64,000 nucleotides of DNA from Acidibrevibacterium fodinaquatile (GTDB taxonomy: Bacteria > Pseudomonadota > Alphaproteobacteria > Acetobacterales > Acetobacteraceae): NCBI RefSeq assembly GCF_003352165.1, contig NZ_CP029176.1, forward strand, positions 2,983,501-3,047,500, written 5' to 3'. Position numbers and translations under genes: made by a program. The notes under the pieces were generated by a model. It saw only the letters and a program-made list of their open reading frames with translations, had not been told where the DNA came from and did not search any database. This document shows, in pieces, positions 1 through 64,000 of the stretch; within the stretch, counting starts at the first letter, position 1; each line of letters starts with the position of its first letter.

Positions 1-868
1 CTGGCGGGCTCGCCGGGCGGCGAAGGCGGAGGCTCCGGATACGTCTCGCATCGGCGTCGACGACCAGGAACTCGATCCCCGAAGGATGGCTGATCACCTC
101 GCCGCGCGCCGGCACCCGCTCGGCGAGGGTGAATACCAGGCCACCGACGGTATCGATATCGGCGTTGCGCTCATCCTCGGTCAGCACCGGGCCGAGCGCC
201 GCTTCGAAATCCTCGATCGGCAGGCGCGCATCGACGTCGAACGTGCCGTCGGGGCGCTCCTGGAGCAATTTCTTCTGCTCGTCGTCATGCTCGTCGGCGA
301 TGTCGCCGACGATGGTCTCGACCAGATCCTCGATCGTCACCAAACCATCGACGCCGCCATATTCGTCGATGACGAGGGCGAGGTGCATGCGCGCCTGGCG
401 CATTTGCAAGAGGAGATCGAGCACCGGGATCTGCGGCGCGACCAGCAGCGGCCGGCGCAGGATTTTTTCCAGGGAAAACGACTCGCGCGGCCCCTCGGCG
501 GCATAGACGTCCTTGATATGGACCATGCCGACGATGTCATCGAGTTGGTCGCGATAGACCGGGAACCGCGAATGGCCCTCACGGCGGATCACCGCCAGCA
601 GTTCGGCATGGCCGAGATCGAGCGGCAAGGCGACGATATCGGCGCGCGGCACCATCACGTCATCGGCGGTGGTGCCGCGCAGCCGCAGGATATTGGCGAT
701 CAGTACCCGCTCCTGGCGGTCGAGCTCGGGCGCGACGCCGGGGGTGAGCGGCGCCTCCGCCGCCTCCTGCACCAGCTCGGCGATCGAGGCGCGCACCGAA
801 TGCTCGGCACCGCGCCAGCCCCATAACCCGCGCAGGCGCTGAATGAGGGCGGCCGGCATGGCGATCAT
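1..868 (-). CDS. CorC/HlyC-type CBS-pair protein, C-terminus beyond the window
   Basis: Reading the minus strand from the ATG at 868 gives one open frame to the window edge, so the C-terminus is missing. It contains the CBS-pair signature of CorC-type proteins ([11 protein letters not shown], then [19 protein letters not shown]) and a C-terminal CorC_HlyC-like piece. Family members are linked to Mg/Co efflux or membrane-associated transport. No N-terminal membrane domain is present, so this is the soluble CorC form rather than the long DUF21 form. The start overlaps the ybeY stop as ATGA. A second in-frame ATG lies three codons on. It is the last visible gene of the miaB-phoH-ybeY-corC string, a common order in alphaproteobacteria. 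Confidence 0.85.
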
Positions 869-1353
869 GCTTGCCGCCACGGGTTGGGAACGCCGAGGCG
901 ATGGAGGATGCGGGCCTCGGCCATTTCCATCCGCCGCGCATCGCCCGGGTGGTGGTGGTCATGCCCGGCGAGATGGAGCACGCCATGGACGACGAGATGG
1001 ACGAGATGATGCCCCGGCCGCCTTCCCGCCGCGCGCGCCTCGCGCAGGACGACGCCGAGCGCGAGAATGAGATCGCCGCCGCGGGCCGCGGGAAAACTCA
1101 GGACATTGGTCGGCTTGTCGCGGCCGCGATGGCGGGCATTGAGCCGGCGCACGGTGCGATCATCGGCGAGCATGACGCTCGCCGCCGCCATCGCCGGCCC
1201 GGCCGCAACCAAAGCGGCGCGGCGGGCGAGCCTCTCGGCGCGCGGCACATGGCGCCGCCAGGCCGGTGCTGCGACCACGATCTCGATCCCGATGGCCGCA
1301 GGATTGGGAAGATGCCCCGCCGTCGCGGGGCTAGGCTTTCGATCTTTGCCCAT
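865..1353 (-). CDS. ybeY: Endoribonuclease YbeY (rRNA maturation factor)
   Basis: YbeY is a single-strand endoribonuclease acting in 16S rRNA 3'-end maturation and ribosome quality control. The zinc-binding signature is clear near the C-terminus: [16 protein letters not shown] supplies the three His ligands with the family spacing H-x3-H-x5-H. The upstream segment [11 protein letters not shown] is also typical. I chose the ATG at 1353 (MGKDRKPS, 162 aa), which overlaps the phoH end by 23 bp. A longer frame to 1467 exists but would lie deep inside phoH. ATGs at 1353 and 1365 are both possible. It sits between phoH and corC, the conserved order for this gene. Confidence 0.92.
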
Positions 1354-2329
1354 GATGCCCGTCATAGGCCGCGACGATGCGCGCGACCAGGGGATGGCGC
1401 ACGACGTCATGCGCCGTGAAATGGGCGAAGGCGATCCCCTCGACGCCCGCCAGCACCTCCAGCGCATCGAGCAAGCCGGAACGCTGACCGGCGGGGAGAT
1501 CGATCTGGCTCGGATCGCCGGTGATCACCATGCGCGTGCCCTCCCCCATGCGGGTCAGGAACATCTTCATCTGCACCGGTGTCGTGTTCTGGGCCTCGTC
1601 GAGAATGACGAAGGCGTGCGCCAGCGTGCGCCCGCGCATGAACGCGAGCGGCGCGACCTCGATCTCGCCGCTGGCCAGCCGCCGCGTCACCTGCTCGGCC
1701 GGCATCATGTCGTTGAGCGCGTCATAGAGCGGGCGGAGATAGGGATCGACCTTCTCCTTGAGATCGCCGGGGAGAAAGCCAAGCCGCTCGCCAGCCTCGA
1801 CGGCGGGGCGCGAGAGCACGATGCGATCGACGCGGCCCGATTGCAGCATGGCGACCGCTTGCGCCACGGCGAGATAGGTCTTGCCGGTGCCGGCGGGGCC
1901 GACCGCGAACACCGCCTCGGCGCTGGCGAGAAGATCGATATAGCGCAATTGCCCGGGGCTGCGCGGCTCGACGGCGCCGCGGCGGGTGCGGATCGCCGGC
2001 AGATCGGCGAGCGGCAAACGCGGATCGGTCTCGGGCGCGGTGAGGCGGATCGCGGCGTCGATCTCCGAGGCGCCCACCGGCTGGCCGCCTTCGAGCCGAC
2101 GATAGAGCCCCGAAAGCGCCGCCTGCGCCATCCCCACCTGCTCCGGCGGGCCGCTGATCGCGATCCGGTTGCCGCGGCAGGAGAGCCGCACATTGAGCCC
2201 CTTCTCCAACCGCGCCAAATGGCGGTCATGCTCGCCGAGCAGAAGCGAGAGCAGCGCATTGTCGGCGAACTGCAGGGTGACGGGTTTGTCGCCGGCGGCG
2301 GCGAGGGAGGCGGGGGAAAGGGGGCTCAA
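1331..2329 (-). CDS. PhoH-like ATPase (YbeZ)
   Basis: PhoH-family P-loop ATPase of 332 aa, the usual length. Walker A is GPAGTGKT at residues 144-151. Walker B and sensor follow in [10 protein letters not shown] and [13 protein letters not shown]. The N-terminal ~110 residues form a KH-like region typical of YbeZ. The protein is thought to work with the neighbouring YbeY in RNA metabolism, though its exact role is not settled. Its start overlaps the miaB stop by 4 bp (ATGA) and its end overlaps ybeY, so the four genes are probably one transcript with coupled translation. Confidence 0.93.
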
Positions 2330-3747
2330 GCGGCGGCGTGCTCCTCATCTTCGGCGGGCCACGCGCCGGCCAGCGAACGCGGGCCGGCGGCGACGATGGT
2401 GACAGTGATCTCGCGGCCGATCAGGGTCTCGGGTGCGGCAAGATGAACCGCCTGGAGATAGGGGCTGCGGCCGGCGATCTGGCCGGCATGGCGGCCGCGC
2501 CCGGTGATCAGGACGGGAAGCCGGCGCCCGACCTGGCTTTGATTGAACGCGTGCTGCTGGGCGGCGAGGAGATCCTGGAGGGCGGCAAGGCGCGCCTCCT
2601 TTTCGGGCTCGGGCACCTGATCGGCGGCACTCGCGGCCGGGGTGCCGGGACGGGGCGAGTATTTGAAACTATAGGCCTGGGCGAAACCGACCTCGCGCAC
2701 CAACGCCAGCGTCGCCGCGAAATCCGCCGCCGTCTCGCCGGGATGGCCGACGATGAAATCAGACGAAAGCGCGATATCCGGCCGCGCTCGGCGGAGGCGT
2801 TCGACGATGCCGAGATAGGCGGCGGCATCGTGGCGGCGGTTCATCGCGGCGAGGATGCGGTCAGACCCCGACTGCACCGGAAGATGCAAAAATGGCATCA
2901 GCGCCGGCAAAGCGCCGTGCGCGGCAATCAAATCGTCATCCATGTCGCGCGGGTGCGAGGTGGTATAGCGGAGCCGGGTGAGGCCGGGGATTTCGGCGAG
3001 CGCGTAAAGGAGCCGCGCGAGCGTCCATTCGCCGCCGGCCGGCGCCGCGCCATGCCAGGCATTGACGTTTTGGCCAAGGAGAGTGATCTCGCGCGCACCC
3101 CTCGCGACCAAGGCGCGGGCTTCCGCGAGCACCGCGGCCGCCGGGCGCGAGGCTTCCACCCCCCTTGTATAGGGGACGACGCAGAAGCTGCAGAATTTGT
3201 CGCACCCCTCCTGGATCGCGAGGAACGCGGTCACTCCGCCCGCCGGCAGCGCCGCCTCCGGCAGATGATCGAATTTGCTCTCGGGCGGGAAGTCGGTCGC
3301 GATCACCGCCCGCCCGGCCTGTTCGGCTTCGGCGATCATCTCCGGCAGGCGATGGTAGGTCTGGGGCCCGAGCACGATATCGACATAAGGTGCGCGGCGT
3401 AGGATTTCGGCCCCTTCGGCCTGGGCGACGCAACCGGCGACGGCGAGCAGCATGCGCCCGCCGCCCGCGCGGCGCGCGTCTTTCAGGCGGCGCAGCCGGC
3501 CTAGCTCGGAAAACAGCTTTTCGGTCGCGTGCTCACGAATATGGCAGGTGTTGAGGATCACCATGTCGGCGTCCTCAAGGGATGCCGCCGGGCCATAGCC
3601 GAGGGGCGCCAGGACATCACCCATCCGGGTGCTGTCATAGACATTCATCTGACAGCCCCAGGTGATGACATGGAGACGCCGGCGCGGCGCAGCGGGCGCG
3701 GTTTCGGCGGGCGCGGTTTCGGCGGCGGGACGGGTCGGGACAGTCAT
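2326..3747 (-). CDS. miaB: tRNA-2-methylthio-N6-dimethylallyladenosine synthase MiaB
   Basis: Radical-SAM methylthiotransferase that converts i6A37 to ms2i6A37 in tRNA. Numbered from the chosen start, the N-terminal cluster cysteines are C32, C68 and C106 ([23 protein letters not shown]). The radical-SAM triad CxxxCxxC is C182, C186 and C189 ([10 protein letters not shown]). A TRAM domain ends the protein. The open frame runs back to 3894, but the ATG at 3747 (MTVPTRPA) has a GGAG box about 8 to 11 bp upstream and gives the family length of 473 aa. First gene of the miaB-phoH-ybeY-corC operon. Confidence 0.95.
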
Positions 3748-3939
3748 CGCAATCACTCCACGCGTCGCCGCCGGATCATCCCGGACGGCGGCGGCGGAGC
3801 CATTGCCTTCCACGGCGCGGCGGTCAAGCGCAAAGCCGTGTACCAACCCCGATTGCCATGCTCCCATGTGAGAGCGGCGCCCGGTTCCTGTCAAGCGACA
3901 ACCGCATGACAGGCGCAGGCCGCGTCATGGCGCGCGCGG

Positions 3940-4587
3940 TCAGCCGTGCCCGGCGGTGCCGGAGAGCAGGAGCGGGTCGATCCGGAGCTTGGCCAGCGCC
4001 CGGCGCCATTTCGTCTCATGGTCGGCATCGAACAACAGCGCTTCGTCCGCCGGGGCGGAGAGCCAGGCATTCTGCTGAAATTCCTGATCGAGCTGACCCG
4101 GCCCCCAGCCGACATAGCCGAGCGCGAGCAGCCCCTGGCGCGGCCCGGCGCCGCCGGCGATGGCCTTCAGAATGTCGAGGCTGGCGGTGAGCGCAAGGCG
4201 CTCATCGACGCGGAGGCTGGCCTCATCGGTCCAGTCGGCGGTGTGGAGCACGAAGCCGCGGGCGTGATCGACCGGGCCGCCGGAGCAGAGCCGGATGTGG
4301 CGGGCCGGCGGCAGCGGCGCGATATCGAGCTGGCGCAGCAGATCGGCGAAGCTCGGCTGTTCGAGCGGGCGGTTGAGCATGATGCCCATCGCGCCTTCCG
4401 GCGTGTGCGCGCAGAGATAGATCACGCTTCGCGCGAAATTGGGATCGCTCAGTTCCGGCATGGCGATCAGAATTTGCCCAGTCAGCATCAACCCGCCCGG
4501 CTTGGCGGTTTTCGGGCGAGGCGCGGCAAGCCCTTTGGCGGCGGGGGCTTTGGCGGCGGGCGAGCGCGGGGTGATGCGACGAGCCAT
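3940..4587 (-). CDS. YqgE/AlgH family protein
   Basis: YqgE/AlgH (DUF179) family protein, function not firmly known. Characteristic stretches are MLTGQILIAMP, FARSVIYLCAH, GAMGIMLNRPL and ALGYVGWGPGQLDQE. The frame is open to 4974, but that extension overlaps the divergent peroxiredoxin gene. The ATG at 4587 gives 215 aa with an Ala/Lys-rich N-terminal tail of about 30 residues before the domain. It is divergent from the peroxiredoxin gene with about 150 bp between, which should hold both promoters. Confidence 0.9.
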   Translation of the reverse strand: MARRITPRSPAAKAPAAKGLAAPRPKTAKPGGLMLTGQILIAMPELSDPNFARSVIYLCAHTPEGAMGIMLNRPLEQPSFADLLRQLDIAPLPPARHIRLCSGGPVDHARGFVLHTADWTDEASLRVDERLALTASLDILKAIAGGAGPRQGLLALGYVGWGPGQLDQEFQQNAWLSAPADEALLFDADHETKWRRALAKLRIDPLLLSGTAGHG

Positions 4588-4741
4588 GGCGATAGAATTG
4601 GGGTTTTCGCGCCGCAACGCAAGCACCGGTTGGTTCGCGCCCGATTTTGGTCTAGGAAGGCCTTTCCCTGGCAACCCGCGTCCCCCGCCGATCCCGCCCT
4701 GCCGGGCGATCACGCGGGGCCGCAAGAGAGCGAGCATGCGC

Positions 4742-5224
4742 ATGACGATCAAGGTTGGCGATACCATCCCGGCGATGAAGCTGATGACCGCATCGCCCGA
4801 GGGGCCCAAGGAAATCTCCACCGACGAGATTTTCCGCGGCAAGACGGTGGTTCTGTTCGCGGTCCCGGGAGCTTTCACCCCGACCTGTAGCGCCAAGCAT
4901 TTGCCCGGGTTCATCGAGCACGCCGAGCAATTTTTTGCCAAGGGCGTCGACCGCATCGTCTGCATGGCGGTCAATGATCCTTTCGTCCTCGGCGCCTGGG
5001 CGAAGGATCAGGGATCGGGCGACAAGATTCTGATGCTCGCCGACGGCTCCGGCGCGCTCACCAAGGCGATGGGGCTCGAACTCGATCTCGTCGCGCGCGG
5101 CCTTGGCGTGCGCAGCCAGCGTTTCGCGCTGGTTGCGAAAGACGGCAAGGTCACCCACCTCGCGATCGAGGAGCCGGGTGGTTTCGATGTCAGCCGCGCC
5201 GAGGCGGTGCTCGCGGCGCTCTGA
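4742..5224 (+). CDS. Peroxiredoxin (Prx5 / redoxin type)
   Basis: Thiol peroxidase of the Prx5 class that reduces hydrogen and organic peroxides using glutathione or thioredoxin. The peroxidatic cysteine is C49 in PGAFTPTCSAKHLP. The distal Arg is in GLGVRSQRFALV. Length of 160 aa is normal. Two start codons are close: ATG 4736, five bases from an AGAGAG box, and ATG 4742, which matches the usual family N-terminus MTIKVGD. I prefer 4742 on family grounds, but 4736 is equally possible. Followed by the convergent anmK, whose stop abuts this one. Confidence 0.93.
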   Translation: MTIKVGDTIPAMKLMTASPEGPKEISTDEIFRGKTVVLFAVPGAFTPTCSAKHLPGFIEHAEQFFAKGVDRIVCMAVNDPFVLGAWAKDQGSGDKILMLADGSGALTKAMGLELDLVARGLGVRSQRFALVAKDGKVTHLAIEEPGGFDVSRAEAVLAAL

Positions 5225-6328
5225 CTACCTTGCGCCTTCGCGGGCGACGGGCATGAGCCTTCCCCCGGGTAGCGGCTCGGGGGCGCCGGTGGTTTCCGGA
5301 AAACTGATCGGAAGGCCCGCGAGGTGGCGGGCGGCGAGGAAGGCGAAGCATTGCGCCTCCAGCGCATCGCCGTCCCAGCCGAGGGTTTCGACCGCGTCCA
5401 CCGGCGCCGCGAGGTGCCGGCGGAGCGCCGCCATGATAGCGCGATTGCGCCGCCCGCCGCCGGTGACGAGCCAGCGCCGCGGTGGCGCCGGGAGGGGGGT
5501 TGCGGCGACGGAAGCGGCGAGGAAGGCGGTGAGGGTCGCGGCGCCATCGGCCGGGCGCAAGCGGTCGAGGCCGCTGGTGGCAAGGGCTTCGGCGAAGGCC
5601 AGCCGGTCGAGGGATTTCGGCGCAGCCCGCCGGAAATAGGGATGATCGAGCAGGCGCGCGAGCACCGCCTCGTCCGCCTGGCCCGCTTGTGCGAGCGCGC
5701 CGTCGGCGTCGAAGGGGGCGCCGGTGTGGCGGGTTAGCCAGTCATCGAGGGGGCCGTTGCCGGGCCCGGTGTCGCACGCGAGGAGAGTGTCCCCGGCCCC
5801 GATCCAGGTGACATTGGCGACGCCGCCGATGTTGAGGATCGCGAGCGGGCGCGGCAGGCCGGCGGCCAGGGCGGCGTGAAACACCGGGACGAGCGGCGCG
5901 CCCTCACCGCCGGCGGCGACATCGCGGCTGCGAAAGTCAAACACCACCGCAAGCCCGGTCGCGCGTGCCAAAGCGGCGGCATCGCCGATCTGCCAGGTGC
6001 GGCGGGCTTTCGGGTCGTGGAGAATGGTCTGGCCGTGAAAGCCGATGAGGTCGGCGGTGACGCCGAGCGCCGCGACCGCTTCGGCGTGGCGCGCGGTGAG
6101 TTCGGCCTCGGCGGCGCGGAGCGCGGGATCATCGGTGCGGAGATGCGGCGCGCGGTCGAGGAGCGCGCGGAGTGCTGCGCGCAACGCCGGCGGATAGGGC
6201 AAGGTGAGCGCCGGGCCGAAGCCCTGCACACGCTCGCCATCGGTCTCGATCACGGCGGCGTCGACCCCGTCGAGCGAGGTGCCGCTCATCAGCCCGATCA
6301 CGCGCTGCGGTGTCACCGGCGTTGCCAC
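5225..6328 (-). CDS. anmK: Anhydro-N-acetylmuramic acid kinase
   Basis: Phosphorylates 1,6-anhydro-MurNAc to MurNAc-6-phosphate in peptidoglycan recycling. The family start MSGTSLDGVDAAVIETDG is present, as are FHGQTILHDP, NIGGVANVTWIG, DTGPGN and the late VTGGGRRN. The 367-aa length is typical. Ends next to the peroxiredoxin stop (convergent) and is divergent from tyrS, a common alphaproteobacterial neighbour. The 90 bp between anmK and tyrS contains a strong hairpin (6358-6381). Confidence 0.94.
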   Translation of the reverse strand: MATPVTPQRVIGLMSGTSLDGVDAAVIETDGERVQGFGPALTLPYPPALRAALRALLDRAPHLRTDDPALRAAEAELTARHAEAVAALGVTADLIGFHGQTILHDPKARRTWQIGDAAALARATGLAVVFDFRSRDVAAGGEGAPLVPVFHAALAAGLPRPLAILNIGGVANVTWIGAGDTLLACDTGPGNGPLDDWLTRHTGAPFDADGALAQAGQADEAVLARLLDHPYFRRAAPKSLDRLAFAEALATSGLDRLRPADGAATLTAFLAASVAATPLPAPPRRWLVTGGGRRNRAIMAALRRHLAAPVDAVETLGWDGDALEAQCFAFLAARHLAGLPISFPETTGAPEPLPGGRLMPVAREGAR

Positions 6329-6357
6329 TCCAGGAAATCAGGATAAAAGTCTTTTTG

Positions 6358-6381
6358 CTTCTTTTTCTTCAGAAAAAGAAG
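6358..6381. repeat. Perfect 10-bp hairpin between anmK and tyrS
   Basis: CTTCTTTTTC, loop TTCA, GAAAAAGAAG: a perfect 10-bp inverted repeat in the 90-bp divergent spacer. It follows a pyrimidine-rich CTTTTTGCTT stretch. No T-run follows it on the plus strand, and it lies upstream of both genes, so it is not an obvious terminator. It could be a small dispersed repeat or a leader structure for tyrS. Confidence 0.6.
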
Positions 6382-6418
6382 AGTCTCGTCTCCCCCTTCA
6401 ACGACAAAGCGAACGACC

Positions 6419-7663
6419 ATGCCGCGCAGCGCCTTTCTTACCGAAGCCATTGCCCGTGGCTTCGTGTTTCAATGCACCGATCTCGAAGCGCTCGATGCGC
6501 GGCTAAAAGCCGGGCCGATCGCCGCTTATATCGGCTTTGACTGCACCGCCGACAGCCTCCATGTCGGGAGTCTGGTGCAGATCATGCTGCTCCGCCTGCT
6601 GCAGCGCCATGGCCATAGGCCGGTGGTGCTGCTCGGCGGCGGCACCAGCCGGATCGGCGACCCGTCGGGCAAGGACGAGGCGCGGCAATTGCTATCCGAT
6701 GAGCAGATCAGCGCCAATATGGCCGGCATCCGCCGTGTCTTCGATCCGTTCCTGCGCTTTGGCGACGGGCCGGGCGAGGCGATGGTGGTCAACAACGCCG
6801 ACTGGCTCGATGCCCTCGGCTATATCGCACTGTTGCGCGAGGTCGGGACGCATTTCACCATCAACCGCATGCTCGGCTTCGACGCCGTTCGCCTGCGGCT
6901 CGAGCGCGAGCAGCCGCTCACCTTCCTCGAGTTCAATTACATGATCCTCCAAAGCTATGATTTCCGCGAGCTTCATCGCCGCCACGGCGTAGTTCTGCAG
7001 TGCGGCGGATCGGATCAATGGGGCAATATCGTCGCCGGGATGGAGCTGGTGCGCCGCACCGAGGGCAAGACGGTGTTCGGCCTCACCTCGCCGCTGATCA
7101 CCACGGCTTCGGGCGCGAAGATGGGCAAGACGGCACGCGGCGCGATCTGGCTCACCGCCGAGCGGCTGGCGCCGTTCGATTACTGGCAATTCTGGCGCAA
7201 TGCCGAGGATGCCGATGTCGGGCGATTTTTACGCCTGTTTACCGATCTGCCGCTCCCTGAGATCGCGCGCCTCGAAGCCCTACGCGACGCCGAGATCAAC
7301 GCGGCCAAGATCGTGCTCGCGACCGAGGCGACGGCGCTGGCGCATGGCCGGGCGGCGGCCGAGGCGGCGCGGCGGACCGCGGGCGAGGTGTTCGGCGCTG
7401 GCGGGCTTGCCGAGGATTTGCCGCGTGTCGATGTCCCCGCCGCCGATCTCGCCCGCGGCGTGCCGGCGTTTCAGCTTTTCGTTACCGCCGGGCTTGCCGC
7501 GAGCAACGGCGAGGCGCGGCGGTTGATCCGCGGCGGCGGCGCGCGGGTCAACGACTCAGCGATCACCGACGAGGCGCGGCCGGTCACCGCCGCCGACCTC
7601 AAAGACGGGGTGATCAAGCTCTCCGCGGGCCGCAAGCAACACCGTCTGGTACGGCCAATGTGA
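6419..7663 (+). CDS. tyrS: Tyrosine--tRNA ligase
   Basis: Class I aminoacyl-tRNA synthetase charging tRNA-Tyr. The HIGH motif is HVGS (residues 48-51) and the KMSKS loop is KMGKT (234-238). The tyrosine pocket is seen in [12 protein letters not shown] and in YMILQSYDF...[11 protein letters not shown]. The C-terminal S4 RNA-binding domain ([19 protein letters not shown]) is complete. Length of 414 aa is normal. Monocistronic as far as can be seen, with the next gene 76 bp downstream. Confidence 0.96.
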
Positions 7664-7739
7664 TCGGCGCTGATCTCTGGAATTCGCCCGGGATTGGTTC
7701 TATGTGCATCAGCAGCAAACCCAATCACGGTCGGACAAC

Positions 7740-8228
7740 ATGCGCAAAGTCTGGGATCTGTCGTGGCGGCTGGTGATCGGTCTCGTGGCGCTCGGCGGGC
7801 TGGTTCTGGCCACGGCCTGCACCGGCACGCCCGCGAATAGCACCTATAGCGGCTACGGGGTCGGCCGCACCGCCTATGTCACCTATGGCACCATCGTCTC
7901 GATGCGCAATGTCGTCGTCCAGGGCGGCGATAGCGGCGTTGGCACCATCGGCGGCGCGGCGCTCGGCGGGGTTGCCGGCAGCTTCATCGGCGGCAATAGT
8001 TTCCGCGGCAATCTGCTTGGCGCGGTCGGTGGCGCGCTGCTCGGCGGTCTCGTCGGCAATACCGCCGAGAGCGAGCTGAGCAAGGGCAACGCGGTCGAAT
8101 TCATCATCCGCCAAGATGATGGGCAGACGATTTCCGTGGTGCAGACCAATGAGAATAATTTCCGCCCGGGTCAACGCGTCGCCATCATTCGCGGCGATCG
8201 CACGCGGCTTGCGCCAATCTATGGCTGA
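7740..8228 (+). CDS. Glycine-zipper outer-membrane lipoprotein (SlyB-like)
   Basis: Secreted lipoprotein candidate: positively charged start (MRKVWDLSWR), a hydrophobic run, then a lipobox ending in TAC with the lipidated Cys about residue 25 from ATG 7740. The mature part holds two Gly-zipper segments (GTIGGAALGGVAGSFIGG and GAVGGALLGGLVGN) as in SlyB and 17-kDa surface antigens. A basic/acidic C-terminus (VEFIIRQDDGQ, GQRVAIIRGDRTRL) follows. The open frame starts at 7704, but the 12 preceding residues are polar, which argues for 7740. 162 aa. Probable role in outer-membrane integrity, inferred from family. Confidence 0.85.
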   Translation: MRKVWDLSWRLVIGLVALGGLVLATACTGTPANSTYSGYGVGRTAYVTYGTIVSMRNVVVQGGDSGVGTIGGAALGGVAGSFIGGNSFRGNLLGAVGGALLGGLVGNTAESELSKGNAVEFIIRQDDGQTISVVQTNENNFRPGQRVAIIRGDRTRLAPIYG

Positions 8229-8293
8229 CGTCGAGCCGGCACGGGTGGCGCGGTGATTGCCCTCGCCGGCTGCCTGAGCTATGCGCGAGCCGT

Positions 8294-9184
8294 ATGAGCA
8301 ACCCGGCTGATTCCCATCTGGCCGCGCCGCCGGCGGCGCTGCGCTTGAAAACCTCCGGCGACGTGGTGCTCGATCTCGTCGCCGGGCTCCATTTCGCCGG
8401 CCGCCAGCGCCTGGCGATCGCCGATTTCGTGGAGGCGACGCGGCTCTGGCGCCTCGGTGTGACGCTCGCGTGGCTCGATGTGAAAGGGCGTTATCGCGGC
8501 TCGATGCTGGGCCCGCTCTGGCTCACCCTCTCGACCGCGGTGATGGTGGCGGCGATGGGGGTTCTGTATTCGACGCTATTTAAGATGGTGCTGCACGATT
8601 ATCTGCCGTTCCTCGCCCTTTCCCTGGTGCTGTGGGGCTATTTGCAGACGCTGGTGGCGGAGGCCTCACTCGGCTACACCCAGAACGATGCGATGATCCG
8701 CGCCGTGCGCATGCCGTTCAGCCTTTATGGCGGGCGCATCGTGCTGCGCAATTTGATCGTGCTCGGCCATAACATCATCGTGATCGTGGTGGTGTTCGCG
8801 ATTTTCGACACCTGGCCTGGCATGCGCGGCCTGATCGCGCTGCCGGGGCTGGCGCTCTGGCTGATCGATTCACTCGCGATCACGATGACCCTCGCCGCCC
8901 TCTGCGCCCGCTTCCGCGACATTCCGCCGATCGTCGGCAGCGTCATGCAGATCGCATTTTTCATAAGCCCCGTGATCTGGCGCCCCGAGCTGATCCGTCA
9001 CGGCGCCCGCTTCCTGCCCATCAACCCGTTTTACGCGCTTTTCGAAATCGTCCGCGCGCCGCTGCTCGGCGAAATTCCGGGGGCGATCATCTGGGGCTCG
9101 GCGATCGCCTATTCGGTGCTTTTGGTGGTGCTCTCGTGGCTGCTGTTCGTGCGGGTGCGCGGCCGGCTTGCGTTCTGGGTCTGA
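8294..9184 (+). CDS. ABC-2 type polysaccharide export permease (Wzm/KpsM-like)
   Basis: 296-aa inner-membrane permease of the ABC-2 type. The N-terminal motif LAWLDVKGRYRGSMLGPLWLTLS is the interface and amphipathic helix of polysaccharide/polyol-phosphate exporters. About six membrane segments follow, and ISPVIWRPELI with LPINPFYALFEIVRAPLLGE are typical C-terminal motifs. It is followed after 4 bp by its ATP-binding partner. Substrate (capsule, O-antigen or teichoic-like polymer) cannot be read from the sequence, and no glycosyltransferases are in the window. Confidence 0.9.
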   Translation: MSNPADSHLAAPPAALRLKTSGDVVLDLVAGLHFAGRQRLAIADFVEATRLWRLGVTLAWLDVKGRYRGSMLGPLWLTLSTAVMVAAMGVLYSTLFKMVLHDYLPFLALSLVLWGYLQTLVAEASLGYTQNDAMIRAVRMPFSLYGGRIVLRNLIVLGHNIIVIVVVFAIFDTWPGMRGLIALPGLALWLIDSLAITMTLAALCARFRDIPPIVGSVMQIAFFISPVIWRPELIRHGARFLPINPFYALFEIVRAPLLGEIPGAIIWGSAIAYSVLLVVLSWLLFVRVRGRLAFWV

Positions 9185-9188
9185 GCCC

Positions 9189-10036
<848 letters not shown>

Positions 10037-10040
<4 letters not shown>

Positions 10041-10306
10041 TGCGCAGATCCAGGGCCTGGCCGCTTGTGGCGCTCATGCTCAGCGTTGCGCCGCTCCAGG
10101 CGGTACGGGCCGATGACGGGCCTATGCAAAAGGCCGGCCAGAAACTCGATGAATGGGGCAACGATGCCGGCCGCGCGATCGGCAAGGCCGCCGCGAAAAC
10201 CGGCGCCGCCCTCGATAAGGCGGCGCGCAAGACCGGTGAGAAGCTCGATGAATGGGGCAACAAGATCCACGAGAAGCTGACCCCTTCGGGAGGCAGCGGC
10301 GACTGA
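10037..10306 (+). CDS. Small secreted protein with repeated KLDEWGN motifs
   Basis: 89-aa protein with a clear Sec signal peptide (MMRRSRAWPLVALMLSVAPLQAVRA, cleavage about AVRA-DD). The mature part is charged and helical, built of a duplicated unit: QKLDEWGNDAGRAIGKAAAKTG and EKLDEWGNKIHEKL. It is translationally coupled to the ABC ATPase by ATGA overlap, so it may be a periplasmic helper of the exporter; that is inference. I do not recognise a named family. Confidence 0.75.
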
Positions 10307-10340
10307 TCCGACGCTCGCCCAGGTTCTCGCCAACGCGGCA

Positions 10341-11165
10341 ATGCGGCTGGCGGCGGCGGGCCTCGAGAGCCCGGCGCTCGAGGCCCGTCTGCTGCTCGGC
10401 CATGCGCTCGGCTGCGACCAGGCGAGCCTGATCCGCGAGCGCACGACGCCGCTCGCCCTCGCCCGCGCGGCACCCGGCTTTCCCGCCCTGCTCGCTCGCC
10501 GCGCGCGGCGCGAGCCGCTCGCCCATATTCTCGGCCGGCGGGAGTTCTGGGGGCTTTCCTTCGCGGTCTCGCCGGCGACGCTGATCCCGCGCCCGGATAG
10601 CGAAACCCTGATCACCGCAGCACTGGCCGCATGGCCGGAGCGCCAGGCGGTGCGGCGCGTGCTTGATCTCGGCACGGGCAGCGGCTGCCTGCTGCTCGCC
10701 GCCTTGACGGAATTTCCCGTGGCCTTCGGCATCGGCGTCGATCTCTCGGCGGCGGCGCTGGCGATCGCCGGCACCAATGCCGCCGCCCTCGGCCTCGCCG
10801 CGCGGGTGGCGTTTCTGCGCGCGGCGTGGGGGGGCGCGCTAGCCGGCGGGTTCGATCTCATCCTGTGCAACCCGCCTTATATCGAGAGCGACGCGATCGC
10901 CGATCTGGCGCCGGAGGTCGCGCGTTTCGAACCGCGGGCGGCGCTCGATGGTGGGAGCGATGGGCTCGATGCCTATCGCGCGGTGATCGCCGATCTGCCA
11001 GCGTTGCTCGCGCCCGGCGGGATTGCGGTGCTCGAACTCGGCGCCGGACAGGCCAGCGCGGTAAGGACGCTCGCAGCGGCGCGAGGGCTTGCGATTCGTG
11101 CCGTCGCCGATGATCTCGGCGGCATCCCGCGGGCCCTGGTTTTGGCGCGCGGCGTGACCGAATAG
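10341..11165 (+). CDS. prmC: Peptide chain release factor N5-glutamine methyltransferase
   Basis: SAM-dependent enzyme that methylates the Gln of the GGQ motif in RF1/RF2. It has the PrmC substrate loop EPLAHILGRREFWGLSF, SAM motif I VLDLGTGSGCLLLA (about 107-120) and the catalytic NPPY at 177-180. Length of 274 aa is slightly short at the N-terminus. The frame continues upstream for about 15 codons (DPTLAQVLANAA, PrmC-like) back to a TGA but holds no ATG, GTG or TTG, so ATG 10341 is the only standard start. Begins 34 bp after the small secreted protein. Confidence 0.9.
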   Translation: MRLAAAGLESPALEARLLLGHALGCDQASLIRERTTPLALARAAPGFPALLARRARREPLAHILGRREFWGLSFAVSPATLIPRPDSETLITAALAAWPERQAVRRVLDLGTGSGCLLLAALTEFPVAFGIGVDLSAAALAIAGTNAAALGLAARVAFLRAAWGGALAGGFDLILCNPPYIESDAIADLAPEVARFEPRAALDGGSDGLDAYRAVIADLPALLAPGGIAVLELGAGQASAVRTLAAARGLAIRAVADDLGGIPRALVLARGVTE

Positions 11166-11442
11166 CCGCCATTCGTGAGAAAATGCGCGGCGGTGAAAAA
11201 ATCTATTGGCGTCGCGCGGTGAGACGGGTATTTTGCGCGCGTATCGCAGGCGGGCGTGCCCTTGTGGCCGCCTTCTCGCTGTGGCTAAAAGGCGCCGTAA
11301 CCAGAGCGAAGCTCTTTCGCTCTGCCGGCTGTGGCCACGGAAGCGGTGCGGAAGCCATGTCGATGGGTCTTCTGAAGGGCCGTGTGCGGCGGCGGCGTGC
11401 GGTGGCATGCCGGGCGCGTGAACAGGAAAGCATGATGTCAAT

Positions 11443-11865
11443 ATGAATATCAAACGGATGCGCGGGCGCAATCACCGCGGCAATGGCAATGGCGGTGTGG
11501 TTCGGCATCACCAAGGGGGCGTGCCGCTCAATCGCAATCACGTCTTCGACAGCAATGGGCCGGACTTGCGGGTGCGCGGCACGGCGCAGCAGCTCTATGA
11601 GAAATATATCCAGCTCGGCCGCGACGCCGCCAGCGCCGGCGACCGCGTGATGGCCGAGAGTTATTTCCAGTATGGCGAGCATTATTTTCGCATCCTCAAC
11701 GCCATGACCCAGGCGGCGCAACAAAACGGCGCACATAGCCAACCGCCGCGGCGTCCCCTCGGCAGCGAAGCCGAGGAGCCCGACGCCCCTCCCGGCACTG
11801 GCGAGCAACCCGCTGATCCGCTGGAGGCGAGCCTCGCGGCCGCGGCTGCCGCGCAGGAGGGTTGA
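11443..11865 (+). CDS. DUF4167 domain protein
   Basis: 140-aa protein of the alphaproteobacterial DUF4167 family. The Arg/Asn/Gly-rich start (MNIKRMRGRNHRGNGNG) suggests nucleic-acid binding. The conserved core follows: FDSNGPDLRVRGTAQQLYEKYIQLGRDA...GDRVMAESYFQYGEHYFRIL (shown in part). The tail is acidic and Pro-rich and unconserved. Frequently found near prmC in this class, as here. Function unknown. The 277-bp gap before it holds no gene I can support. Confidence 0.88.
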   Translation: MNIKRMRGRNHRGNGNGGVVRHHQGGVPLNRNHVFDSNGPDLRVRGTAQQLYEKYIQLGRDAASAGDRVMAESYFQYGEHYFRILNAMTQAAQQNGAHSQPPRRPLGSEAEEPDAPPGTGEQPADPLEASLAAAAAAQEG

Positions 11866-12021
11866 GAGCCCTTTCGGTTGGAATTGGCGGAGTGACGCGG
11901 TATCGATCCGGAACGAGGCGAGCGCGGGTCGTTCGCTGGGAAGTCAAGGAACTTTCAAGCGCGAATCCCCAGGCTTTGCCTCTTGTCGGTCGGGAGGGCA
12001 TCCGCTAAACCCGCCGGCGTC

Positions 12022-12098
12022 GCGCCCGTAGCTCAATTGGATAGAGCACCAGACTACGGATCTGGGGGTTAGGAGTTCGAATCTCTTCGGGCGCGCCA
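12022..12098 (+). tRNA. tRNA-Arg (anticodon ACG)
   Basis: 77-nt cloverleaf with encoded CCA. Acceptor GCGCCCG pairs with CGGGCGC. The D arm is GCTC/GAGC, the anticodon stem CCAGA/TCTGG holds loop CTACGGA with ACG at 12056-12058, and the T arm is GGAG-TTCGAAT-CTCT with discriminator G. ACG is the A34 anticodon that is deaminated to inosine by TadA. Confidence 0.97.
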
Positions 12099-12343
12099 AT
12101 TTTTCGATGATTTAAGCCGTCGCTGCGTTGCCAAGGCGATGGCTTTCGGACCAACGGCGAGCCAATGCAAACGGCTGCCGCGCGCTTTCCTCACCCAATG
12201 CGCGCGCGACGCAAACGCGAGCCGCAACATAACGCGCTGATTTTTCTGGTCGTGTCCCTACGAGTGGTGTGGGGGCTCCTGCGCTGAGTGATCATCCTGC
12301 TTGTCATCCTCGCCGATGTCATTTAAAGGAATTTCTCAGCTAA

Positions 12344-12418
12344 GCGGGCGTAGCTCAGGGGTAGAGCACAACCTTGCCAAGGTTGGGGTCGAGGGTTCGA
12401 ATCCCTTCGCCCGCTCCA
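12344..12418 (+). tRNA. tRNA-Gly (anticodon GCC)
   Basis: 75-nt cloverleaf with encoded CCA. Acceptor GCGGGCG pairs with CGCCCGC, the D arm is GCTC/GAGC, the anticodon stem CAACC/GGTTG holds loop TTGCCAA with GCC at 12376-12378, and the T arm is GAGGG-TTCGAAT-CCCTT. A terminator follows at 12450. tRNA 3' ends are common integration sites, and a toxin-antitoxin pair lies just downstream, but I found no second copy of the 3' end in the window. Confidence 0.97.
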
Positions 12419-12449
12419 GTTTTCTTAAATAAATTTAGAGGTTTAGAGT

Positions 12450-12470
12450 GGTCCTTCGGGGCCGTTTTTT
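12450..12470 (+). terminator. Rho-independent terminator after tRNA-Gly
   Basis: GGTCC, UUCG tetraloop, GGGCC (one G-U pair), followed by GTTTTTT. It sits 31 bp downstream of the tRNA-Gly CCA end and should end that transcript. The following 230 bp to the GNAT gene hold no recognisable gene. Confidence 0.8.
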
Positions 12471-12698
12471 GCTTCCCCGCCCATCGGGTCGGTGCCGGGG
12501 AAGCACTGGGGAAGCAGCCGACATCATGCTGCGGGATACGCCCGGCGGCATTTGGCACGGGCGATACACCCATTTCACACCGCTCGGCGCAACCGGCAGG
12601 CTCTGTCACGGATACGTCCCAGCCAATTGGACGCATGGCACTGAGTGCCTCCGACCCTCCAGGGACGGTCATACCGATGAGATTAGGCTGCGTGACCA

Positions 12699-13223
12699 TC
12701 ACCGCTCAGCGCTCCCTGACGCCATGCGCATTGGCAGAACCAGCCGAAGCGAATCGGGCAGCCGCACGAACCCATGGGCCGCGTAGAAACCGGCCGCAGT
12801 CTCGTCCAGAGCGTCGGCCACGACCATAGAGGCGCCCACCGTGCCGGCGCTGTCGAACGCGCGCTGCAACGCATCCGCCAGCAGCACGGCCCCGAGCCGC
12901 TGTCCCTGACGTTCCTTCGCGACGGCCAGGCGACCGATCCGCGTCCCGCTCACCAGAGGGTAACGCGGGACGTGCTTGCGCGCCGCCTCCGGCACATCAC
13001 CCTGTGAGATCGCCATGGCGCACAGCGTGTAGTAGCCCAACACGTGGGTCGGCTCGCTGACCTCGCTCAGGACGAAGACGGCATTTGCCTTCCGGCGCAC
13101 GTCCTGGCCAGCCTGGGTCTTGAGATAGCGATCCAGGTCTTCGACCCCACAGGTGAAGCCGCCTCTGTCGTGCTCCTCTCCAAGCAGCATGATCCGAAGA
13201 TCTTGCGATTGCCGTGTTGCCAT
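12699..13223 (-). CDS. GNAT-family toxin (TacT-like)
   Basis: 174-aa GNAT acetyltransferase of the toxin type that acetylates aminoacyl-tRNA and blocks translation. The acetyl-CoA loop is RLAVAKERQGQRLGAVLL and the catalytic Tyr is in GFYAAHGFVRLPDS. The N-terminus DRGGFTCGVEDLDRYL resembles TacT-type toxins. It starts immediately after the stop of the DUF1778 antitoxin (no gap), as expected for a co-translated pair. The amino acid specificity cannot be read from sequence. Confidence 0.9.
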   Translation of the reverse strand: MATRQSQDLRIMLLGEEHDRGGFTCGVEDLDRYLKTQAGQDVRRKANAVFVLSEVSEPTHVLGYYTLCAMAISQGDVPEAARKHVPRYPLVSGTRIGRLAVAKERQGQRLGAVLLADALQRAFDSAGTVGASMVVADALDETAAGFYAAHGFVRLPDSLRLVLPMRMASGSAER

Positions 13224-13520
13224 TCACGGCGCCACCCGGCGCTTATGCTCCACAAAGGCCCTCTGGAGCCGCTCGCTTGGCGCCGGGGGGCTGACCAGAG
13301 CGTCGAAGAACACAGCCCGATCCCGATCCGACAGTAGGAGCGTGTCATGCTCCGCAATCGTCCGTCGAGCGGCGTCCGTAAGCGCGGTCATGCAGAAATC
13401 CGTCAATTTGCGCCGTTCGAGTTGGGCCGCCCTTTCGATCAACGCCTTGGTCGGCTCGTCGACGCGAAACCCAAGCCGCTCTCCCCGAAGCCGGCGGTCG
13501 ATCTTTGCTGGCATTGGCAT
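13224..13520 (-). CDS. DUF1778 antitoxin (TacA-like)
   Basis: Ribbon-helix-helix antitoxin of the DUF1778 type: ERLGFRVDEPTKALIERAAQ forms the RHH region, followed by LTDFCMTALTDAARRTI and the toxin-wrapping tail FFDALVSPPAPSERLQRAF. Starts possible at GTG 13526, ATG 13520 and ATG 13514. ATG 13520 has GGAGG five bases upstream and is chosen (98 aa). Such antitoxins repress their own operon with the toxin. Confidence 0.9.
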   Translation of the reverse strand: MPMPAKIDRRLRGERLGFRVDEPTKALIERAAQLERRKLTDFCMTALTDAARRTIAEHDTLLLSDRDRAVFFDALVSPPAPSERLQRAFVEHKRRVAP

Positions 13521-13603
13521 GGCCACCTCCGGCTGTCTATGTACGTCGATTGGACTAACTTTTCAAGATTTGCCCTGGCTACCGCTTTTTAGTGCCCGGA
13601 CCT

Positions 13604-13963
13604 TCAACTTTGGGGGTGACGGAGGGAGAGCGATGCCAGGAGCCGCTCCGCATAGGCCGCACCCGCGTCCCATACGCGCACCGGCCGCACGACGAACAAT
13701 AAAAAGGCTATCCAGAGGCAAAGGAGCGCAAACGCGGCCATCTGGGCGGCCGATGCATCTCGCGTGATCGCCCAAAACGGCGCGTTGTGGGTCGTCACTT
13801 GGGCGATCTGAGCTGCGCCGATAGCCACCAATGCACAGGTCGCCAACAGAACTGCCGTCCCTCTCATACCCAATAGATTGCGCCAAAACCCGTAAGAGAT
13901 GTTGTCGTTATATATGAATGGATATTTGAGGCCGCACCGCAAATCGATCAGACGACGGATCAC
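13604..13963 (-). CDS. Hypothetical two-helix membrane protein, possibly N-terminally truncated
   Basis: 119 aa from a GTG at 13963, with two hydrophobic segments (TAVLLATCALVAIGAAQIAQ and MAAFALLCLWIAFLLFVV). The same frame stays open upstream for about 40 further sensible codons back to a TAA, without any ATG, GTG or TTG, which suggests that the true 5' end has been lost. Family not recognised. Codon use is less GC-biased than the neighbours. Moderate support only. Confidence 0.45.
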   Translation of the reverse strand: MIRRLIDLRCGLKYPFIYNDNISYGFWRNLLGMRGTAVLLATCALVAIGAAQIAQVTTHNAPFWAITRDASAAQMAAFALLCLWIAFLLFVVRPVRVWDAGAAYAERLLASLSLRHPQS

Positions 13964-14205
13964 TGCTCGGTAAATGGCATCGGCCGCGTCCTGATCTCGC
14001 GCCTCTGCGCTGGCATTTGGTAGCGTGAAGTCTGGCGCTAGGTTCTGCCCGCTGCGTGGTAGGCACGCTTGATCGGCATCTTATTCGTACATTCTCAGAA
14101 ACGACGAATAATCTCCGTCGTGAGACCGCCGCATCGCTGCTTGAGTTTGTGCTGCGCGGTACGACCACCTGACAGCGACGCGGCTCCGACGATTGCGCGC
14201 GCTGG

Positions 14206-15648
14206 TCAGAACGAGGCGATCAGGCGCATGCCCATCACCAGTGCGTTTTTGCGCAAATTGCCATCGGGGTTCACGACATTGCCGCCAGGATGGAAATATT
14301 CCTGAATATCGGGCTGCAGCGCCCACCATTTGGTGATCTGGACTTGATAGGTTTCCTCGAGCTGAAACTCGTAATTGGCGAGAGGGTAATCGGGATTGAC
14401 ATAGGTGCGCTCGGCCAGATCGAAATCACGTTCGGCGCTGCTGACATGCGAATAGGCGAATTCCACGCCAAAGAGATCAGCCGGGCGCGCGGGGATGAGG
14501 CCTTTTTCCACGATGCCGCCATCGGCGAAGCGATCGACCAGGTTCTCATCGCTGGGGCTGACGGAGGCGCGGAGAAACGCGGAAACACCTTGATCAGACC
14601 CCGCGTGCAGGCGATAGAGCGGCCAATCGGCGACACCATACGCGCCCCAATCGCCAACATGGTTGCGCGGCTCGCCATTCGAGTCGGGCGAGGCCAGCGA
14701 AATACCCTGGCTATCATAGCGCAAGCTCGCGAAATGGGTGCCGCTATCATACCAGCTGCCGAATTTTACCACCAATGGCGCCGCCGGCGCGCTCGGCAAA
14801 GCGAAGGTCGCGACATCGAGCTCTGAAATCACGAAGACGCCGCCGGAGAAGCTGAACAAGGTGTCGCTCGGCTGCTGCTCGTCGACGAACGTCGAGCCAT
14901 TGCCGCCGGTGGGATCGCCATCAAACACAGCATTCATCCAGGTGACTTGGGGCAGCGGTTTCAACGCCAAGCGTACCGCCGGCGCTGCCAGCGGATAGGT
15001 CGCACCGCCGGCTGGCAAATCATTGGTGACGCCAGCAAACGTGTTGCCGAGAAAGAGCTGTGAGGTCTGGCTGATCATGAATTCGTCGTCGATGCCGAGC
15101 ACGCCGAGGCGGAGCGAAACCGCCCCGGCATCGGTAACTTGCTGGAGCCAGACGGTGTAGATTTTCTCCGTCGGCGCCGCTTCGATATTGGAGACAGTGA
15201 GCAGGCTGCCGACATAGCCATTGGTCAGGCCACGGCCCTCTGGCTCACCCTCGACGCTCATCGCCGAGATGTGGAAACGCGCGCCCTGCCAGCCGACGAG
15301 TTTTGCGAGATCGACATCGACCTGGCCGAGCAGCAGGCCCTCATAGACCCCGCCCTGTTTGATGCCGCCTTGCACATTGTCGAGGAAATCACTGGTATAA
15401 TTCAGATTGATATTGACCCCTTGAGCCGATAGCCACGCCCGCAGCCCGCCCCAGTCGCCGGTCATTGTCTTGCGGGTCCAGAAACTGTCGGGCTCGGCCG
15501 GGATATTGGCGTTGACTTCCTCCTCGACCGCCGGCTGCATATCGCTATCGGCCCGCACCATACGCGGGGCGACCAACACGAGCGCGAGCACCAACCACGC
15601 GAGGCGCCGATACTCCCCGCCCCGTCCCGCCCGAGATGCCTGTGCCAT
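14206..15648 (-). CDS. OprB-family carbohydrate-selective porin
   Basis: 480-aa outer-membrane beta-barrel of the OprB type, which passes sugars and sugar alcohols. From ATG 15648 the signal peptide (YRRLAWLVLALVLVAPRMVRA) is followed by the OprB hallmark FWTRKTMTGDWGGLRAWLSAQGV and INLNYTSDFLDNVQGG. The C-terminus ends in Phe (MGMRLIASF), as expected for BAM-inserted barrels. Such porins are numerous in acetic acid bacteria. An upstream in-frame ATG at 15672 would add eight charged residues. Monocistronic as seen. Confidence 0.9.
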   Translation of the reverse strand: MAQASRAGRGGEYRRLAWLVLALVLVAPRMVRADSDMQPAVEEEVNANIPAEPDSFWTRKTMTGDWGGLRAWLSAQGVNINLNYTSDFLDNVQGGIKQGGVYEGLLLGQVDVDLAKLVGWQGARFHISAMSVEGEPEGRGLTNGYVGSLLTVSNIEAAPTEKIYTVWLQQVTDAGAVSLRLGVLGIDDEFMISQTSQLFLGNTFAGVTNDLPAGGATYPLAAPAVRLALKPLPQVTWMNAVFDGDPTGGNGSTFVDEQQPSDTLFSFSGGVFVISELDVATFALPSAPAAPLVVKFGSWYDSGTHFASLRYDSQGISLASPDSNGEPRNHVGDWGAYGVADWPLYRLHAGSDQGVSAFLRASVSPSDENLVDRFADGGIVEKGLIPARPADLFGVEFAYSHVSSAERDFDLAERTYVNPDYPLANYEFQLEETYQVQITKWWALQPDIQEYFHPGGNVVNPDGNLRKNALVMGMRLIASF

Positions 15649-15761
15649 GACCGCCCTTCGGCCTTCCTGCAATTGCGAATTACACGCAATTGCATTTTTG
15701 GCAAGTCACGACGCCTCGAGCCCGTGGCCCCGGGGGGCGGCCTGGGCACGCCGCATGCAGC

Positions 15762-15860
15762 GCCGGCGACCGGCGTGCGGTCGGCGAAGTCGAGGGAATC
15801 TCCGCGCTTCTCCTGGAGGGAGAACAGATCCGCAGCCTGGGCTTCTCGGCAAGGTGAGAA
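15762..15860 (-). pseudogene. Decayed fragment similar to the TIR-NTPase gene of this window
   Basis: Within the 433-bp gap between the porin and the GntR gene, the minus strand encodes ADLFSLQEKRGDSLDFADRT. This matches ADLFSLQEEMLGDSLDFTHRT in the split TIR-NTPase gene (DNA 49669-49750), and the DNA itself is alike (for example GCGGATCTGTTCTC in both). No longer frame survives here. I read it as a remnant of a related gene. The rest of the gap shows no gene. Confidence 0.45.
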
Positions 15861-16076
15861 ACAACCCACCCCAGGCCAACGCGTCCTGCATCCCGGCGGC
15901 GGCGCCGACGACGAAGAGAGCCAGCGGCAAAGCGATCGATGATAGGCTTGATGGCCCTTTTCCACCCTTTCTGCGAAGAGATCGGCCGCCGTTCAACCCG
16001 CGCTCTGCGCCGCGAGAAAGGGGGCCGCGCGGACGGGCGAAAAAACACTTGACGGCGGTGAATGATTGAATACAGA

Positions 16077-16092
16077 ATTCTGAATTCAGAAT
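16077..16092. promoter_or_regulatory. Palindromic operator candidate upstream of the GntR gene
   Basis: ATTCTGAATTCAGAAT is a perfect 16-bp palindrome 13 bp before the GntR start codon. A TTGACG box lies at 16049-16054, so the palindrome would overlap the -10 or start region. FCD-type GntR regulators bind such palindromes and often repress their own gene, so this is a likely autoregulatory site. The -10 box is not clear. Confidence 0.6.
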
Positions 16093-16105
16093 ACGGACGC
16101 GCGCG

Positions 16106-16813
16106 ATGCACCTCGCCCCCCACCCGAGCCTGGTCGAACAGGCTTACGATGCCATCCTCGGCGAAATCGCCGACGGCACGCTCGCGCCCAATACCCACCT
16201 CGTCCAAGAGGTTCTGGCCGAGCGCTATGGCGTCTCCCGCCAGCCCATCCAGCAAGCCTTGCTGCTCCTCAAAAACGACGGGATCGTCCAAGACGGGCGG
16301 CGCGGGCTAATCGTCGCGCCGCTCGATATGCAGATGATGCGCGACCGCTATCAGGTCCGCGCGACCCTCGATGCGCTCGCGGCACGCCTTGCGGCACGGC
16401 GCTGCGCTGCCTCGCCAGAGATCGCGGCGCACACCAGGCGCCAAGGCGAGCGCATCCTGGAGGTGGGATTTGCCGCCGTCGCAGCTGGCGCGATCAAAGC
16501 GATGATCGCCCACGACGTCGCCTTTCACGCCTTCGTCTACGACGCCTCCGGCAACCCGATGATCCGCCCGACCGCCGAAATCCATTGGCGTTTCCTTCGC
16601 CGTGTGATGGGGGAAGTGCTGCGCAAATCAGAGCCGCCGATCAGCATCTGGCAACAGCATCGCGCGATCCTCGCAGCGATCGCCGCCGGCGCCGCGGAGG
16701 ACGCCGAAGCCCTCATCCTGAGCCATATCGAGAGCGCGGCGGCGAGGCTCGTTGCCGATGCCCCGATGGGCGACGAGGCCGACACCAAGCGACGGGCCCA
16801 GTCGCGGCGTTGA
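16106..16813 (+). CDS. GntR-family transcriptional regulator (FCD type)
   Basis: 235 aa with a winged-helix N-terminus (LVEQAYDAILGEIADGTLAPN, then LAERYGVSRQPIQQALLLLKNDG) and a C-terminal FCD ligand-binding domain. The metal or ligand residues are suggested by HDVAFHAFVYDASGN and WQQHRAILAAI. It heads a co-directional cluster with an MFS carrier, an acyl-CoA ligase and a ThDP enzyme. The usual role would be to sense the substrate of that pathway. A palindromic operator candidate precedes it. Confidence 0.92.
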   Translation: MHLAPHPSLVEQAYDAILGEIADGTLAPNTHLVQEVLAERYGVSRQPIQQALLLLKNDGIVQDGRRGLIVAPLDMQMMRDRYQVRATLDALAARLAARRCAASPEIAAHTRRQGERILEVGFAAVAAGAIKAMIAHDVAFHAFVYDASGNPMIRPTAEIHWRFLRRVMGEVLRKSEPPISIWQQHRAILAAIAAGAAEDAEALILSHIESAAARLVADAPMGDEADTKRRAQSRR

Positions 16814-16873
16814 GCGTGCGCGACCGGCGTGCAGCCTCGCTCACGCCGGAAACTTTTGGGAGGACCCAACGAA

Positions 16874-18184
16874 ATGTCACAAGCCGCGAGCATCGCTTTC
16901 GACCCCGCGCCACTGCGCTCTGAGGGCGCAACGTACCGCAAAGTCACGCTCAGGATCGTGCCGTTCCTGTTTCTTTGCTATCTCGCCGCCTATCTCGACC
17001 GCATCAACGTCGCTTTCGCCAAGCTGCAAATGCTCGATGACCTAAAATTGAGCGAGCAGGTCTATGCTTTTGGCGCGAGTGTGTTTTTCATCGGCTATGT
17101 CCTCGTCGAGGTGCCGAGCAACGTTGTTCTGCACCGGGTGGGGGCGCGGCTCTGGATCGCGCGGATCATGATCACCTGGGGCCTGCTCTCGGGCGCCATG
17201 ATTTTTGTCCGCACGCCGCTCAGTTTCTATATCGTCCGCTTCCTGCTCGGGGTCGCCGAGGCCGGCTTCATCCCTGGCGTCTTGCTCTATCTCACCTATT
17301 GGTATCCGGCGCGGCGGCGCGGGCGGATCACCGCGATTTTCCTCACCGCGATCCCGATGTCGAGCATCTTCGGCGGTCCCCTATCAGGCTGGATTTTGAA
17401 CGTGGTGAGCGGCGCCCAAGGCCTTCGCGGCTGGCAATGGCTGTTTCTGATCGAGACCATCCCCTCGCTGATACTAGGTGTTGCGACCTTGTTCTATCTC
17501 GACGATCGGGTCGCCTCGGCACGATGGCTCGACGACAAAGAAAAGCAGATCATCACCCGCAATGTCGCGGACGAGGATGCCGAAAAAGAAGATTTTTCGC
17601 AATTATCGGCAGCCTTCCGCACCCCTCGGGTATGGCTCCTCGGCCTGATCTATTTTGGCATCGTGAGCGGTATTTATCTCAACAGCTTCTGGGTGCCGAC
17701 GATCATCAAAGAGACCGGCATCATCGACCCGCTCGCGATCGGCTTGCTCACCGCGATCCCTTATCTCGCTGCGGTGGTGGCGATGATCGTCGTCAACGCC
17801 AGCGCCGATCGCCTGCGTGAGCGGCGTTGGCACACTCTGGTGCCATGCCTTGCGACCGCGCTCGGCTTTGCGCTGACCGCTTGGGCCGGTGGCCATATTA
17901 TGGCCGCGATGATCGGGCTCGTGTTCGCGGTCGCTGGCGCCTTGAGCGCGCAAGCAGCGTTTTGGAGTTTGCCGGCATCGTTCCTTGGCGGCGCTGCCGC
18001 TGCCGCCGGCATCGCGCTCATCAACTCCCTCGGCAATCTCGCCGGGTTCACGACCAATAACATCGTCGGCTGGTTGGCCGCGCTGACGCACAGTAACGCG
18101 GCGAGCCTCTACGTCTTCGCGTTGGTGATGGCGCTGAGCGGGATCCTCGTCCTCGCCGCGCCGGCACGTTTTGTTAACAAATGA
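16874..18184 (+). CDS. MFS transporter, anion:cation symporter type
   Basis: 436-aa major-facilitator carrier with twelve predicted membrane helices. It resembles the ACS family: YRKVTLRIVPFLFLCYLAAYLDRINVAFA (in part), EVPSNVVLHRVGARLW and GFIPGVLLYLTYWYP are its hallmarks. These carriers take up organic acid anions with protons. ATG 16874 is preceded by GGGAGGA at a good distance. The frame opens at 16829 inside the leader. Probable uptake system for the substrate of the next two enzymes. Confidence 0.9.
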   Translation: MSQAASIAFDPAPLRSEGATYRKVTLRIVPFLFLCYLAAYLDRINVAFAKLQMLDDLKLSEQVYAFGASVFFIGYVLVEVPSNVVLHRVGARLWIARIMITWGLLSGAMIFVRTPLSFYIVRFLLGVAEAGFIPGVLLYLTYWYPARRRGRITAIFLTAIPMSSIFGGPLSGWILNVVSGAQGLRGWQWLFLIETIPSLILGVATLFYLDDRVASARWLDDKEKQIITRNVADEDAEKEDFSQLSAAFRTPRVWLLGLIYFGIVSGIYLNSFWVPTIIKETGIIDPLAIGLLTAIPYLAAVVAMIVVNASADRLRERRWHTLVPCLATALGFALTAWAGGHIMAAMIGLVFAVAGALSAQAAFWSLPASFLGGAAAAAGIALINSLGNLAGFTTNNIVGWLAALTHSNAASLYVFALVMALSGILVLAAPARFVNK

Positions 18185-18266
18185 CGCGCGGGCGCAACCC
18201 GATCAAGCCGACGTCTCGGGCGCCGCGACCACGCCTTGGTCTCGTTATTGTTCGGAGGGTTATGCT

Positions 18267-19826
18267 ATGAGGCAACCGCTGACCATCGGGGAGATGCTCT
18301 CCGTCCATGCCCGCTTGTTCCCCGATCGCATCGGCGCCCGCGATCTCGAGCGCGCGGTGACGTTCCAGCAATGGAACCAGCGTGCCCGCCGCCTCGCCAA
18401 CGCCCTTCTCGGCTTGGGTCTCGCCAAAGGCGACCGCGTCGCCATCCTCGCCTATAATCGGCTCGAGTGGGCCGAAATCTACGCCGCCACCGCGAAAGCC
18501 GGCCTGATCGCCGTCCCGATCAATTTTCGCCTGAGCGGCCCCGAAATCGCCTATGTCGTGGAGAATGCCGAAGCCGCGGCGTTAATCGTCGAGGACGCCT
18601 TCATCGGCGTCGTGGAAGAGATCCGCGCGGATCTCGCACGCGCGGCGAGCACGATCATTCATATCGGCAAAAGCACCGCTGCGGCGGGATTTCACGCCTA
18701 TGAGGCGCTAATCGCGGCCGCGGCGGACGGCGAGCCAGCGCAGACGGTCTCACCCAGCGATCCGTGGACGCTGATGTATACCTCGGGCACCACTGGCCGG
18801 CCTAAGGGCGTCGTCCGCAGCCACCAATCGGCGATGCTTTTGTCGCTGGTGACCGACATCGAACTTGGGCTGCACCGGGCGGAACGCGCGCTCCTCGTGA
18901 TGCCGATGTGTCATGCCAATTCGCTCAATTTCTTCGGCGCCTTCACCTATTGCGGCGCCGAGACGGCGATTTATTCCCGTCGCAGCTTCGATCCCGAGCA
19001 TTGCGTGCGCACCCTCGCCGAAAGCGGCGCGACCTTCACTTCGCTGGTGCCGACGCACTACATCATGATGCTCGGGCTTTCTTCGGCAACTTCCTTGCAA
19101 TGGGATTTGAGCCGGGTTGCCAAGCTGATGATCTCGTCTGCCCCGGCCCGCCAGGACACCAAGCGGGCGGTCATGGCGATGTTTCGCAACTCGGGCCTTT
19201 TTGAGCTTTATGGCTCGAGCGAGGCGGGGTGGGTCACGATGCTGCGCCCGGAGGAACAATTCACCAAGCTCGGCTCGGTCGGGCGCGAATGCGTTGGTGC
19301 CGCGCCGATCAAGATTCTCGACGAGGCCGGCCGCGAGGTTCCCGACGGCGAGGCCGGCGAGCTTTATTCCAACAATCCGCATACGTTCGATTGCTATTGG
19401 AAACTGCCCGAAAAAACCGCCGAGGCGTTTCGCGGTGATTACTGCACGGTCGGCGACATGGCGCGGCGCGATGAAGATGGCTACATCTATCTCGTCGATC
19501 GCAAAAGCAACATGATCATCTCGGGCGGCGAAAACGTCTATCCTTCCGAGGTCGAGGCGATCCTCGGCGCCCACCCTGCGGTTCGTGATGTCGCGGTGAT
19601 CGGCTTGCCGGATGAGAAATGGGGCGAGCGCGTGCATGCCGTTGTCATCGTCCATGACGGCGCCCGCGTGAGCGAGGCCGAGCTGCTCGCCTGGTGCAAG
19701 GACCGCCTCGCCGGCTACAAACGCCCCCGCTCATGCTCCTTCCTGCGCGAGGAGGAGATGCCGCGCACGGCGACGGGAAAAATCCTCCATCGCGTGCTCA
19801 AGACGAAATTTCCGAGCAATGGATAA
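18267..19826 (+). CDS. Acyl-CoA synthetase (AMP-forming, ANL family)
   Basis: 519-aa acyl-CoA ligase that activates a carboxylic acid with ATP and CoA. The P-loop is TSGTTGRPKG (172-181), A5 is ELYGSSEAGW, A7/A8 are VGDMARRDEDGYIYLVDRK and MIISGGENVYPSEVE, and the catalytic Lys is in PRTATGKILHRVLK. ATG 18267 has GGAGGG nine bases upstream. A frame open from 18171 overlaps the MFS gene and is rejected. Substrate unknown, but the adjacent ThDP enzyme suggests a 2-hydroxy or 2-oxo acid. Confidence 0.92.
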   Translation: MRQPLTIGEMLSVHARLFPDRIGARDLERAVTFQQWNQRARRLANALLGLGLAKGDRVAILAYNRLEWAEIYAATAKAGLIAVPINFRLSGPEIAYVVENAEAAALIVEDAFIGVVEEIRADLARAASTIIHIGKSTAAAGFHAYEALIAAAADGEPAQTVSPSDPWTLMYTSGTTGRPKGVVRSHQSAMLLSLVTDIELGLHRAERALLVMPMCHANSLNFFGAFTYCGAETAIYSRRSFDPEHCVRTLAESGATFTSLVPTHYIMMLGLSSATSLQWDLSRVAKLMISSAPARQDTKRAVMAMFRNSGLFELYGSSEAGWVTMLRPEEQFTKLGSVGRECVGAAPIKILDEAGREVPDGEAGELYSNNPHTFDCYWKLPEKTAEAFRGDYCTVGDMARRDEDGYIYLVDRKSNMIISGGENVYPSEVEAILGAHPAVRDVAVIGLPDEKWGERVHAVVIVHDGARVSEAELLAWCKDRLAGYKRPRSCSFLREEEMPRTATGKILHRVLKTKFPSNG

Positions 19827-19860
19827 AGCGCCTCCCCGGGAACATGAGAGTAAACCCATA

Positions 19861-21573
19861 ATGACCATCGACCCAGACAGCGTTGCCGCCCTGATCGCCC
19901 GGCTGCTCAAGCGGCGCGGTGTGGAGCGCGTTTTTGCGCTTTGCGGCGGCCATATCATGCCGATCTGGATGCGCCTCGACGCCGAGGGCATCGCGATCAT
20001 CGATGTCCGCGACGAGCGGGCGGCGGTGCACATGGCGCAGGCCCATGCCGAGCTTACCGGCGGCCTCGGCGTCGCGCTCGTGACTGCGGGGCCTGGCGTC
20101 ACCAACGCCATGACCGGCATCGCCAATGCCCATGTCTCGCGCGCTCCGGTTCTGGTCATCTCCGGCACCAACCCAATGGCGCAGGAGAATCGTGGTGGCC
20201 TGCAAGACCTCGACCACACGTTGCTGGTCCGCGCGATGACGCGTTATGCCCGCACCGTGCGTGACCCAGCACTCGCACTGGCCGAACTCGATGAGGCCAT
20301 CGCCCGTGCCTTTGGCGAAGGCGGCGAGCCGGGCCCGTCCTATATCGATTTCCCGGTCGATGTCGTGCGCCGCTCAGTGCCGAAACCGCTGCAACGCGAA
20401 GAGCATCTTCGCGCCAAGCTCCGGCCGGTGATACCGCCCGACCCGGCGCGGATCGCCGAGGCGGTCGAGCTCTTGTGGAATGCAACCCGCGTGCTCGTTA
20501 TCTCCGGGCGCGGCGCGCGCGGCGCCGGCCCAGAGCTGGTGACGCTTCTCGATCGGCTCGGTGCCCTCTATCTCGACACCGGCGAAAGCCGCGGTCTGGT
20601 GCCCGATACCCACCCTTCCGTCGTCGCCGCGATGCGCGGGACGGTAATGGGAGAGACGGATGTTGTGGTGACGATCGGGCGGCGGCTCGATTTTCAACTC
20701 GCCTATGGCTCGCCTGCGGTGTTTGGCGAGGCACGCTTTGTTCGTATCGGTGACGTGCCGGGCGAGCTTCGCGACAACCGTCGCGGTGATATCGAGATCC
20801 TGGCAACCCCAGTGGCGGCCCTTCGCGCTTTGATCGCCGCGGCCGGCAACCGAGCGTCGGCGATCGATCGGGCGTGGGCGGAAAAATTGCGCGCGGGCCA
20901 TGAGGCGCGGGCGCGAAAGCTCCGTCACGCGATGACGACGGCTCCGGCCGGAAGCGATGGCAAACTGCATCCAAACCGGGTGCTGGCGGCGCTACAGGAA
21001 GCGATCGGCGAGACGGCGATCGCGATCATCGACGGCGGCGATTTCCTGAGCTTCGCCCGCGTCGGGCTTTCCGCGCCGATGATGCTCGACCCGGGTCCGT
21101 TCGGCTGCATCGGCGTCGGCGTGCCCTATGGCATTGCGGCGAGCCTCGCTTTCCCCGACCGCCCGGTGGTGGTTGCAACCGGTGATGGCGCCTTTGGCTT
21201 CAATGCCATCGAGATCGACACCGCCGTCCGCCATAAAGCTCCAGTGCTGATCATCGTCGCCAATAATGGCGCCTGGCAGATAGAGGTGCATGACCAGACG
21301 GTGACCTACGGCAAAATCGTCGGAACAAAGCTACAATCGAGCGACTATGCGGCGATGGCGCGCGCCTTTGGCATGCATGCCGAGCGGGTGGAGACGGAGG
21401 ATCAGCTCAAGCCCGCGATCGAACGCGCCCTCGCCCAGCGCCCGGCGCTCCTCGATGTCGTCGTCACCCCCGACGCCGTCTCATCGGATGCCAAGACCGG
21501 ACTTGCCTGGGTTCCAGACCTGCAGCCACTCGCGGCTTGGGACGAGGCGGAGCGGCGCTGGCGCAGCGGCTGA
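19861..21573 (+). CDS. ThDP-dependent enzyme (2-hydroxyacyl-CoA lyase / acetolactate synthase superfamily)
   Basis: 570-aa thiamine-diphosphate enzyme with the three expected domains. The catalytic Glu is E52 (RDERAAVHMAQAHAELTG). The ThDP-Mg motif is GDGAFGFN from residue 441 to NNGAWQIEV about 30 residues later. The ligase partner 34 bp upstream makes an acyl-CoA substrate likely, so 2-hydroxyacyl-CoA lyase or oxalyl-CoA decarboxylase activity is more plausible than valine biosynthesis; that is inference. No small regulatory subunit follows. Last gene before the mobile island. Confidence 0.82.
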   Translation: MTIDPDSVAALIARLLKRRGVERVFALCGGHIMPIWMRLDAEGIAIIDVRDERAAVHMAQAHAELTGGLGVALVTAGPGVTNAMTGIANAHVSRAPVLVISGTNPMAQENRGGLQDLDHTLLVRAMTRYARTVRDPALALAELDEAIARAFGEGGEPGPSYIDFPVDVVRRSVPKPLQREEHLRAKLRPVIPPDPARIAEAVELLWNATRVLVISGRGARGAGPELVTLLDRLGALYLDTGESRGLVPDTHPSVVAAMRGTVMGETDVVVTIGRRLDFQLAYGSPAVFGEARFVRIGDVPGELRDNRRGDIEILATPVAALRALIAAAGNRASAIDRAWAEKLRAGHEARARKLRHAMTTAPAGSDGKLHPNRVLAALQEAIGETAIAIIDGGDFLSFARVGLSAPMMLDPGPFGCIGVGVPYGIAASLAFPDRPVVVATGDGAFGFNAIEIDTAVRHKAPVLIIVANNGAWQIEVHDQTVTYGKIVGTKLQSSDYAAMARAFGMHAERVETEDQLKPAIERALAQRPALLDVVVTPDAVSSDAKTGLAWVPDLQPLAAWDEAERRWRSG

Positions 21574-21645
21574 ATGACGCGCGGGCGCCTCAATGCCTGT
21601 TATGCAGCGCTTGTCATGCCACGCCCGTCAAGCGGCGTCCGTTAA

Positions 21646-21912
21646 GGAACCTCTGAACAGCGCAATTTTTGCCCCTGCATCTGTCGGGCGAACGGCGTTT
21701 GGTGGCCTGGCGCCTCGAATTTATGGTGATTTTTGGCTTTCCGAGGCTTCCAGCGCCCTTTGTCGGGATGCTGGACAGACTCCCGCCCCCGAACCTCATC
21801 CGGCCGGTGTGATCACCCGCCGTGCACTGTACAGGTTCACCAGCGCAAACCGGCTGAACAGGTGCTGTTCATTCTTGAACAACCCGCGATACCGCGCCTT
21901 CGTATTGTCCCC
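21646..21912 (-). pseudogene. IS5-family transposase remnant (C-terminus and one IS end)
   Basis: The minus strand from 21912 to the TGA at 21796 encodes the transposase tail KARYRGLFKNEQHLFSRFAL followed by VNLYSARRVITPAG. This is the usual end of IS5-group DDE transposases. The downstream part to about 21646 (GGAACCTCTGAACAGCG) looks like the IS terminus. The 5' portion is gone; it is joined directly to an integrase remnant. Marks the left edge of the island. Confidence 0.65.
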
Positions 21913-21919
21913 CGTCAGC

Positions 21920-22250
21920 GCCGCAACAGAGAGCCGAGGCCGAGCGCGGCGACGGATATTTCCAAGCGGTCAAGCCGATTTGGGCACGAGCGATCGAGAA
22001 AGCGAAGCTGAAGGGGGTCACACCGCATACGCTGCGGCACACCATGGGCTCGATCGCGATCTCGACCGGCGAGGCGATGGCATTGACAGGCGCCATTCGG
22101 GGCAATTCCAACCCGCGCTCCATCGCGATCTACGCCCATGTTCAGACGGACCCATCCCGTCGTGCCGCAAACCGCGTGACCGAAAAAATCGCCGCCGCGC
22201 CGCGCCAGGTATGGCCGTCGCCGGCCTCTTGTCCCCCGCCCCGACCCTGA
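21920..22250 (+). pseudogene. Tyrosine integrase remnant (C-terminal catalytic part)
   Basis: An open frame without start encodes GDGYFQAVKPIWARAIEKAK, then VTPHTLRHTMGSIAIS (the H-x-L-R-H box) and IAIYAHVQTDP with the nucleophile Tyr region. It is the last third of a phage/island-type integrase. The upstream catalytic part is replaced by the IS5 remnant. Probably the former integrase of the island that starts here. An in-frame stop lies at 22248. Confidence 0.7.
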
Positions 22251-22296
22251 AGGCAGCTGCGGACGGCAAGTTCATGATTGTGGTATAAGCCTCGCG

Positions 22297-23162
22297 ATGA
22301 CCCTGTTCGAGAACATCAAGCCGGGCGCCCGGCTCCGCGGCCTGGACGGCGGCGGCATCGCCGAGATCGTGCAGGTCGCGCGCTTCGGGGCAGATGCGCT
22401 CAACCTGGTCTTTCGGGTCAATGGCCGCGTCGCGGAACGTCTTGTCTATCGCGGCGAGGAAACCGCTTTCGAACTCGTCGAGGCCGGCCGGGCTCTGGGC
22501 TTTGACGCCGACGGCGGACTGCTCCGGCTGGCCTCGGAGGCCTACCGGATCCGCCTCGCCCACCTTTTCGACCCCTACCTGGCCGTTAGCGCCTCCCAGA
22601 TCGAGGCGCTGCCCCACCAGATCACTGCGGTCTATGGCGAGATGTTGCCCCGCCAGCCGCTCCGCTTCCTCCTCGCCGATGACCCGGGCGCGGGCAAGAC
22701 CATCATGGCGGGGCTGCTGATCAAGGAACTCCTGATCCGCGGTGATCTGGATCGCTGCCTGATCGTGGCGCCCGGCAGCCTGGTCGAGCAGTGGCAGGAC
22801 GAACTCTCCGAGAAGTTCGGGCTGCGCTTCGACGCGCTGACCCGTGATCAGATCGAGGCCTCCGTCACTGGCAACCCCTTCGCCGAGTGCCGCCGGCTGA
22901 TCATGCGGCTCGACATGGCCGCCCGCTCGGACGAGCTGAAGGCAAAGCTTGTCGCCGCGCCCGAATGGGACCTCGTGATCTGCGACGAGGCGCACCGGAT
23001 GTCGGCCTCCTATTTCGGGGGCGAGGTCAAGGAAACCCAGCGCCACAAGCTCGGCAAGCTGCTTGGCACCCGCACCCGCAACCTGCTGCTGATGTCGGCG
23101 ACCCCACACAACGGTAAGGAGGCCGATTTCCAGCTCTTCATGGGGCTATTGGATGCTGACCG
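22297..23162 (+). pseudogene. SNF2/DEAD-type helicase, N-terminal part, split by IS21
   Basis: N-terminal 288 codons of a superfamily 2 helicase. Walker A is ADDPGAGKTIMAGLLIKELL (conserved part DDPGAGKT), the DEAH box is VICDEAHRMSA, and motif III is LLLMSATPHNG. The frame is broken at DADR by an IS21 element with a 7-bp target duplication. Joining 22297-23162 to 25813-28450 restores a single 1167-aa frame. A TATAAG box at 22284-22289 is only 7 bp before the ATG, so transcription could be nearly leaderless. First gene of the defence-like string. Confidence 0.88.
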
Positions 23163-23340
23163 TGCAGATTCCGACGGAAGCCGGCCGGGGATTCCGATTT
23201 GATGTCGGCCAGCGTTCCGATTTGAAGCCGGCCACCATTCCGATTTAATTCCGGCCACCTGGCGGGGATTTTTCAGCGTTTTCGGCTGGGTCAGCAACTC
23301 GGGCAACTGTCCTCTCGTTACCATCAACGAGGAGGGCTGG

Positions 23341-24882
23341 ATGCCGGCGAAGAGAGAGCTGACGATGCGGCAGATACGACAAACCTTACGGCTGGCCAGT
23401 GACGGCATCAGCGCCAGGGCGATGGGGCGGATGCTGGGCGTGGCGCGGAGCACGATCCAGGACAATCTGAAGCGGGCGCAGGCAGCGGGGCTGGCGTGGC
23501 CGTTGCCGGCCGACCTCAGTGATGCGGTTTTGGAGGAGCGGCTGTTTGCCCGCAGCGGCGCGCCGCGGGGGGTGCGCCGGCGCGCCGAGCCGGTCTGGAG
23601 CGAGCTGGTCTGCGAGCTCAAGCGCCCGGGCGTGAACCTGATGGTGCTGTGGGAGGAATATCGCGCCGGGCATCCGGAAGGGTACAGCTACAGCCGGTTC
23701 TGCGATTTGTTCAGGGAGTTCGAGGCACGGCTGTCACCGGTCATGCGCCAGGAGCACCGGGCGGGCGACAAGGTGTTCGTCGATTATTCCGGCAAAAAGT
23801 TGGGCATCACCGATCCCGCAACTGGCATCGTGCGCATGGCGGAGATTTTTGTCGCGGTGCTGGGCGCGTCGAACTACACCTACGCGGAGGCGAGCTGGAC
23901 CCAGACGCTGCCGGATTGGATCGGCGCGCATAGCCGCATGTTCCGGTTTTTTGGCGGCGTGCCGCGGCTGATCGTGCCGGATAATCTGAAGTCCGGCGTC
24001 AACAAGGCGTCGTTCTACGATCCAGAGATCAACCTGAGCTATGGCCGGATGGCCTCGCATTACGGTGTTGGTGTTTTGCCGGCCCGGCCGCGGCGCCCGA
24101 AGGACAAGGCGAAGGTGGAAGCCGGTGTCCGCTTTGCCCAGAGCTACATTCTGGGCCGGTTGCGCCAGCAGACTTTCTTCTCTCTGGCTGAAGCCAACCA
24201 GGCGATTGCCGGCATGGTGGAGCGGATCAACGCGCATGTCATGCGCAGGCTCGGCGTCAGCCGGCGGCATTTGTTCGAGACGATCGAACGCCAGGCTTTG
24301 GCGGCATTGCCAGAGACCGACCATGAGTTTGCGGAGTGGGGTTTTGCCCGCGTCTCGCTGGATTATCATGTCGAGGTCTGCGGCTTTTTCTACTCGGTGC
24401 CGCATCAGCTGATCCGCCAGCAAGTCGATACCCGCGCCACCGAGCGGATGGTTGAGATCTTCCACCAAGGCAAGCGGGTCGCGGTGCATCAGCGCCGCTA
24501 TGGCGGTCCAAGGCACGGCACTGCCCCTGAGCATATGCCGAGCGCGCACCGGCGCTACGCCGCATGGACGCCGGAGCGGTTCCGCTCATGGGGCGCATCG
24601 ATCGGCCCGCAGACCGAGGGGCTGATCATCGCCATCCTCGCCAACCGGCCGCATCCGGAACAGGGGTTTCGGACATGCCTTGGCATCCTGCGGCTGTTCA
24701 AGGAGTTGGACCGTCCGCGCGCCGAGGCGGTGGCGGCCCGAGCGGTCGCCTTTGGCGCGTTCAACTACAAGAGCATTGCCTCGATCATCGCCAGCAAGCT
24801 CGACCAGACGGCCAGCCCGCCAGATGAGGCGCAGGCGGTGCTGACCCACAGCAATCTGCGCGGCGCCGAATATTTTCACTGA
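23341..24882 (+). CDS. istA: IS21 transposase IstA
   Basis: 513-aa DDE transposase of IS21. An N-terminal helix-turn-helix (MRQIRQTLRLASDGISARAM) precedes the catalytic core. The DDE residues are in VFVDYSGKKL, LIVPDNLKSGV and KDKAKVEAGVRFA. The C-terminal part (Mu-type beta barrel) ends with a region contacting IstB. Followed 21 bp later by istB in the same operon. Appears intact. Confidence 0.95.
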   Translation: MPAKRELTMRQIRQTLRLASDGISARAMGRMLGVARSTIQDNLKRAQAAGLAWPLPADLSDAVLEERLFARSGAPRGVRRRAEPVWSELVCELKRPGVNLMVLWEEYRAGHPEGYSYSRFCDLFREFEARLSPVMRQEHRAGDKVFVDYSGKKLGITDPATGIVRMAEIFVAVLGASNYTYAEASWTQTLPDWIGAHSRMFRFFGGVPRLIVPDNLKSGVNKASFYDPEINLSYGRMASHYGVGVLPARPRRPKDKAKVEAGVRFAQSYILGRLRQQTFFSLAEANQAIAGMVERINAHVMRRLGVSRRHLFETIERQALAALPETDHEFAEWGFARVSLDYHVEVCGFFYSVPHQLIRQQVDTRATERMVEIFHQGKRVAVHQRRYGGPRHGTAPEHMPSAHRRYAAWTPERFRSWGASIGPQTEGLIIAILANRPHPEQGFRTCLGILRLFKELDRPRAEAVAARAVAFGAFNYKSIASIIASKLDQTASPPDEAQAVLTHSNLRGAEYFH

Positions 24883-24903
24883 TTTCCACTGAAAGGAACA
24901 AGC

Positions 24904-25656
24904 ATGCTCACCCACCCGACCCTCGACCTGCTGCACAAACTCGGCCTGCACGGCATGGCCAAAGCCTTCAAGGACCTCGACGCCCGGCCGGAGGTTGCCG
25001 GTTTGGCCCATGGCGAATGGCTGGCTTTATTGCTCGAGCACGAGGCCACGTTGCGACAGCAGAAACGCTTCGAGAGCCGCGCCCGCGCGGCCAAATTGCG
25101 CCAGTCCGCCAGCGTCGAGGATGTCGATTACCGCGCCCCGCGCGGCCTCGACCGGGCACAGTTCCTGAAACTCGCCAGCTGTGACTGGGTGCGCGCCCGG
25201 CATAATCTGCTCATTACCGGCCCCTGCGGGGTCGGCAAAAGCTGGCTGGCCTGCGCGCTGGGCCAGAAGGCTTGCCGCGAGGATCTCTCGACCGCCTATC
25301 ACCGGGTGTCGCGGCTGTTCTCTGCCCTGGCGCTGGCCCGCGCCGATGGCCGTTACGCCAGAACACTGCGCCAGATCGCCAGGCTCGACCTGTTGATTTT
25401 GGACGATTGGGGCCCCGAGACCCTGAACGCGGACCAACGCCGCGATCTGCTGGAAATTATCGATGACCGCCACGAGATGCGCTCCGTCATCATCACCAGC
25501 CAAGTGCCGGTCGAGCGCTGGTACGAAATCATCGGCGATCCCACCATCGCCGACGCCATCCTCGACCGCCTCGTCCACAACGCCTACCGCATCGAACTCA
25601 CCGGCGAGAGCCTCCGTAAAAAGCGCGATCCGGCACCGGCCCACGCCCGAACTTGA
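24904..25656 (+). CDS. istB: IS21 helper ATPase IstB
   Basis: 250-aa AAA+ ATPase that assembles with IstA for target choice and transposition. Walker A is GPCGVGKSWLACALG, Walker B is LLILDDWG, and sensor I lies in [25 protein letters not shown] box precedes the ATG. Appears intact, so the element may still be active. Confidence 0.95.
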   Translation: MLTHPTLDLLHKLGLHGMAKAFKDLDARPEVAGLAHGEWLALLLEHEATLRQQKRFESRARAAKLRQSASVEDVDYRAPRGLDRAQFLKLASCDWVRARHNLLITGPCGVGKSWLACALGQKACREDLSTAYHRVSRLFSALALARADGRYARTLRQIARLDLLILDDWGPETLNADQRRDLLEIIDDRHEMRSVIITSQVPVERWYEIIGDPTIADAILDRLVHNAYRIELTGESLRKKRDPAPAHART

Positions 25657-25812
25657 CCCAAAACAAGGACACGATAATCATTCAACCAGACCCAACCGAA
25701 GACGCTCAGGTGGCCGGCTTCAAATCGGAACCCCGGCCGGCTTCAGTTCGGAAGCAGTGGCCGGCTTCAAGTTGGAATGCATGGCCGACTTCATCGGAAT
25801 CCGCACTGACCG

Positions 25813-28450
25813 CTTTGAGGGACGGTTCCGCGAAGGCGTCCACAAGGCCGATGTCTCGGACATGATGCGCCGGCTCACCAAGGAGGAGCTCTACCGCTTC
25901 GACGGCACGCCGCTATTCCCTGAACGCCGCGCCTATACGGCCAGCTACGAACTCTCTCCGCTGGAAGCCGATCTCTATCAGGCCGTCACCACCTATGTGC
26001 GCGAGGAGATGAACCGCGCCGACCGCAACGCTGACGGCGCACGACGGAACAATGTCGGCTTCGCTCTGCAGATTTTGCAGCGACGCCTCGCTTCCTCGCC
26101 GGCTGCCATCCATCGCTCGCTTGAGCGGCGGCGCAAGCGCCTGGAAGACCGGCTACGCGAGGAGCGGATCGGGCGCGACACCGCCGCCGCGAAGCTGACG
26201 CCCGGCCCCGTGCTCCCCGCCTATGATCCGGACGAGATCGACGAGGCGCCCGGCGCGGAGGCCGAGGCGCTTGAGGAAAAGATCGTCGATTCGGCGACCG
26301 CCGCGCAGACGCTGATGGAACTGGACGCGGAGATCACGATCCTCAAGGATCTCGAGGCCCGCGCACTCCGGCTGAAACTCTCCGGCCAAGACGCCAAATG
26401 GCGCGAGCTCGAAAGCATTCTCGACGAGCCGATCATGCTCGATGCGGCCTCGGGCCTGCGCCGGAAGATCCTGATTTTCACCGAGCCCAAGGACACGCTC
26501 GACTATCTCGCGGACAAGATCCGTGGCCGCGTAGGCGACGCCCAGTCCGTCGTCGTCATTCACGGCGGCATCGCCCGCGAGGCTCGCCGTGCCGCCATCG
26601 CCGCCTTCAACAGCGATCCGGTGGTCCGGGTGATGATCGCCAACGATGCCGCCGGCGAGGGGGTGAACCTCCAGCGCGGCGCGCATCTGATGGTCAACTA
26701 TGACCTGCCCTGGAACCCCAACCGGCTCGAGCAGCGCTTCGGCCGCATCCACCGCATCGGCCAGACCGAGATCTGCCATCTCTGGAATCTCTGCGCCACC
26801 AACACCCGCGAAGGCGAGGTTTATCGACGGCTTCTGGATAAGCTGGAGGAAGCGCGAAAGGCCCTCGGCGGCAAAGTTTACGACGTGCTTGGCGAACTCT
26901 TCGAAGGCCAGGCTCTGCGTGACCTGCTCGTTGACGCGATCCGCTACGGCGAGCAGCCTGAGAAGAAGGCTGAGCTCTTCCGCAAGGTCGATGGCGCGGT
27001 GGACGTCGCTTCCATCGAACGGCTGGTGGCCGAGCGCAAGCTGACCTCCGAGGGCATGGACCCGAATGCGGTTGCCGCCATCCGCGAGGAGATGGAGCGC
27101 GCCCAGGCCCGCCGCCTGCAACCGCATTTCATCGGCGCCTTCTTCCGGGAAGCGTTCTCCACCCTCGGCGGGCGCATCCTTGAGCGCGAACGCGGCCGCT
27201 TCGAGATCACCCGAGTTCCGTCCATCCTGAAGGAACGCGACCGGCTGATCGGTCGCGGCGATCCGGTCTTGGACCGCTATGCCCGTGTCACCTTCGACAA
27301 GGCGCTGATCCCCGGCCAGCCGCAAGCCGAACTGCTGGCGCCCGGCCACCCGCTGCTAGACGCCGCGGTGGAGGTTGTGCTCGAGCGCTTTCAGCCGTTG
27401 CTTGGGCAGGGCGCCGTGCTGGTGGACGATGCCGATCTTGGCACTGCCCCGCGCCTGTTGCTTTATCTCGAGCATGCCATCCGCGATGGCCGCACGGCCA
27501 AGTCGGGCGAGCCGCGCGTCGTCTCCCAACGTCTCCAGTTCATCCACCTCGGCGAAGACGGCGGTGCTGCGGATGGCGGCTCGGCGCCCTATCTCGACTA
27601 CCGGCCGATTACAGAAGACGAGCGCGCGCTCGTCGCCGATGTGGTAGCGGCCCCTTGGCTCGGCGCCGGCGTCGAGCAGCGCGCCCTCGGCTTCGCGATC
27701 GCCGACCTCGTCCCTGCCCACCTTGACGAGGTGAAGCGGCGGCGGTTTGCCGAGATCGACAAGGTGGAGCGTGAAGTGCGCGCCCGCCTCACCCGCGAGA
27801 TCAACTATTGGGACGCCCGCGCCGCCCGCCTGCGTGAAGAAGAGCGGGCCGGCAAGGAGCAGCGCATCAACGCCACCAATGCCGAGGCAACCGCCCAGCG
27901 CCTCGTCGAGCGCCTGCACACCCGCCAGGCCGAACTCGATCGCGAGCGCCAGATCAGCGCCCTGCCGCCAGTGTTGCGCGGTGCCGCGCTGGTCATTCCA
28001 CGCGGCCTGCTTGACGCTCGCGCCGCCCCCTCGGCCGCCCCAAAAGTGGCGGGCTTTGCCGATGATCCTGATGCCCGCGCCGAGATCGAACGCCGTGCCA
28101 TGGAGGCGGTCATGGCCACCGAGCGCGAGCGGGGTTTTGATCCACGCGACGTCTCCGCCGAAAAGAAGGGCTGGGACATCGAGAGCCGGACGCCTTCCGG
28201 CCATCTCCGCTTCATCGAGGTGAAGGGGCGCCACGCGGAGGCGCGCGACGTGATCCTGACCAAGAACGAGATCCTCGCCTCGCTCAACGCGCCGGAGGCG
28301 TTTTTCCTCGCCATCGTGCGCGTCGATGCCGGCTTTGCCCACGCCCCCGTCTATGTCCAGCGCTTCTTCCAGCGCGAATTGGGCTTCGCCGAGACCGCCG
28401 TGGTGTTCAACCTGGACGACCTGCTTTCGCTTGCTGCCCCTGCCGCGTGA
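25813..28450 (+). pseudogene. SNF2 helicase, C-terminal part with DUF3883-like domain, split by IS21
   Basis: Second part of the split helicase, in frame from FEGRFREGVHKADVSDMMRR. Motif V/VI region: NDAAGEGVNLQRG and NRLEQRFGRIHRIGQTE, as in SNF2/RapA-like remodelers. A long coiled and charged region follows. The last ~110 residues, GWDIESRTPSGHLRFIEVKG and around, match DUF3883, a domain related to restriction-endonuclease folds (here the E-V-K of RFIEVKG). On its own this part has no natural start. Stop at 28448. In helicase-methylase-ATPase defence loci this protein is the helicase component. Confidence 0.87.
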
Positions 28451-28483
28451 GGCCGCCTATTCTCGACACGGTCCACCTTCTGT

Positions 28484-28508
28484 TCTATATCTTCCTTCGA
28501 TTTATAGA
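28484..28508. promoter_or_regulatory. Inverted repeat upstream of vapB, possible operator
   Basis: TCTATA and TATAGA arms separated by 13 bp, lying 15 bp before the vapB start in an AT-richer stretch. VapBC operons are usually autoregulated through such inverted repeats near the promoter. A short site, so support is modest. Confidence 0.4.
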
Positions 28509-28522
28509 CGCGGGAGGTCGAG

Positions 28523-28780
28523 TTGGCGCTGAGCCTGAAGAACAAAGAGACCGACCGCCTCGCCCGCGAGGTCGCCGCTCTGACGGGCGAGACGCTGACG
28601 GACGCGATCCGCAAGGCGCTGGCCGAACGGCTGGAGCGCGAGCGCCTGCGCCGGGGCGGAACGCTGCGGCTTGCCGATCGGCTGATGGAGATCGGCCGCC
28701 ACTGCGCTTCCTTGCCCGACCGCGATCCCCGCAGCCCGGATGAGATCGTCGGCTACGACGAAGCCGGCATGTGGCGCTGA
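28523..28780 (+). CDS. vapB: VapB-like antitoxin (Rv0623/Psk type)
   Basis: 85-aa antitoxin. The N-terminus LSLKNKETDRLAREVAALTG and ETLTDAIRKALAERLER form the ribbon-helix-helix of this VapB type. The C-terminal half (LPDRDPRSPDEIVGYDEAGM) is the toxin-binding tail. The start is TTG at 28523, preceded by GGGAGGTCGAG. Its stop is immediately followed by the vapC ATG. Lies inside the defence-like operon, 72 bp after the helicase stop. Confidence 0.9.
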   Translation: MALSLKNKETDRLAREVAALTGETLTDAIRKALAERLERERLRRGGTLRLADRLMEIGRHCASLPDRDPRSPDEIVGYDEAGMWR

Positions 28781-29185
28781 ATGGTTGTCGATACCTCGGC
28801 GCTGGTCGCGATCTTGCTCGGCGAGCCTGACGCCGAGCGCTTCGCGCGCGCGTTGAGCGCGGCACCGGTGCGGCTGATCTCCGCGGTCACACGGGTGGAG
28901 CTTTCCTTCGTCATCGGGAGTCGCAAGGGCGAGACGGGTCGCGCGGACCTTGAGCTGCTGCTGCGCGATGGCGGCTTCGACGTCGTCAGCGTCACGCCGC
29001 AGCAGGCGACGATCGCCATCGAGGCTTTCCGTCGCTACGGACGCGGCCGTCATCGCGCCGGGCTGAACATTGGCGACTGCTTTTCCTACGCGCTGGCCGT
29101 GGCGACCGACCATCCGCTGCTGTTCAAAGGCGATGATTTTATCCATACCGATCTGCAACCGGCCCTGCCGGCATCCGCGCCATGA
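28781..29185 (+). CDS. vapC: VapC-like PIN-domain toxin
   Basis: 134-aa PIN RNase toxin. Acidic metal ligands are D4 (MVVDTSALVAILLGEPD), the Glu of SAVTRVELSFVI and the Asp of LNIGDCFSYALAVA. Members cut tRNA or rRNA. No gap to vapB, and it overlaps the next gene by 4 bp (ATGA), so it is translationally coupled into the longer operon. Appears intact. Confidence 0.92.
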   Translation: MVVDTSALVAILLGEPDAERFARALSAAPVRLISAVTRVELSFVIGSRKGETGRADLELLLRDGGFDVVSVTPQQATIAIEAFRRYGRGRHRAGLNIGDCFSYALAVATDHPLLFKGDDFIHTDLQPALPASAP

Positions 29186-29613
29186 CCAAGCGCCAGAACA
29201 AGCTCCGGGATCGCCACGTCGTCCCCGCGGGATCGGTCACGGATGCGGACTTGCAGGCATTGGCAGCCCGACTGCGCTACGAGGGGATCGCAACCCATAA
29301 GCTCCACCCCGGTGATTACGGGTTCATCCCTCCGGTCAACCCGCGTCCCACCAAATCTCCGTGCGATGAACTGCGTCCACTCCTTCGCGCCGCAGCGGCA
29401 AGGCTGTTCCGGCAGGGGCTATTGGCCGGCATGGTCAGCCCCTTCGTTGCCGATGGCACCCCAAAATACGTCTGGGCCGTCGATGAAGACGGTGAGGTCT
29501 ATGAGGCCAAGACCAAGCCGCCGGATACGACCTATCACGGCTACCGCCTCGGGGATGACGAACGCGAAATGCGCCGCTACATTCTCGGCGAATGGAGAAA
29601 GCGATGCCCGTAG
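29182..29613 (+). CDS. Conserved hypothetical protein of the defence-like operon
   Basis: 143 aa, no family recognised. Basic start (MTKRQNKLRDRHVVPAG), a central segment with GDYGFIPPVNPRPTKSPCDE and PLLRAAAARLFRQGLLAGMV, and a well-structured end, YVWAVDEDGEVYEAKTKP then YHGYRLGDDEREMRRYILGE. No signal peptide or membrane segment. It overlaps vapC by 4 bp and the following gene by about 10 bp, so it is expressed with them. Role unknown; the position suggests a partner of the next protein. Confidence 0.7.
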   Translation: MTKRQNKLRDRHVVPAGSVTDADLQALAARLRYEGIATHKLHPGDYGFIPPVNPRPTKSPCDELRPLLRAAAARLFRQGLLAGMVSPFVADGTPKYVWAVDEDGEVYEAKTKPPDTTYHGYRLGDDEREMRRYILGEWRKRCP

Positions 29614-30914
29614 GGCTGGAGATCACCCTGGCGCCGGAACGGCTGGACGAGGGACCGCCCGAGGAACGGGCGTGCTTCGGCCTTTTCACGATCCGTGCCG
29701 GTGCGGCAGACCTCACCGCCGGGCTGGATTTCTACATCTCCGCCTACCGTCCTGGCCCCCTGGTCTCCGGCTATCACGCCGCCGAATGGTTCGCCTGGAA
29801 CTGGTGGCGGCTGCGCTACGAGCCGCGCTCTCCAGCGCCGGAATGGTGGCGTGCGCACAAGATGACCGCCATCGGCGAAGGCTATGTCTGGCCCAACCTG
29901 ACGATCTTTTCGGACGGCGTCAGGACCGCGCTGCTCGCCGAACCGTCCATCCGTCCGGATGCCAGGCCGTTCCGCTATCTCGGCGCCCACCCCTGCGTTC
30001 TCCCCTCCCGCGAATTCGAAGCGGCAGTGGATGCGTTTATTCCCCGCATCCTGGCCCGGCTTCGGGACCAGGGCGTGGGAGAGACGAACCTCGACGCAAT
30101 ATGGCGCGACGTGCTGGCCGAACGTGCCGACCCCGATCAGGTCCGGCGCCGGCGTCTGGAGGCACTACTGGGGCGTGACCCGGACGAGATCGAGGATGAC
30201 GCCGTGGACCGGCTGTTGGCCGACGCCGCTTCCCTGGGCGAAACTGCGGTCGAGGAACTCGCCGCCGACCGCGCCGGTGGCGGCGACGCGCTCACCGCCG
30301 CTGCGCTGGAGCGCCTCGCTGAGTCCGGCGGCACGGATGCCTCCCCCCGCGATGTCGTCCAACTCGCCCCCGGAACCTGCCTGCCATCCGGCCCGGAGGT
30401 CCCGGCGTGGCGCCTGGGGGCGGAGGCCGCGCAGATCTTGCGTGCCCAGCTCGGCCTCGGTGACGCGCCGGTCACAGACGCAAAGCTCGCTGAAATCGCT
30501 GGCACCCGGAAGCAGGCGCTTGAACGGCACATGGCGAGCCAGACGGTTTCCTTCGCCCTCGACCGCGATCCCGCCCATTCCCGCTTCGTTCTGCGCTCCC
30601 GCTGGCCAACCGGGCGGCGTTTTGAGCTGGCCCGCCTGCTCGCCGATCGGATCGTGACACCCGCGCCCGGCCGGCTGCACGCAGCCACGCGTGCTTATAC
30701 CTATCGCCAGAAGATGCAGCGCTCCTTCGCCGCCGAACTCCTCAGCCCTTTCGCCGCGGTGGACGCCATGCTGGCCGGAGACTATTCCGCAGAGGCGCAA
30801 GCGGACGTCGCCGAGCATTTCCGGGTCTCGGAGCGCACCATCCTGACCCTGCTGGTCAACCATCGCCGGGTGGATCGCGAGGAGCTGGACGAGGACCTCG
30901 GCGCCATTGCCTGA
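29604..30914 (+). CDS. ImmA/IrrE-like protein lacking the HExxH motif
   Basis: 436 aa from ATG 29604, which has GGAG six bases upstream (an in-frame ATG at 29592 is also possible). The N-terminal half is unfamiliar (Trp-rich AAEWFAWNWWRLRYEP). The C-terminal ~180 residues look like the ImmA/IrrE metallopeptidase layout: AAQILRAQLGLGDAPV, then FALDRDPAHSRFVLRS, then RRFELARLLADRIV where HExxH is expected, and finally RSFAAELLSPFAAVDAML and VAEHFRVSERTILTLLVNHR. The zinc motif is absent, so it would be a non-catalytic relative. Family assignment is my reading of the pattern. Confidence 0.6.
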   Translation: MPVGLEITLAPERLDEGPPEERACFGLFTIRAGAADLTAGLDFYISAYRPGPLVSGYHAAEWFAWNWWRLRYEPRSPAPEWWRAHKMTAIGEGYVWPNLTIFSDGVRTALLAEPSIRPDARPFRYLGAHPCVLPSREFEAAVDAFIPRILARLRDQGVGETNLDAIWRDVLAERADPDQVRRRRLEALLGRDPDEIEDDAVDRLLADAASLGETAVEELAADRAGGGDALTAAALERLAESGGTDASPRDVVQLAPGTCLPSGPEVPAWRLGAEAAQILRAQLGLGDAPVTDAKLAEIAGTRKQALERHMASQTVSFALDRDPAHSRFVLRSRWPTGRRFELARLLADRIVTPAPGRLHAATRAYTYRQKMQRSFAAELLSPFAAVDAMLAGDYSAEAQADVAEHFRVSERTILTLLVNHRRVDREELDEDLGAIA

Positions 30915-30932
30915 GCCGCCGAGGGGAACGCC

Positions 30933-33253
30933 GTGACGACCGTCCGCAAGAAACTCATCGAAGTCTCAATCCCGCTGGAGGCGATCAACGCCGCCTCGGC
31001 GCGGGAAAAGTCGATCCGGCATGGGCATCCGTCCACGCTGCATCTGTGGTGGGCGCGCAGGCCGCTGGCGACGTGCCGCGCGGTGTTGTTCGCGCAACTG
31101 GTGGATGATCCGTCCGCTTGGCCCGACCGGTTCCCGACCGAGGAGGCGCAGGAGGCAGAGCGGAAGCGGCTGCACCGGGTCATCGAGGCCATGGTGCCGT
31201 GGGAGGCCTCGAACAACGAGGCGATCCTGAACGCGGCGCGGTGGGAGATTGCGCGCTCGGTCGCGTGGGGCCTGGGCGAGGAGCCGCCGGCGCGCGACGA
31301 TGGGCGGGCGATCCTGGACTATCTGCAGACCAAGGCGCCGCCGGTCTATGATCCGTTCTCGGGCGGCGGGTCGATCCCGCTGGAGGCGCAGCGGCTAGGG
31401 CTGCGCGCCTATGGCTCAGACCTCAATCCGGTCGCCGTGCTGATCGGCAAGGCGCTGGTGGAGATCCCGCCGAAATTTGCCGGCCGCCCGCCGGTCAACC
31501 CGCGCGCGCAGACGGAAGCGGTGCACGGCCAGCTTCGCGGTTGGCGCGGCGCGCAAGGGCTGGCCGAGGATGTCCGCTATTACGGGCAATGGATGCGCGA
31601 CGAGGCTTCACTCCGCATCGGGCATCTCTATCCAAAGGCGACGCTGCCGGACGGGTCGCAGGCGACGGTGATCGCTTGGCTCTGGGCACGCACGGTACGC
31701 TCGCCCGACCCGAGGGCGAAAGGCGCGATGGTGCCGCTGGTCTCCTCGTTCCTGCTCTCCACCAAGGAGGGGAAGAAAGCCTGGGTCGAGCCGGTGATCG
31801 ATCCCGAAGCACCGGATGGCTGGCGCTTTGAGGTGCACACGGGGACGCTCTCGAAGGTGGATGAGGAGCGGCTGAAGAAGGGGACGAAGACCGGGCGTGG
31901 CACGCATTTTACGTGCGTTCTGACGGGTGCCGCGATCGATGGTGATCACGTAAAGGCTGAAGGTGTCGCAGGGCGCATGCAAGCGCGGCTTATGGCAATC
32001 GTTGCCGAAGGCAATCGCTCCCGTGTCTATCTGGCACCAAGCCCCACGCACGAGGAACTTGCAGAAACGGCGCGGCCTGAGTGGGTACCAGAGGGGAATC
32101 TGCCCGACGATCCGCGGAACTTTTGGACCGTCCAGTATGGTCTCAAAACGTTTGCCTCACTCTTCACCCCCCGCCAGTTGGTGGCGCTGACGACCTTTTC
32201 CGATCTCGTGGCCGAGGCCCGAGAAAAGGTGCTGGCCGACGCCCTGGGAGCGCGGGCGTCCCGCCCGCATTCCCCCCTCACGCCCAAAGCCGAATGGCAC
32301 TCCCGCCGCGGCCTGCCGCATTGGGAAGCCGGCGAGACGCCGCAATCCATCACCTTCCGCTTGGCCGATTCCCTGCCCCGCGATGTGATCGAACGCCTCA
32401 GCGAAGCGCGGGCCTCCGGTTTGCCTGCGGGCGAGACGCCCGCGCTCCAACGACAACGCTTCGAATCCCTGCTCGATTCCGGCCACGGCGAATGCCTCCT
32501 CGCGCGGCCCGAGCTTGCCGCAATCGTCGAAAACGCCCTGCTGCATTTCCATGGCACGCGCTATCGGCTGCATGCTTGGTGCATCATGCCCAATCATGTG
32601 CATGTGTTGGCAACGCCGCTACACGGGTTTTCGCTCTCCTCGATCGTGCATTCATGGAAATCGTTCACCGCGAAAGCGATCAACGCCGCGCTCGGGCGCA
32701 GCGGCGCGGTGTGGTTTGAGGAGTATTTCGACCGCGCGATCCGCGATGACGCGCATTTCGCTGCCGCTCAAGCCTATATCGAGGCCAATCCGGTGAAAGC
32801 CGGGCTGTGCGCGGCGCCGGAGGCGTGGGCGTTTTCGAGCGCGGGAGAAAAGGGGCGCAATCGTCTCGACCACATGCGGGCGGGACGCCCGCGCTCCGTT
32901 GACGAAATCCCCCTCCACGAAGGCGGCACCGGCGCTGCGGCCTACGCCGATGCGGTGGCGACGTATTTGGCATTGGTGGTTGGTCGCTCTACTGATGCCT
33001 GGAGTTCGATTACGTCATGGGCTTCGACAGGAGAGTTCATCCGTAACACGTTTGCACGTCAGGCGATCCCGATGGTTTGGGATTTCTCAGAGTGCAATCC
33101 GTTCAGTGGATCGACCGGAAATTTCAATAACGGTGTCGAATGGACCAGTGAGGCGCTCGCATGTGTGAGTGCGGCCGTATCAGGCTCAATCAGCCAAATT
33201 AGAGCTCAGAGAAACAACTACCCCGTGCGGCCCGTCCTTATTTCAACCGACCC
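30933..33253 (+). pseudogene. DUF1156-type adenine DNA methylase, N-terminal part, with in-frame RAYT, split by IS256
   Basis: Starts at GTG 30933 after GAGGGGAA, 18 bp behind the previous gene. The DUF1156 N-terminus is KKLIEVSIPLEAINAASARE with HPSTLHLWWARRPLATCRAV. The SAM motif is PVYDPFSGGGSIPLEAQRLG. From residue about 440 to 654 a REP-associated transposase is inserted in frame. The methylase then resumes (PLHEGGTGAAAYADAVATYL) and is cut by IS256 inside STDPPYY, the catalytic motif. The first part joined to 38351-39545 gives one 1171-aa frame. It should modify adenines at sites of the defence system. Confidence 0.87.
32252..32892 (+). mobile_element. RAYT (REP-associated Y1 transposase) inserted in frame in the methylase
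   Basis: The segment encodes a RAYT: SRRGLPHWEAGETP, ITFRLADSLP, the HUH motif in IMPNHVHVLATPLHGFSL, SIVHSWKSFTAKAIN, WFEEYFDRAIRDDAHFAAAQ and the Tyr in YIEANPVKAGL. It is bounded by inverted copies of the palindrome GCGGGCGTCCCGCCCGC (32252-32268 and 32876-32892). Including flanks the inverted match is about 24 bp. A third related palindrome is inside at 32427-32443. It has no own ATG near its N-terminus, so it is read only as part of the methylase, unless an internal GTG is used. Confidence 0.85.
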
Positions 33254-33275
33254 GGTGGCGTCGTGAAGTGTGTGG

Positions 33276-34444
33276 AACGTATGGCCCGCCCCGCCTGCAA
33301 GTGATTTTTCCGATGGACTGGTCAGTCTGCGTCAACGTATCCGGCCTCAGAGCAAGCTCTCGACCAAGATGGAGATCCGCGCGCTCTGGTTCTCATAATT
33401 CTGTCGGCGACAAGTCCGCCATTCCACACATCAGATTTCCAGAACGTATGGCCCGCCCCGCCTGCAAGTGATTTTTCCGATGGACTGGTCAGTCTGCGTC
33501 AACGTATCCGGCCTCAGAGCAAGCTCTCGACCAAGATGGAGATCCGCGCGCTCTGGTTCTCATAATTCTGTCGGCGACAAGTCCGCCATTCCACACATCA
33601 GATTTCCAGAACGTATGGCCCGCCCCGCCTGCAAGTGATTTTTCCGATGGACTGGTCAGTCTGCGTCAACGTATCCGGCCTCAGAGCAAGCTCTCGACCA
33701 AGATGGAGATCCGCGCGCTCTGGTTCTCATAATTCTGTCGGCGACAAGTCCGCCATTCCACACATCAGATTTCCAGAACGTATGGCCCGCCCCGCCTGCA
33801 AGTGATTTTTCCGATGGACTGGTCAGTCTGCGTCAACGTATCCGGCCTCAGAGCAAGCTCTCGACCAAGATGGAGATCCGCGCGCTCTGGTTCTCATAAT
33901 TCTGTCGGCGACAAGTCCGCCATTCCACACATCAGATTTCCAGAACGTATGGCCCGCCCCGCCTGCAAGTGATTTTTCCGATGGACTGGTCAGTCTGCGT
34001 CAACGTATCCGGCCTCAGAGCAAGCTCTCGACCAAGATGGAGATCCGCGCGCTCTGGTTCTCATAATTCTGTCGGCGACAAGTCCGCCATTCCACACATC
34101 AGATTTCCAGAACGTATGGCCCGCCCCGCCTGCAAGTGATTTTTCCGATGGACTGGTCAGTCTGCGTCAACGTATCCGGCCTCAGAGCAAGCTCTCGACC
34201 AAGATGGAGATCCGCGCGCTCTGGTTCTCATAATTCTGTCGGCGACAAGTCCGCCATTCCACACATCAGATTTCCAGAACGTATGGCCCGCCCCGCCTGC
34301 AAGTGATTTTTCCGATGGACTGGTCAGTCTGCGTCAACGTATCCGGCCTCAGAGCAAGCTCTCGACCAAGATGGAGATCCGCGCGCTCTGGTTCTCATAA
34401 TTCTGTCGGCGACAAGTCCGCCATTCCACACATCAGATTTCCAG
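33276..34444 (+). repeat. Seven tandem copies of a 167-bp unit
   Basis: Unit starts AACGTATGGCCCGCC and ends CAGATTTCCAG. Copies begin at 33276, 33443, 33610, 33777, 33944, 34111 and 34278. I see no differences between copies, implying recent amplification or gene conversion. No gene is encoded; short frames in it are artefacts. It lies 22 bp inside the left IS256 end and ends where IS110-related DNA begins (AACACCGATCG). There is no spacer variation, so it is not a CRISPR array. The 10-mer CATAATTCTG in the unit recurs once at 36976-36985 near the IS256 transposase. Confidence 0.95.
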
Positions 34445-34537
34445 AACACCGATCGACTGTCAGGCCATCTTTCTTCCACCACCCGCAAACATCATGGACC
34501 GGTAGCCGATCATCATATCAGCACCGGTCGATTTCGG

Positions 34538-34725
34538 TCACACCGTCACACCAACGGCTTTGGCGTCAAATTTGTCGCCGTGACGTAAGACGGCCCACGC
34601 AATCCGTGCCAGCTTATTGGCCAATGCGACGACTACGGCGTTCTTATGCACCCTGGTGATCAGCCCCCGCAGCCATCCGCCGAGTGGCGTGGCGCTGGTC
34701 AGCAGACCTGGCAGGGCGGAGCGTG
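34538..34725 (-). pseudogene. IS110-family transposase, C-terminal part, split by IS3
   Basis: The minus strand encodes SALPGLLTSATPLGGWLRGL, then ITRVHKNAVVVALANKLARI and a short tail to the TGA at 34538. This is the Transposase_20-side C-terminus of an IS110/IS1111 transposase. It joins the N-terminal part at 36051 as LIHGARSALPG once the IS3 and one copy of its 3-bp duplication are removed. The 93 bp to the tandem repeat is non-coding and probably belongs to the IS110 end. Confidence 0.85.
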
Positions 34726-34764
34726 TGAACCGCGCCGGGTTTTCCGGAGGCTGTTTTGTTTGAG

Positions 34765-35670
34765 TCAGGCCACCATGGCCAGCTCGTTCAGTTGTTCATA
34801 GTAGCGCGCCTCGGCCTCGGCGGGTGGGATATTTCCGATCGGCTCGAGGAGGCGGTTGTGATTGAACCAATGGACCCACGCGAGGGTGGCGAATTCCACG
34901 GCTTCGAGGTTGTGCCACGGTCCACGGCGGTGGATCAGTTCGGCTTTGAACAGGCCGTTGATCGTCTCGGCCAGCGCATTGTCGTAGGAATCGCCGATGC
35001 TTCCGACCGAGGGTTCGATGCCGACCTCGGCAAGCCGCTCGGTGTAGCGGATGCTGACATATTGCGAACCCCTATCGCTATGGTGGACCAGCCCAGCCCG
35101 CTGGGCGGGCCTCCGGTCATGCAGCGCCTGCTCGAGGGCATCGAGCACAAAACCGGTTTCGGCCGAGCGCGACACCCGCCAACCGACGATCCGCCGCGCG
35201 AAAGCATCGATGATGAAAGCGACATAGACGAACCCCTGCCAAGTGGCGACATAGGTAAAATCGCTCACCCACAGCATGTTCGGCCGTGGCACTCGGAACT
35301 GCCGGTTGACCTTGTCGCGCGGACAAGGGGCAGCCGGGTTGCTTATCGTGGTCTTTATCATCTTGCCACGGATCGCCCCGGCTAGTCCCATCTGCCGCAT
35401 CAGCCGCGCCGTTGTGCAACGGGCGATCTTTATCCCTTCCCGGCATAATTGCCGCCAGACTTTGCGCACGCCGTAGACCTGGAAATTCTCGTCCCAGACC
35501 CGACGGATCTCCGCCTCCAGCGCGCGATCACGCCGGGCACGGGGCGGCAAACGATCCGGCTTGGCACGACGCGCCGCATGCTCGTGATAGGTCGACGGGG
35601 CGATCGGCAATAGCTTGCAGATCGGCTCGACCCCGTGGACATCGCGATGCGCGTCGATGAACGCGATCAT
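34765..35670 (-). CDS. IS3 transposase OrfB
   Basis: 301-aa integrase-like DDE transposase. Catalytic residues are in [32 protein letters not shown] and [18 protein letters not shown]. The N-terminal HTH_21 region is [17 protein letters not shown]. Overlaps orfA by 4 bp. IS3 elements usually make the active OrfAB by a -1 frameshift near this junction. Appears intact. Confidence 0.95.
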
Positions 35671-35999
35671 GGCTTGGCGCGGCGGTCGAGCTCCGCCGCT
35701 GCAAAATATGCCGATGCCTTGCGCAGGATCTCGTTCGCCTGCCGCAATTCACGGTTCTCCCGTTCCAGCGCCTTGATCCGCTCCTGCTCGGCACTGGTCG
35801 GCCCAGGACGCACTCCGCGATCGCGCTCCGCCTGGCGCACCCACACACGCAGCGTTTCCGCCGTGCAACCAATCTTCGCCGCTATCGAGCCGATCGCTTC
35901 CCATTGCGAAGCGTGATCCTTGCCATGATCCAATACCATCCGCACCGCGCGCTCGCGGACCTCAGGTGAAAATCTGTTCGATGTCTTCCTCTGTTCCAT
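35667..35999 (-). CDS. IS3 OrfA (helix-turn-helix protein)
   Basis: 110-aa DNA-binding protein of IS3. The N-terminal HTH is [20 protein letters not shown] with [18 protein letters not shown] leucine-zipper-like helix follows ([20 protein letters not shown]). Its TGA overlaps the ATG of orfB. Appears intact. Confidence 0.94.
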
Positions 36000-36050
36000 C
36001 GCTCTATCCTACCCAAGAAAGGGGGCCTCCGGGATTCCCGGTGCGGTTCA

Positions 36051-36912
36051 GTGCACCATGGATCAACTGCTTGCGCAGATATTTGTTGCCGCGCTTGCTG
36101 ATCCCGACAAGCCGGGGTCGTCCGCCTGTCGTGATCTGACGCGGCACCAAACCCAGCCAGGCGGCAAGATCGCGGCCATGACCGAAACTCTCACCCTTGC
36201 CGATCGCGGCGATCAGCGCGGTGGCGTTGACCGGGCCGATACCAGGGATCGAAAGCAGCCTGCGGGCCGCCTCATCGGCGCGGGCACGAGCAACAAATTC
36301 GTCGTCGAAAGCCTCGATCCGGTGATCCAGTTCGCGCCATTCCTTCCGCATGTCGGCAATGAGCGCTTGCGTTCGTGGAGACAACGCGATGCTACCTCCG
36401 TCGTTCTGATCGAACCGCCCCACCAGATATTGCGCGAGCTTGCTCCGCCCCTTTGGCACGGTAATCCCCCGTTCAAGAAGGATAGCGCGTAGCTGATTGA
36501 TCAGCGCCGTACGTTCCACCACCAGGCGATCCCGCGCCCGATGCAACGTCTGCACGTCAAGCTGTTCCTCGCTTTTGAGATCTACAAAGCGCATCGTCGG
36601 CCGGGTCGCTGCTTCAGCGATCGCCTCGGCGTCCCGATCATCGTTCTTCTGCGCTTTCACATACGGGCGCACATATTCCGGCGACATCAGCCGGACCGTG
36701 TGACCCTGAGCCGCCAACAGCCGCCCGAGATAATGGGCGCCACAGCATGCCTCCATGGCGATCACACACGCCGGGATCTTCGCCGTAAAGGCCGTCACGC
36801 TGTCCGGCCGCATCCGGCGCCGTTTCACCACCGCGCCGCTCGCATCCAACCCCGCGAGACTGCAACTGTTCTTGCCCAGATCGATCCCCAATACCGCGAT
36901 CTCTTTCGTCAT
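36051..36912 (-). pseudogene. IS110-family transposase, N-terminal part, split by IS3
   Basis: From ATG 36912 (MTKEIAVLGIDLGKNSC): DEDD-type catalytic residues in GIDLGKN, CVIAMEACCGAHYLGRLL and KNDDRDAEAIAEA. Then LLSIPGIGPVNATALIAAIG and SKRGNKYLRKQLIHGA. The frame appears to continue to 36004, but those last residues ([12 protein letters not shown]) are encoded by the inserted IS3. The true C-terminus lies at 34538-34725. Ends of the IS110 itself are not defined; it sits between the tandem repeat and the IS256 transposase leader. Confidence 0.88.
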
Positions 36913-37052
36913 GGCACTTTCCTTTCGCTGGCCCCAGCAGACTATACACCGCCGGGGGAAAGGAGCGGGCCATCCCATAATTCTGGGTGGCGTAATCTCC
37001 GGGTGAGTTCAACCACCAGACTCGGCGTTGTCGCGCCGATGGAGATCACGCC

Positions 37053-38276
37053 ATGGAGAAGAATAGCACGGGAACGCCGGAAGCCAGCCTTTTTGATGGA
37101 GAGGGCTGGTTCGACGCGATTGAGGCGGGGGTGCGGGATCGGATCCGCGGGTTCATCGAGAACATGCTGGAGGAGGAGCTGACGACGGCGCTGGGGCGGG
37201 AGCGATATCGCCGTGGTGGCGAGGCAACAGGATATCGCCATGGTGTCCGTCATCGGCAAATCCTCGGCTCGTTCGGCCCGCTCGAGATTACGGTGCCGCG
37301 GGGGCGGATGCCGAAGCCCGGGGGTGGAACGGCGGAATGGCAAAGTGCCACGCTGCCTCGTTATGCCCGGATGACGAAGCAGGTGGAGGCGTTGATTGCG
37401 GCGACCTATCTCGCCGGCACGAACACGCGGCGGGTAAGGCGGGCATTGGGGGCGTTGTTCAAGGGGGCAGTGGGCAAGGACGTGGTCAGCCGCACGTGGA
37501 GAAAGGTCAAGGCGGACTGGGACGGCTGGAACCGGCGGAGCCTGGCCGACGAGGATACCGTCAGGCTGATCCTCGACGGCACGGTGGTGAAGGTCCGGCT
37601 CGACCGGAAAGCGACCAACATCTCGCTGCTGGTCGTTCTCGGCGTCCGCCGCGACGGGCAGAAGGTTTTGCTGGCGGTGAAGAACATGGGTGGCGAGAGC
37701 GAGGCCGCCTGGCGGGCGGTGCTCGATGACCTGATCGCGCGGGGTCTGCGGACGCCGGACCTGTTGCTGATCGATGGCGGTGCCGGCCTCGAACGCGCCC
37801 TGGCCAGCCTTTGGCCCGAGGTGCCGACCCAGCGCTGCACAGTCCACAAGCATCGAAATCTGCTCGCGCACGCTCCCGAGGCGCTGCACGAGGAGATCAC
37901 GGCCGACTACAACGACATGATCTACGCCGATACCAGCGCCGAGGTGATGCGCCGGCGCCGGCTGTTCCTGGCCAAATGGCGCCTGAAATGCCGCGGTGTC
38001 GCCGACAGCCTTGAGGAAGCCGGCGATCGGCTGTTCACCTTCACCCGATTGCCCAAAAGCCAGTGGAAATCGGCAAGAACGACGAATGCGATCGAACGCC
38101 TGCACGAGGAGTTCAAGCGCCGGATCAAAACCCAGACCGTCCTGCCTTCGGCAGAGACCGCGGCGATGCTGTTCTGGTCATTGCTCGCATCCGGGCAGGT
38201 CACCATGCGCAAAGTCGACGGGTGGCAGAGCCTCGGAGAGCCACCCGCCTCAATGCCTCTTGATCTCGTCGCCTGA
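37053..38276 (+). CDS. IS256-family (mutator-type) transposase
   Basis: 407-aa DDE transposase. Catalytic motifs: VRLILDGTVVKVRLDRKATN (D), LLLIDGGAGLERALASLW (D), CTVHKHRNLLAH and TTNAIERLHEEFKRRIKTQT (E). The N-terminus includes LEEELTTALGRERYRR and ATGYRHGVRHR. Appears intact; the only complete gene belonging to the IS256 copy. The right IS end follows 66 bp after the stop. Confidence 0.95.
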   Translation: MEKNSTGTPEASLFDGEGWFDAIEAGVRDRIRGFIENMLEEELTTALGRERYRRGGEATGYRHGVRHRQILGSFGPLEITVPRGRMPKPGGGTAEWQSATLPRYARMTKQVEALIAATYLAGTNTRRVRRALGALFKGAVGKDVVSRTWRKVKADWDGWNRRSLADEDTVRLILDGTVVKVRLDRKATNISLLVVLGVRRDGQKVLLAVKNMGGESEAAWRAVLDDLIARGLRTPDLLLIDGGAGLERALASLWPEVPTQRCTVHKHRNLLAHAPEALHEEITADYNDMIYADTSAEVMRRRRLFLAKWRLKCRGVADSLEEAGDRLFTFTRLPKSQWKSARTTNAIERLHEEFKRRIKTQTVLPSAETAAMLFWSLLASGQVTMRKVDGWQSLGEPPASMPLDLVA

Positions 38277-38350
38277 CCTCGTCATGCTCCCCAAACCGGA
38301 GACGCCGCCAAAGGCAATTTCCACACAAACCGCGACGCCACCACCGACCC

Positions 38351-39545
38351 ACCCTATTACGACAATATCGGCTACGCCGATCTCTCGGATTTCTTCTATG
38401 TCTGGCTGAAGCGTTCGCTTGGCGACGTCTGGCCCGAGCTGTTTCGGCGCCTGACGACACCGAAAGGCGAAGAGCTTGTTGCAACCCCATACCGTCACGG
38501 CGGCAAGGAAGAGGCCGAAGCCTTCTTCATGCAGGGCATGGGCGAGGCGTTGGCGGCGATGCGTAAGGCGGCGACTGATGTAGAACCTCTGGCGATCTAC
38601 TATGCCTTCAAGCAATCCGAGATCGGCGAGGATGGCATCGTCTCGGCCGGCTGGGCATCTTTCCTTCAGGCCGTTGTTGACGCCGGCCTCGCTGTCGACG
38701 GCACATGGCCAGTTCGCACTGAGCGCAGCGCACGTAGCATCGGCATTGGCACTAACGCCCTCGCCTCCTCCATTGTCCTCGTCTGCCGAAAACGGAACAA
38801 AACCGCGCAGACCGTCACCCGCGCCGAATTCATCCGCGCGCTGAAGCGCGAGATGCCCGAAGCGGTGGACAAGATCCGCAAGGCGGGCGTCGGCCCTGTT
38901 GATATGCCGCAATCGGTCATCGGCCCCGGCATGGGCGTGTTCACCCGCTTTGCCCGCGTGCTGGAAGACGACGATTCCGCGATGAGCGTGAAAACCGCGC
39001 TCGCGCTGATCAACCGCGTCTGGGGCGAGATCGAAAACGATCTCGACGCCAATTTCGATCCGGCAACGCAAGTGGCCCTCGCCTGGTTCGCCACCTACGG
39101 TTTTGACGCGCGCGCGTCGGGCGACCTGATCACGCTCGCGAACGCGAAGAACATCCCGGTCGAAACGCTGTTCCGCGCCGGCGTGTTCCAAAATCTCCAC
39201 GGCAAGGCGTGCCTCACCCCACGGAGCGCGGGCGTCCCGCCCGCAAGCGAACGGGATGTCCGCGCTCCCAGCCAGTGGACCATCTGGGAATGCGTGCAGC
39301 GCACCGCCCACGCCCTCCGCGCTGAGGATGGCGGGGCCGAGGCCGCGGCGAAACTCGTGGCCAGCATGGGCCCCAAGGCCGAGGATGCCCGCGCGCTGGC
39401 CTATCGCCTCTATGAAATCGCCTCGCAGAAATCTTGGGCCACCGAGGCGCTGGTCTATAACGAACTCGCCCAGGAATGGGCGCATCTCGAAGATCTCGCG
39501 GCGCGCACCGGCGTGCGCGATCTGTTCGGGGAGGTCACGCGATGA
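38351..39545 (+). pseudogene. DUF1156-type adenine methylase, C-terminal part, split by IS256
   Basis: Continues the methylase from the DPPY motif (PYYDNIGYADLSDFFYVWLK follows the duplication). The downstream DUF1156 region includes GGKEEAEAFFMQGMGEAL, YYAFKQSEIGEDG and GTNALASSIVLVCRKR. A REP palindrome at 39223-39268 is translated as RSAGVPPASERDVRAPS. The stop overlaps the ATPase start (ATGA). Without the N-terminal SAM motif, this part alone cannot be an active methylase. Confidence 0.87.
39223..39268. repeat. REP-like palindrome inside the methylase coding frame
   Basis: GGAGCGCGGGCGTCCCGCCC at the left and TGTCCGCGCTCC at the right form an inverted pair around GCGGGCGTCCCGCCCGC. The same core bounds the RAYT at 32252 and 32892. 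It stays in frame and adds a short Ala/Pro/Ser/Arg-rich linker. Confidence 0.8.
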
Positions 39546-42500
39546 GCGCCGAGAAGGAAACCTTGAGCCGCGTCCAGGGCGCGCTGTATCACCTCCGTCA
39601 AGGCCTCGCGCCGTTCGTCGAGGCGCGGATGAAGGCGCGGCACGGCGCGCAGTGGCTTGCCTATGCCAGCCGCGCCGCCGGCGGCGATCCGCGCGCGCCG
39701 CTCGACGAATATGGCCTCCTGAAAACCATGATCGACCAGTGGCGGGACGTGTTCGATGATGCGTTCGCGCGGGCCGAGAAGCAGCGCGTGCGCAATTTCG
39801 TCTCGACCGCCCTCGAGGCGCGCAACGCGACGGCACATCTCTCGATCCCGATGCAGGATGACGAGGCGCTGCGCTATCTCGATGCCATCCACCACCTGCT
39901 TCGCGCTGTGCGCGCACCAGACGCCGATATCGCCGAAGCCAGGCGGCTCTATGACGACCAGCGCCGCCATGGCCTCGCGGGGAGCGCGGACGTCCCGTCC
40001 GCCACGGCGCCCGCGCCGGTGGGCGCTGGCGAACGCGGGCAGGATACCCGCGCCCCCAGACCGTGGATCGAGGTGGCGCTGCCGCACCCGGACGTGCTCG
40101 CCAACCGCTTCAAGGAAGCCGAGTTCGCGGCGGATCTGTTCGCGGTCGATGCTGGGATCGCCGGCGAGGGCTACGCGACACCGCCCAGCTTCTTCGCGAT
40201 GACGTTTCTCACCGAAGGGCTGAAGCGCGTGTTGGCCTCCGCCCTGAAACGCTTGTCCGGCCAGGGCGGCGACCCGGTGATCGGGCTGCAGACCGCGTTC
40301 GGCGGCGGCAAGACGCACACGATGCTCGCGGTCTATCATCTCGCCCGGCACCTGCGCGACGGCGGCGATCCCGCAACCCTCAGCGGCATGAGCCCACTGG
40401 TCGGGACCGCCGGCGCGACCGCCTGGCCGAAGCCGCAGATTGCCGTGTTCGTCGGTTCGTCGAAGGGCGCGGATGTGTCGCTAACCCTGAAAGACGGGCC
40501 GAAGCTGCACACTCTGTGGGGCTATCTCGCCTGGCGCCTTGCTGGCCCGGCAGGGCTCACGCTGGTCGCTGAAGCCGAAGCGGCGCGCACCAACCCCGGC
40601 TCCGAACTGATGGTGGAGGTGTTCCGCCTGGCGGGGCCGAGCGTGATCCTGCTCGATGAGCTGGTGATGTTCGCCCGGCAACTGGACGATGCGAGGTTCG
40701 AGGCGTTCCTCTCGTTCCTCCAGTCGCTGACCGAGGCGGCGAAGATGGTGCCGGGCGTCCTGGTGATCGGCTCGCTGCCGGAGAGCGACGCCGAGGCCGG
40801 CGGCGCGCGCGGCAAGGAAGCACTGCTGCGGCTGGAGAAAGTGTTCGGGCGCGTGCAGTCCGCCTGGCTGCCGGCCTCGGGCGACGAGACCTATGAAATC
40901 ATCCGCCGCCGGTTGTTCCAACCGCTGGATGCCGACGGCGAGCGGGCGCGGGATGAGACGGTGCGCGCGTTCGCCGATCTTTACCGGAAGAACCCGGCCG
41001 AGTTCCCGCCCGAGGCGCGGGAGGCGCGCTATACGGAGCTGCTACGCCTCTCCTACCCGATCCATCCCGAGCTGTTCGATCGGCTGTCGAAGGACTGGGC
41101 GAGCCTGGAGAAATTCCAGCGCACCCGTGGCGTGCTGCGCTTCATGGCGAACGTGGTGGGCGTGCTGTGGCACCAGCGGGTGCCAGACGCGTTGATCCTG
41201 CCCGCGCGCGTGCCAGTTTCGCACGAGCGGGTGCGCGCGAGCGTGCTCTATCCGCTGGACCCGGCGTTTGGCGCGGTGGTGGACAAGGAGGTGGATGGGG
41301 ATAGCGCGCTGCCGTCGCGGATGGAGGCCAACCCGTCCCGCCGCATCTCCCAGGCGCATGCCGCGACGCGCGCGGCGCGTGCCGTTTTCCTGTGTTCGGC
41401 GCCGCTGGTGGGCCAGCCTAATGCCGGGCTGACCGGGCAAGGCTTGCGGCTGGCCTGCGCCGAGCCGGGCGACCAGTTGGCGATCTTCGGCGAGGCGCTG
41501 CGCGAACTCTCCGAGCGGGCGACTTACCTGTATGAGGAAGCTGGCCGCTATTGGTTCTCCACCCAGCCGACGCTGAACCGCTTGGCCGAGGATCGCGCGA
41601 AGGCGCTGGCGGAGCATGAGGTGGACGAGGCGATCGCGCAGGTGCTGCGCGACGATGGGGCCAGCAAGGACCGGTTCCATCGCGTGTTCGCGGTGCCGGA
41701 CGATCCAACCGCGATCGACGAGGTGCACGCACTGTCGCTGATGATCCTCGGCCCGGCGACGCCGCATGCGGGCAAGGGTGTCGCGAAGTCCGCCGCGACC
41801 GAGGCCGTGACCGACGCGCTGACCCGTTGCCGGGCGTCACAGCGGCGGTTTCGCAACACGCTGCTGTTCGTCGCCGCTGACGAGGCCCTGCTGGGCACGG
41901 CGCGGGAGGCGATGCGGCGGGCGCTGGCGTGGGAGTCGATCGGCGGTGATGCGCGGCAGGACAAGCGTGTGGATAAGCGGCTACAGGATCAACTCACCCA
42001 GGCCCAGCTGGCGGACGCGCATGACAAGGCCAGGAACAGCCGCGAGGGAGCGGTGAAGGCGGTGCGTGGCGCGTGGAGCCACATCCTGTTCCCGATCAAG
42101 ACCGATGGCACCGAGGCTGGCCGCGCGTTCGATCTGGATCATCTTTCGCTGACCGCCAAGGATCGCGCTTGCGTGCCCGCCGCGGTGTACGACAAAGCAA
42201 AGAGCGACGGCATCATCGGCGAGAAGCTCGGCGCCGATGCGCTGTGGCTGCACCTCAAGCCACTCTGGGCGGAGGACAAACCGCATTTGCCGGTGGCCGA
42301 GATCGCGGCGTGGTTCGCGACCTACGTCTATCTGCCGAAGCTGCGAGATCGCGTGGTGCTGGAGGCAGCGATTCGCGATGCCTGTGCCAAGCTCGATCCG
42401 GCCTTCGCCTTCGCCGAGCGCTTCGATGAGGCAACCGGCCGCTATGTCGGGCTTGTCTGGCAGAAGGCGCCGGGCGAGCCGCTACCGCCGACTTCGGTGC

Positions 42501-42883
42501 TCGTGCGCCCCGAGGTGGCGATCGCCCAGTTGCGCCCGGTCGCGACGCCCGCTCGGCCGGCGACGGTCTTGGGCGGCCCGGATGGCCAATCGTACGGGCA
42601 TGACAGGGGATCTCCCGGCACGGATCCTGGTCCGCCCGCCAAGGTGCAGCCGCGTCGGTTCTATGGCTCGGTCGAGATCGACATGGTGCGGCCGGTGAAG
42701 GCGTTCGATGCCATCCTGAACGCGGTCGTCATGGAATTGCAGCGCACCAACTGTGCCAAGGTGACGCTGACCCTGGAAATCGAGGCGACGGCGCCGGACG
42801 GGTTCGCCGAGGCCGATATTGGGGTTGTCCGCGACAACGCCCGCCAGCTCAAGTTCAAGGATGAATCAACGGGATTCGAGTGA
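39542..42883 (+). CDS. DUF499-type AAA+ ATPase with N-terminal HEPN-like (Swt1-type) domain
   Basis: 1113-aa ATPase, the third core component beside helicase and methylase. The N-terminal ~110 residues resemble the Swt1 HEPN domain, with an R-x4-H motif R94...H99 (ARNATAHLS), the RNase signature of HEPN folds. A REP-derived linker follows at about 147-172. Walker A is FGGGKTHT (253-260) and Walker B is VILLDELVMFA. The C-terminus (YGSVEIDMVRPVKAFDAILN) carries the family tail. ATG 39542 overlaps the methylase stop. The gene is intact, unlike its two partners. Confidence 0.88.
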   Translation: MSAEKETLSRVQGALYHLRQGLAPFVEARMKARHGAQWLAYASRAAGGDPRAPLDEYGLLKTMIDQWRDVFDDAFARAEKQRVRNFVSTALEARNATAHLSIPMQDDEALRYLDAIHHLLRAVRAPDADIAEARRLYDDQRRHGLAGSADVPSATAPAPVGAGERGQDTRAPRPWIEVALPHPDVLANRFKEAEFAADLFAVDAGIAGEGYATPPSFFAMTFLTEGLKRVLASALKRLSGQGGDPVIGLQTAFGGGKTHTMLAVYHLARHLRDGGDPATLSGMSPLVGTAGATAWPKPQIAVFVGSSKGADVSLTLKDGPKLHTLWGYLAWRLAGPAGLTLVAEAEAARTNPGSELMVEVFRLAGPSVILLDELVMFARQLDDARFEAFLSFLQSLTEAAKMVPGVLVIGSLPESDAEAGGARGKEALLRLEKVFGRVQSAWLPASGDETYEIIRRRLFQPLDADGERARDETVRAFADLYRKNPAEFPPEAREARYTELLRLSYPIHPELFDRLSKDWASLEKFQRTRGVLRFMANVVGVLWHQRVPDALILPARVPVSHERVRASVLYPLDPAFGAVVDKEVDGDSALPSRMEANPSRRISQAHAATRAARAVFLCSAPLVGQPNAGLTGQGLRLACAEPGDQLAIFGEALRELSERATYLYEEAGRYWFSTQPTLNRLAEDRAKALAEHEVDEAIAQVLRDDGASKDRFHRVFAVPDDPTAIDEVHALSLMILGPATPHAGKGVAKSAATEAVTDALTRCRASQRRFRNTLLFVAADEALLGTAREAMRRALAWESIGGDARQDKRVDKRLQDQLTQAQLADAHDKARNSREGAVKAVRGAWSHILFPIKTDGTEAGRAFDLDHLSLTAKDRACVPAAVYDKAKSDGIIGEKLGADALWLHLKPLWAEDKPHLPVAEIAAWFATYVYLPKLRDRVVLEAAIRDACAKLDPAFAFAERFDEATGRYVGLVWQKAPGEPLPPTSVLVRPEVAIAQLRPVATPARPATVLGGPDGQSYGHDRGSPGTDPGPPAKVQPRRFYGSVEIDMVRPVKAFDAILNAVVMELQRTNCAKVTLTLEIEATAPDGFAEADIGVVRDNARQLKFKDESTGFE
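39981..40056. repeat. Paired REP-like palindromes (REPIN) inside the ATPase coding frame
   Basis: Two inverted REP-like hairpins, GCGGACGTCCCGTCCGC at 39986-40002 and GCGGGCAGGATACCCGC at 40035-40051, bracket a GC-rich core. They are read as GSADVPSATAPAPVGAGERG plus QDTRAP, a linker between the HEPN-like and ATPase domains. Sequence is more diverged than the copies bounding the RAYT. Confidence 0.75.
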
Positions 42884-42890
42884 GCACGCC

Positions 42891-44312
42891 ATGGCCCGCG
42901 CGAAAACCATCACGCCCGAAGCCCTGGCCGCCCTCGGCGCTGAGGCGCTGGCCGAGGTGCTGGTCGCGCACGCCGCGACCGATCCGGCTTTGCGCAAGAA
43001 GCTCGGCATGCTGCTCGCAGGCACCGAGGGGCCAGGCAAGCTCGCCGCTGAGATCGAGAAGCGGATCAAGACCATCGGCCGCTCCCGTTCGTTCGTCGAT
43101 TGGGAGAAACGCAAGCCGCTGGTGCACGAACTCGATCATCTGCGGGCAACGATCGCGACCCGGCTCGCCAAGCAGGACGCGGCGCGGGCGATCGCGCTGC
43201 TGTGGGATTTCATCTTCATTGCGGATGCGGTGATGCAGCGCGTCGGCGACGGCATTGGCGAGGTGGAGGCCGTGTTTGACGCCGCGATGGCGGATCTCGG
43301 CCGGCTCTCGGCCGCAGAGCCGCGGGGGGATGGAAAGGCGCTGGCCCGCCGGGTGCTCGCCTACTGCGAGGGCGATGGCTTCGGTGCGACCGACGCGCTG
43401 ATCCGGCATATGTCGGACGCGCTGGGCGTGGCCGGACGCGCGGAGATTCGCGACGCCACCGAAGCCGCACTGAAAACCGCGCCACGCCCCGAAGGCCCCC
43501 ATGACTGGCACGCGGATGCAAAGCGTCGCCATCTCGCCTTTCGCCTGGCGCTGCTCGCCGATCTTGAGAAGGACGCCGACGCCTTTATCGCCGCCATTCG
43601 CGCCGGCGGGATGGAGAGCACGCACGCGCTGGAGGTCGCCGAGCGCCTGATCGCGGCCAACCGGCCGGCAGAGGCGCTCGACTGGCTCGATGAGCCGCAC
43701 CGGCGCGTCGAGGACGACGACGAATACGGGGACGATGTTGCCGCAACCGATCTTCGGATCGCCGCGCTGGAAGCCCTCGGCCGCAAGGACGAGGCGCAAG
43801 CGGTGCGCTGGCGGCATTTCGAGCGCTTCCTGAGCGCCGGGCATCTGCGGGCCTATCTCAAGCGCCTCCCGGATTTCGAGGATTTCGAGGATTTCGAGGC
43901 GGAGCAGAAGGCGCTCGATATCGCCGCCGCGCACAAGCAGGCCGCGCGAGGGCTGGCGTTTTTCATCGAATGGCGGGCGCTCGACCGCGCCGACCGCCTG
44001 GTGCGCGAGCGGCTGACCGCGCTCGACGGTCGCCTCTACGAGGTGCTGCGCCCGGCCGCGGAAGCCCTCGAGGAGAAGTTCCCCGAAGCGGCCAGCCTGC
44101 TGTACCGTCGCCTGATCGAGAGCGTGCTCGAACGCGGCTCATCGAAGCAGTACCAATACGCCGCGCGCGATCTGCTGTCCTGCGTGCGTCTCGCGCCGCA
44201 CCTGCCGGTGCCGGGATCGATCGAGAGCCACGCGGCGTTTGTCGCGCGGCTGCAGAAGGTGCATGGACGGAAATACGGGTTCTGGGGGTTGATCGAGCAG
44301 AAAGGATTTTGA
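42891..44312 (+). CDS. DUF6880-like protein of the defence-like operon
   Basis: 473 aa from ATG 42891, 7 bp after the ATPase stop. Helix-rich, with TPR-like stretches: FRLALLADLEKDADAFIAAI, EVAERLIAANRPAEALDWL and ARGLAFFIEWRALDRADRLV. The C-terminus SASLLYRRLIESVLERG-like region and LQKVHGRKYGFWGLIEQKGF is the usual DUF6880 end. A tiny tandem repeat encodes DFEDFEDFE about residue 325. No catalytic motif seen. A repeated companion of such loci in my judgement; function unknown. Confidence 0.7.
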   Translation: MARAKTITPEALAALGAEALAEVLVAHAATDPALRKKLGMLLAGTEGPGKLAAEIEKRIKTIGRSRSFVDWEKRKPLVHELDHLRATIATRLAKQDAARAIALLWDFIFIADAVMQRVGDGIGEVEAVFDAAMADLGRLSAAEPRGDGKALARRVLAYCEGDGFGATDALIRHMSDALGVAGRAEIRDATEAALKTAPRPEGPHDWHADAKRRHLAFRLALLADLEKDADAFIAAIRAGGMESTHALEVAERLIAANRPAEALDWLDEPHRRVEDDDEYGDDVAATDLRIAALEALGRKDEAQAVRWRHFERFLSAGHLRAYLKRLPDFEDFEDFEAEQKALDIAAAHKQAARGLAFFIEWRALDRADRLVRERLTALDGRLYEVLRPAAEALEEKFPEAASLLYRRLIESVLERGSSKQYQYAARDLLSCVRLAPHLPVPGSIESHAAFVARLQKVHGRKYGFWGLIEQKGF

Positions 44313-44316
44313 GCCG

Positions 44317-44966
44317 ATGGCCAAGCGCACGACACCGCCGACCGCAAGCGATGATGAGGTGCGCGCCTTGCTCGCGCGCACTCACTGCCCGGTGCCGTTC
44401 CACGCCGTGCGCACGCGCTTCCTCGGCAACATCGCCTCGCCCGATATGCAAAGCTCGCCGATGGAGATGGTCAAGGCGCTGTGGGGCGGCGAATTGCCGA
44501 CCTTCGAGTCCATTGACGACGCCAACGAACCATCGGCGCGCTGGTGATGGGCCTGTGGAACCGGCTCACGCGGCATCAGGAACGCTCGGCACCATTCCGA
44601 CTGGTGCGCATGGAGGTTCCGGCCACGCGCGACGGGCTGGCGACCCTCGCCCGGCTGCGGCGTGAGGAGCTGGAGGGCTTCGTCGAAGGGCTTTTCGGCG
44701 ACAAGGAAAGCCTCGACCTGCCGGAACGGGCACACAAGGCGCTTGGCACCCTGGCGGAGATCCGCGCGATGCTGGAGGGGGCTCAGGTCTTGGCCGAGGA
44801 CATGACCAAGCCGGCCGCCTCTGACCAAATCGCCGTCACAATCGGACATTTCCGCGAACTGACCCGCATTGCCGAGCACGAGATCCACGAGGCCGTGCTC
44901 TCCTGCACCCGCGCGCGCCGGCAGATGCTGGCGGCATGGCCGGCGCGCCGCCCAACGCTGCACTGA
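44317..44966 (+). pseudogene. Hypothetical gene broken by a single-base frameshift
   Basis: Two overlapping frames read as one protein: 44317-44547 (MAKRTTPPTASDDEVRALLA ... TFESIDDANE) and, one base shifted, IGALVMGLWNRLTRHQERSA to the stop at 44964. The switch is at GCCAACGAACCATCGG near 44525-44535, where one base seems lost. The restored protein would have about 215 aa. Family not recognised. Lies 4 bp after the DUF6880-like gene and before recD2, so it was part of the operon. A sequencing error is also possible. Confidence 0.6.
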
Positions 44967-44995
44967 CCGCGCCGGGCTGACAGCGGCTTGCGTCC

Positions 44996-47200
44996 GTGAC
45001 GGAATCCCAGGCCCCGTGGCCCGCTGGCGAAGTGCTCGCCGGCATCGTCGAGCGGGTCACGTTCCACAACGCCGAGAGCGGCTTCGCCGTGCTCAGGGTC
45101 AAGGCGCGCGGGCACCGCGACCTCGTCACCATCGTCGGCCACGCCGCCGCGATCAGTGCCGGCGAGTGGATTACCGCGACCGGCGAATGGGTCAACGACC
45201 GTACCCACGGCCAGCAATTCAAGGCGCGGTTCTTAAAAACCTCGGCGCCGACCACGGAAGAGGGGATCGAGCGCTACCTCGCCTCCGGCATGATCCGCGG
45301 CATCGGCCCGGTCTACGCGAAGAAGCTGGTGCGCGGCTTCGGCGAGCAGGTGTTCGACATCATCGAAGGCGCGCCAGAGCGCCTGCGCGAGGTGGGTGGG
45401 ATCGGCGAGGTGCGGGCACAGCGCATCGTCGCTGCCTGGGCCGAGCAGAAGGTGATCCGCGAGATCATGGTGTTTCTGCACAGCCACGGCGTCGGCACCG
45501 CGCGCGCCGTGCGCATCTTCAAGACCTATGGCGCCGACGCCATTCAGGTGATGAGCGAGAACCCATACCGGCTCGCGCGCGACATCAGAGGCATCGGCTT
45601 CAAGACGGCGGATGCGATTGCCGCAAAACTCGGCATCGAGAAGACGGCGATGATCCGCCTGCGTGCCGGCATCGGCTATGCCCTCTCCGAGGCGATGGAC
45701 GAGAGGCACTGCGGGCTGCCGGTCGCGGAATTGATCCCGCTTGCGGAGCGCCTGCTCGAGGTGCCGGAGGCGCTGATCCGCACCGCGCTCGATCTCGAAT
45801 TGGCCGACGGCGCGGTGATCGCCGATCGCGTCGGCGAGGCGGACTGCGTCTTCCTCGCCGGTCTCTACCACGCCGAGCGCGGCATCGCCGAGCGGCTGCG
45901 CGCGATCGCCCACCAGCCGCTGCCCTGGCCCGCGATCGACGCAGAAAAAGCCATCCCCTGGGTGGAAAAGCGGATCGGCATGACGCTCGCCGAGAGCCAG
46001 CGCCAGGCGGTCGGCCTTGCCCTTGCCTCAAAACTGCTGGTGATCACCGGCGGCCCCGGCGTCGGCAAGACGACGATCATGCGGGCGATCCTCGCCATCC
46101 TCGCAGCCAAAGGCGTGCGCATCCTGCTCGCGGCCCCCACCGGGCGGGCAGCAAAGCGGATGAGCGAGGCGACCGGGTTCGAATCCAAAACGATCCACCG
46201 CCTGCTGGAGGTCGACCCAAACACTGGCGGGTTCCGGCGTGGACCTGATCACCCGTTGGAATGCGATCTGCTGGTCATCGACGAGGCCTCCATGGTCGAT
46301 GTGCCCCTGATGCACGCGCTGACCCGGGCGATCCCCGCGGCGGCGGCGCTCCTGGTGGTGGGCGACGTCGATCAGCTCCCCTCGGTCGGGCCGGGCCAAG
46401 TGTTGGCGGACCTGATCGGCTCGGGCACAGTTGCGGTGGTGCGGCTTGCCGAGATCTTCCGCCAGGCGGCCTCCAGCCGGATCATCACCAGCGCGCACCG
46501 GATCAATCGCGGCGAGATGCCGGACCTCACCCGCGCCGAGGCCGAGAGCGATTTCCACTTCGTCCAGGCCGACGGGCCGGAGACGGCGGCTGCGCGCATC
46601 ATCGATCTGGTAAAAACCCGCATTCCCCGCCGCTTCGGGCTCGATCCGGTCCGCGACATCCAGGTGCTCTGCCCGATGGCGCGCGGCGGGGTTGGCGCGC
46701 GCTCGCTGACTATCGCGCTGCAAGCGGCGCTGAATGGCGAGGCGACGCCAAGGGCGGAAAAATTCGGCTGGACCTTTGCCCCCGGCGACAAGGTCATGCA
46801 GATCGAGAACGACTATGACCGCGAGGTCTATAACGGCGATATCGGTTTTGTCACCGCGATCGACGCGGAGGAGTCCGAGATCACCGTGCGGTTCGACGGG
46901 CGAGACGTGGGCTACGGTCTCGGCGATTTGGATGCACTGGTTCCAGCCTATGCGGCGACGATCCACAAGGCGCAGGGCTCGGAATATCCCGCCGTGGTGA
47001 TCCCGGTCATGATGCAGCATTACGCCATGCTGCAAAGGAACCTGCTCTATACCGGCATCACGCGGGGCAAGCGGCTCGTCGTGCTGGTCGGCAGCCGCAA
47101 GGCGGTGGCCATCGCGGTGCGCAATGTCTCCGGCCGGCGGCGGTGGTCGAAGCTCAAGGAATGGCTTGCTGCGTTGGCGGCTGGAACGGTCAGCCTGTAA
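44996..47200 (+). CDS. recD2: RecD2-type ATP-dependent DNA helicase
   Basis: 734-aa superfamily 1B 5'-3' helicase. The N-terminal OB/HhH part of RecD2 is present (GIVERVTFHNAESGFAVLRV; GMIRGIGPVYAKKLV; GIGFKTADAIAAKLGI). Walker A is GGPGVGKT (352-359). Motif II is LLVIDEASMVD, motif III is VVGDVDQLPSVGPGQVLADL, and the C-terminal motif is YAATIHKAQGSEYPAVVIPV. Start is GTG 44996. RecD2 is not linked to RecBC. Here it sits within a defence-like operon, where it may process DNA ends, though it could be a resident gene of the island. Confidence 0.93.
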   Translation: MTESQAPWPAGEVLAGIVERVTFHNAESGFAVLRVKARGHRDLVTIVGHAAAISAGEWITATGEWVNDRTHGQQFKARFLKTSAPTTEEGIERYLASGMIRGIGPVYAKKLVRGFGEQVFDIIEGAPERLREVGGIGEVRAQRIVAAWAEQKVIREIMVFLHSHGVGTARAVRIFKTYGADAIQVMSENPYRLARDIRGIGFKTADAIAAKLGIEKTAMIRLRAGIGYALSEAMDERHCGLPVAELIPLAERLLEVPEALIRTALDLELADGAVIADRVGEADCVFLAGLYHAERGIAERLRAIAHQPLPWPAIDAEKAIPWVEKRIGMTLAESQRQAVGLALASKLLVITGGPGVGKTTIMRAILAILAAKGVRILLAAPTGRAAKRMSEATGFESKTIHRLLEVDPNTGGFRRGPDHPLECDLLVIDEASMVDVPLMHALTRAIPAAAALLVVGDVDQLPSVGPGQVLADLIGSGTVAVVRLAEIFRQAASSRIITSAHRINRGEMPDLTRAEAESDFHFVQADGPETAAARIIDLVKTRIPRRFGLDPVRDIQVLCPMARGGVGARSLTIALQAALNGEATPRAEKFGWTFAPGDKVMQIENDYDREVYNGDIGFVTAIDAEESEITVRFDGRDVGYGLGDLDALVPAYAATIHKAQGSEYPAVVIPVMMQHYAMLQRNLLYTGITRGKRLVVLVGSRKAVAIAVRNVSGRRRWSKLKEWLAALAAGTVSL

Positions 47201-47303
47201 TACTATCGATGGGTTGGTTGGCAGCGATGGAAGCTGGTCGACAGCATAATGGCAGCTTTCGAACTCGCCGGCCCGTTTACGCTCTTTATCGGCGACCAAG
47301 AAA

Positions 47304-47309
47304 TATAAT
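47304..47309 (+). promoter_or_regulatory. Possible -10 box upstream of the TIR gene
   Basis: A perfect TATAAT at 47304-47309, 78 bp before the TIR gene ATG, in the 186-bp gap after recD2. The -35 is weak (nearest candidate CTCTTT or TTTACG). If real, the TIR gene has its own promoter. Confidence 0.4.
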
Positions 47310-47386
47310 GGCGAATGTCCGCGACTGGTCCGGTAGACAGGGCGGTCGCTGAATTCGATCGGACCCCGCAAGACAAAGGAGCTGCG

Positions 47387-47983
47387 ATGCTGCCTACCGT
47401 GTTCTTGTCCCTGGAGGGCGGCGACGAGGGTTTTGTGGCTAAAGTCCAACGCTTCCTGCCCGACGGGTTGGCATATTTCTACACTCGGAGCTTCCACAAC
47501 GGTGAGGAGCTTATCTCCGCGATGGAGCAGCGGATCGGCAAGGCGACGATGTTTGCGCTGTTCGCTTCGAAGACGGCCTTGAAGTCTCCATGGGTCGGGT
47601 TTGAGATCGATCGAGCGCGCATCGCTAAGATCAAGAATCCAAAGTTCCGCGTCATTGTGATCCCGACCAATCCTGCGGTGACACATGCGGACCTGCCCGC
47701 TTGGATGCGGGAGTACTGGGTCGGCCCAGTCGGTGATGGTCCACGCGAGATTGCGCGATATATTCGTAAGGCGCTGATCACAGGTCCATTGAGCCGATTG
47801 CCAGGCGCGCAGGTATTTGGTCGCGGAGCGCTCGTCGATGCAGCGGTGGCGGCAGTGAACAACGTCGTGTTATTAACTGAGCAGACACCGAATGTGCTGG
47901 TGCTCGCCGGCCCGCTCGGCATCGGTCGTCGCACCTTCAATCGGCGCTTACTTGCTGAGGCATTCCCGGCAACGCCGGAACTA
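47387..47983 (+). pseudogene. TIR-domain NTPase protein, N-terminal part, split by IS630
   Basis: From ATG 47387, after AAAGGAG. Residues 1-130 form a TIR domain: TVFLSLEGGDEGFVAKVQRF, AMFALFASKTALKSPWVGFE-like core with the likely catalytic Glu in SPWVGFEIDRAR, and IVIPTNP. An NTPase region then begins with the P-loop VLVLAGPLGIGRRTFNRRLL. IS630 cuts it at PEL. Joined to 49124-51100 it reads without a break as PELGFGPEFVLPQ, 857 aa in all. TIR domains of this kind degrade NAD in abortive-infection defence. Confidence 0.85.
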
Positions 47984-49121
47984 GTGCTTTGAACCAAACA
48001 GAGGATTCACAACGGGGCTGATTTGTGAGATTCTGTGTGCATGGCACAGACCGTCATCCCCATCGTCAACTCCGCGGACCGCGAGCGTTTGGCCGCCATT
48101 GTGGAGGATCGCAACCGTTCTCAGAAGCATGTTCAGCGTGCCAGGATCATTCTGCTATCGGCGGAGCGTCTGACCGTGCTGGAGGTGGCGGCGCGCAGTG
48201 GAGCAAGCCGGCCGTCGGTATGGCGCTGGCAGCGGCGCTTTGCCGAGCAAGGTGTCGATGGATTGCTGCGCGACAAGACACGCAAGCCGGGCAAGGCGCC
48301 GTTGTCGCCGGCGACCATCGCCCGCGTGCTGGCGCTGCCCTGCGGGGAGGCACCGAAAGCGGCGACCCACTGGACCGGCCGTATGGTGGCCAGCGCCGTC
48401 GGCATCAGCCTGAGCGCGGTGCAGCGCATCTGGCGGGCCCATCGCCTGCAGCCACACCGCATCAGGACCTTCAAGAAATCCAACGACCCGGCTTTCGCCG
48501 CCAAGGTCGAGGATATCGTTGGGCTCTACATGAACCCGCCTGCGCACGCCGTCGTCGTCTCGATCGACGAGAAAAGCCAGATCCAGGCGCTCGACCGCAC
48601 CCAGCCCGGCCTGCCGATCAAGCCTGGCCGCTGCGGCACCATGACCCATGATTACAAGCGCCACGGCACCACCACCCTGTTCGCCGCTCTGAATGTCCTC
48701 GACGGCACCGTCGTCGGCCGCTGCATGCCCCGGCACACCCATCAGGAATTCGTCAGGTTCCTCAACGCCGTCGAGCGCGCCGTCCCCGCCGGCAAGATCA
48801 TCCACGCCATCGCCGACAACTACGCCACCCACAAACATCCTAAAGTCAGGGAGTGGCTGGCCGATCATCCGCGCTGGGTCTTCCATTTCACGCCAACCTC
48901 CGCGTCCTGGATCAACGCCGTCGAAAACTTCTTCTCTGTCATCACCCGACGGCGCATCCGGCGCGGCGTGTTCACCTCCGTCGCCGATCTCCAACGCGCC
49001 ATCCGCAGCTACATCCGCGAGCACAACCGCAACCCCAGGCCATTCGTCTGGACCAAGCCGGCTGACGACATCCTCGCCAAGCTCAGCCGGCTGCCTGTAG
49101 CGTCCGATTGAGTCAGAGCAC
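47984..49121 (+). mobile_element. IS630-family insertion sequence
   Basis: 1138-bp element with ends GTGCTTTGAACCAAA and, inward from the right, GTGCTCTGACTCAAT. It is flanked by the TA duplication required by IS630/Tc1 elements (47982-47983 and 49122-49123). Carries one transposase gene. Excision with one TA restores the TIR gene frame. Confidence 0.93.
48041..49111 (+). CDS. IS630 transposase
   Basis: 356-aa DDE transposase from ATG 48041 (an in-frame GTG lies two codons earlier). The N-terminal HTH is RLTVLEVAARSGASRPSVWR. Catalytic residues are in VVVSIDEKSQIQALDRTQPG, HAIADNYATHKHP and SWINAVENFFSVITRRRI. Appears intact. Confidence 0.95.
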   Translation: MAQTVIPIVNSADRERLAAIVEDRNRSQKHVQRARIILLSAERLTVLEVAARSGASRPSVWRWQRRFAEQGVDGLLRDKTRKPGKAPLSPATIARVLALPCGEAPKAATHWTGRMVASAVGISLSAVQRIWRAHRLQPHRIRTFKKSNDPAFAAKVEDIVGLYMNPPAHAVVVSIDEKSQIQALDRTQPGLPIKPGRCGTMTHDYKRHGTTTLFAALNVLDGTVVGRCMPRHTHQEFVRFLNAVERAVPAGKIIHAIADNYATHKHPKVREWLADHPRWVFHFTPTSASWINAVENFFSVITRRRIRRGVFTSVADLQRAIRSYIREHNRNPRPFVWTKPADDILAKLSRLPVASD

Positions 49122-49123
49122 TA

Positions 49124-51100
49124 GGCTTTGGTCCGGAATTCGTGCTGCCCCAATTCGCCGACCTGGGCGACATTTATCGCGCGCTGCGGCAGGAGGTTGA
49201 GACCGACCTGCCGCTGCACTCTATCGGCGACGACCTGCGGGTGTTTGGCGCCGCAGCGCTAAAAGATCAGGCGAAAGAGATCGCGCAGCGGCTGTCCCAC
49301 TTCGCCGACCTCGGGCAGGCCGTCACGATCGTCACTGGCAACGGCATCTTCGAGGAGAATGGATTTCTTAAGCCCTGGGCGCCCATCCTGTTTGATGAGT
49401 TGGCACATGACCGGCGGGTGAAGCTGGTCGTCGTGTCAAACCGTCGCCTCCACGAGAACGAGTTGCGCGCACACCCGAACGTCCTCCAGATTGCGGTCCC
49501 GCCCCTCAAGGAGGAGGACGTCCGTACGCTGATGATACAGTCGATGGTTGCTTTTGGGGCAAAGCCGGAGCTGCCAAGCACGGACGTAATCCGCACGATC
49601 GGCGGCCATCCGGGAATCGCTCGCGCGACCGCTGCACTGGTGGCGCAGCGCGGACCCGCGGTCTTGGAAGCTCACCCGGCGGATCTGTTCTCTCTGCAGG
49701 AGGAAATGCTCGGCGATTCCCTTGACTTCACCCACCGCACGCCGATCGAGCGCGACGTGCTGTCGGCCCTAAGCTGGGTGCCGCAGCTGGCGGGCGACAC
49801 GTTGAAGCGTGTGGTGCTCGCGCGCAACGGCGTCTCGCCCGAAGAGTTCGCTGACGCCGTTTCGGGGCTCATACTCGCCTGTTTGGTCGAGGTTTCTGGC
49901 GCGAACTACCTCATCTCTGCGCCCATCAGATCGCTCTTCCGGCGGCTCCACGGCTACGGCTCCAAGGAGTTGATGGCTGCGTTCTCGGCGGCGCTGAGGG
50001 ACGAACTCGAGCGTGCCCGCCGCGACGACGAGTTGCGCGCCGAACTGATGGACGCCCTTGCCTTTATGGCGGCGATTGAGGGCGGCACGCTACCGCCTGA
50101 GTTCAGGGACCTCCTGTTGCCGTCCACGCTGCAAGAGGTCATCAAGGAGACCTATGATCGCGGCCATGACGATCCCGAGGCCCTTCGCAGGGTTGTCGCT
50201 TGGGGAGAGTCGGCGATCAAGGCAAGAATGGATGAGACCGCGCGCGAGGAGATCCTTGCTTACGTCCTACGCGCCCACGTGCGATTGGGCAGTAAGTCGG
50301 AGGCCAGGGACCTGCTCGATTTCTTCGACGAGCGTTGCTACCGCTCGCGATTTTACCTGCGGGCATTCTACCTTCGCATTAGCCAAGACGATCTCAAGGG
50401 CGCTGTGAGGATGCTGCTGAAGGCGCGCGAAATCGGGAAGTACATGAAGCTTGTCGTTGGCGACCTCGCCCGTTGCTACCAGCGCCTGGGGTGGTGGCCG
50501 CGGCTACATGATTTGATGCAGGACCAGGCGGATTACATTGGCAGAAACCCCGTCCTGCTCGATGTCCGAGCCGGCATGCTGATCGCGCAAGGCGCGTTCG
50601 ACGAGGCTGATAAGGTCATTCGCATTCTACGTGGTCTGAGCGGCCAGGAAGTCTATGCCGACGGTCGCCGGGCAATGCTGATTATGCGCCGCGACTCGGA
50701 TTTCCCTGGGGCTCAGCGCATGCTCACCGATGTGCTGCAGCGTGGGTCTGGCGGGCAGATGTTCATCCGCAGGTTGCGCGCGGTGGCAGCCGCGTCTGCC
50801 GGCGATATTCGTGTCGCACGCGAGGACATAGAGTTCTTGAAGGCGCGCGGGATGTCTCGGACCGTCGCCGGCATCGAGGCCCGCATCAGGCTCGCGCAGC
50901 ACGACTACGATGGTGCAGAGGAGGAGTTAGCGAAGGCCGGCACTCTTAGCGCCCAGGATAATCTGCTGCGTGCGAGGATTCTTGAAGCCAGGGCTGACGA
51001 TCACGCGACACCATTTGCCGACCGGGCTGGCCTTAAGTCTGAGGCGGCGGAAATTCGTGCGCAAAACCGGATGCTTGATGAATACGAGGTAGAGCACTGA
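49124..51100 (+). pseudogene. TIR-domain NTPase protein, C-terminal part, split by IS630
   Basis: 658 codons continuing the split gene. The STAND-like NTPase part runs through QAVTIVTGNGIFEENGF, VKLVVVSNRRL and VPPLKEEDVRTLMIQSM, then a winged-helix region (RDVLSALSWVPQLAGDTLKR). The remainder from about residue 300 of this part is helical TPR-like repeats (LRAFYLRISQDDLKGAVRML, AGMLIAQGAFDEADKVIRIL, AEEELAKAGTLSAQDNLLRA). Such TIR-NTPase-repeat layouts are typical of sensor-effector immune proteins. An ATG at 49142 cannot give a TIR-bearing product. Confidence 0.83.
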
Positions 51101-51361
51101 TCCAACATGCTGCACTTCAAGCTTGCAAATGCGTCCGCCCTCAGAATGAGAACCTGGCACGATGACTGGCCAAAGTGGGCGCAAGGCGTCCAACGGGCCA
51201 GGAACGGCCAACGTCGCTTACCGGCCAGATTGGCCGCTGCCGATCTGCAGGTCGAAGGCCCGCTTCCGTTCGAGGATGATTGCATAAGTTGAGGAGCGGT
51301 GGCGCGGCGGCCGAGGCACAGCGAGATTCGAGAGTGAGAGTTCGGCCGGACCGTCCGGTAG

Positions 51362-51875
51362 AGTAGGGATGAAGCGCCTTGCCCCGTTGCCGAGGCAGGT
51401 TTCTTCATCCCCCGCTCCGAACCGGACGTGCGAGTTTCCCCGCATCCGGCTCTCTATGCGTGGCCATGAGCCACGGGTGGCCCTCACAGTGAAGCGAGGA
51501 CGCGGGTTGCTTCCCAGAACTTGTCGGCTCCCTTTCGGAAGGACTCGTCCGGGGTGGCGTTCCATCCGTTCGGTATGCGAAGACCCCAGTCCGGGTATCG
51601 CAGGCGTTTGGCGTCAGCAAATTGGGCGAGTTTCTTCCCGCCCATCCGCCAGCCGCTGCGCTCCCAAGTCCTCGGCCCGGCATAGATGCGGCGCAGCGTC
51701 CCTACGGGCGCCTTGCCGTGTTTCTTGCCGAGCCAGGATTTCAGGCGCCACCACAGCCACCAATCGTGCTTGGCGAAATACTTCGTTGCGCGAGTGGCAT
51801 AACGAAAGTCGTCGCGCCAGCCGGAGATGACCGGGTTAAGATCGTCGATGAGATCGGCGAGGGCGTTGACTCGGC
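51362..51875 (-). pseudogene. Group II intron remnant: 3' end with domain V/VI and maturase C-terminus
   Basis: The minus strand from about 51872 to the TGA at 51484 encodes the maturase end: LIDDLNPVISGWRDDFRYAT, KHDWWLWWRLKSWLGKKHGK, then GGKKLAQFADAKRLRYPDWG. Past the stop come domain V (GAGCCGGATGCGGGGAAACT to GTCCGGTTCGGAG, about 51411-51453) and domain VI (arms GATGAAG / CTTCATC). The intron ends near 51362. The 5' intron and most of the reverse transcriptase are missing, so it cannot move. Confidence 0.85.
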
Positions 51876-51887
51876 GTTTCCCTTACC

Positions 51888-51986
51888 TTGCCGACCGAGA
51901 CACGCCTGTTGGCGCTGCAACGTGCCGCGCTCGCACAGGATCTCCGGCGCATCGAGGCCGTCCTCGACGGCATCCCGGACAAGTGA
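51888..51986 (+). pseudogene. C-terminal scrap of an unrecognised helical protein
   Basis: LPTETRLLALQRAALAQDLR then RIEAVLDGIPDK ends at TGA 51984. It has no start and begins at the junction with the intron remnant. The pattern is coding-like but short. The next 230 bp up to ArdC show nothing I can support as a gene. Confidence 0.3.
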
Positions 51987-52217
51987 CGCGCTGACCCGCA
52001 TCACGGGGTCTGCCATGCCGCTTGGACCATCCCGCCGAGGCCATCCCGCCGGGGCCATCCCGGCACGCGGCGGAGCGTGCGATGGTCGTCCCGGCCGCGC
52101 AACGGCTGTCGCCGTCCTCCGCTGCGCTACGGCTCTGCGAGTGCGCCGCCGGTCCTCGGCCATCGCCCAAAAGCTCCGCCGCCGGGGATGGGCCCCGGCG
52201 GGACAGGAGTCCCGACC

Positions 52218-52826
52218 ATGACCACAGAGACCCGCGCCGATATCTACACCCGCATCACCGCCGAGATCGCCGCCGCCATCGCGGCCGGCGCCGGCGACTG
52301 GCACATGCCCTGGCACCACAACGGCGGCGCGATCGCCCGGCCCGCCAACGTCGCCTCCGGCAAGCCCTATCGCGGCGTCAACACGCTGGCCCTCTGGATC
52401 GCCGCCCAGGCACGCGGCTACGCAAGCGGCACCTGGGGGACCTATCGCCAATGGCAGGCGCTCGGCGCCCAGGTGCGCAAAGGGGAACGCGCGACCGCGA
52501 TCATCTTCTGGAAGCGCATCGGCGCCGCCGAGGACGAGCAGGATGCCGAGGATGGCGATGGTCGGCCTCGCTTCGTCGGTCGCGGCTATTCGGTATTCAA
52601 CCGCTGCCAGGTCGACGGCTACGAACCGCCCGCTATCGACGCCTTGCCCGAAGCCGAGCGCATCCCGCATGCCGAGGCCTTTATCGCCGCCCTGGGCATC
52701 CCCACGACCTTCGACGCCGCCGCCGCATATTACCGGGTCGATGTCGACCGGATCTTCATGCCGCCGTTCGGAGCGTTCGAAGACTCCATTGCTTACATCA
52801 GCACCCTTACTCACGAAGCCGCCCAT
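52218..52826 (+). pseudogene. ardC: ArdC antirestriction protein, N-terminal part, split by RIT element
   Basis: 203 codons from ATG 52218 after GGACAGGAG. ArdC-type ssDNA-binding domain: ADIYTRITAEIAAAIAAGAG, WHMPWHHNGGAIARPANVAS, YRGVNTLALWIAAQARGY and QVRKGERATAIIFWKR. The metallopeptidase domain starts with YISTLTHEAAH and is cut at the His of HEAAH. ArdC proteins protect incoming plasmid DNA from restriction. The missing part is at 56195-56473. Confidence 0.9.
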
Positions 52827-52908
52827 AATGCCGTGATACGGATTATGCCGCATGACCTCCGCTGGAGGTCGGTTTGCCAGGCATTGGCCATGCGGCTGTT
52901 CGGCATAA

Positions 52909-53901
52909 TCAGAGCCCTTCCAGGAACGCGAGGAGTTGGTCGTCGGGCCGGAACCGGCTCGACGGGGTGTCTGGGGCGGCGACGCGAGCGAGCGCTTTTT
53001 CCTTCAGCCGCATGTCTGCGTGGATATAGATCTGGGTGGTCTCGACGTTCTCGTGACCAAGCCAGAGCGCGATCACCGCTGGATCGACGCCGTGGTGGAG
53101 CAGGTCCATCGCAGTGCTGTGGCGAAGCGTATGCGGCGTGACCCGCTTGGAGCCGATGCTCGGGCACGTGAGCGATGCCGTCAGACAATGCTTGCGGACC
53201 AGATGTTCAAGGGCATCGCGGCTGAGCCGTTCGCCCCGGATCGACGGGAACAGCGGTTTGCTCTTGTTCTTGTCGTCGCCGATCCACGCCGCCAGAAGTT
53301 TGACCGTCTCGCGCCGAAGCGGTGTGGCGCGTTCCTTCCGACCCTTGCCCATGCAGCGGATGTGCGCACCGCTCTCGAGCACAACGTCGCCGCACTGAAG
53401 GCCGACCAGTTCGGAAGCCCGGAGACCGGTCTGCACCGCGAGCAGCAGCAGCGCGTGGTCCCGCCGTCCCGCCCATGTCGTGCGGTCCGGCGCTGCCAGC
53501 AACGCCGCGATCTCGTCGCTATCGAGGAACGTCACCGTCCGCTTCACATAGCGCTTGTTCGGCATGGCGAGGATGCGTTGGCATTGCAGCAGCCAGGTCG
53601 GATCGCTCATCGCGACGTAGCGGAAGAACGATCGGATTGCGGCGAGCCGGGTGTTGCGGCTGCGCGCGCTGTTGCCCCGCGCCGTCTCGGTGTGGACGAG
53701 GAAGTCGGCGATCAGATCAGCGTCGATGTCTTCGATCGTCAGCTTGACCGGCGGCTTGCCGTGTCGAGCACTCGCATACCGCAACAGCAGCCGGAACGTG
53801 TCGCGATAGCCCGCGACCGTATGTCGGCTCGCTTCCATCTGGACGCACAGTCGATCTGTGAAGAAGCGCTGGATCAGCGCGGGCAAGGCGGCGGCGCTCA
53901 T
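52909..53901 (-). CDS. RIT tyrosine recombinase C (third gene)
   Basis: 330-aa tyrosine recombinase. The N-terminal SAM-like domain is present (RFFTDRLCVQMEASRHTVAG). The catalytic core has the Arg in LAVQTGLRASELVGLQ, HTLRHSTAMDLLHHG and the Tyr in VETTQIYIHADMRLKEKAL, with GHENVET. Overlaps the second gene by 4 bp. Appears intact. Confidence 0.93.
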   Translation of the reverse strand: MSAAALPALIQRFFTDRLCVQMEASRHTVAGYRDTFRLLLRYASARHGKPPVKLTIEDIDADLIADFLVHTETARGNSARSRNTRLAAIRSFFRYVAMSDPTWLLQCQRILAMPNKRYVKRTVTFLDSDEIAALLAAPDRTTWAGRRDHALLLLAVQTGLRASELVGLQCGDVVLESGAHIRCMGKGRKERATPLRRETVKLLAAWIGDDKNKSKPLFPSIRGERLSRDALEHLVRKHCLTASLTCPSIGSKRVTPHTLRHSTAMDLLHHGVDPAVIALWLGHENVETTQIYIHADMRLKEKALARVAAPDTPSSRFRPDDQLLAFLEGL

Positions 53902-54839
53902 TGGACTGCCTCCCGGCCATCGGCGGTCGCTCGCGCCATCGCCAGATCGAGCAGCTCCGGAACCGCTTCCAGATACCAGTATGTGTTGGAGGGATCGCTA
54001 TGGCCCAGATAGGTCGTCAACCGGATCATCTCGCGCGCCGGGTCTTTGCCGGTGCGGTACCAGTCGATCATCGTCTTCACCGCGAAGCTGTGGCGAAGAT
54101 CGTGGATGCGCGGTCCCCGGCCATGCTTGCAGTATGGCTGATGGGTCCGGAGTCCGATCTGCTGGCAGGCCCGCGCGAAGTTGTATCGGGCAGCACAGTC
54201 GGTAAGGCGTGTGGCCTTGTCGGTGACGAACAGCGGCTTGGCCGGATGGCCGATCAGCCGATCGCGTTCGGCAAGATAGTCGATCAGCTGCGTGACGACG
54301 CTCGGGTCGAGCGGCAGCAACCGCTCTTTGCCGAGCTTACCTTGTCTGACGCGCAGCACGCCATGCTCGGCGTCGAGGTCGTCACGATCGAGGGCCAGTG
54401 CCTCGCTGATCCTGAGCCCGGTGACTGCGATAAGCCCGAACAGCGTCGAGCAGGTCAGCCCACGCAGACCGTAGATGGATGGCAACTCCTTCGCCGCCAC
54501 GATGATCGATCCGATCTCGGTCTCGCTGTAGATATGCGGACGCGACCGCTGGACGGAACCCGGCAGCAGGCCTCGCGGCGGCACTTCATGCGCCGGATCG
54601 AAGCTGCTCAGCCATTGCGCGAACAGGCGCACGACGCTGAGCCTTGCCGCTCGGGTCGAGGTGCAGGCCTCAGCCAACGTGGCGTGCCAGCGAAGGAACA
54701 GCGCCGTATCGATGTAAGCGGCGCCTTCGCGATCGGCGAACCGGGTGAGGCGACGAAGGATGCGCTCAGAGGTACCAAGATCGTAGCCGAGGCTGCGCCG
54801 GACGTTCAGATAGCGGTCGAGCTGGATGGTGAGGCTCAT
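53898..54839 (-). CDS. RIT tyrosine recombinase B (second gene)
   Basis: 313-aa tyrosine recombinase. Catalytic Arg in IAVTGLRISEALALDRDD, the box RIHDLRHSFAVKTMIDWYR and Tyr in LGHSDPSNTYWYLEAVPELL. N-terminus MSLTIQLDRYLNVRRSLGYD is typical of RIT B proteins. Overlaps its neighbours by 4 bp on both sides. Appears intact. Confidence 0.93.
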   Translation of the reverse strand: MSLTIQLDRYLNVRRSLGYDLGTSERILRRLTRFADREGAAYIDTALFLRWHATLAEACTSTRAARLSVVRLFAQWLSSFDPAHEVPPRGLLPGSVQRSRPHIYSETEIGSIIVAAKELPSIYGLRGLTCSTLFGLIAVTGLRISEALALDRDDLDAEHGVLRVRQGKLGKERLLPLDPSVVTQLIDYLAERDRLIGHPAKPLFVTDKATRLTDCAARYNFARACQQIGLRTHQPYCKHGRGPRIHDLRHSFAVKTMIDWYRTGKDPAREMIRLTTYLGHSDPSNTYWYLEAVPELLDLAMARATADGREAVQ

Positions 54840-56047
54840 TGCGCGCCTCCCGCCGCCGGCCAGGGCTGGGCGATCGACCGCAGCCCGTCGATGTCGAGCC
54901 GCGCATATATCATCGTCGACGAACGCGAGCGGTGCCGCAACACATCGCCGACCTCGTCGAGCGATGCGCCCGTGTTCACCAGCCGGGTCGCAAGGCTATG
55001 ACGCAGCAGGTGCGATCCCACATAAGGCGTCACCGGCTTCTGGCCGGTCGCCTTCAAGGCATCCTTGAGGATGGCGTTGACGATCTGCCCGTCCTTGAAC
55101 GGTCGATGCGGCGCGCGATGGGTGACGAACATCGTGCGGCAGGTCGCCGGCCCTCGTTCCTCACGAAGATAGCGGCTCAACGCGTCGCCGACCTCCACGG
55201 TGATCGGCAGGCGGTCGTGCAGCTTGCCCTTGCCGCGCACCAGCAGTTCGCCCGCACGCCAGTCGATATCGTCGAGCTGGATCGCGATGACCTCGGCCGC
55301 GCGCAGGCCGAGCCGGGCCATGAGCAGCAGCATCGCATAGTCCCGCGCACCGTGCCGTTGATTGTCGCGGACAGACGCGAGCACGGCCTCGACGCCATCG
55401 GGCGACAGGTGGCGCGGCAGTCTCGCGCCCCAACGCTTGGCCGTCTTCGGCACGCTCAGCGCCAGATTGGTCGCCGTAGCCCCGCGTCCGAACAGATACT
55501 GAAGGAAGATGCGAACATGGGTCGCAATCGTCTTGTCGCGACGTGCGCCCGCCAGCACATGCTCGATGAAGCCGATTGCATCGGCGGGACGCAAGCGGCC
55601 CGGATCGACCATCGTCTCGCCGAAGCGGTGGTTAAGGAACCGGTCGGCGAAGCGCAGCGTGTGGTAGATCGTACGCTGGCTGAGGCCCCGTTGCTTAACG
55701 AGATAGGTCTCGAAGTTAGCCAACAATGCGGCACGCGCGATCCGCGCTTCGGTCAGCGGCACCGGCTGCGCCACGCCGATATCGATCAGATGCCCGGCGA
55801 ACCGGCGCGCAAGATTATGCGGGCAGACGGTCTGGCCATGCTTTCGCGGCACCATCCGTCCCAGTCGTTCGGCCTGATTGAGCGTCAAAGCGGAAGGCTC
55901 GATCCCTTCCGCGTCCATCACTTGCCCGAGCTTCCTGATGATCGACCGGTAACTCTTGATGGTGGCCGCTTTGTAATTGGCCACGGCGAAGCTTTCACCG
56001 AACGAGGCCAGGTACGGATCGACGCAGGTTTCCAGATTTTCAGACAT
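54836..56047 (-). CDS. RIT tyrosine recombinase A (first gene)
   Basis: 403 aa from ATG 56047 (MSENLETCVDPYL). The frame is open to 56110, but the extra residues are encoded in the element end. Catalytic Arg in LMARLGLRAAEVIAIQLDD, the box VGSHLLRHSLATRLVNTG and Tyr in HRSRSSTMIYARLDIDGL. Longest of the three, with an extended N-terminus as usual for the first RIT protein. Appears intact. Confidence 0.92.
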   Translation of the reverse strand: MSENLETCVDPYLASFGESFAVANYKAATIKSYRSIIRKLGQVMDAEGIEPSALTLNQAERLGRMVPRKHGQTVCPHNLARRFAGHLIDIGVAQPVPLTEARIARAALLANFETYLVKQRGLSQRTIYHTLRFADRFLNHRFGETMVDPGRLRPADAIGFIEHVLAGARRDKTIATHVRIFLQYLFGRGATATNLALSVPKTAKRWGARLPRHLSPDGVEAVLASVRDNQRHGARDYAMLLLMARLGLRAAEVIAIQLDDIDWRAGELLVRGKGKLHDRLPITVEVGDALSRYLREERGPATCRTMFVTHRAPHRPFKDGQIVNAILKDALKATGQKPVTPYVGSHLLRHSLATRLVNTGASLDEVGDVLRHRSRSSTMIYARLDIDGLRSIAQPWPAAGGAQ

Positions 56048-56194
56048 GATCTTCGTGCTCCATGTTGTCGGAGCGACGAAGATTATGCCGAATGGACGCA
56101 GCACGATCATGCTGCCAGCCGTGCCTTCTCGACGGCGCGCGGCATAATCCGGATTACGGCATTATGGCCGTTATGCCAATATAGGCATAAGACC

Positions 56195-56473
56195 CACGCC
56201 ACAGGAGCGAAGCACCGGCTCGACCGGGACTTCACCAGCCGGTTCTCGCACCAGGCCCGAGCCATCGAGGAACTGGTCGCGGAGCTGACGGCCGGTTACA
56301 TCCTGGCCGATCTCGGACTTGCCCATCACCCGCGGCCCGACCACGCTGCCTACATCGCCTCCTGGCTCAAGGTCCTGAACGACGATCCTCGCGCCATCTT
56401 CACCGCCGCCAGCAAGGCGCAGCAGGCAGCCGACTGGATGCACGCGCAGCAACCGTACTCGGCCCCGTCGTGA
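56195..56473 (+). pseudogene. ardC: ArdC antirestriction protein, C-terminal part, split by RIT element
   Basis: Resumes the frame as HATGAKHRLDRDF, completing the zinc motif THEAAHATGAKHRLDRDF when joined to 52826. It continues through AIEELVAELTAGYILADLGL, DHAAYIASWLKVLNDDPRAI and ASKAQQAADWMHAQQ to TGA 56471. Joined length is about 295 aa, normal for ArdC. Confidence 0.88.
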
Positions 56474-56629
56474 GGCAGGTGAACGAACGGCCAACTCGTC
56501 CGTCACGCGACCATCCTCGGACTGAATACCGAGAGCGATTGCCACCGCGCTGCGGGCAAACGAGCAGCAACGTCGTGATCGTCACCGAGCCGGCTGCCAA
56601 TTGTCGCTATCACCAGTATACTCACCTGC

Positions 56630-57262
56630 ATGAGCTTCGAAGAACCCAATTCCCTCCAGATCCGCGTTACGCTTGTCGGCATCGAGCCGGCAGTTTGGCG
56701 GCGCCTGATCGTGCCGCGCGGCTTCCATCTCGGCCAACTCCACCGCGTCATCCAGGCTGCATTCGGATGGTCGGACTGCCACTTGCACGAGTTCCTGATA
56801 GGCGGCTTGTCTTACCGCGACGCCGAGGTCTGCGAACCCGAGTTCGAGGACGACGCGCGCAGCTTTGACGAGAGCGGGGTACGTCTGCGTGATTTCAACC
56901 TCAACGACGGCCTTAGCGTTCTCTACGTCTACGACTTCGGCGACGACTGGAAGCACATCATCGAGTTCGAACGGCTCCTTGCCCTCGAACCCGCGCCGCG
57001 CGGCGCCAGCTGCATCGGCGGCGCGCGCGCCCGACCGCCCGAGGATGTCGGCGGCGTCCACGGCTATGCCGGCTTCCTCGACATCATCACCGATCCCGAC
57101 CACCCAGAACACCGCGACACCAAGACCTGGGCGGGCGGCCACTTCGATCCAGAGTGGTTCGACAACGAGACGACCGACAAGGACGTTCGCAACGCCCTCA
57201 GGGCCAACCGCCGCATCCGCCTCCATCAGCCCAACCCCAAGCGCCAAGGCCGCTCACGATAG
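56630..57262 (+). CDS. Plasmid pRiA4b Orf3-like protein
   Basis: 210 aa of the plasmid pRiA4b ORF-3 family: LQIRVTLVGIEPAVWRRLIV, GFHLGQLHRVIQAAFGWSDC, YVYDFGDDWKHIIEFERLL and HFDPEWFDNETTDKDVRNAL are the conserved blocks. Common as a passenger gene on plasmids and IS1096-like elements. Function unknown. It supports a plasmid or ICE origin of this segment. Appears intact. The 299 bp after it show nothing I can support. Confidence 0.9.
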   Translation: MSFEEPNSLQIRVTLVGIEPAVWRRLIVPRGFHLGQLHRVIQAAFGWSDCHLHEFLIGGLSYRDAEVCEPEFEDDARSFDESGVRLRDFNLNDGLSVLYVYDFGDDWKHIIEFERLLALEPAPRGASCIGGARARPPEDVGGVHGYAGFLDIITDPDHPEHRDTKTWAGGHFDPEWFDNETTDKDVRNALRANRRIRLHQPNPKRQGRSR

Positions 57263-57561
57263 CTGTCGTTGCACGGCACCGGTATCCTCGCTGGAGCCGG
57301 CCTCGGGCTCCTCGCCGCTGAGATCGATGGCACGACACTACCCCTCCGATCTCGCTCGTCGCCAAAATTTGTGCCTCGGTGCCGTCGTGCCAGGCCCAGC
57401 CCGCGGACTGACGCTGGCGAACGAAGCCGCCAACGTCACCGACAAGGCTTTCTTCAGCCGTCCCCGATCAGGAGAGGCACCCGGATAGGGATCACCGGCG
57501 ACCCGTACACCTTCCTCGGCGAGCAAGGCGTCGCGACATTTCAGGTTGACTGTCAGGATAA

Positions 57562-57790
57562 GTGGCCGAGATGACGGCAGCGTTCCTTTGCGCGAGCCTC
57601 GGCATCGTGCCGACCGTGCGGCACGCCGACTACATCGGTTCCTGGCTCGAGGTGCTGCGCGACGATGACCGCGCGATCATCCGCGCCACCAGCGCCGCCT
57701 CGAAGGCGGCCGACTATCTGCTGGCGTTCCAGGCCGATGCGGGTGAGCCGGAAGGTCCATCCCGTCCCGCGTTCCCGGCCTTGGCGCCGG
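57562..57790 (+). pseudogene. Second ArdC fragment (C-terminal part)
   Basis: Open frame directly after a TAA encodes VAEMTAAFLCASLGIVPTVR, HADYIGSWLEVLRDDDRAII and TSAASKAADYLLAFQADAGE, the same region as the ardC end at 56270-56440 but clearly a diverged copy. The first two thirds of the gene are absent. It runs into the leader of the IS110 transposase. Confidence 0.75.
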
Positions 57791-57863
57791 AGAGATCCTA
57801 TGGGGATGAGCGCAGCGCGGCCATACCGGGCTACGTGGGGGGTCATCTATGGAAGGATTCAAC

Positions 57864-59051
57864 ATGTTTGCCGAGAAGGAAGTCGCTGCCCCAGCTCCGT
57901 CCATCAATACCGATCCGATCTTCGTCGCGATCGAGATGAGCCGGTCGAAGTGGGTCGTGGGTACTCACATTCCCACGTCGAGCAAGGTGGGCATTCATAC
58001 CGTCGAATGGGGCGACGCGGCCGCCTTGCTGGCTCTCGTCGAGCGGCTTCGATCTCGTGCCGCCGACGTCGTCGGCATCGCGGCCGTGCCGGTCCTGTGC
58101 TGTTACGAAGCCGGGTACGAAGGCTTCTGGCTTTACCGCCGGCTCGCCGCCGCCGGGCTCCGTGTCTTGGTGATCGACCCTTCCAGCCTGCTGGTCAACC
58201 GACGCGCCAAGCGCGCGAAGACGGATCGGATCGACGCGAAGGCGATGATCCGTGCGCTGATGGCCTACAACAGGGGCGAGGACCAGGTGCTCAGCGCCGT
58301 CATCGTTCCTAGTGTGGAGCAGGAGGACCACCGTCGGCTCGTACGGGAACGACAGAGCTTGGTTTACGACTGCACCGCGCATACCAACCGCATTCGGGGA
58401 TTGCTGCTGACACAAGGGATCGTCGGCTTCGACCCGCGCGCCAGCGGCGCTGAACGGCAGCTCGACGAACTTGTCACCGGTGATGGTCGCTCGCTCGGAC
58501 CGCGGCTGAAAGACGAGATGCGACGCGAGATCGGCCGCCTTCGTGTTGTCCTCGAGCAGCTGAAGGACGTGAGTGCGGAGCGCGACGCCATCGCTCTCGG
58601 GAAGACGATCGAGACCCCGCACCGCGATCAGGGCTTGGCCGATGCCGATGCTGCGATGATCGCGTCGCTCGCCCGGATCAAAGGCGTCGGCCCGAACGAC
58701 GCATCGGTGCTCGTGCGCGAGGCCTTCTGGCGCAAGTTCAACAACCGACGTGAGCTTGCCGCATGGAGCGGACTGGCGCCGATGCCCTGGGCGAGCGGAA
58801 CAGTCAGCCGGGACCAGGGCATCGCAAAGACCGGTCCCGCCATCTTCCGCTCGCACATGCTGCAGATCGCCTGGCGCTGGCTTCATCATCAGCCGCAAAG
58901 CAGGCTGTCCCAGTGGTTCAACGAGCGGACGAACGGCGCGGCCGGTCGAGTCCGGCGGGTCATGATCGTGGCGCTCGCACGCAAGCTCCTCGTTGCGCTC
59001 TGGCGTTATGCGACGGCCGGCCTGGTGCCGACCGGCGCCATCGTCGCCTGA
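57864..59051 (+). CDS. IS110-family transposase
   Basis: 395-aa DEDD transposase from ATG 57864 (AAGGA eight bases upstream; an in-frame ATG at 57849 is possible). The first acidic residue sits in FVAIEMSRSKWVVGTH, where Glu replaces the usual Asp. Then CCYEAGYEGFWLYRRLAAAG, AKRAKTDRIDAKAMIRAL, the C-terminal IKGVGPNDASVLVREAFW and SGLAPMPWASG. A different subgroup from the IS110 at 36 kb. About 150 bp of IS-like DNA follow the stop. Confidence 0.92.
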   Translation: MFAEKEVAAPAPSINTDPIFVAIEMSRSKWVVGTHIPTSSKVGIHTVEWGDAAALLALVERLRSRAADVVGIAAVPVLCCYEAGYEGFWLYRRLAAAGLRVLVIDPSSLLVNRRAKRAKTDRIDAKAMIRALMAYNRGEDQVLSAVIVPSVEQEDHRRLVRERQSLVYDCTAHTNRIRGLLLTQGIVGFDPRASGAERQLDELVTGDGRSLGPRLKDEMRREIGRLRVVLEQLKDVSAERDAIALGKTIETPHRDQGLADADAAMIASLARIKGVGPNDASVLVREAFWRKFNNRRELAAWSGLAPMPWASGTVSRDQGIAKTGPAIFRSHMLQIAWRWLHHQPQSRLSQWFNERTNGAAGRVRRVMIVALARKLLVALWRYATAGLVPTGAIVA

Positions 59052-59432
59052 GTTCTCCAGATCCCCTGCCCGACAGGGGAGAACCGGGAGGATGTGTGAC
59101 CGGCCCTCTGACTGGCTGAAAAACGCCGTCATTAGAGATGGGTCCCATCCCCTGGAGCGTCGAGCCCGCAGCAAACGGGATTATGGTCGCGAGGCCTGCC
59201 GACCGCAGGAACTCGAACCGGATAAAAGGTGAGTTGGCCAGACGCCAGCTTTGTGCAGGACGCTCTGCCCCGGTCGGTTGCCAACGCCATCACGCCGGCT
59301 TCGCCGGCGCCGATCGTGCGCGCCTTGGATACAGGCGGGGGTCGTTCAGCCGTCGTCCTTCCCCGGAAACGCGGTTCTTGACCCACCCCATAAAAAGCTA
59401 GAGGGCCGCCAGCGTTCCGTGACGGGTCGAAA

Positions 59433-59455
59433 GGCCGGGAGAAAGGCTTCCGGCC
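59433..59455. promoter_or_regulatory. Hairpin in the leader of the ParB-like gene
   Basis: GGCCGGGAG / CTTCCGGCC with loop AAAGG (one G-U pair), 22 bp before the ParB-like ATG. Similar leader hairpins may control plasmid genes; no T-run follows, so it is not a terminator. The rest of 59052-59432 is the IS110 end and non-coding DNA. Confidence 0.45.
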
Positions 59456-59477
59456 GGCCCGTCGCGGAGATCACAAG

Positions 59478-61417
59478 ATGGCTGCGACCCAGAAGATCGT
59501 CCTGAACCCGTCCCGGGACATCCCATTCAACAAGCTCGTCCTGAGCCAGGCCAATGTCCGGCGCGTGAAGGCCGGCGTCTCCATCGAGGCGCTGGCCGAG
59601 AGCATCGCCCGGCGCTCCCTGCTGCAAAGCCTGAGCGTGCGCCCCGTGCTGGACGCGGACGGCAACGAGACCGGCATGTTCGAGGTGCCCGCCGGCGGTC
59701 GGCGCTTCCGGGCGCTGGAACTGCTGGTGCGGCAGAAGCGCCTGGCCAAGACCGCACCCATCCCCTGCATCGTCAAGACCGATGGCCTCGCCGAAGAGGA
59801 CAGCCTCGCCGAGAACACTGACCGCGAGGCGCTGCACCCGCTCGACCAGTTCCGCGCCTTCCAGACGCTGCGCGCGAAGGGCCAGGGCGAGGAGGAGATC
59901 GCCGCCGCGTTCGGCGTCACCGCCGCGGTGGTGCGCCAGCGGCTCAAGCTCGCCGCCGCCAGCCCGGCGCTGCTCGACGCCTATGCCGAGGCGGCGATGA
60001 CGCTCGATCAGCTGATGGCGTTCTGCGTCAGCGACGATCACGCGCGGCAGGAGCAGGTGTGGGCGACGATCCAGCGTGGCTGGAACAAGGAGCCGCACAC
60101 GATCCGCCGCATGCTGACCGAGGGCGCGGTGCGCGCAAGCGACCGGCGCCCGCGCTTTGTCGGCATCGACGCGTATGAGGCCACCGGTGGCATCGTGATG
60201 CGCGACCTGTTCCAAGATGACGAGGGCGGCTGGTTGCAGGACCCGGCGCTGCTCGACCGGCTGGTGGCCGAGCGCTTGGCCCACGAGGCGGATGCCATCC
60301 GCGCCGAAGGCTGAAGATGGGTCGAGGCCGCGCCGGACTTCCCCTATGGCCACCGGCAGGGGCTGCGCCCGCTGCCCTCCACCAATCCCCTCAGCGAAGC
60401 AGAGCAGGCGGAGTTCGATGCGCTGAAGGCCGAATACGACGCGCTCGAGGCGCAGTATGGCGGGGCCGACGAAGTGCCGGAAGCGGTCGAGGCACGACTG
60501 ACCGAGATCGAAGCAGCGATCCCGATCATCCGGCAGCGCCGACCAGCATCGCGCCCGAGAGCGATGCGACCCCGTCCGCCAGGAATGTGCGCTCGACCAC
60601 GACCATTACGGCCGCCGAGCCGTCCGCCGAGGTGCCCGAGGAGGCCGAGGGCCAGACGCCGCTGCCCGAGCGGCTGATGACGGAACTCACCGCACACCGG
60701 ACGCTTGCATTGCGGGAAGCTTTGGGGAACGACTGGGACACGGCGTTCCTTGCCGTGCTTCACGCGTTTTGCCTCCGCCTGTTTTATCGTTCCGCCGCCG
60801 ACACCTGCCTGGAAATCGAGGCCAAGAGCGCCGGGTTCGGGACCCAGGCTCCCGGACTGAACGACACCGCGTCCGCCAAGGCCATCGACGTGCGGCACGA
60901 GGCGTGGGTGAAGCAGTTGCCGGCGACGTCCAGCGAACTTTGGGACGCGCTCGTCGGCTTCGACACCGACACGCGCGCGGCGCTGTTCGCGCATTGCGCG
61001 GCGCTCACCATCAACGCGCTGCACGAAACCTGGAACCGCCGCCCTGGCGCTCTGGCGCACGCGGATCGACTGGCCCAGGCGGTCGGTCTCGACATGGCGG
61101 CGGCCGGCTGGGTCCCGACGGTCGAGACCTATCTCGGTCGGGTGCCGAAGGCGCGCATCCTGGAAGCCGTGCGCGAGGCGAAGGGCGAGCACGCGGCGCA
61201 GCTGATCGACCACCTGAAGAAGCCGGAGATGGCGCAGGAGGCTGAGCGGCTGCTCGCCGGCACCGGTTGGCTCCCCGAGCCGCTCCGCACGCCCGGGTTG
61301 CCTGATGAGGCTGCGGCCGTCCCTCCCGCCGACGGTGACGCCGACGCGATCACCGCATTGCCGGCGTTCCTGGTCGACGCCGAAAATCCCGCCGTGCCGC
61401 AAGCCATCGCCGGTTAA
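59478..61417 (+). pseudogene. ParB/RepB/Spo0J-like partition protein, broken
   Basis: The first 278 codons encode the ParB nuclease-like and HTH part: NVRRVKAGVSIEALAESIAR, EVPAGGRRFRALELLVRQKR, ENTDREALHPLDQFRAFQTL and AAAFGVTAAVVRQRLKLAAA. A TGA at 60312 interrupts AEG-RWVEAAPDFPYGHRQG, where homologues have Trp. The same frame then continues to about 60540. A shift to another frame gives LMTELTAHRTLALREALGND to the end at 61415. Part of the middle appears deleted. Typical of a plasmid/ICE maintenance gene, now inactive. Confidence 0.8.
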
Positions 61418-61475
61418 GACCGCACCCGGTGGCGCGTGATGCCGTGACCGGTCCAGGCACCGGCCACGGGGAGGG

Positions 61476-61856
61476 TCAGCCCTGCGGCTTTGGCACGAAG
61501 CAAACCCCGCCCAATCCCTCGAAATGCCGGTCGCAGGTCAGAAGGTCCGCCCCATGGGCCAAGGCCGTCGCATAGACGATGGCGTCCGCGGTCGCGAGCT
61601 TATGCGCCGCGCAGAGATCGGCGGCCGACAGCGCGATCGCCGTATCGAGATCGGCGACGATGCAGGTCTCGGTGAAGGCGATCACCTGATCGGCCTTATC
61701 CTCCCCCACCTCGCGCTGGAGCCACTTCGCGAGTTCCAGCTGCACGATGGTCGGCACCAGCCATTGGCCGCGCTCGGGCAAGGCGCTCGCGACCGAGGCG
61801 CCGGCCGGCGAGCCGATCAGCCACTCGATCCATGCCGACGTATCGACGAGCCGCAT
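61476..61856 (-). CDS. vapC: VapC-like PIN-domain toxin
   Basis: 126-aa PIN RNase. Acidic residues: D5 (MRLVDTSAWIEWLIG), Glu in PTIVQLELAKWLQ, and Asp in KLATADAIVYATALAHGADL and LLTCDRHFEGL. The ATG overlaps the antitoxin stop by one base (TGATG), the usual coupling. Appears intact. Distinct from the VapC at 28.8 kb. Confidence 0.92.
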   Translation of the reverse strand: MRLVDTSAWIEWLIGSPAGASVASALPERGQWLVPTIVQLELAKWLQREVGEDKADQVIAFTETCIVADLDTAIALSAADLCAAHKLATADAIVYATALAHGADLLTCDRHFEGLGGVCFVPKPQG

Positions 61857-62074
61857 CAGACGCGGTCCGCGCGATCCCGATACCCTTCCGCCCGCGCGCC
61901 GCGCGCGAGGCCCGAAAGCTCGTCTGGCCTCGGTACCGGCACCAGCAAGACCCCGGTCCCTTTGGGAATGAAGGCGAATTCCTGTCCTGCCTGCCAGTGG
62001 CGCGCGGTGCGCACCGCCTTCGGGATGGAAATCTGGAACTTGGCCGAGAGTCTGGCGATGTCCCTGCTGTGCAT
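61856..62074 (-). CDS. AbrB/MazE-type antitoxin
   Basis: 72 aa from ATG 62074, which follows an AGGG box. Swapped-hairpin AbrB domain: ARLSAKFQISIPKAVRTARH, WQAGQEFAFIPKGTGVLLV. The C-terminal tail (DELSGLARGARAEGYRDRAD) binds the toxin. An upstream ATG at 62113 is possible but adds non-family residues. Marks the right end of the island-like segment. Confidence 0.9.
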   Translation of the reverse strand: MHSRDIARLSAKFQISIPKAVRTARHWQAGQEFAFIPKGTGVLLVPVPRPDELSGLARGARAEGYRDRADRV

Positions 62075-62171
62075 TACCCTGCCCTCATCGATCAATAAGG
62101 CGTAAGATAGCATGCAGCGGCATCGGCCGAAAGCCGCAGGCGGCGGTATCGCCCGTGGTGGCGATCCCGCC

Positions 62172-63227
62172 TCACACGATCACCGCCGCTTCCGCCGCAG
62201 CGAGCGCGCCTTCCAGATAGCCGCCGAATTCGGGGGCCATTTCGGCGCCGGCGAGCGTGATCCGTTCGCCCCACGGCGCCGGCAGGGCGATCGAGCGATA
62301 GTCTGGATGCGCGTTGCCATTGGCCTGGTCGGCTTCGGTCGCGGTGAAGGGTTCGGTTGCCCAGTCCTGGATGATTACCGCGCGCGGCCGGGCGACCTCG
62401 GCGCCGAACAGCAGGCCGAGTTGGCGGGCGACCAGCTCCGGCAAGGCCGCGCGTCGCGCCGCACGGAGGGCGGGTGGCCAGGAGAAAAAGCCGAACAACG
62501 CCGCCTCGGCCGCGCCGGGGAGGCTCGCATCATGCAATTCCCCGAGCGGTCCCGCCTGGCTGAACGCGCTGCCTGAGAGGCCGGCGTCGCGCCAGAACGG
62601 CCGGTCGTAGAGCGCGAGCGCCTTGGCCTGGCCCGCCATCCAGCCCGGCACAGCAGCAAGCTTCGCCTGTATTGGCTGCGGCAGGGCGGGCACGATCTCG
62701 ATCCCGCCGATCAGCCGCGGCGGCAGGGCGAGTGCTGCGCGGGCGGCCTGCAGCGTCACCGGGCCGGCGGGGCTTTCGGCGGTGACCGCAACGCCCGCCT
62801 CGGTCAGCGCGATGCGCCGGACCGCGTGTTCCAGCCGGACCACGCCGGGGGCGAGGCCAGCGGCGACGGCTTCCACCAGCGCCGCGATGCCGCCCGCAAT
62901 CCGTAGGCTCGGCGGCTCCTGCGCGAAACCATGCGGCAGGCGCTCTATGCGCCCCGTCTGATCCTGAAAGATGAAGCCGCCCGTCTCCGCCTGCTCTGTG
63001 AGCACCAACCCGGCCGCCCGGACGGCGCGCGCGATGCGCGGCTGGATCGTGGGCCAGACCCAGGCGGGGCCGAGATCATAGGCGCCGGCCTCGGTGCGGT
63101 GGCTCAGCACCCGCCCACCGATGCGCGCGCGGGCTTCCAGCACCACCACCTCGGCGCCCCGCCCGGCCGCCGCCCGCGCCAGCGCGAGGCCGGAAAGGCC
63201 GGCGCCAATGACGATCAGATCGGGCAT
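62172..63227 (-). CDS. FAD-dependent amine oxidase (flavin monoamine oxidase family)
   Basis: 351-aa flavoprotein. The N-terminal dinucleotide-binding motif is VIGAGLSGLALARAAAGRGA with VVLEARARIGGRVLS. The C-terminal FAD motif is ITLAGAEMAPEFGGYLEGAL. It is shorter than most monoamine oxidases (about 450 aa) but both FAD halves are complete. Substrate cannot be read. It starts 6 bp after the cupin stop, so the two genes form an operon. Confidence 0.88.
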   Translation of the reverse strand: MPDLIVIGAGLSGLALARAAAGRGAEVVVLEARARIGGRVLSHRTEAGAYDLGPAWVWPTIQPRIARAVRAAGLVLTEQAETGGFIFQDQTGRIERLPHGFAQEPPSLRIAGGIAALVEAVAAGLAPGVVRLEHAVRRIALTEAGVAVTAESPAGPVTLQAARAALALPPRLIGGIEIVPALPQPIQAKLAAVPGWMAGQAKALALYDRPFWRDAGLSGSAFSQAGPLGELHDASLPGAAEAALFGFFSWPPALRAARRAALPELVARQLGLLFGAEVARPRAVIIQDWATEPFTATEADQANGNAHPDYRSIALPAPWGERITLAGAEMAPEFGGYLEGALAAAEAAVIV

Positions 63228-63233
63228 CCCGCG

Positions 63234-63887
63234 TCAGCCGAGATGGCCGGTTTTGCGGTAGAGCAGCGCGCCCTCCTGGCTTGCCAGCGCCAGAAGGCTG
63301 CCGGGCGGCCGGCGGAGCCACGCGCCCGCACGGTGGGTGGTGCCGTCGATCACCACATCGCCCTCGACCACGAAGAGCTCGACGCCGTGCGGCCAAGTCT
63401 CGGTCGCGTCGGCATGGCCGGGGGCGAGGCGCAGCATCACCACACGCTCCCACGGCGCCTCGAACAGCACGGCTTCCTGCCGACCCTGCCCGAGATCGCG
63501 CCAGAGCGCGGGATCGCGTGTATCGAGCCGCACAGCCGCTGTCTCCTCCGGCGGCATTTGGCGGAGCTTGACGAAAATCACCGCGCCCGGCGCGCTGGCA
63601 GGCGTGTGGCGCGAGCCGGGGGGGTTGCGGACATAGAAGCCGGCAGGAAAATCCCCGGTCTCGTCGGAGAATACGCCGTCGAGCACCAGGAACTCCTCGC
63701 CGGCGCCGTGGGTGTGGGGGGAGAAGGCGGAGCCCGGCGCGTAGCGCACGAGCGAGGTGGCCCGAGCGACTTCGTCGCCGTCGCGCTCGAGCATGCGCCG
63801 CTCTACACCGGCCATAGGCGAGGTGATCCAGGCGAGCGCCGCGCTATCGACGGTGGCGGGGCGGGAGAGATCGGCGTTGAGCTGCAT
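63234..63887 (-). CDS. Two-cupin protein (ChrR-like cupin)
   Basis: 217 aa from ATG 63887 (MQLNADLSRP). Two cupin folds: the first has metal-ligand pattern FSPHTHGAGEEFLVLDGVFS and RHTP, the second has HADATETWPHGVELFVVEGD. This resembles the ChrR cupin, but the anti-sigma zinc domain is missing, so it is not an anti-sigma factor. Likely metal-dependent; role unknown. The open frame begins at 63941. The 113 bp upstream to the window end hold no gene. Confidence 0.82.
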   Translation of the reverse strand: MQLNADLSRPATVDSAALAWITSPMAGVERRMLERDGDEVARATSLVRYAPGSAFSPHTHGAGEEFLVLDGVFSDETGDFPAGFYVRNPPGSRHTPASAPGAVIFVKLRQMPPEETAAVRLDTRDPALWRDLGQGRQEAVLFEAPWERVVMLRLAPGHADATETWPHGVELFVVEGDVVIDGTTHRAGAWLRRPPGSLLALASQEGALLYRKTGHLG

Positions 63888-64000
63888 GGACGGGTCTCCG
63901 AGGCGAGCGGGCGGGTGGCGGAGCGGACAGTAGCCGATCAACGAAGATACCGGCGAATCGGGACCCGGTCGGATGGTATTGGCGTTCGAGTGCGCGTTCT

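Follow-up and report, generated by a model that had tools for sequence, protein, structure and literature searches.

The window, which is the whole 64,000-nt stretch of DNA analysed (contig 1 of genome G000, positions 2983501-3047500), contained an island of the Hma type. The ORF at 30933-33266 encoded 777 amino acids and carried a DUF1156 domain at residues 13-82 (Pfam PF06634, E 4e-32). PADLOC named the encoded methylase HmaB (1.3e-202) and the adjacent DUF499 ATPase HmaC (Table 1). Domain, profile and neighbour together placed the host gene in the DUF1156/HmaB class. Inside its frame lay a complete REPtron of 651 nt, consisting of a REP, a RAYT and an inverted REP and free of stop codons. 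A single frame ran from the methylase through the RAYT and back into the methylase (VDEIPLHEGGTGAAAYADAV). The proposal of the first-pass annotation that a RAYT is inserted in frame inside a DNA methylase was thereby confirmed by Pfam, the RAYT profile NF047646 and the continuous host-RAYT-host frame.

Table 1. Features of the methylase region, in positions of the window.
Feature	Position	Strand	Basis
DUF1156/HmaB methylase, N-terminal part up to the insertion loop	30933..32246	+	Pfam, PADLOC; empty homologues continue with a short loop
Left REP: GGAG outer tag and hairpin, read in frame as GARASRPH	32247..32270	+	24-nt inverted repeat
RAYT (TnpA-REP, HUH/Y1), read in the methylase frame and lacking an N-terminal start and a stop	32250..32897	+	NF047646, catalytic residues, 4er8 match
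Third REP core within the RAYT coding region	32427..32443	+	Repeat pattern
Right REP, inverted, read in frame as MRAGRPRS	32874..32897	-	24-nt inverted repeat
Host methylase resumes, VDEIPLHEGGTG...; includes the second hypervariable TRD-like segment	32898..33253	+	Homologue comparison
Methylase-breaking insertion: tandem array and transposase-like ORFs between 8-bp direct repeats	33254..38342	.	Sequence
Methylase C-terminal part; another in-frame REP at 39223-39244	38343..39545	+	HmaB 635-958/967 for 38529-39542
DUF499/HmaC ATPase	39476..42883	+	PADLOC HmaC 5.2e-235

The RAYT was recognised at residues 529-635 of the ORF by the NF047646 profile REP_Tyr_transpos with 85.1 bits (cut-off 80). 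The HUH motif (PNHVH) and the catalytic tyrosine (YIEANPVKAGL), both noted in the first reading, were located in it. Like other RAYTs it was bounded by inverted REPs, here perfect 24-nt inverted repeats of REP form with a GGAG tag and a GC-rich hairpin. This bore out the REP bounds described earlier, and the borders then placed at 32252-32892 were slightly too narrow, the element spanning 32247-32897. The other class feature of RAYTs, an own ORF with start and stop, was missing. No in-frame ATG, GTG or TTG occurred between a GTG at 32229, outside the element in host sequence, and a TTG at 32361, within the RAYT. This agrees with the reported absence of a start where the N-terminus of the RAYT would be expected. 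No stop preceded the resumed host sequence. The host-side GTG at 32229 could act as the start of an internal product. The methylase frame was the only one of six without stops across the element, the other five holding 2 to 6. The GC content was 66.1% in the element and 66.5% in the upstream methylase, and a CT adjoined the left end (GCCCT/GGGAG). A search of the genome at E 0.01 returned no other RAYT, the window copy being the sole match.

By profile and by fold, the best PDB match of the RAYT was 4er8 (TnpA-REP), with a Foldseek E of 7.6e-6. An AlphaFold model was computed for the protein of a close relative, L007, from a 29-row alignment (mean pLDDT 67.3, pTM 0.38). The RAYT was predicted as a mixed alpha/beta domain with block mean pLDDT of 61-92, placed after the host helix 428-457 and before the host helix 683-695. 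Weakly modelled linkers at 458-478 and 662-669 flanked it, and at this pTM the arrangement of the domains is not fixed by the model.

The methylase of the window was also split at its DPPY codons by an insertion of 5,089 nt, bracketed by 8-bp direct repeats (ACCGACCC) at 33246-33253 and 38343-38350. Because of this interruption, a protein of ~130 kDa is not expected from the window, and L005 or L007 offers better material for study of the fusion. Seven 167-bp tandem copies with 100% match were found at 33275-34447 within the insertion, and its ORFs resembled what we take to be IS3, IS110 and IS256 transposases. Upstream, a presumed helicase-like gene at 22297-28450, perhaps HmaA, appeared to be interrupted by two ORFs at 23341-25656, which we take to be IS21-like. 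Two Hma genes, the helicase-like gene and the methylase, may be broken in the window. An apparent degenerate REP pair was seen in frame in the DUF499/HmaC gene, near 39980-40060.

Relatives of the methylase were collected from genome contigs, where 259 stretches matched the search pattern and 247 encoded a relative; the best 80 of these 247 were kept. Four of the 80 (L031, L046, L053 and L055) stopped short of the site. Among the 76 scorable relatives, 67 had a short loop, eight carried an in-frame RAYT and one (L080) held another repeat peptide. The proportion of eight in 76 is not a frequency, as the query included the RAYT and the ranking therefore favours filled alleles. With 67 of 76 homologues short in the loop, the alignment suggested by the first-pass annotation defined the empty site, and the inserted segment is not native to the methylase family. 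The same fusion was sought in relatives, again as the annotation had advised, and was found as an open frame in L005 (1190 aa), L006 (1190 aa) and L007 (1192 aa). L005 equalled L006 in every block compared. L007 and L005 were at about equal distance from the window, so the Deltaproteobacteria title of L007 is no evidence of another phylum.

Altogether, the eight same-loop in-frame RAYTs came from several phyla (L005-L008, L012, L017, L023 and L024), and the RAYT screens described below added two (L086 and L199). All eight inserts had lengths divisible by three and contained no stops. Seven of the eight frames reached a methylase-like C-terminus and L008 finished in a shifted frame; L017 and L023 start at contig ends. 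Filled alleles of several phyla had residues in common beyond the REPs, namely DYL on the left and QDD/QDA-I/V-PL on the right, and host residues were missing from the filled loops. These common junction residues speak for the transfer of a cassette together with short flanking sequence, and against a separate clean insertion in every case. Of the 41 empty alleles caught by the loop motif, 34 had an identical loop length and bore the residues that filled alleles lack. In L080, the repeat peptide FTAEDAEERR occupied the RAYT loop of a DUF1156 methylase (4989-9578); by eye, this methylase presumably also carries an intein-like stretch at its DPPY motif.

Two hypervariable segments were seen in the methylase, at 31878-32141 and 32952-33254, one on each side of the RAYT. 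They probably serve in target recognition. In the first segment, L007 matched the empty allele L010 at 87-93% and the window at 51-74%, whereas most other methylase blocks were 89-99% identical among the window, L005 and L007. A first methylase tree was discarded because the window had been entered twice and this segment, which is swapped between alleles, was included. In it, L007 was placed beside the empty L010 and the filled label changed 10 times, close to the shuffles (mean 10.5). It was replaced by a backbone tree of residues 1-312 with 80 rows, from which L017, L030 and L068 were dropped for coverage.

On the backbone tree, filled methylases (10 of the 80 rows) were rejected as one clade, with a log-likelihood lower by 421.5 and a p-AU of 4.5e-7. 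The filled label changed six times, five of these changes being forced by starred branches. It was more clustered than in shuffles (mean 9.6 changes, 0 of 500 as low), partly because the window and L005-L007 are near copies; these four formed one clade (97). The RAYT tree was built from 97 of 108 non-redundant RAYTs, after removal of 11 with unsuitable length or coverage. One 10-row cluster took in eight of the ten same-loop RAYTs together with L211 and L152, and those of L024 and L199 lay outside this main cluster in the free tree. All ten as one clade were not rejected (p-AU 0.44), nor were eight of them (0.92). The same-loop RAYTs are thus compatible with a single lineage, non-rejection being no proof of a clade. 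As the RAYTs can form one clade and their carrier methylases are rejected as one, the element changed hosts several times.

Among the window, L005 and L007, dN/dS was 0.06-0.29 for the RAYT and 0.04-0.06 for the N-terminal part of the methylase. The dS of the RAYT (0.05-0.11) was about half that of the methylase part (0.12-0.23). The element may home into the loop; the common junctions and the low RAYT dS would suit targeted insertion and short-flank cassette transfer alike.

RAYTs were sought in genomes of four phyla, seed genomes counted: the window's own (299), Chloroflexota (301; the phylum of L024, by its title), Planctomycetota (294; that of L008) and Armatimonadota (201; that of L017). 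The window RAYT served as query in two screens and alignment A1 in two; the threshold was E 1e-20 in one window-RAYT screen and 1e-25 in the remaining three. Scoring was limited to the best candidates of each genome, which makes all counts lower bounds. The four phyla yielded at least 5 + 18 + 105 + 67 = 195 non-seed matches, and at least 29 of these were read in a single open frame that continued into host sequence at either end. The 29 hosts comprised 11 DNA methyltransferases (four DUF1156, four Eco57I-type, one Type ISP and two N6_N4_Mtase), nine FabZ, three AlaRS and six other enzymes, each found once: PurH, CarB, GH38, alcohol dehydrogenase, a FAD_binding_3/Oxidored_FMN protein and a DEAD/Helicase_C_2 helicase. 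Embedding confined to DNA methyltransferases was ruled out by these other hosts, some of which are housekeeping enzymes. Collapsed by host and loop, the cases reduced to 16 sites, eight of them in methyltransferases. Methyltransferases make up a minor part of the genes in a genome, and against that share eight of 16 sites makes them look over-represented as hosts. For L129, the downstream host side was assigned by reading alone, as was the upstream side for L187, L188, L190, L193 and L206; Pfam supported the other side in each. The first-pass annotation had treated the case as an isolated oddity, since RAYTs normally stand alone between genes. This did not hold, as in-frame RAYTs recur both in the same loop across several phyla and in unrelated enzymes.

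The FabZ hosts L189, L194, L195, L197, L198, L214, L215, L216 and L218 came from nine genomes of Planctomycetota, and their RAYT followed GAMLL or GAILM. Across these loci, host identity was 71-92% and RAYT identity 53-72%, and the two were correlated (r 0.53, Mantel p 0.005), which suggests from the sequences that RAYT and host have been inherited together for long. The FabZ locus L219 was left out of the count, its sequence after the RAYT being masked with N. Outside the screens, Entotheonella held a second RAYT in another loop of another DUF1156 protein (L097; L211). In L077, a RAYT stood between the methylase and the next gene.

Several further candidates were not counted as embedded. These were N-terminal fusions (L148, L151 and L182), a C-terminal fusion (L165), apparently fortuitous long open frames (L117, L154, L176, L184, L196, L217 and others) and L226, where a RAYT of another type sat in a DUF1156-like gene and the frame was lost afterwards. 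The MmeI-type L192 had 13 residues after the RAYT and was also left out, yet it is among the 38 loci tested for inverted repeats below. Frames shorter than ~300 aa, together with one of 376 aa (with stops) and one of 307 aa, were classed as free without being read. Relatives of the query RAYT were not found in plasmids (E 1e-20) or phages (E 1e-10), and none of the 39 stretches of viral contigs that matched the pattern was confirmed as one.

The H-x-H motif and the catalytic tyrosine were present in all 97 aligned RAYTs, 42 of them embedded or fused. A regular expression had missed the tyrosine motif in 11 embedded copies; it was too narrow, and the alignment shows the tyrosine. Inverted repeats were sought by comparing the 300 nt that precede the RAYT core with the 400 nt that follow it. 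A repeat of at least 18 nt surrounded 36 of the 38 embedded RAYTs on the tree, the exceptions being L190 and L208. Shuffled downstream sequence gave such repeats in 4 of 190 controls and the downstream sequence of another locus in 56 of 304, the latter because REPs of different loci look alike. GTAG, GTGG or GGAG tags were found on many embedded RAYTs, though not on all.

Exact matches to the REP 14-mer lay mostly or wholly inside the host methylase in G000 (4 of 5), G299 (6 of 6), G300 (6 of 6), G301 (6 of 7), G002 (4 of 6), G305 (3 of 3), G306 (1 of 1) and G303 (1 of 1, at L097). They were not confined to the host gene in G304 (2 of 6 inside), G654 (5, spread) and G727 (15, spread), and no exact match occurred in G302 or G989. 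The reversed 14-mer gave 0 to 3 matches per genome. An in-frame inverted REP pair replaced the ATLPDGSQ loop in L005, L006 and L007 and was absent from the window, L009, L010 and L011. This polymorphic pair likely reflects recent REP movement, on the evidence of the sequences compared, and does not itself identify the moving agent.

The window element shares with the REPtron/RAYT system (TnpA-REP, IS200/IS605-like HUH-Y1) the HUH motif and tyrosine, the inverted REP ends and, among its embedded relatives, many GTAG, GTGG or GGAG tags. According to PMC2817692, two inverted REPs invariably flank the RAYT ORF; the window element differs from these in lacking its own start and stop and in being read within a host protein. 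REP-containing DNA is cleaved at CT, and GTAG has a role, according to excerpts of PMC8266576. The CT next to the left end of the window element agrees with such cleavage. Intragenic REPs are already known in print. Parts of PMC3733652 describe REPs of the GTAG/CGTC families and Rickettsia palindromic elements in frame in genes, many of these REP-containing genes acting in replication and repair and some encoding tRNA synthetases. The stretches encoded there reach up to 82 amino acids, whereas the window frame holds a whole transposase. Excerpts of PMC6006769 treat domains added to RAYTs, not RAYTs inside host enzymes. In the text of a 2026 survey of BREX-related systems (PMC12839542), DUF1156 occurs a single time, and neither 'transposase' nor 'RAYT' occurs. 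A full-text literature search, covering few subscription papers and no bioRxiv preprints, yielded no recognised account of a whole RAYT set in frame within a host protein.

Inteins with homing endonucleases are also in-frame guests of conserved proteins and occupy the same site on different hosts. From what is generally known of them, the window element shares this habit and the single recurrent site, and it differs in its HUH nuclease and REP ends. Pfam found no splicing (Hint) domain in the 777-aa ORF, only DUF1156 and Y1_Tnp, and nothing suggests splicing of the element.

The embedding of RAYTs in host proteins is a recurrent variant of REPtron life, evident in both anatomy and phylogeny. 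We consider it likely that the window element is a protein-resident REPtron, that is, a whole REP-RAYT-REP unit in the HmaB loop, carried as an extra domain, able to move REPs and filtered to keep the frame. Expression, host tolerance and mobility of the embedded RAYTs are parts of this account that we infer. The host polypeptide would be made with the RAYT as an additional folded domain on flexible linkers encoded by the REPs. Whether within the host protein or as a separate product from an internal start, the RAYT would nick REP hairpins on single-stranded DNA and thereby move REPs or the element as a whole. Insertions that disrupt the frame or the fold would be purged, and the survivors would lie in tolerant loops, have a length divisible by three and contain no stop.

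It is unlikely, on balance, that the RAYT is a domesticated domain kept because it adds useful binding or nicking of DNA hairpins to the host enzyme. The intact active sites of all 42 embedded or fused copies, dN/dS below 1, the correlated divergence of RAYT and host in FabZ and the 11 methyltransferases among 29 hosts would agree with such a role. However, FabZ, PurH, CarB, GH38 and alcohol dehydrogenase have no obvious link to DNA, most sibling methylases lack the RAYT and the filled ones are not one clade. The range of host families and the scatter across the methylase tree agree better with a mobile element that loops tolerate than with a domesticated domain. Less probable still is one ancient fusion at this methylase loop that spread by descent and horizontal transfer with many losses. 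The junction residues common across phyla, the possible single clade of RAYTs and the somewhat clustered filled label are compatible with it, but the filled methylases were rejected as one clade, RAYTs also occur at other loops and in other proteins, and plain excision should not restore the residues seen in the 34 equal-length empty loops. Passive debris, a chance in-frame insertion into an already dead gene, is very improbable: the further 5,089-nt insertion and the apparent interruption of what we take to be the helicase region would suit it, but the fusion is one open frame in L005-L007 with dN/dS below 1 in both parts, and the pattern recurs in usually essential genes.

If the protein-resident REPtron is the correct explanation, a whole transposase can persist in working, even essential, proteins, with host function kept through frame and choice of loop and not through splicing. 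Proteins themselves then appear as places where mobile DNA of this kind lives. More tentatively, and with somewhat less than even confidence, the embedded RAYTs may represent a distinct transposon way of life: HUH elements without start or stop, whose transposase exists solely as a host-enzyme domain, which home into the same loop across phyla without splicing and favour horizontally transferred DNA methyltransferases. RAYTs are often called domesticated, and whether they still move would become directly testable. The fusions would also supply naturally occurring cases of very large loop insertions that are tolerated. In annotation, a long FabZ, AlaRS or methylase that contains a transposase should then be treated as a host protein carrying a guest.
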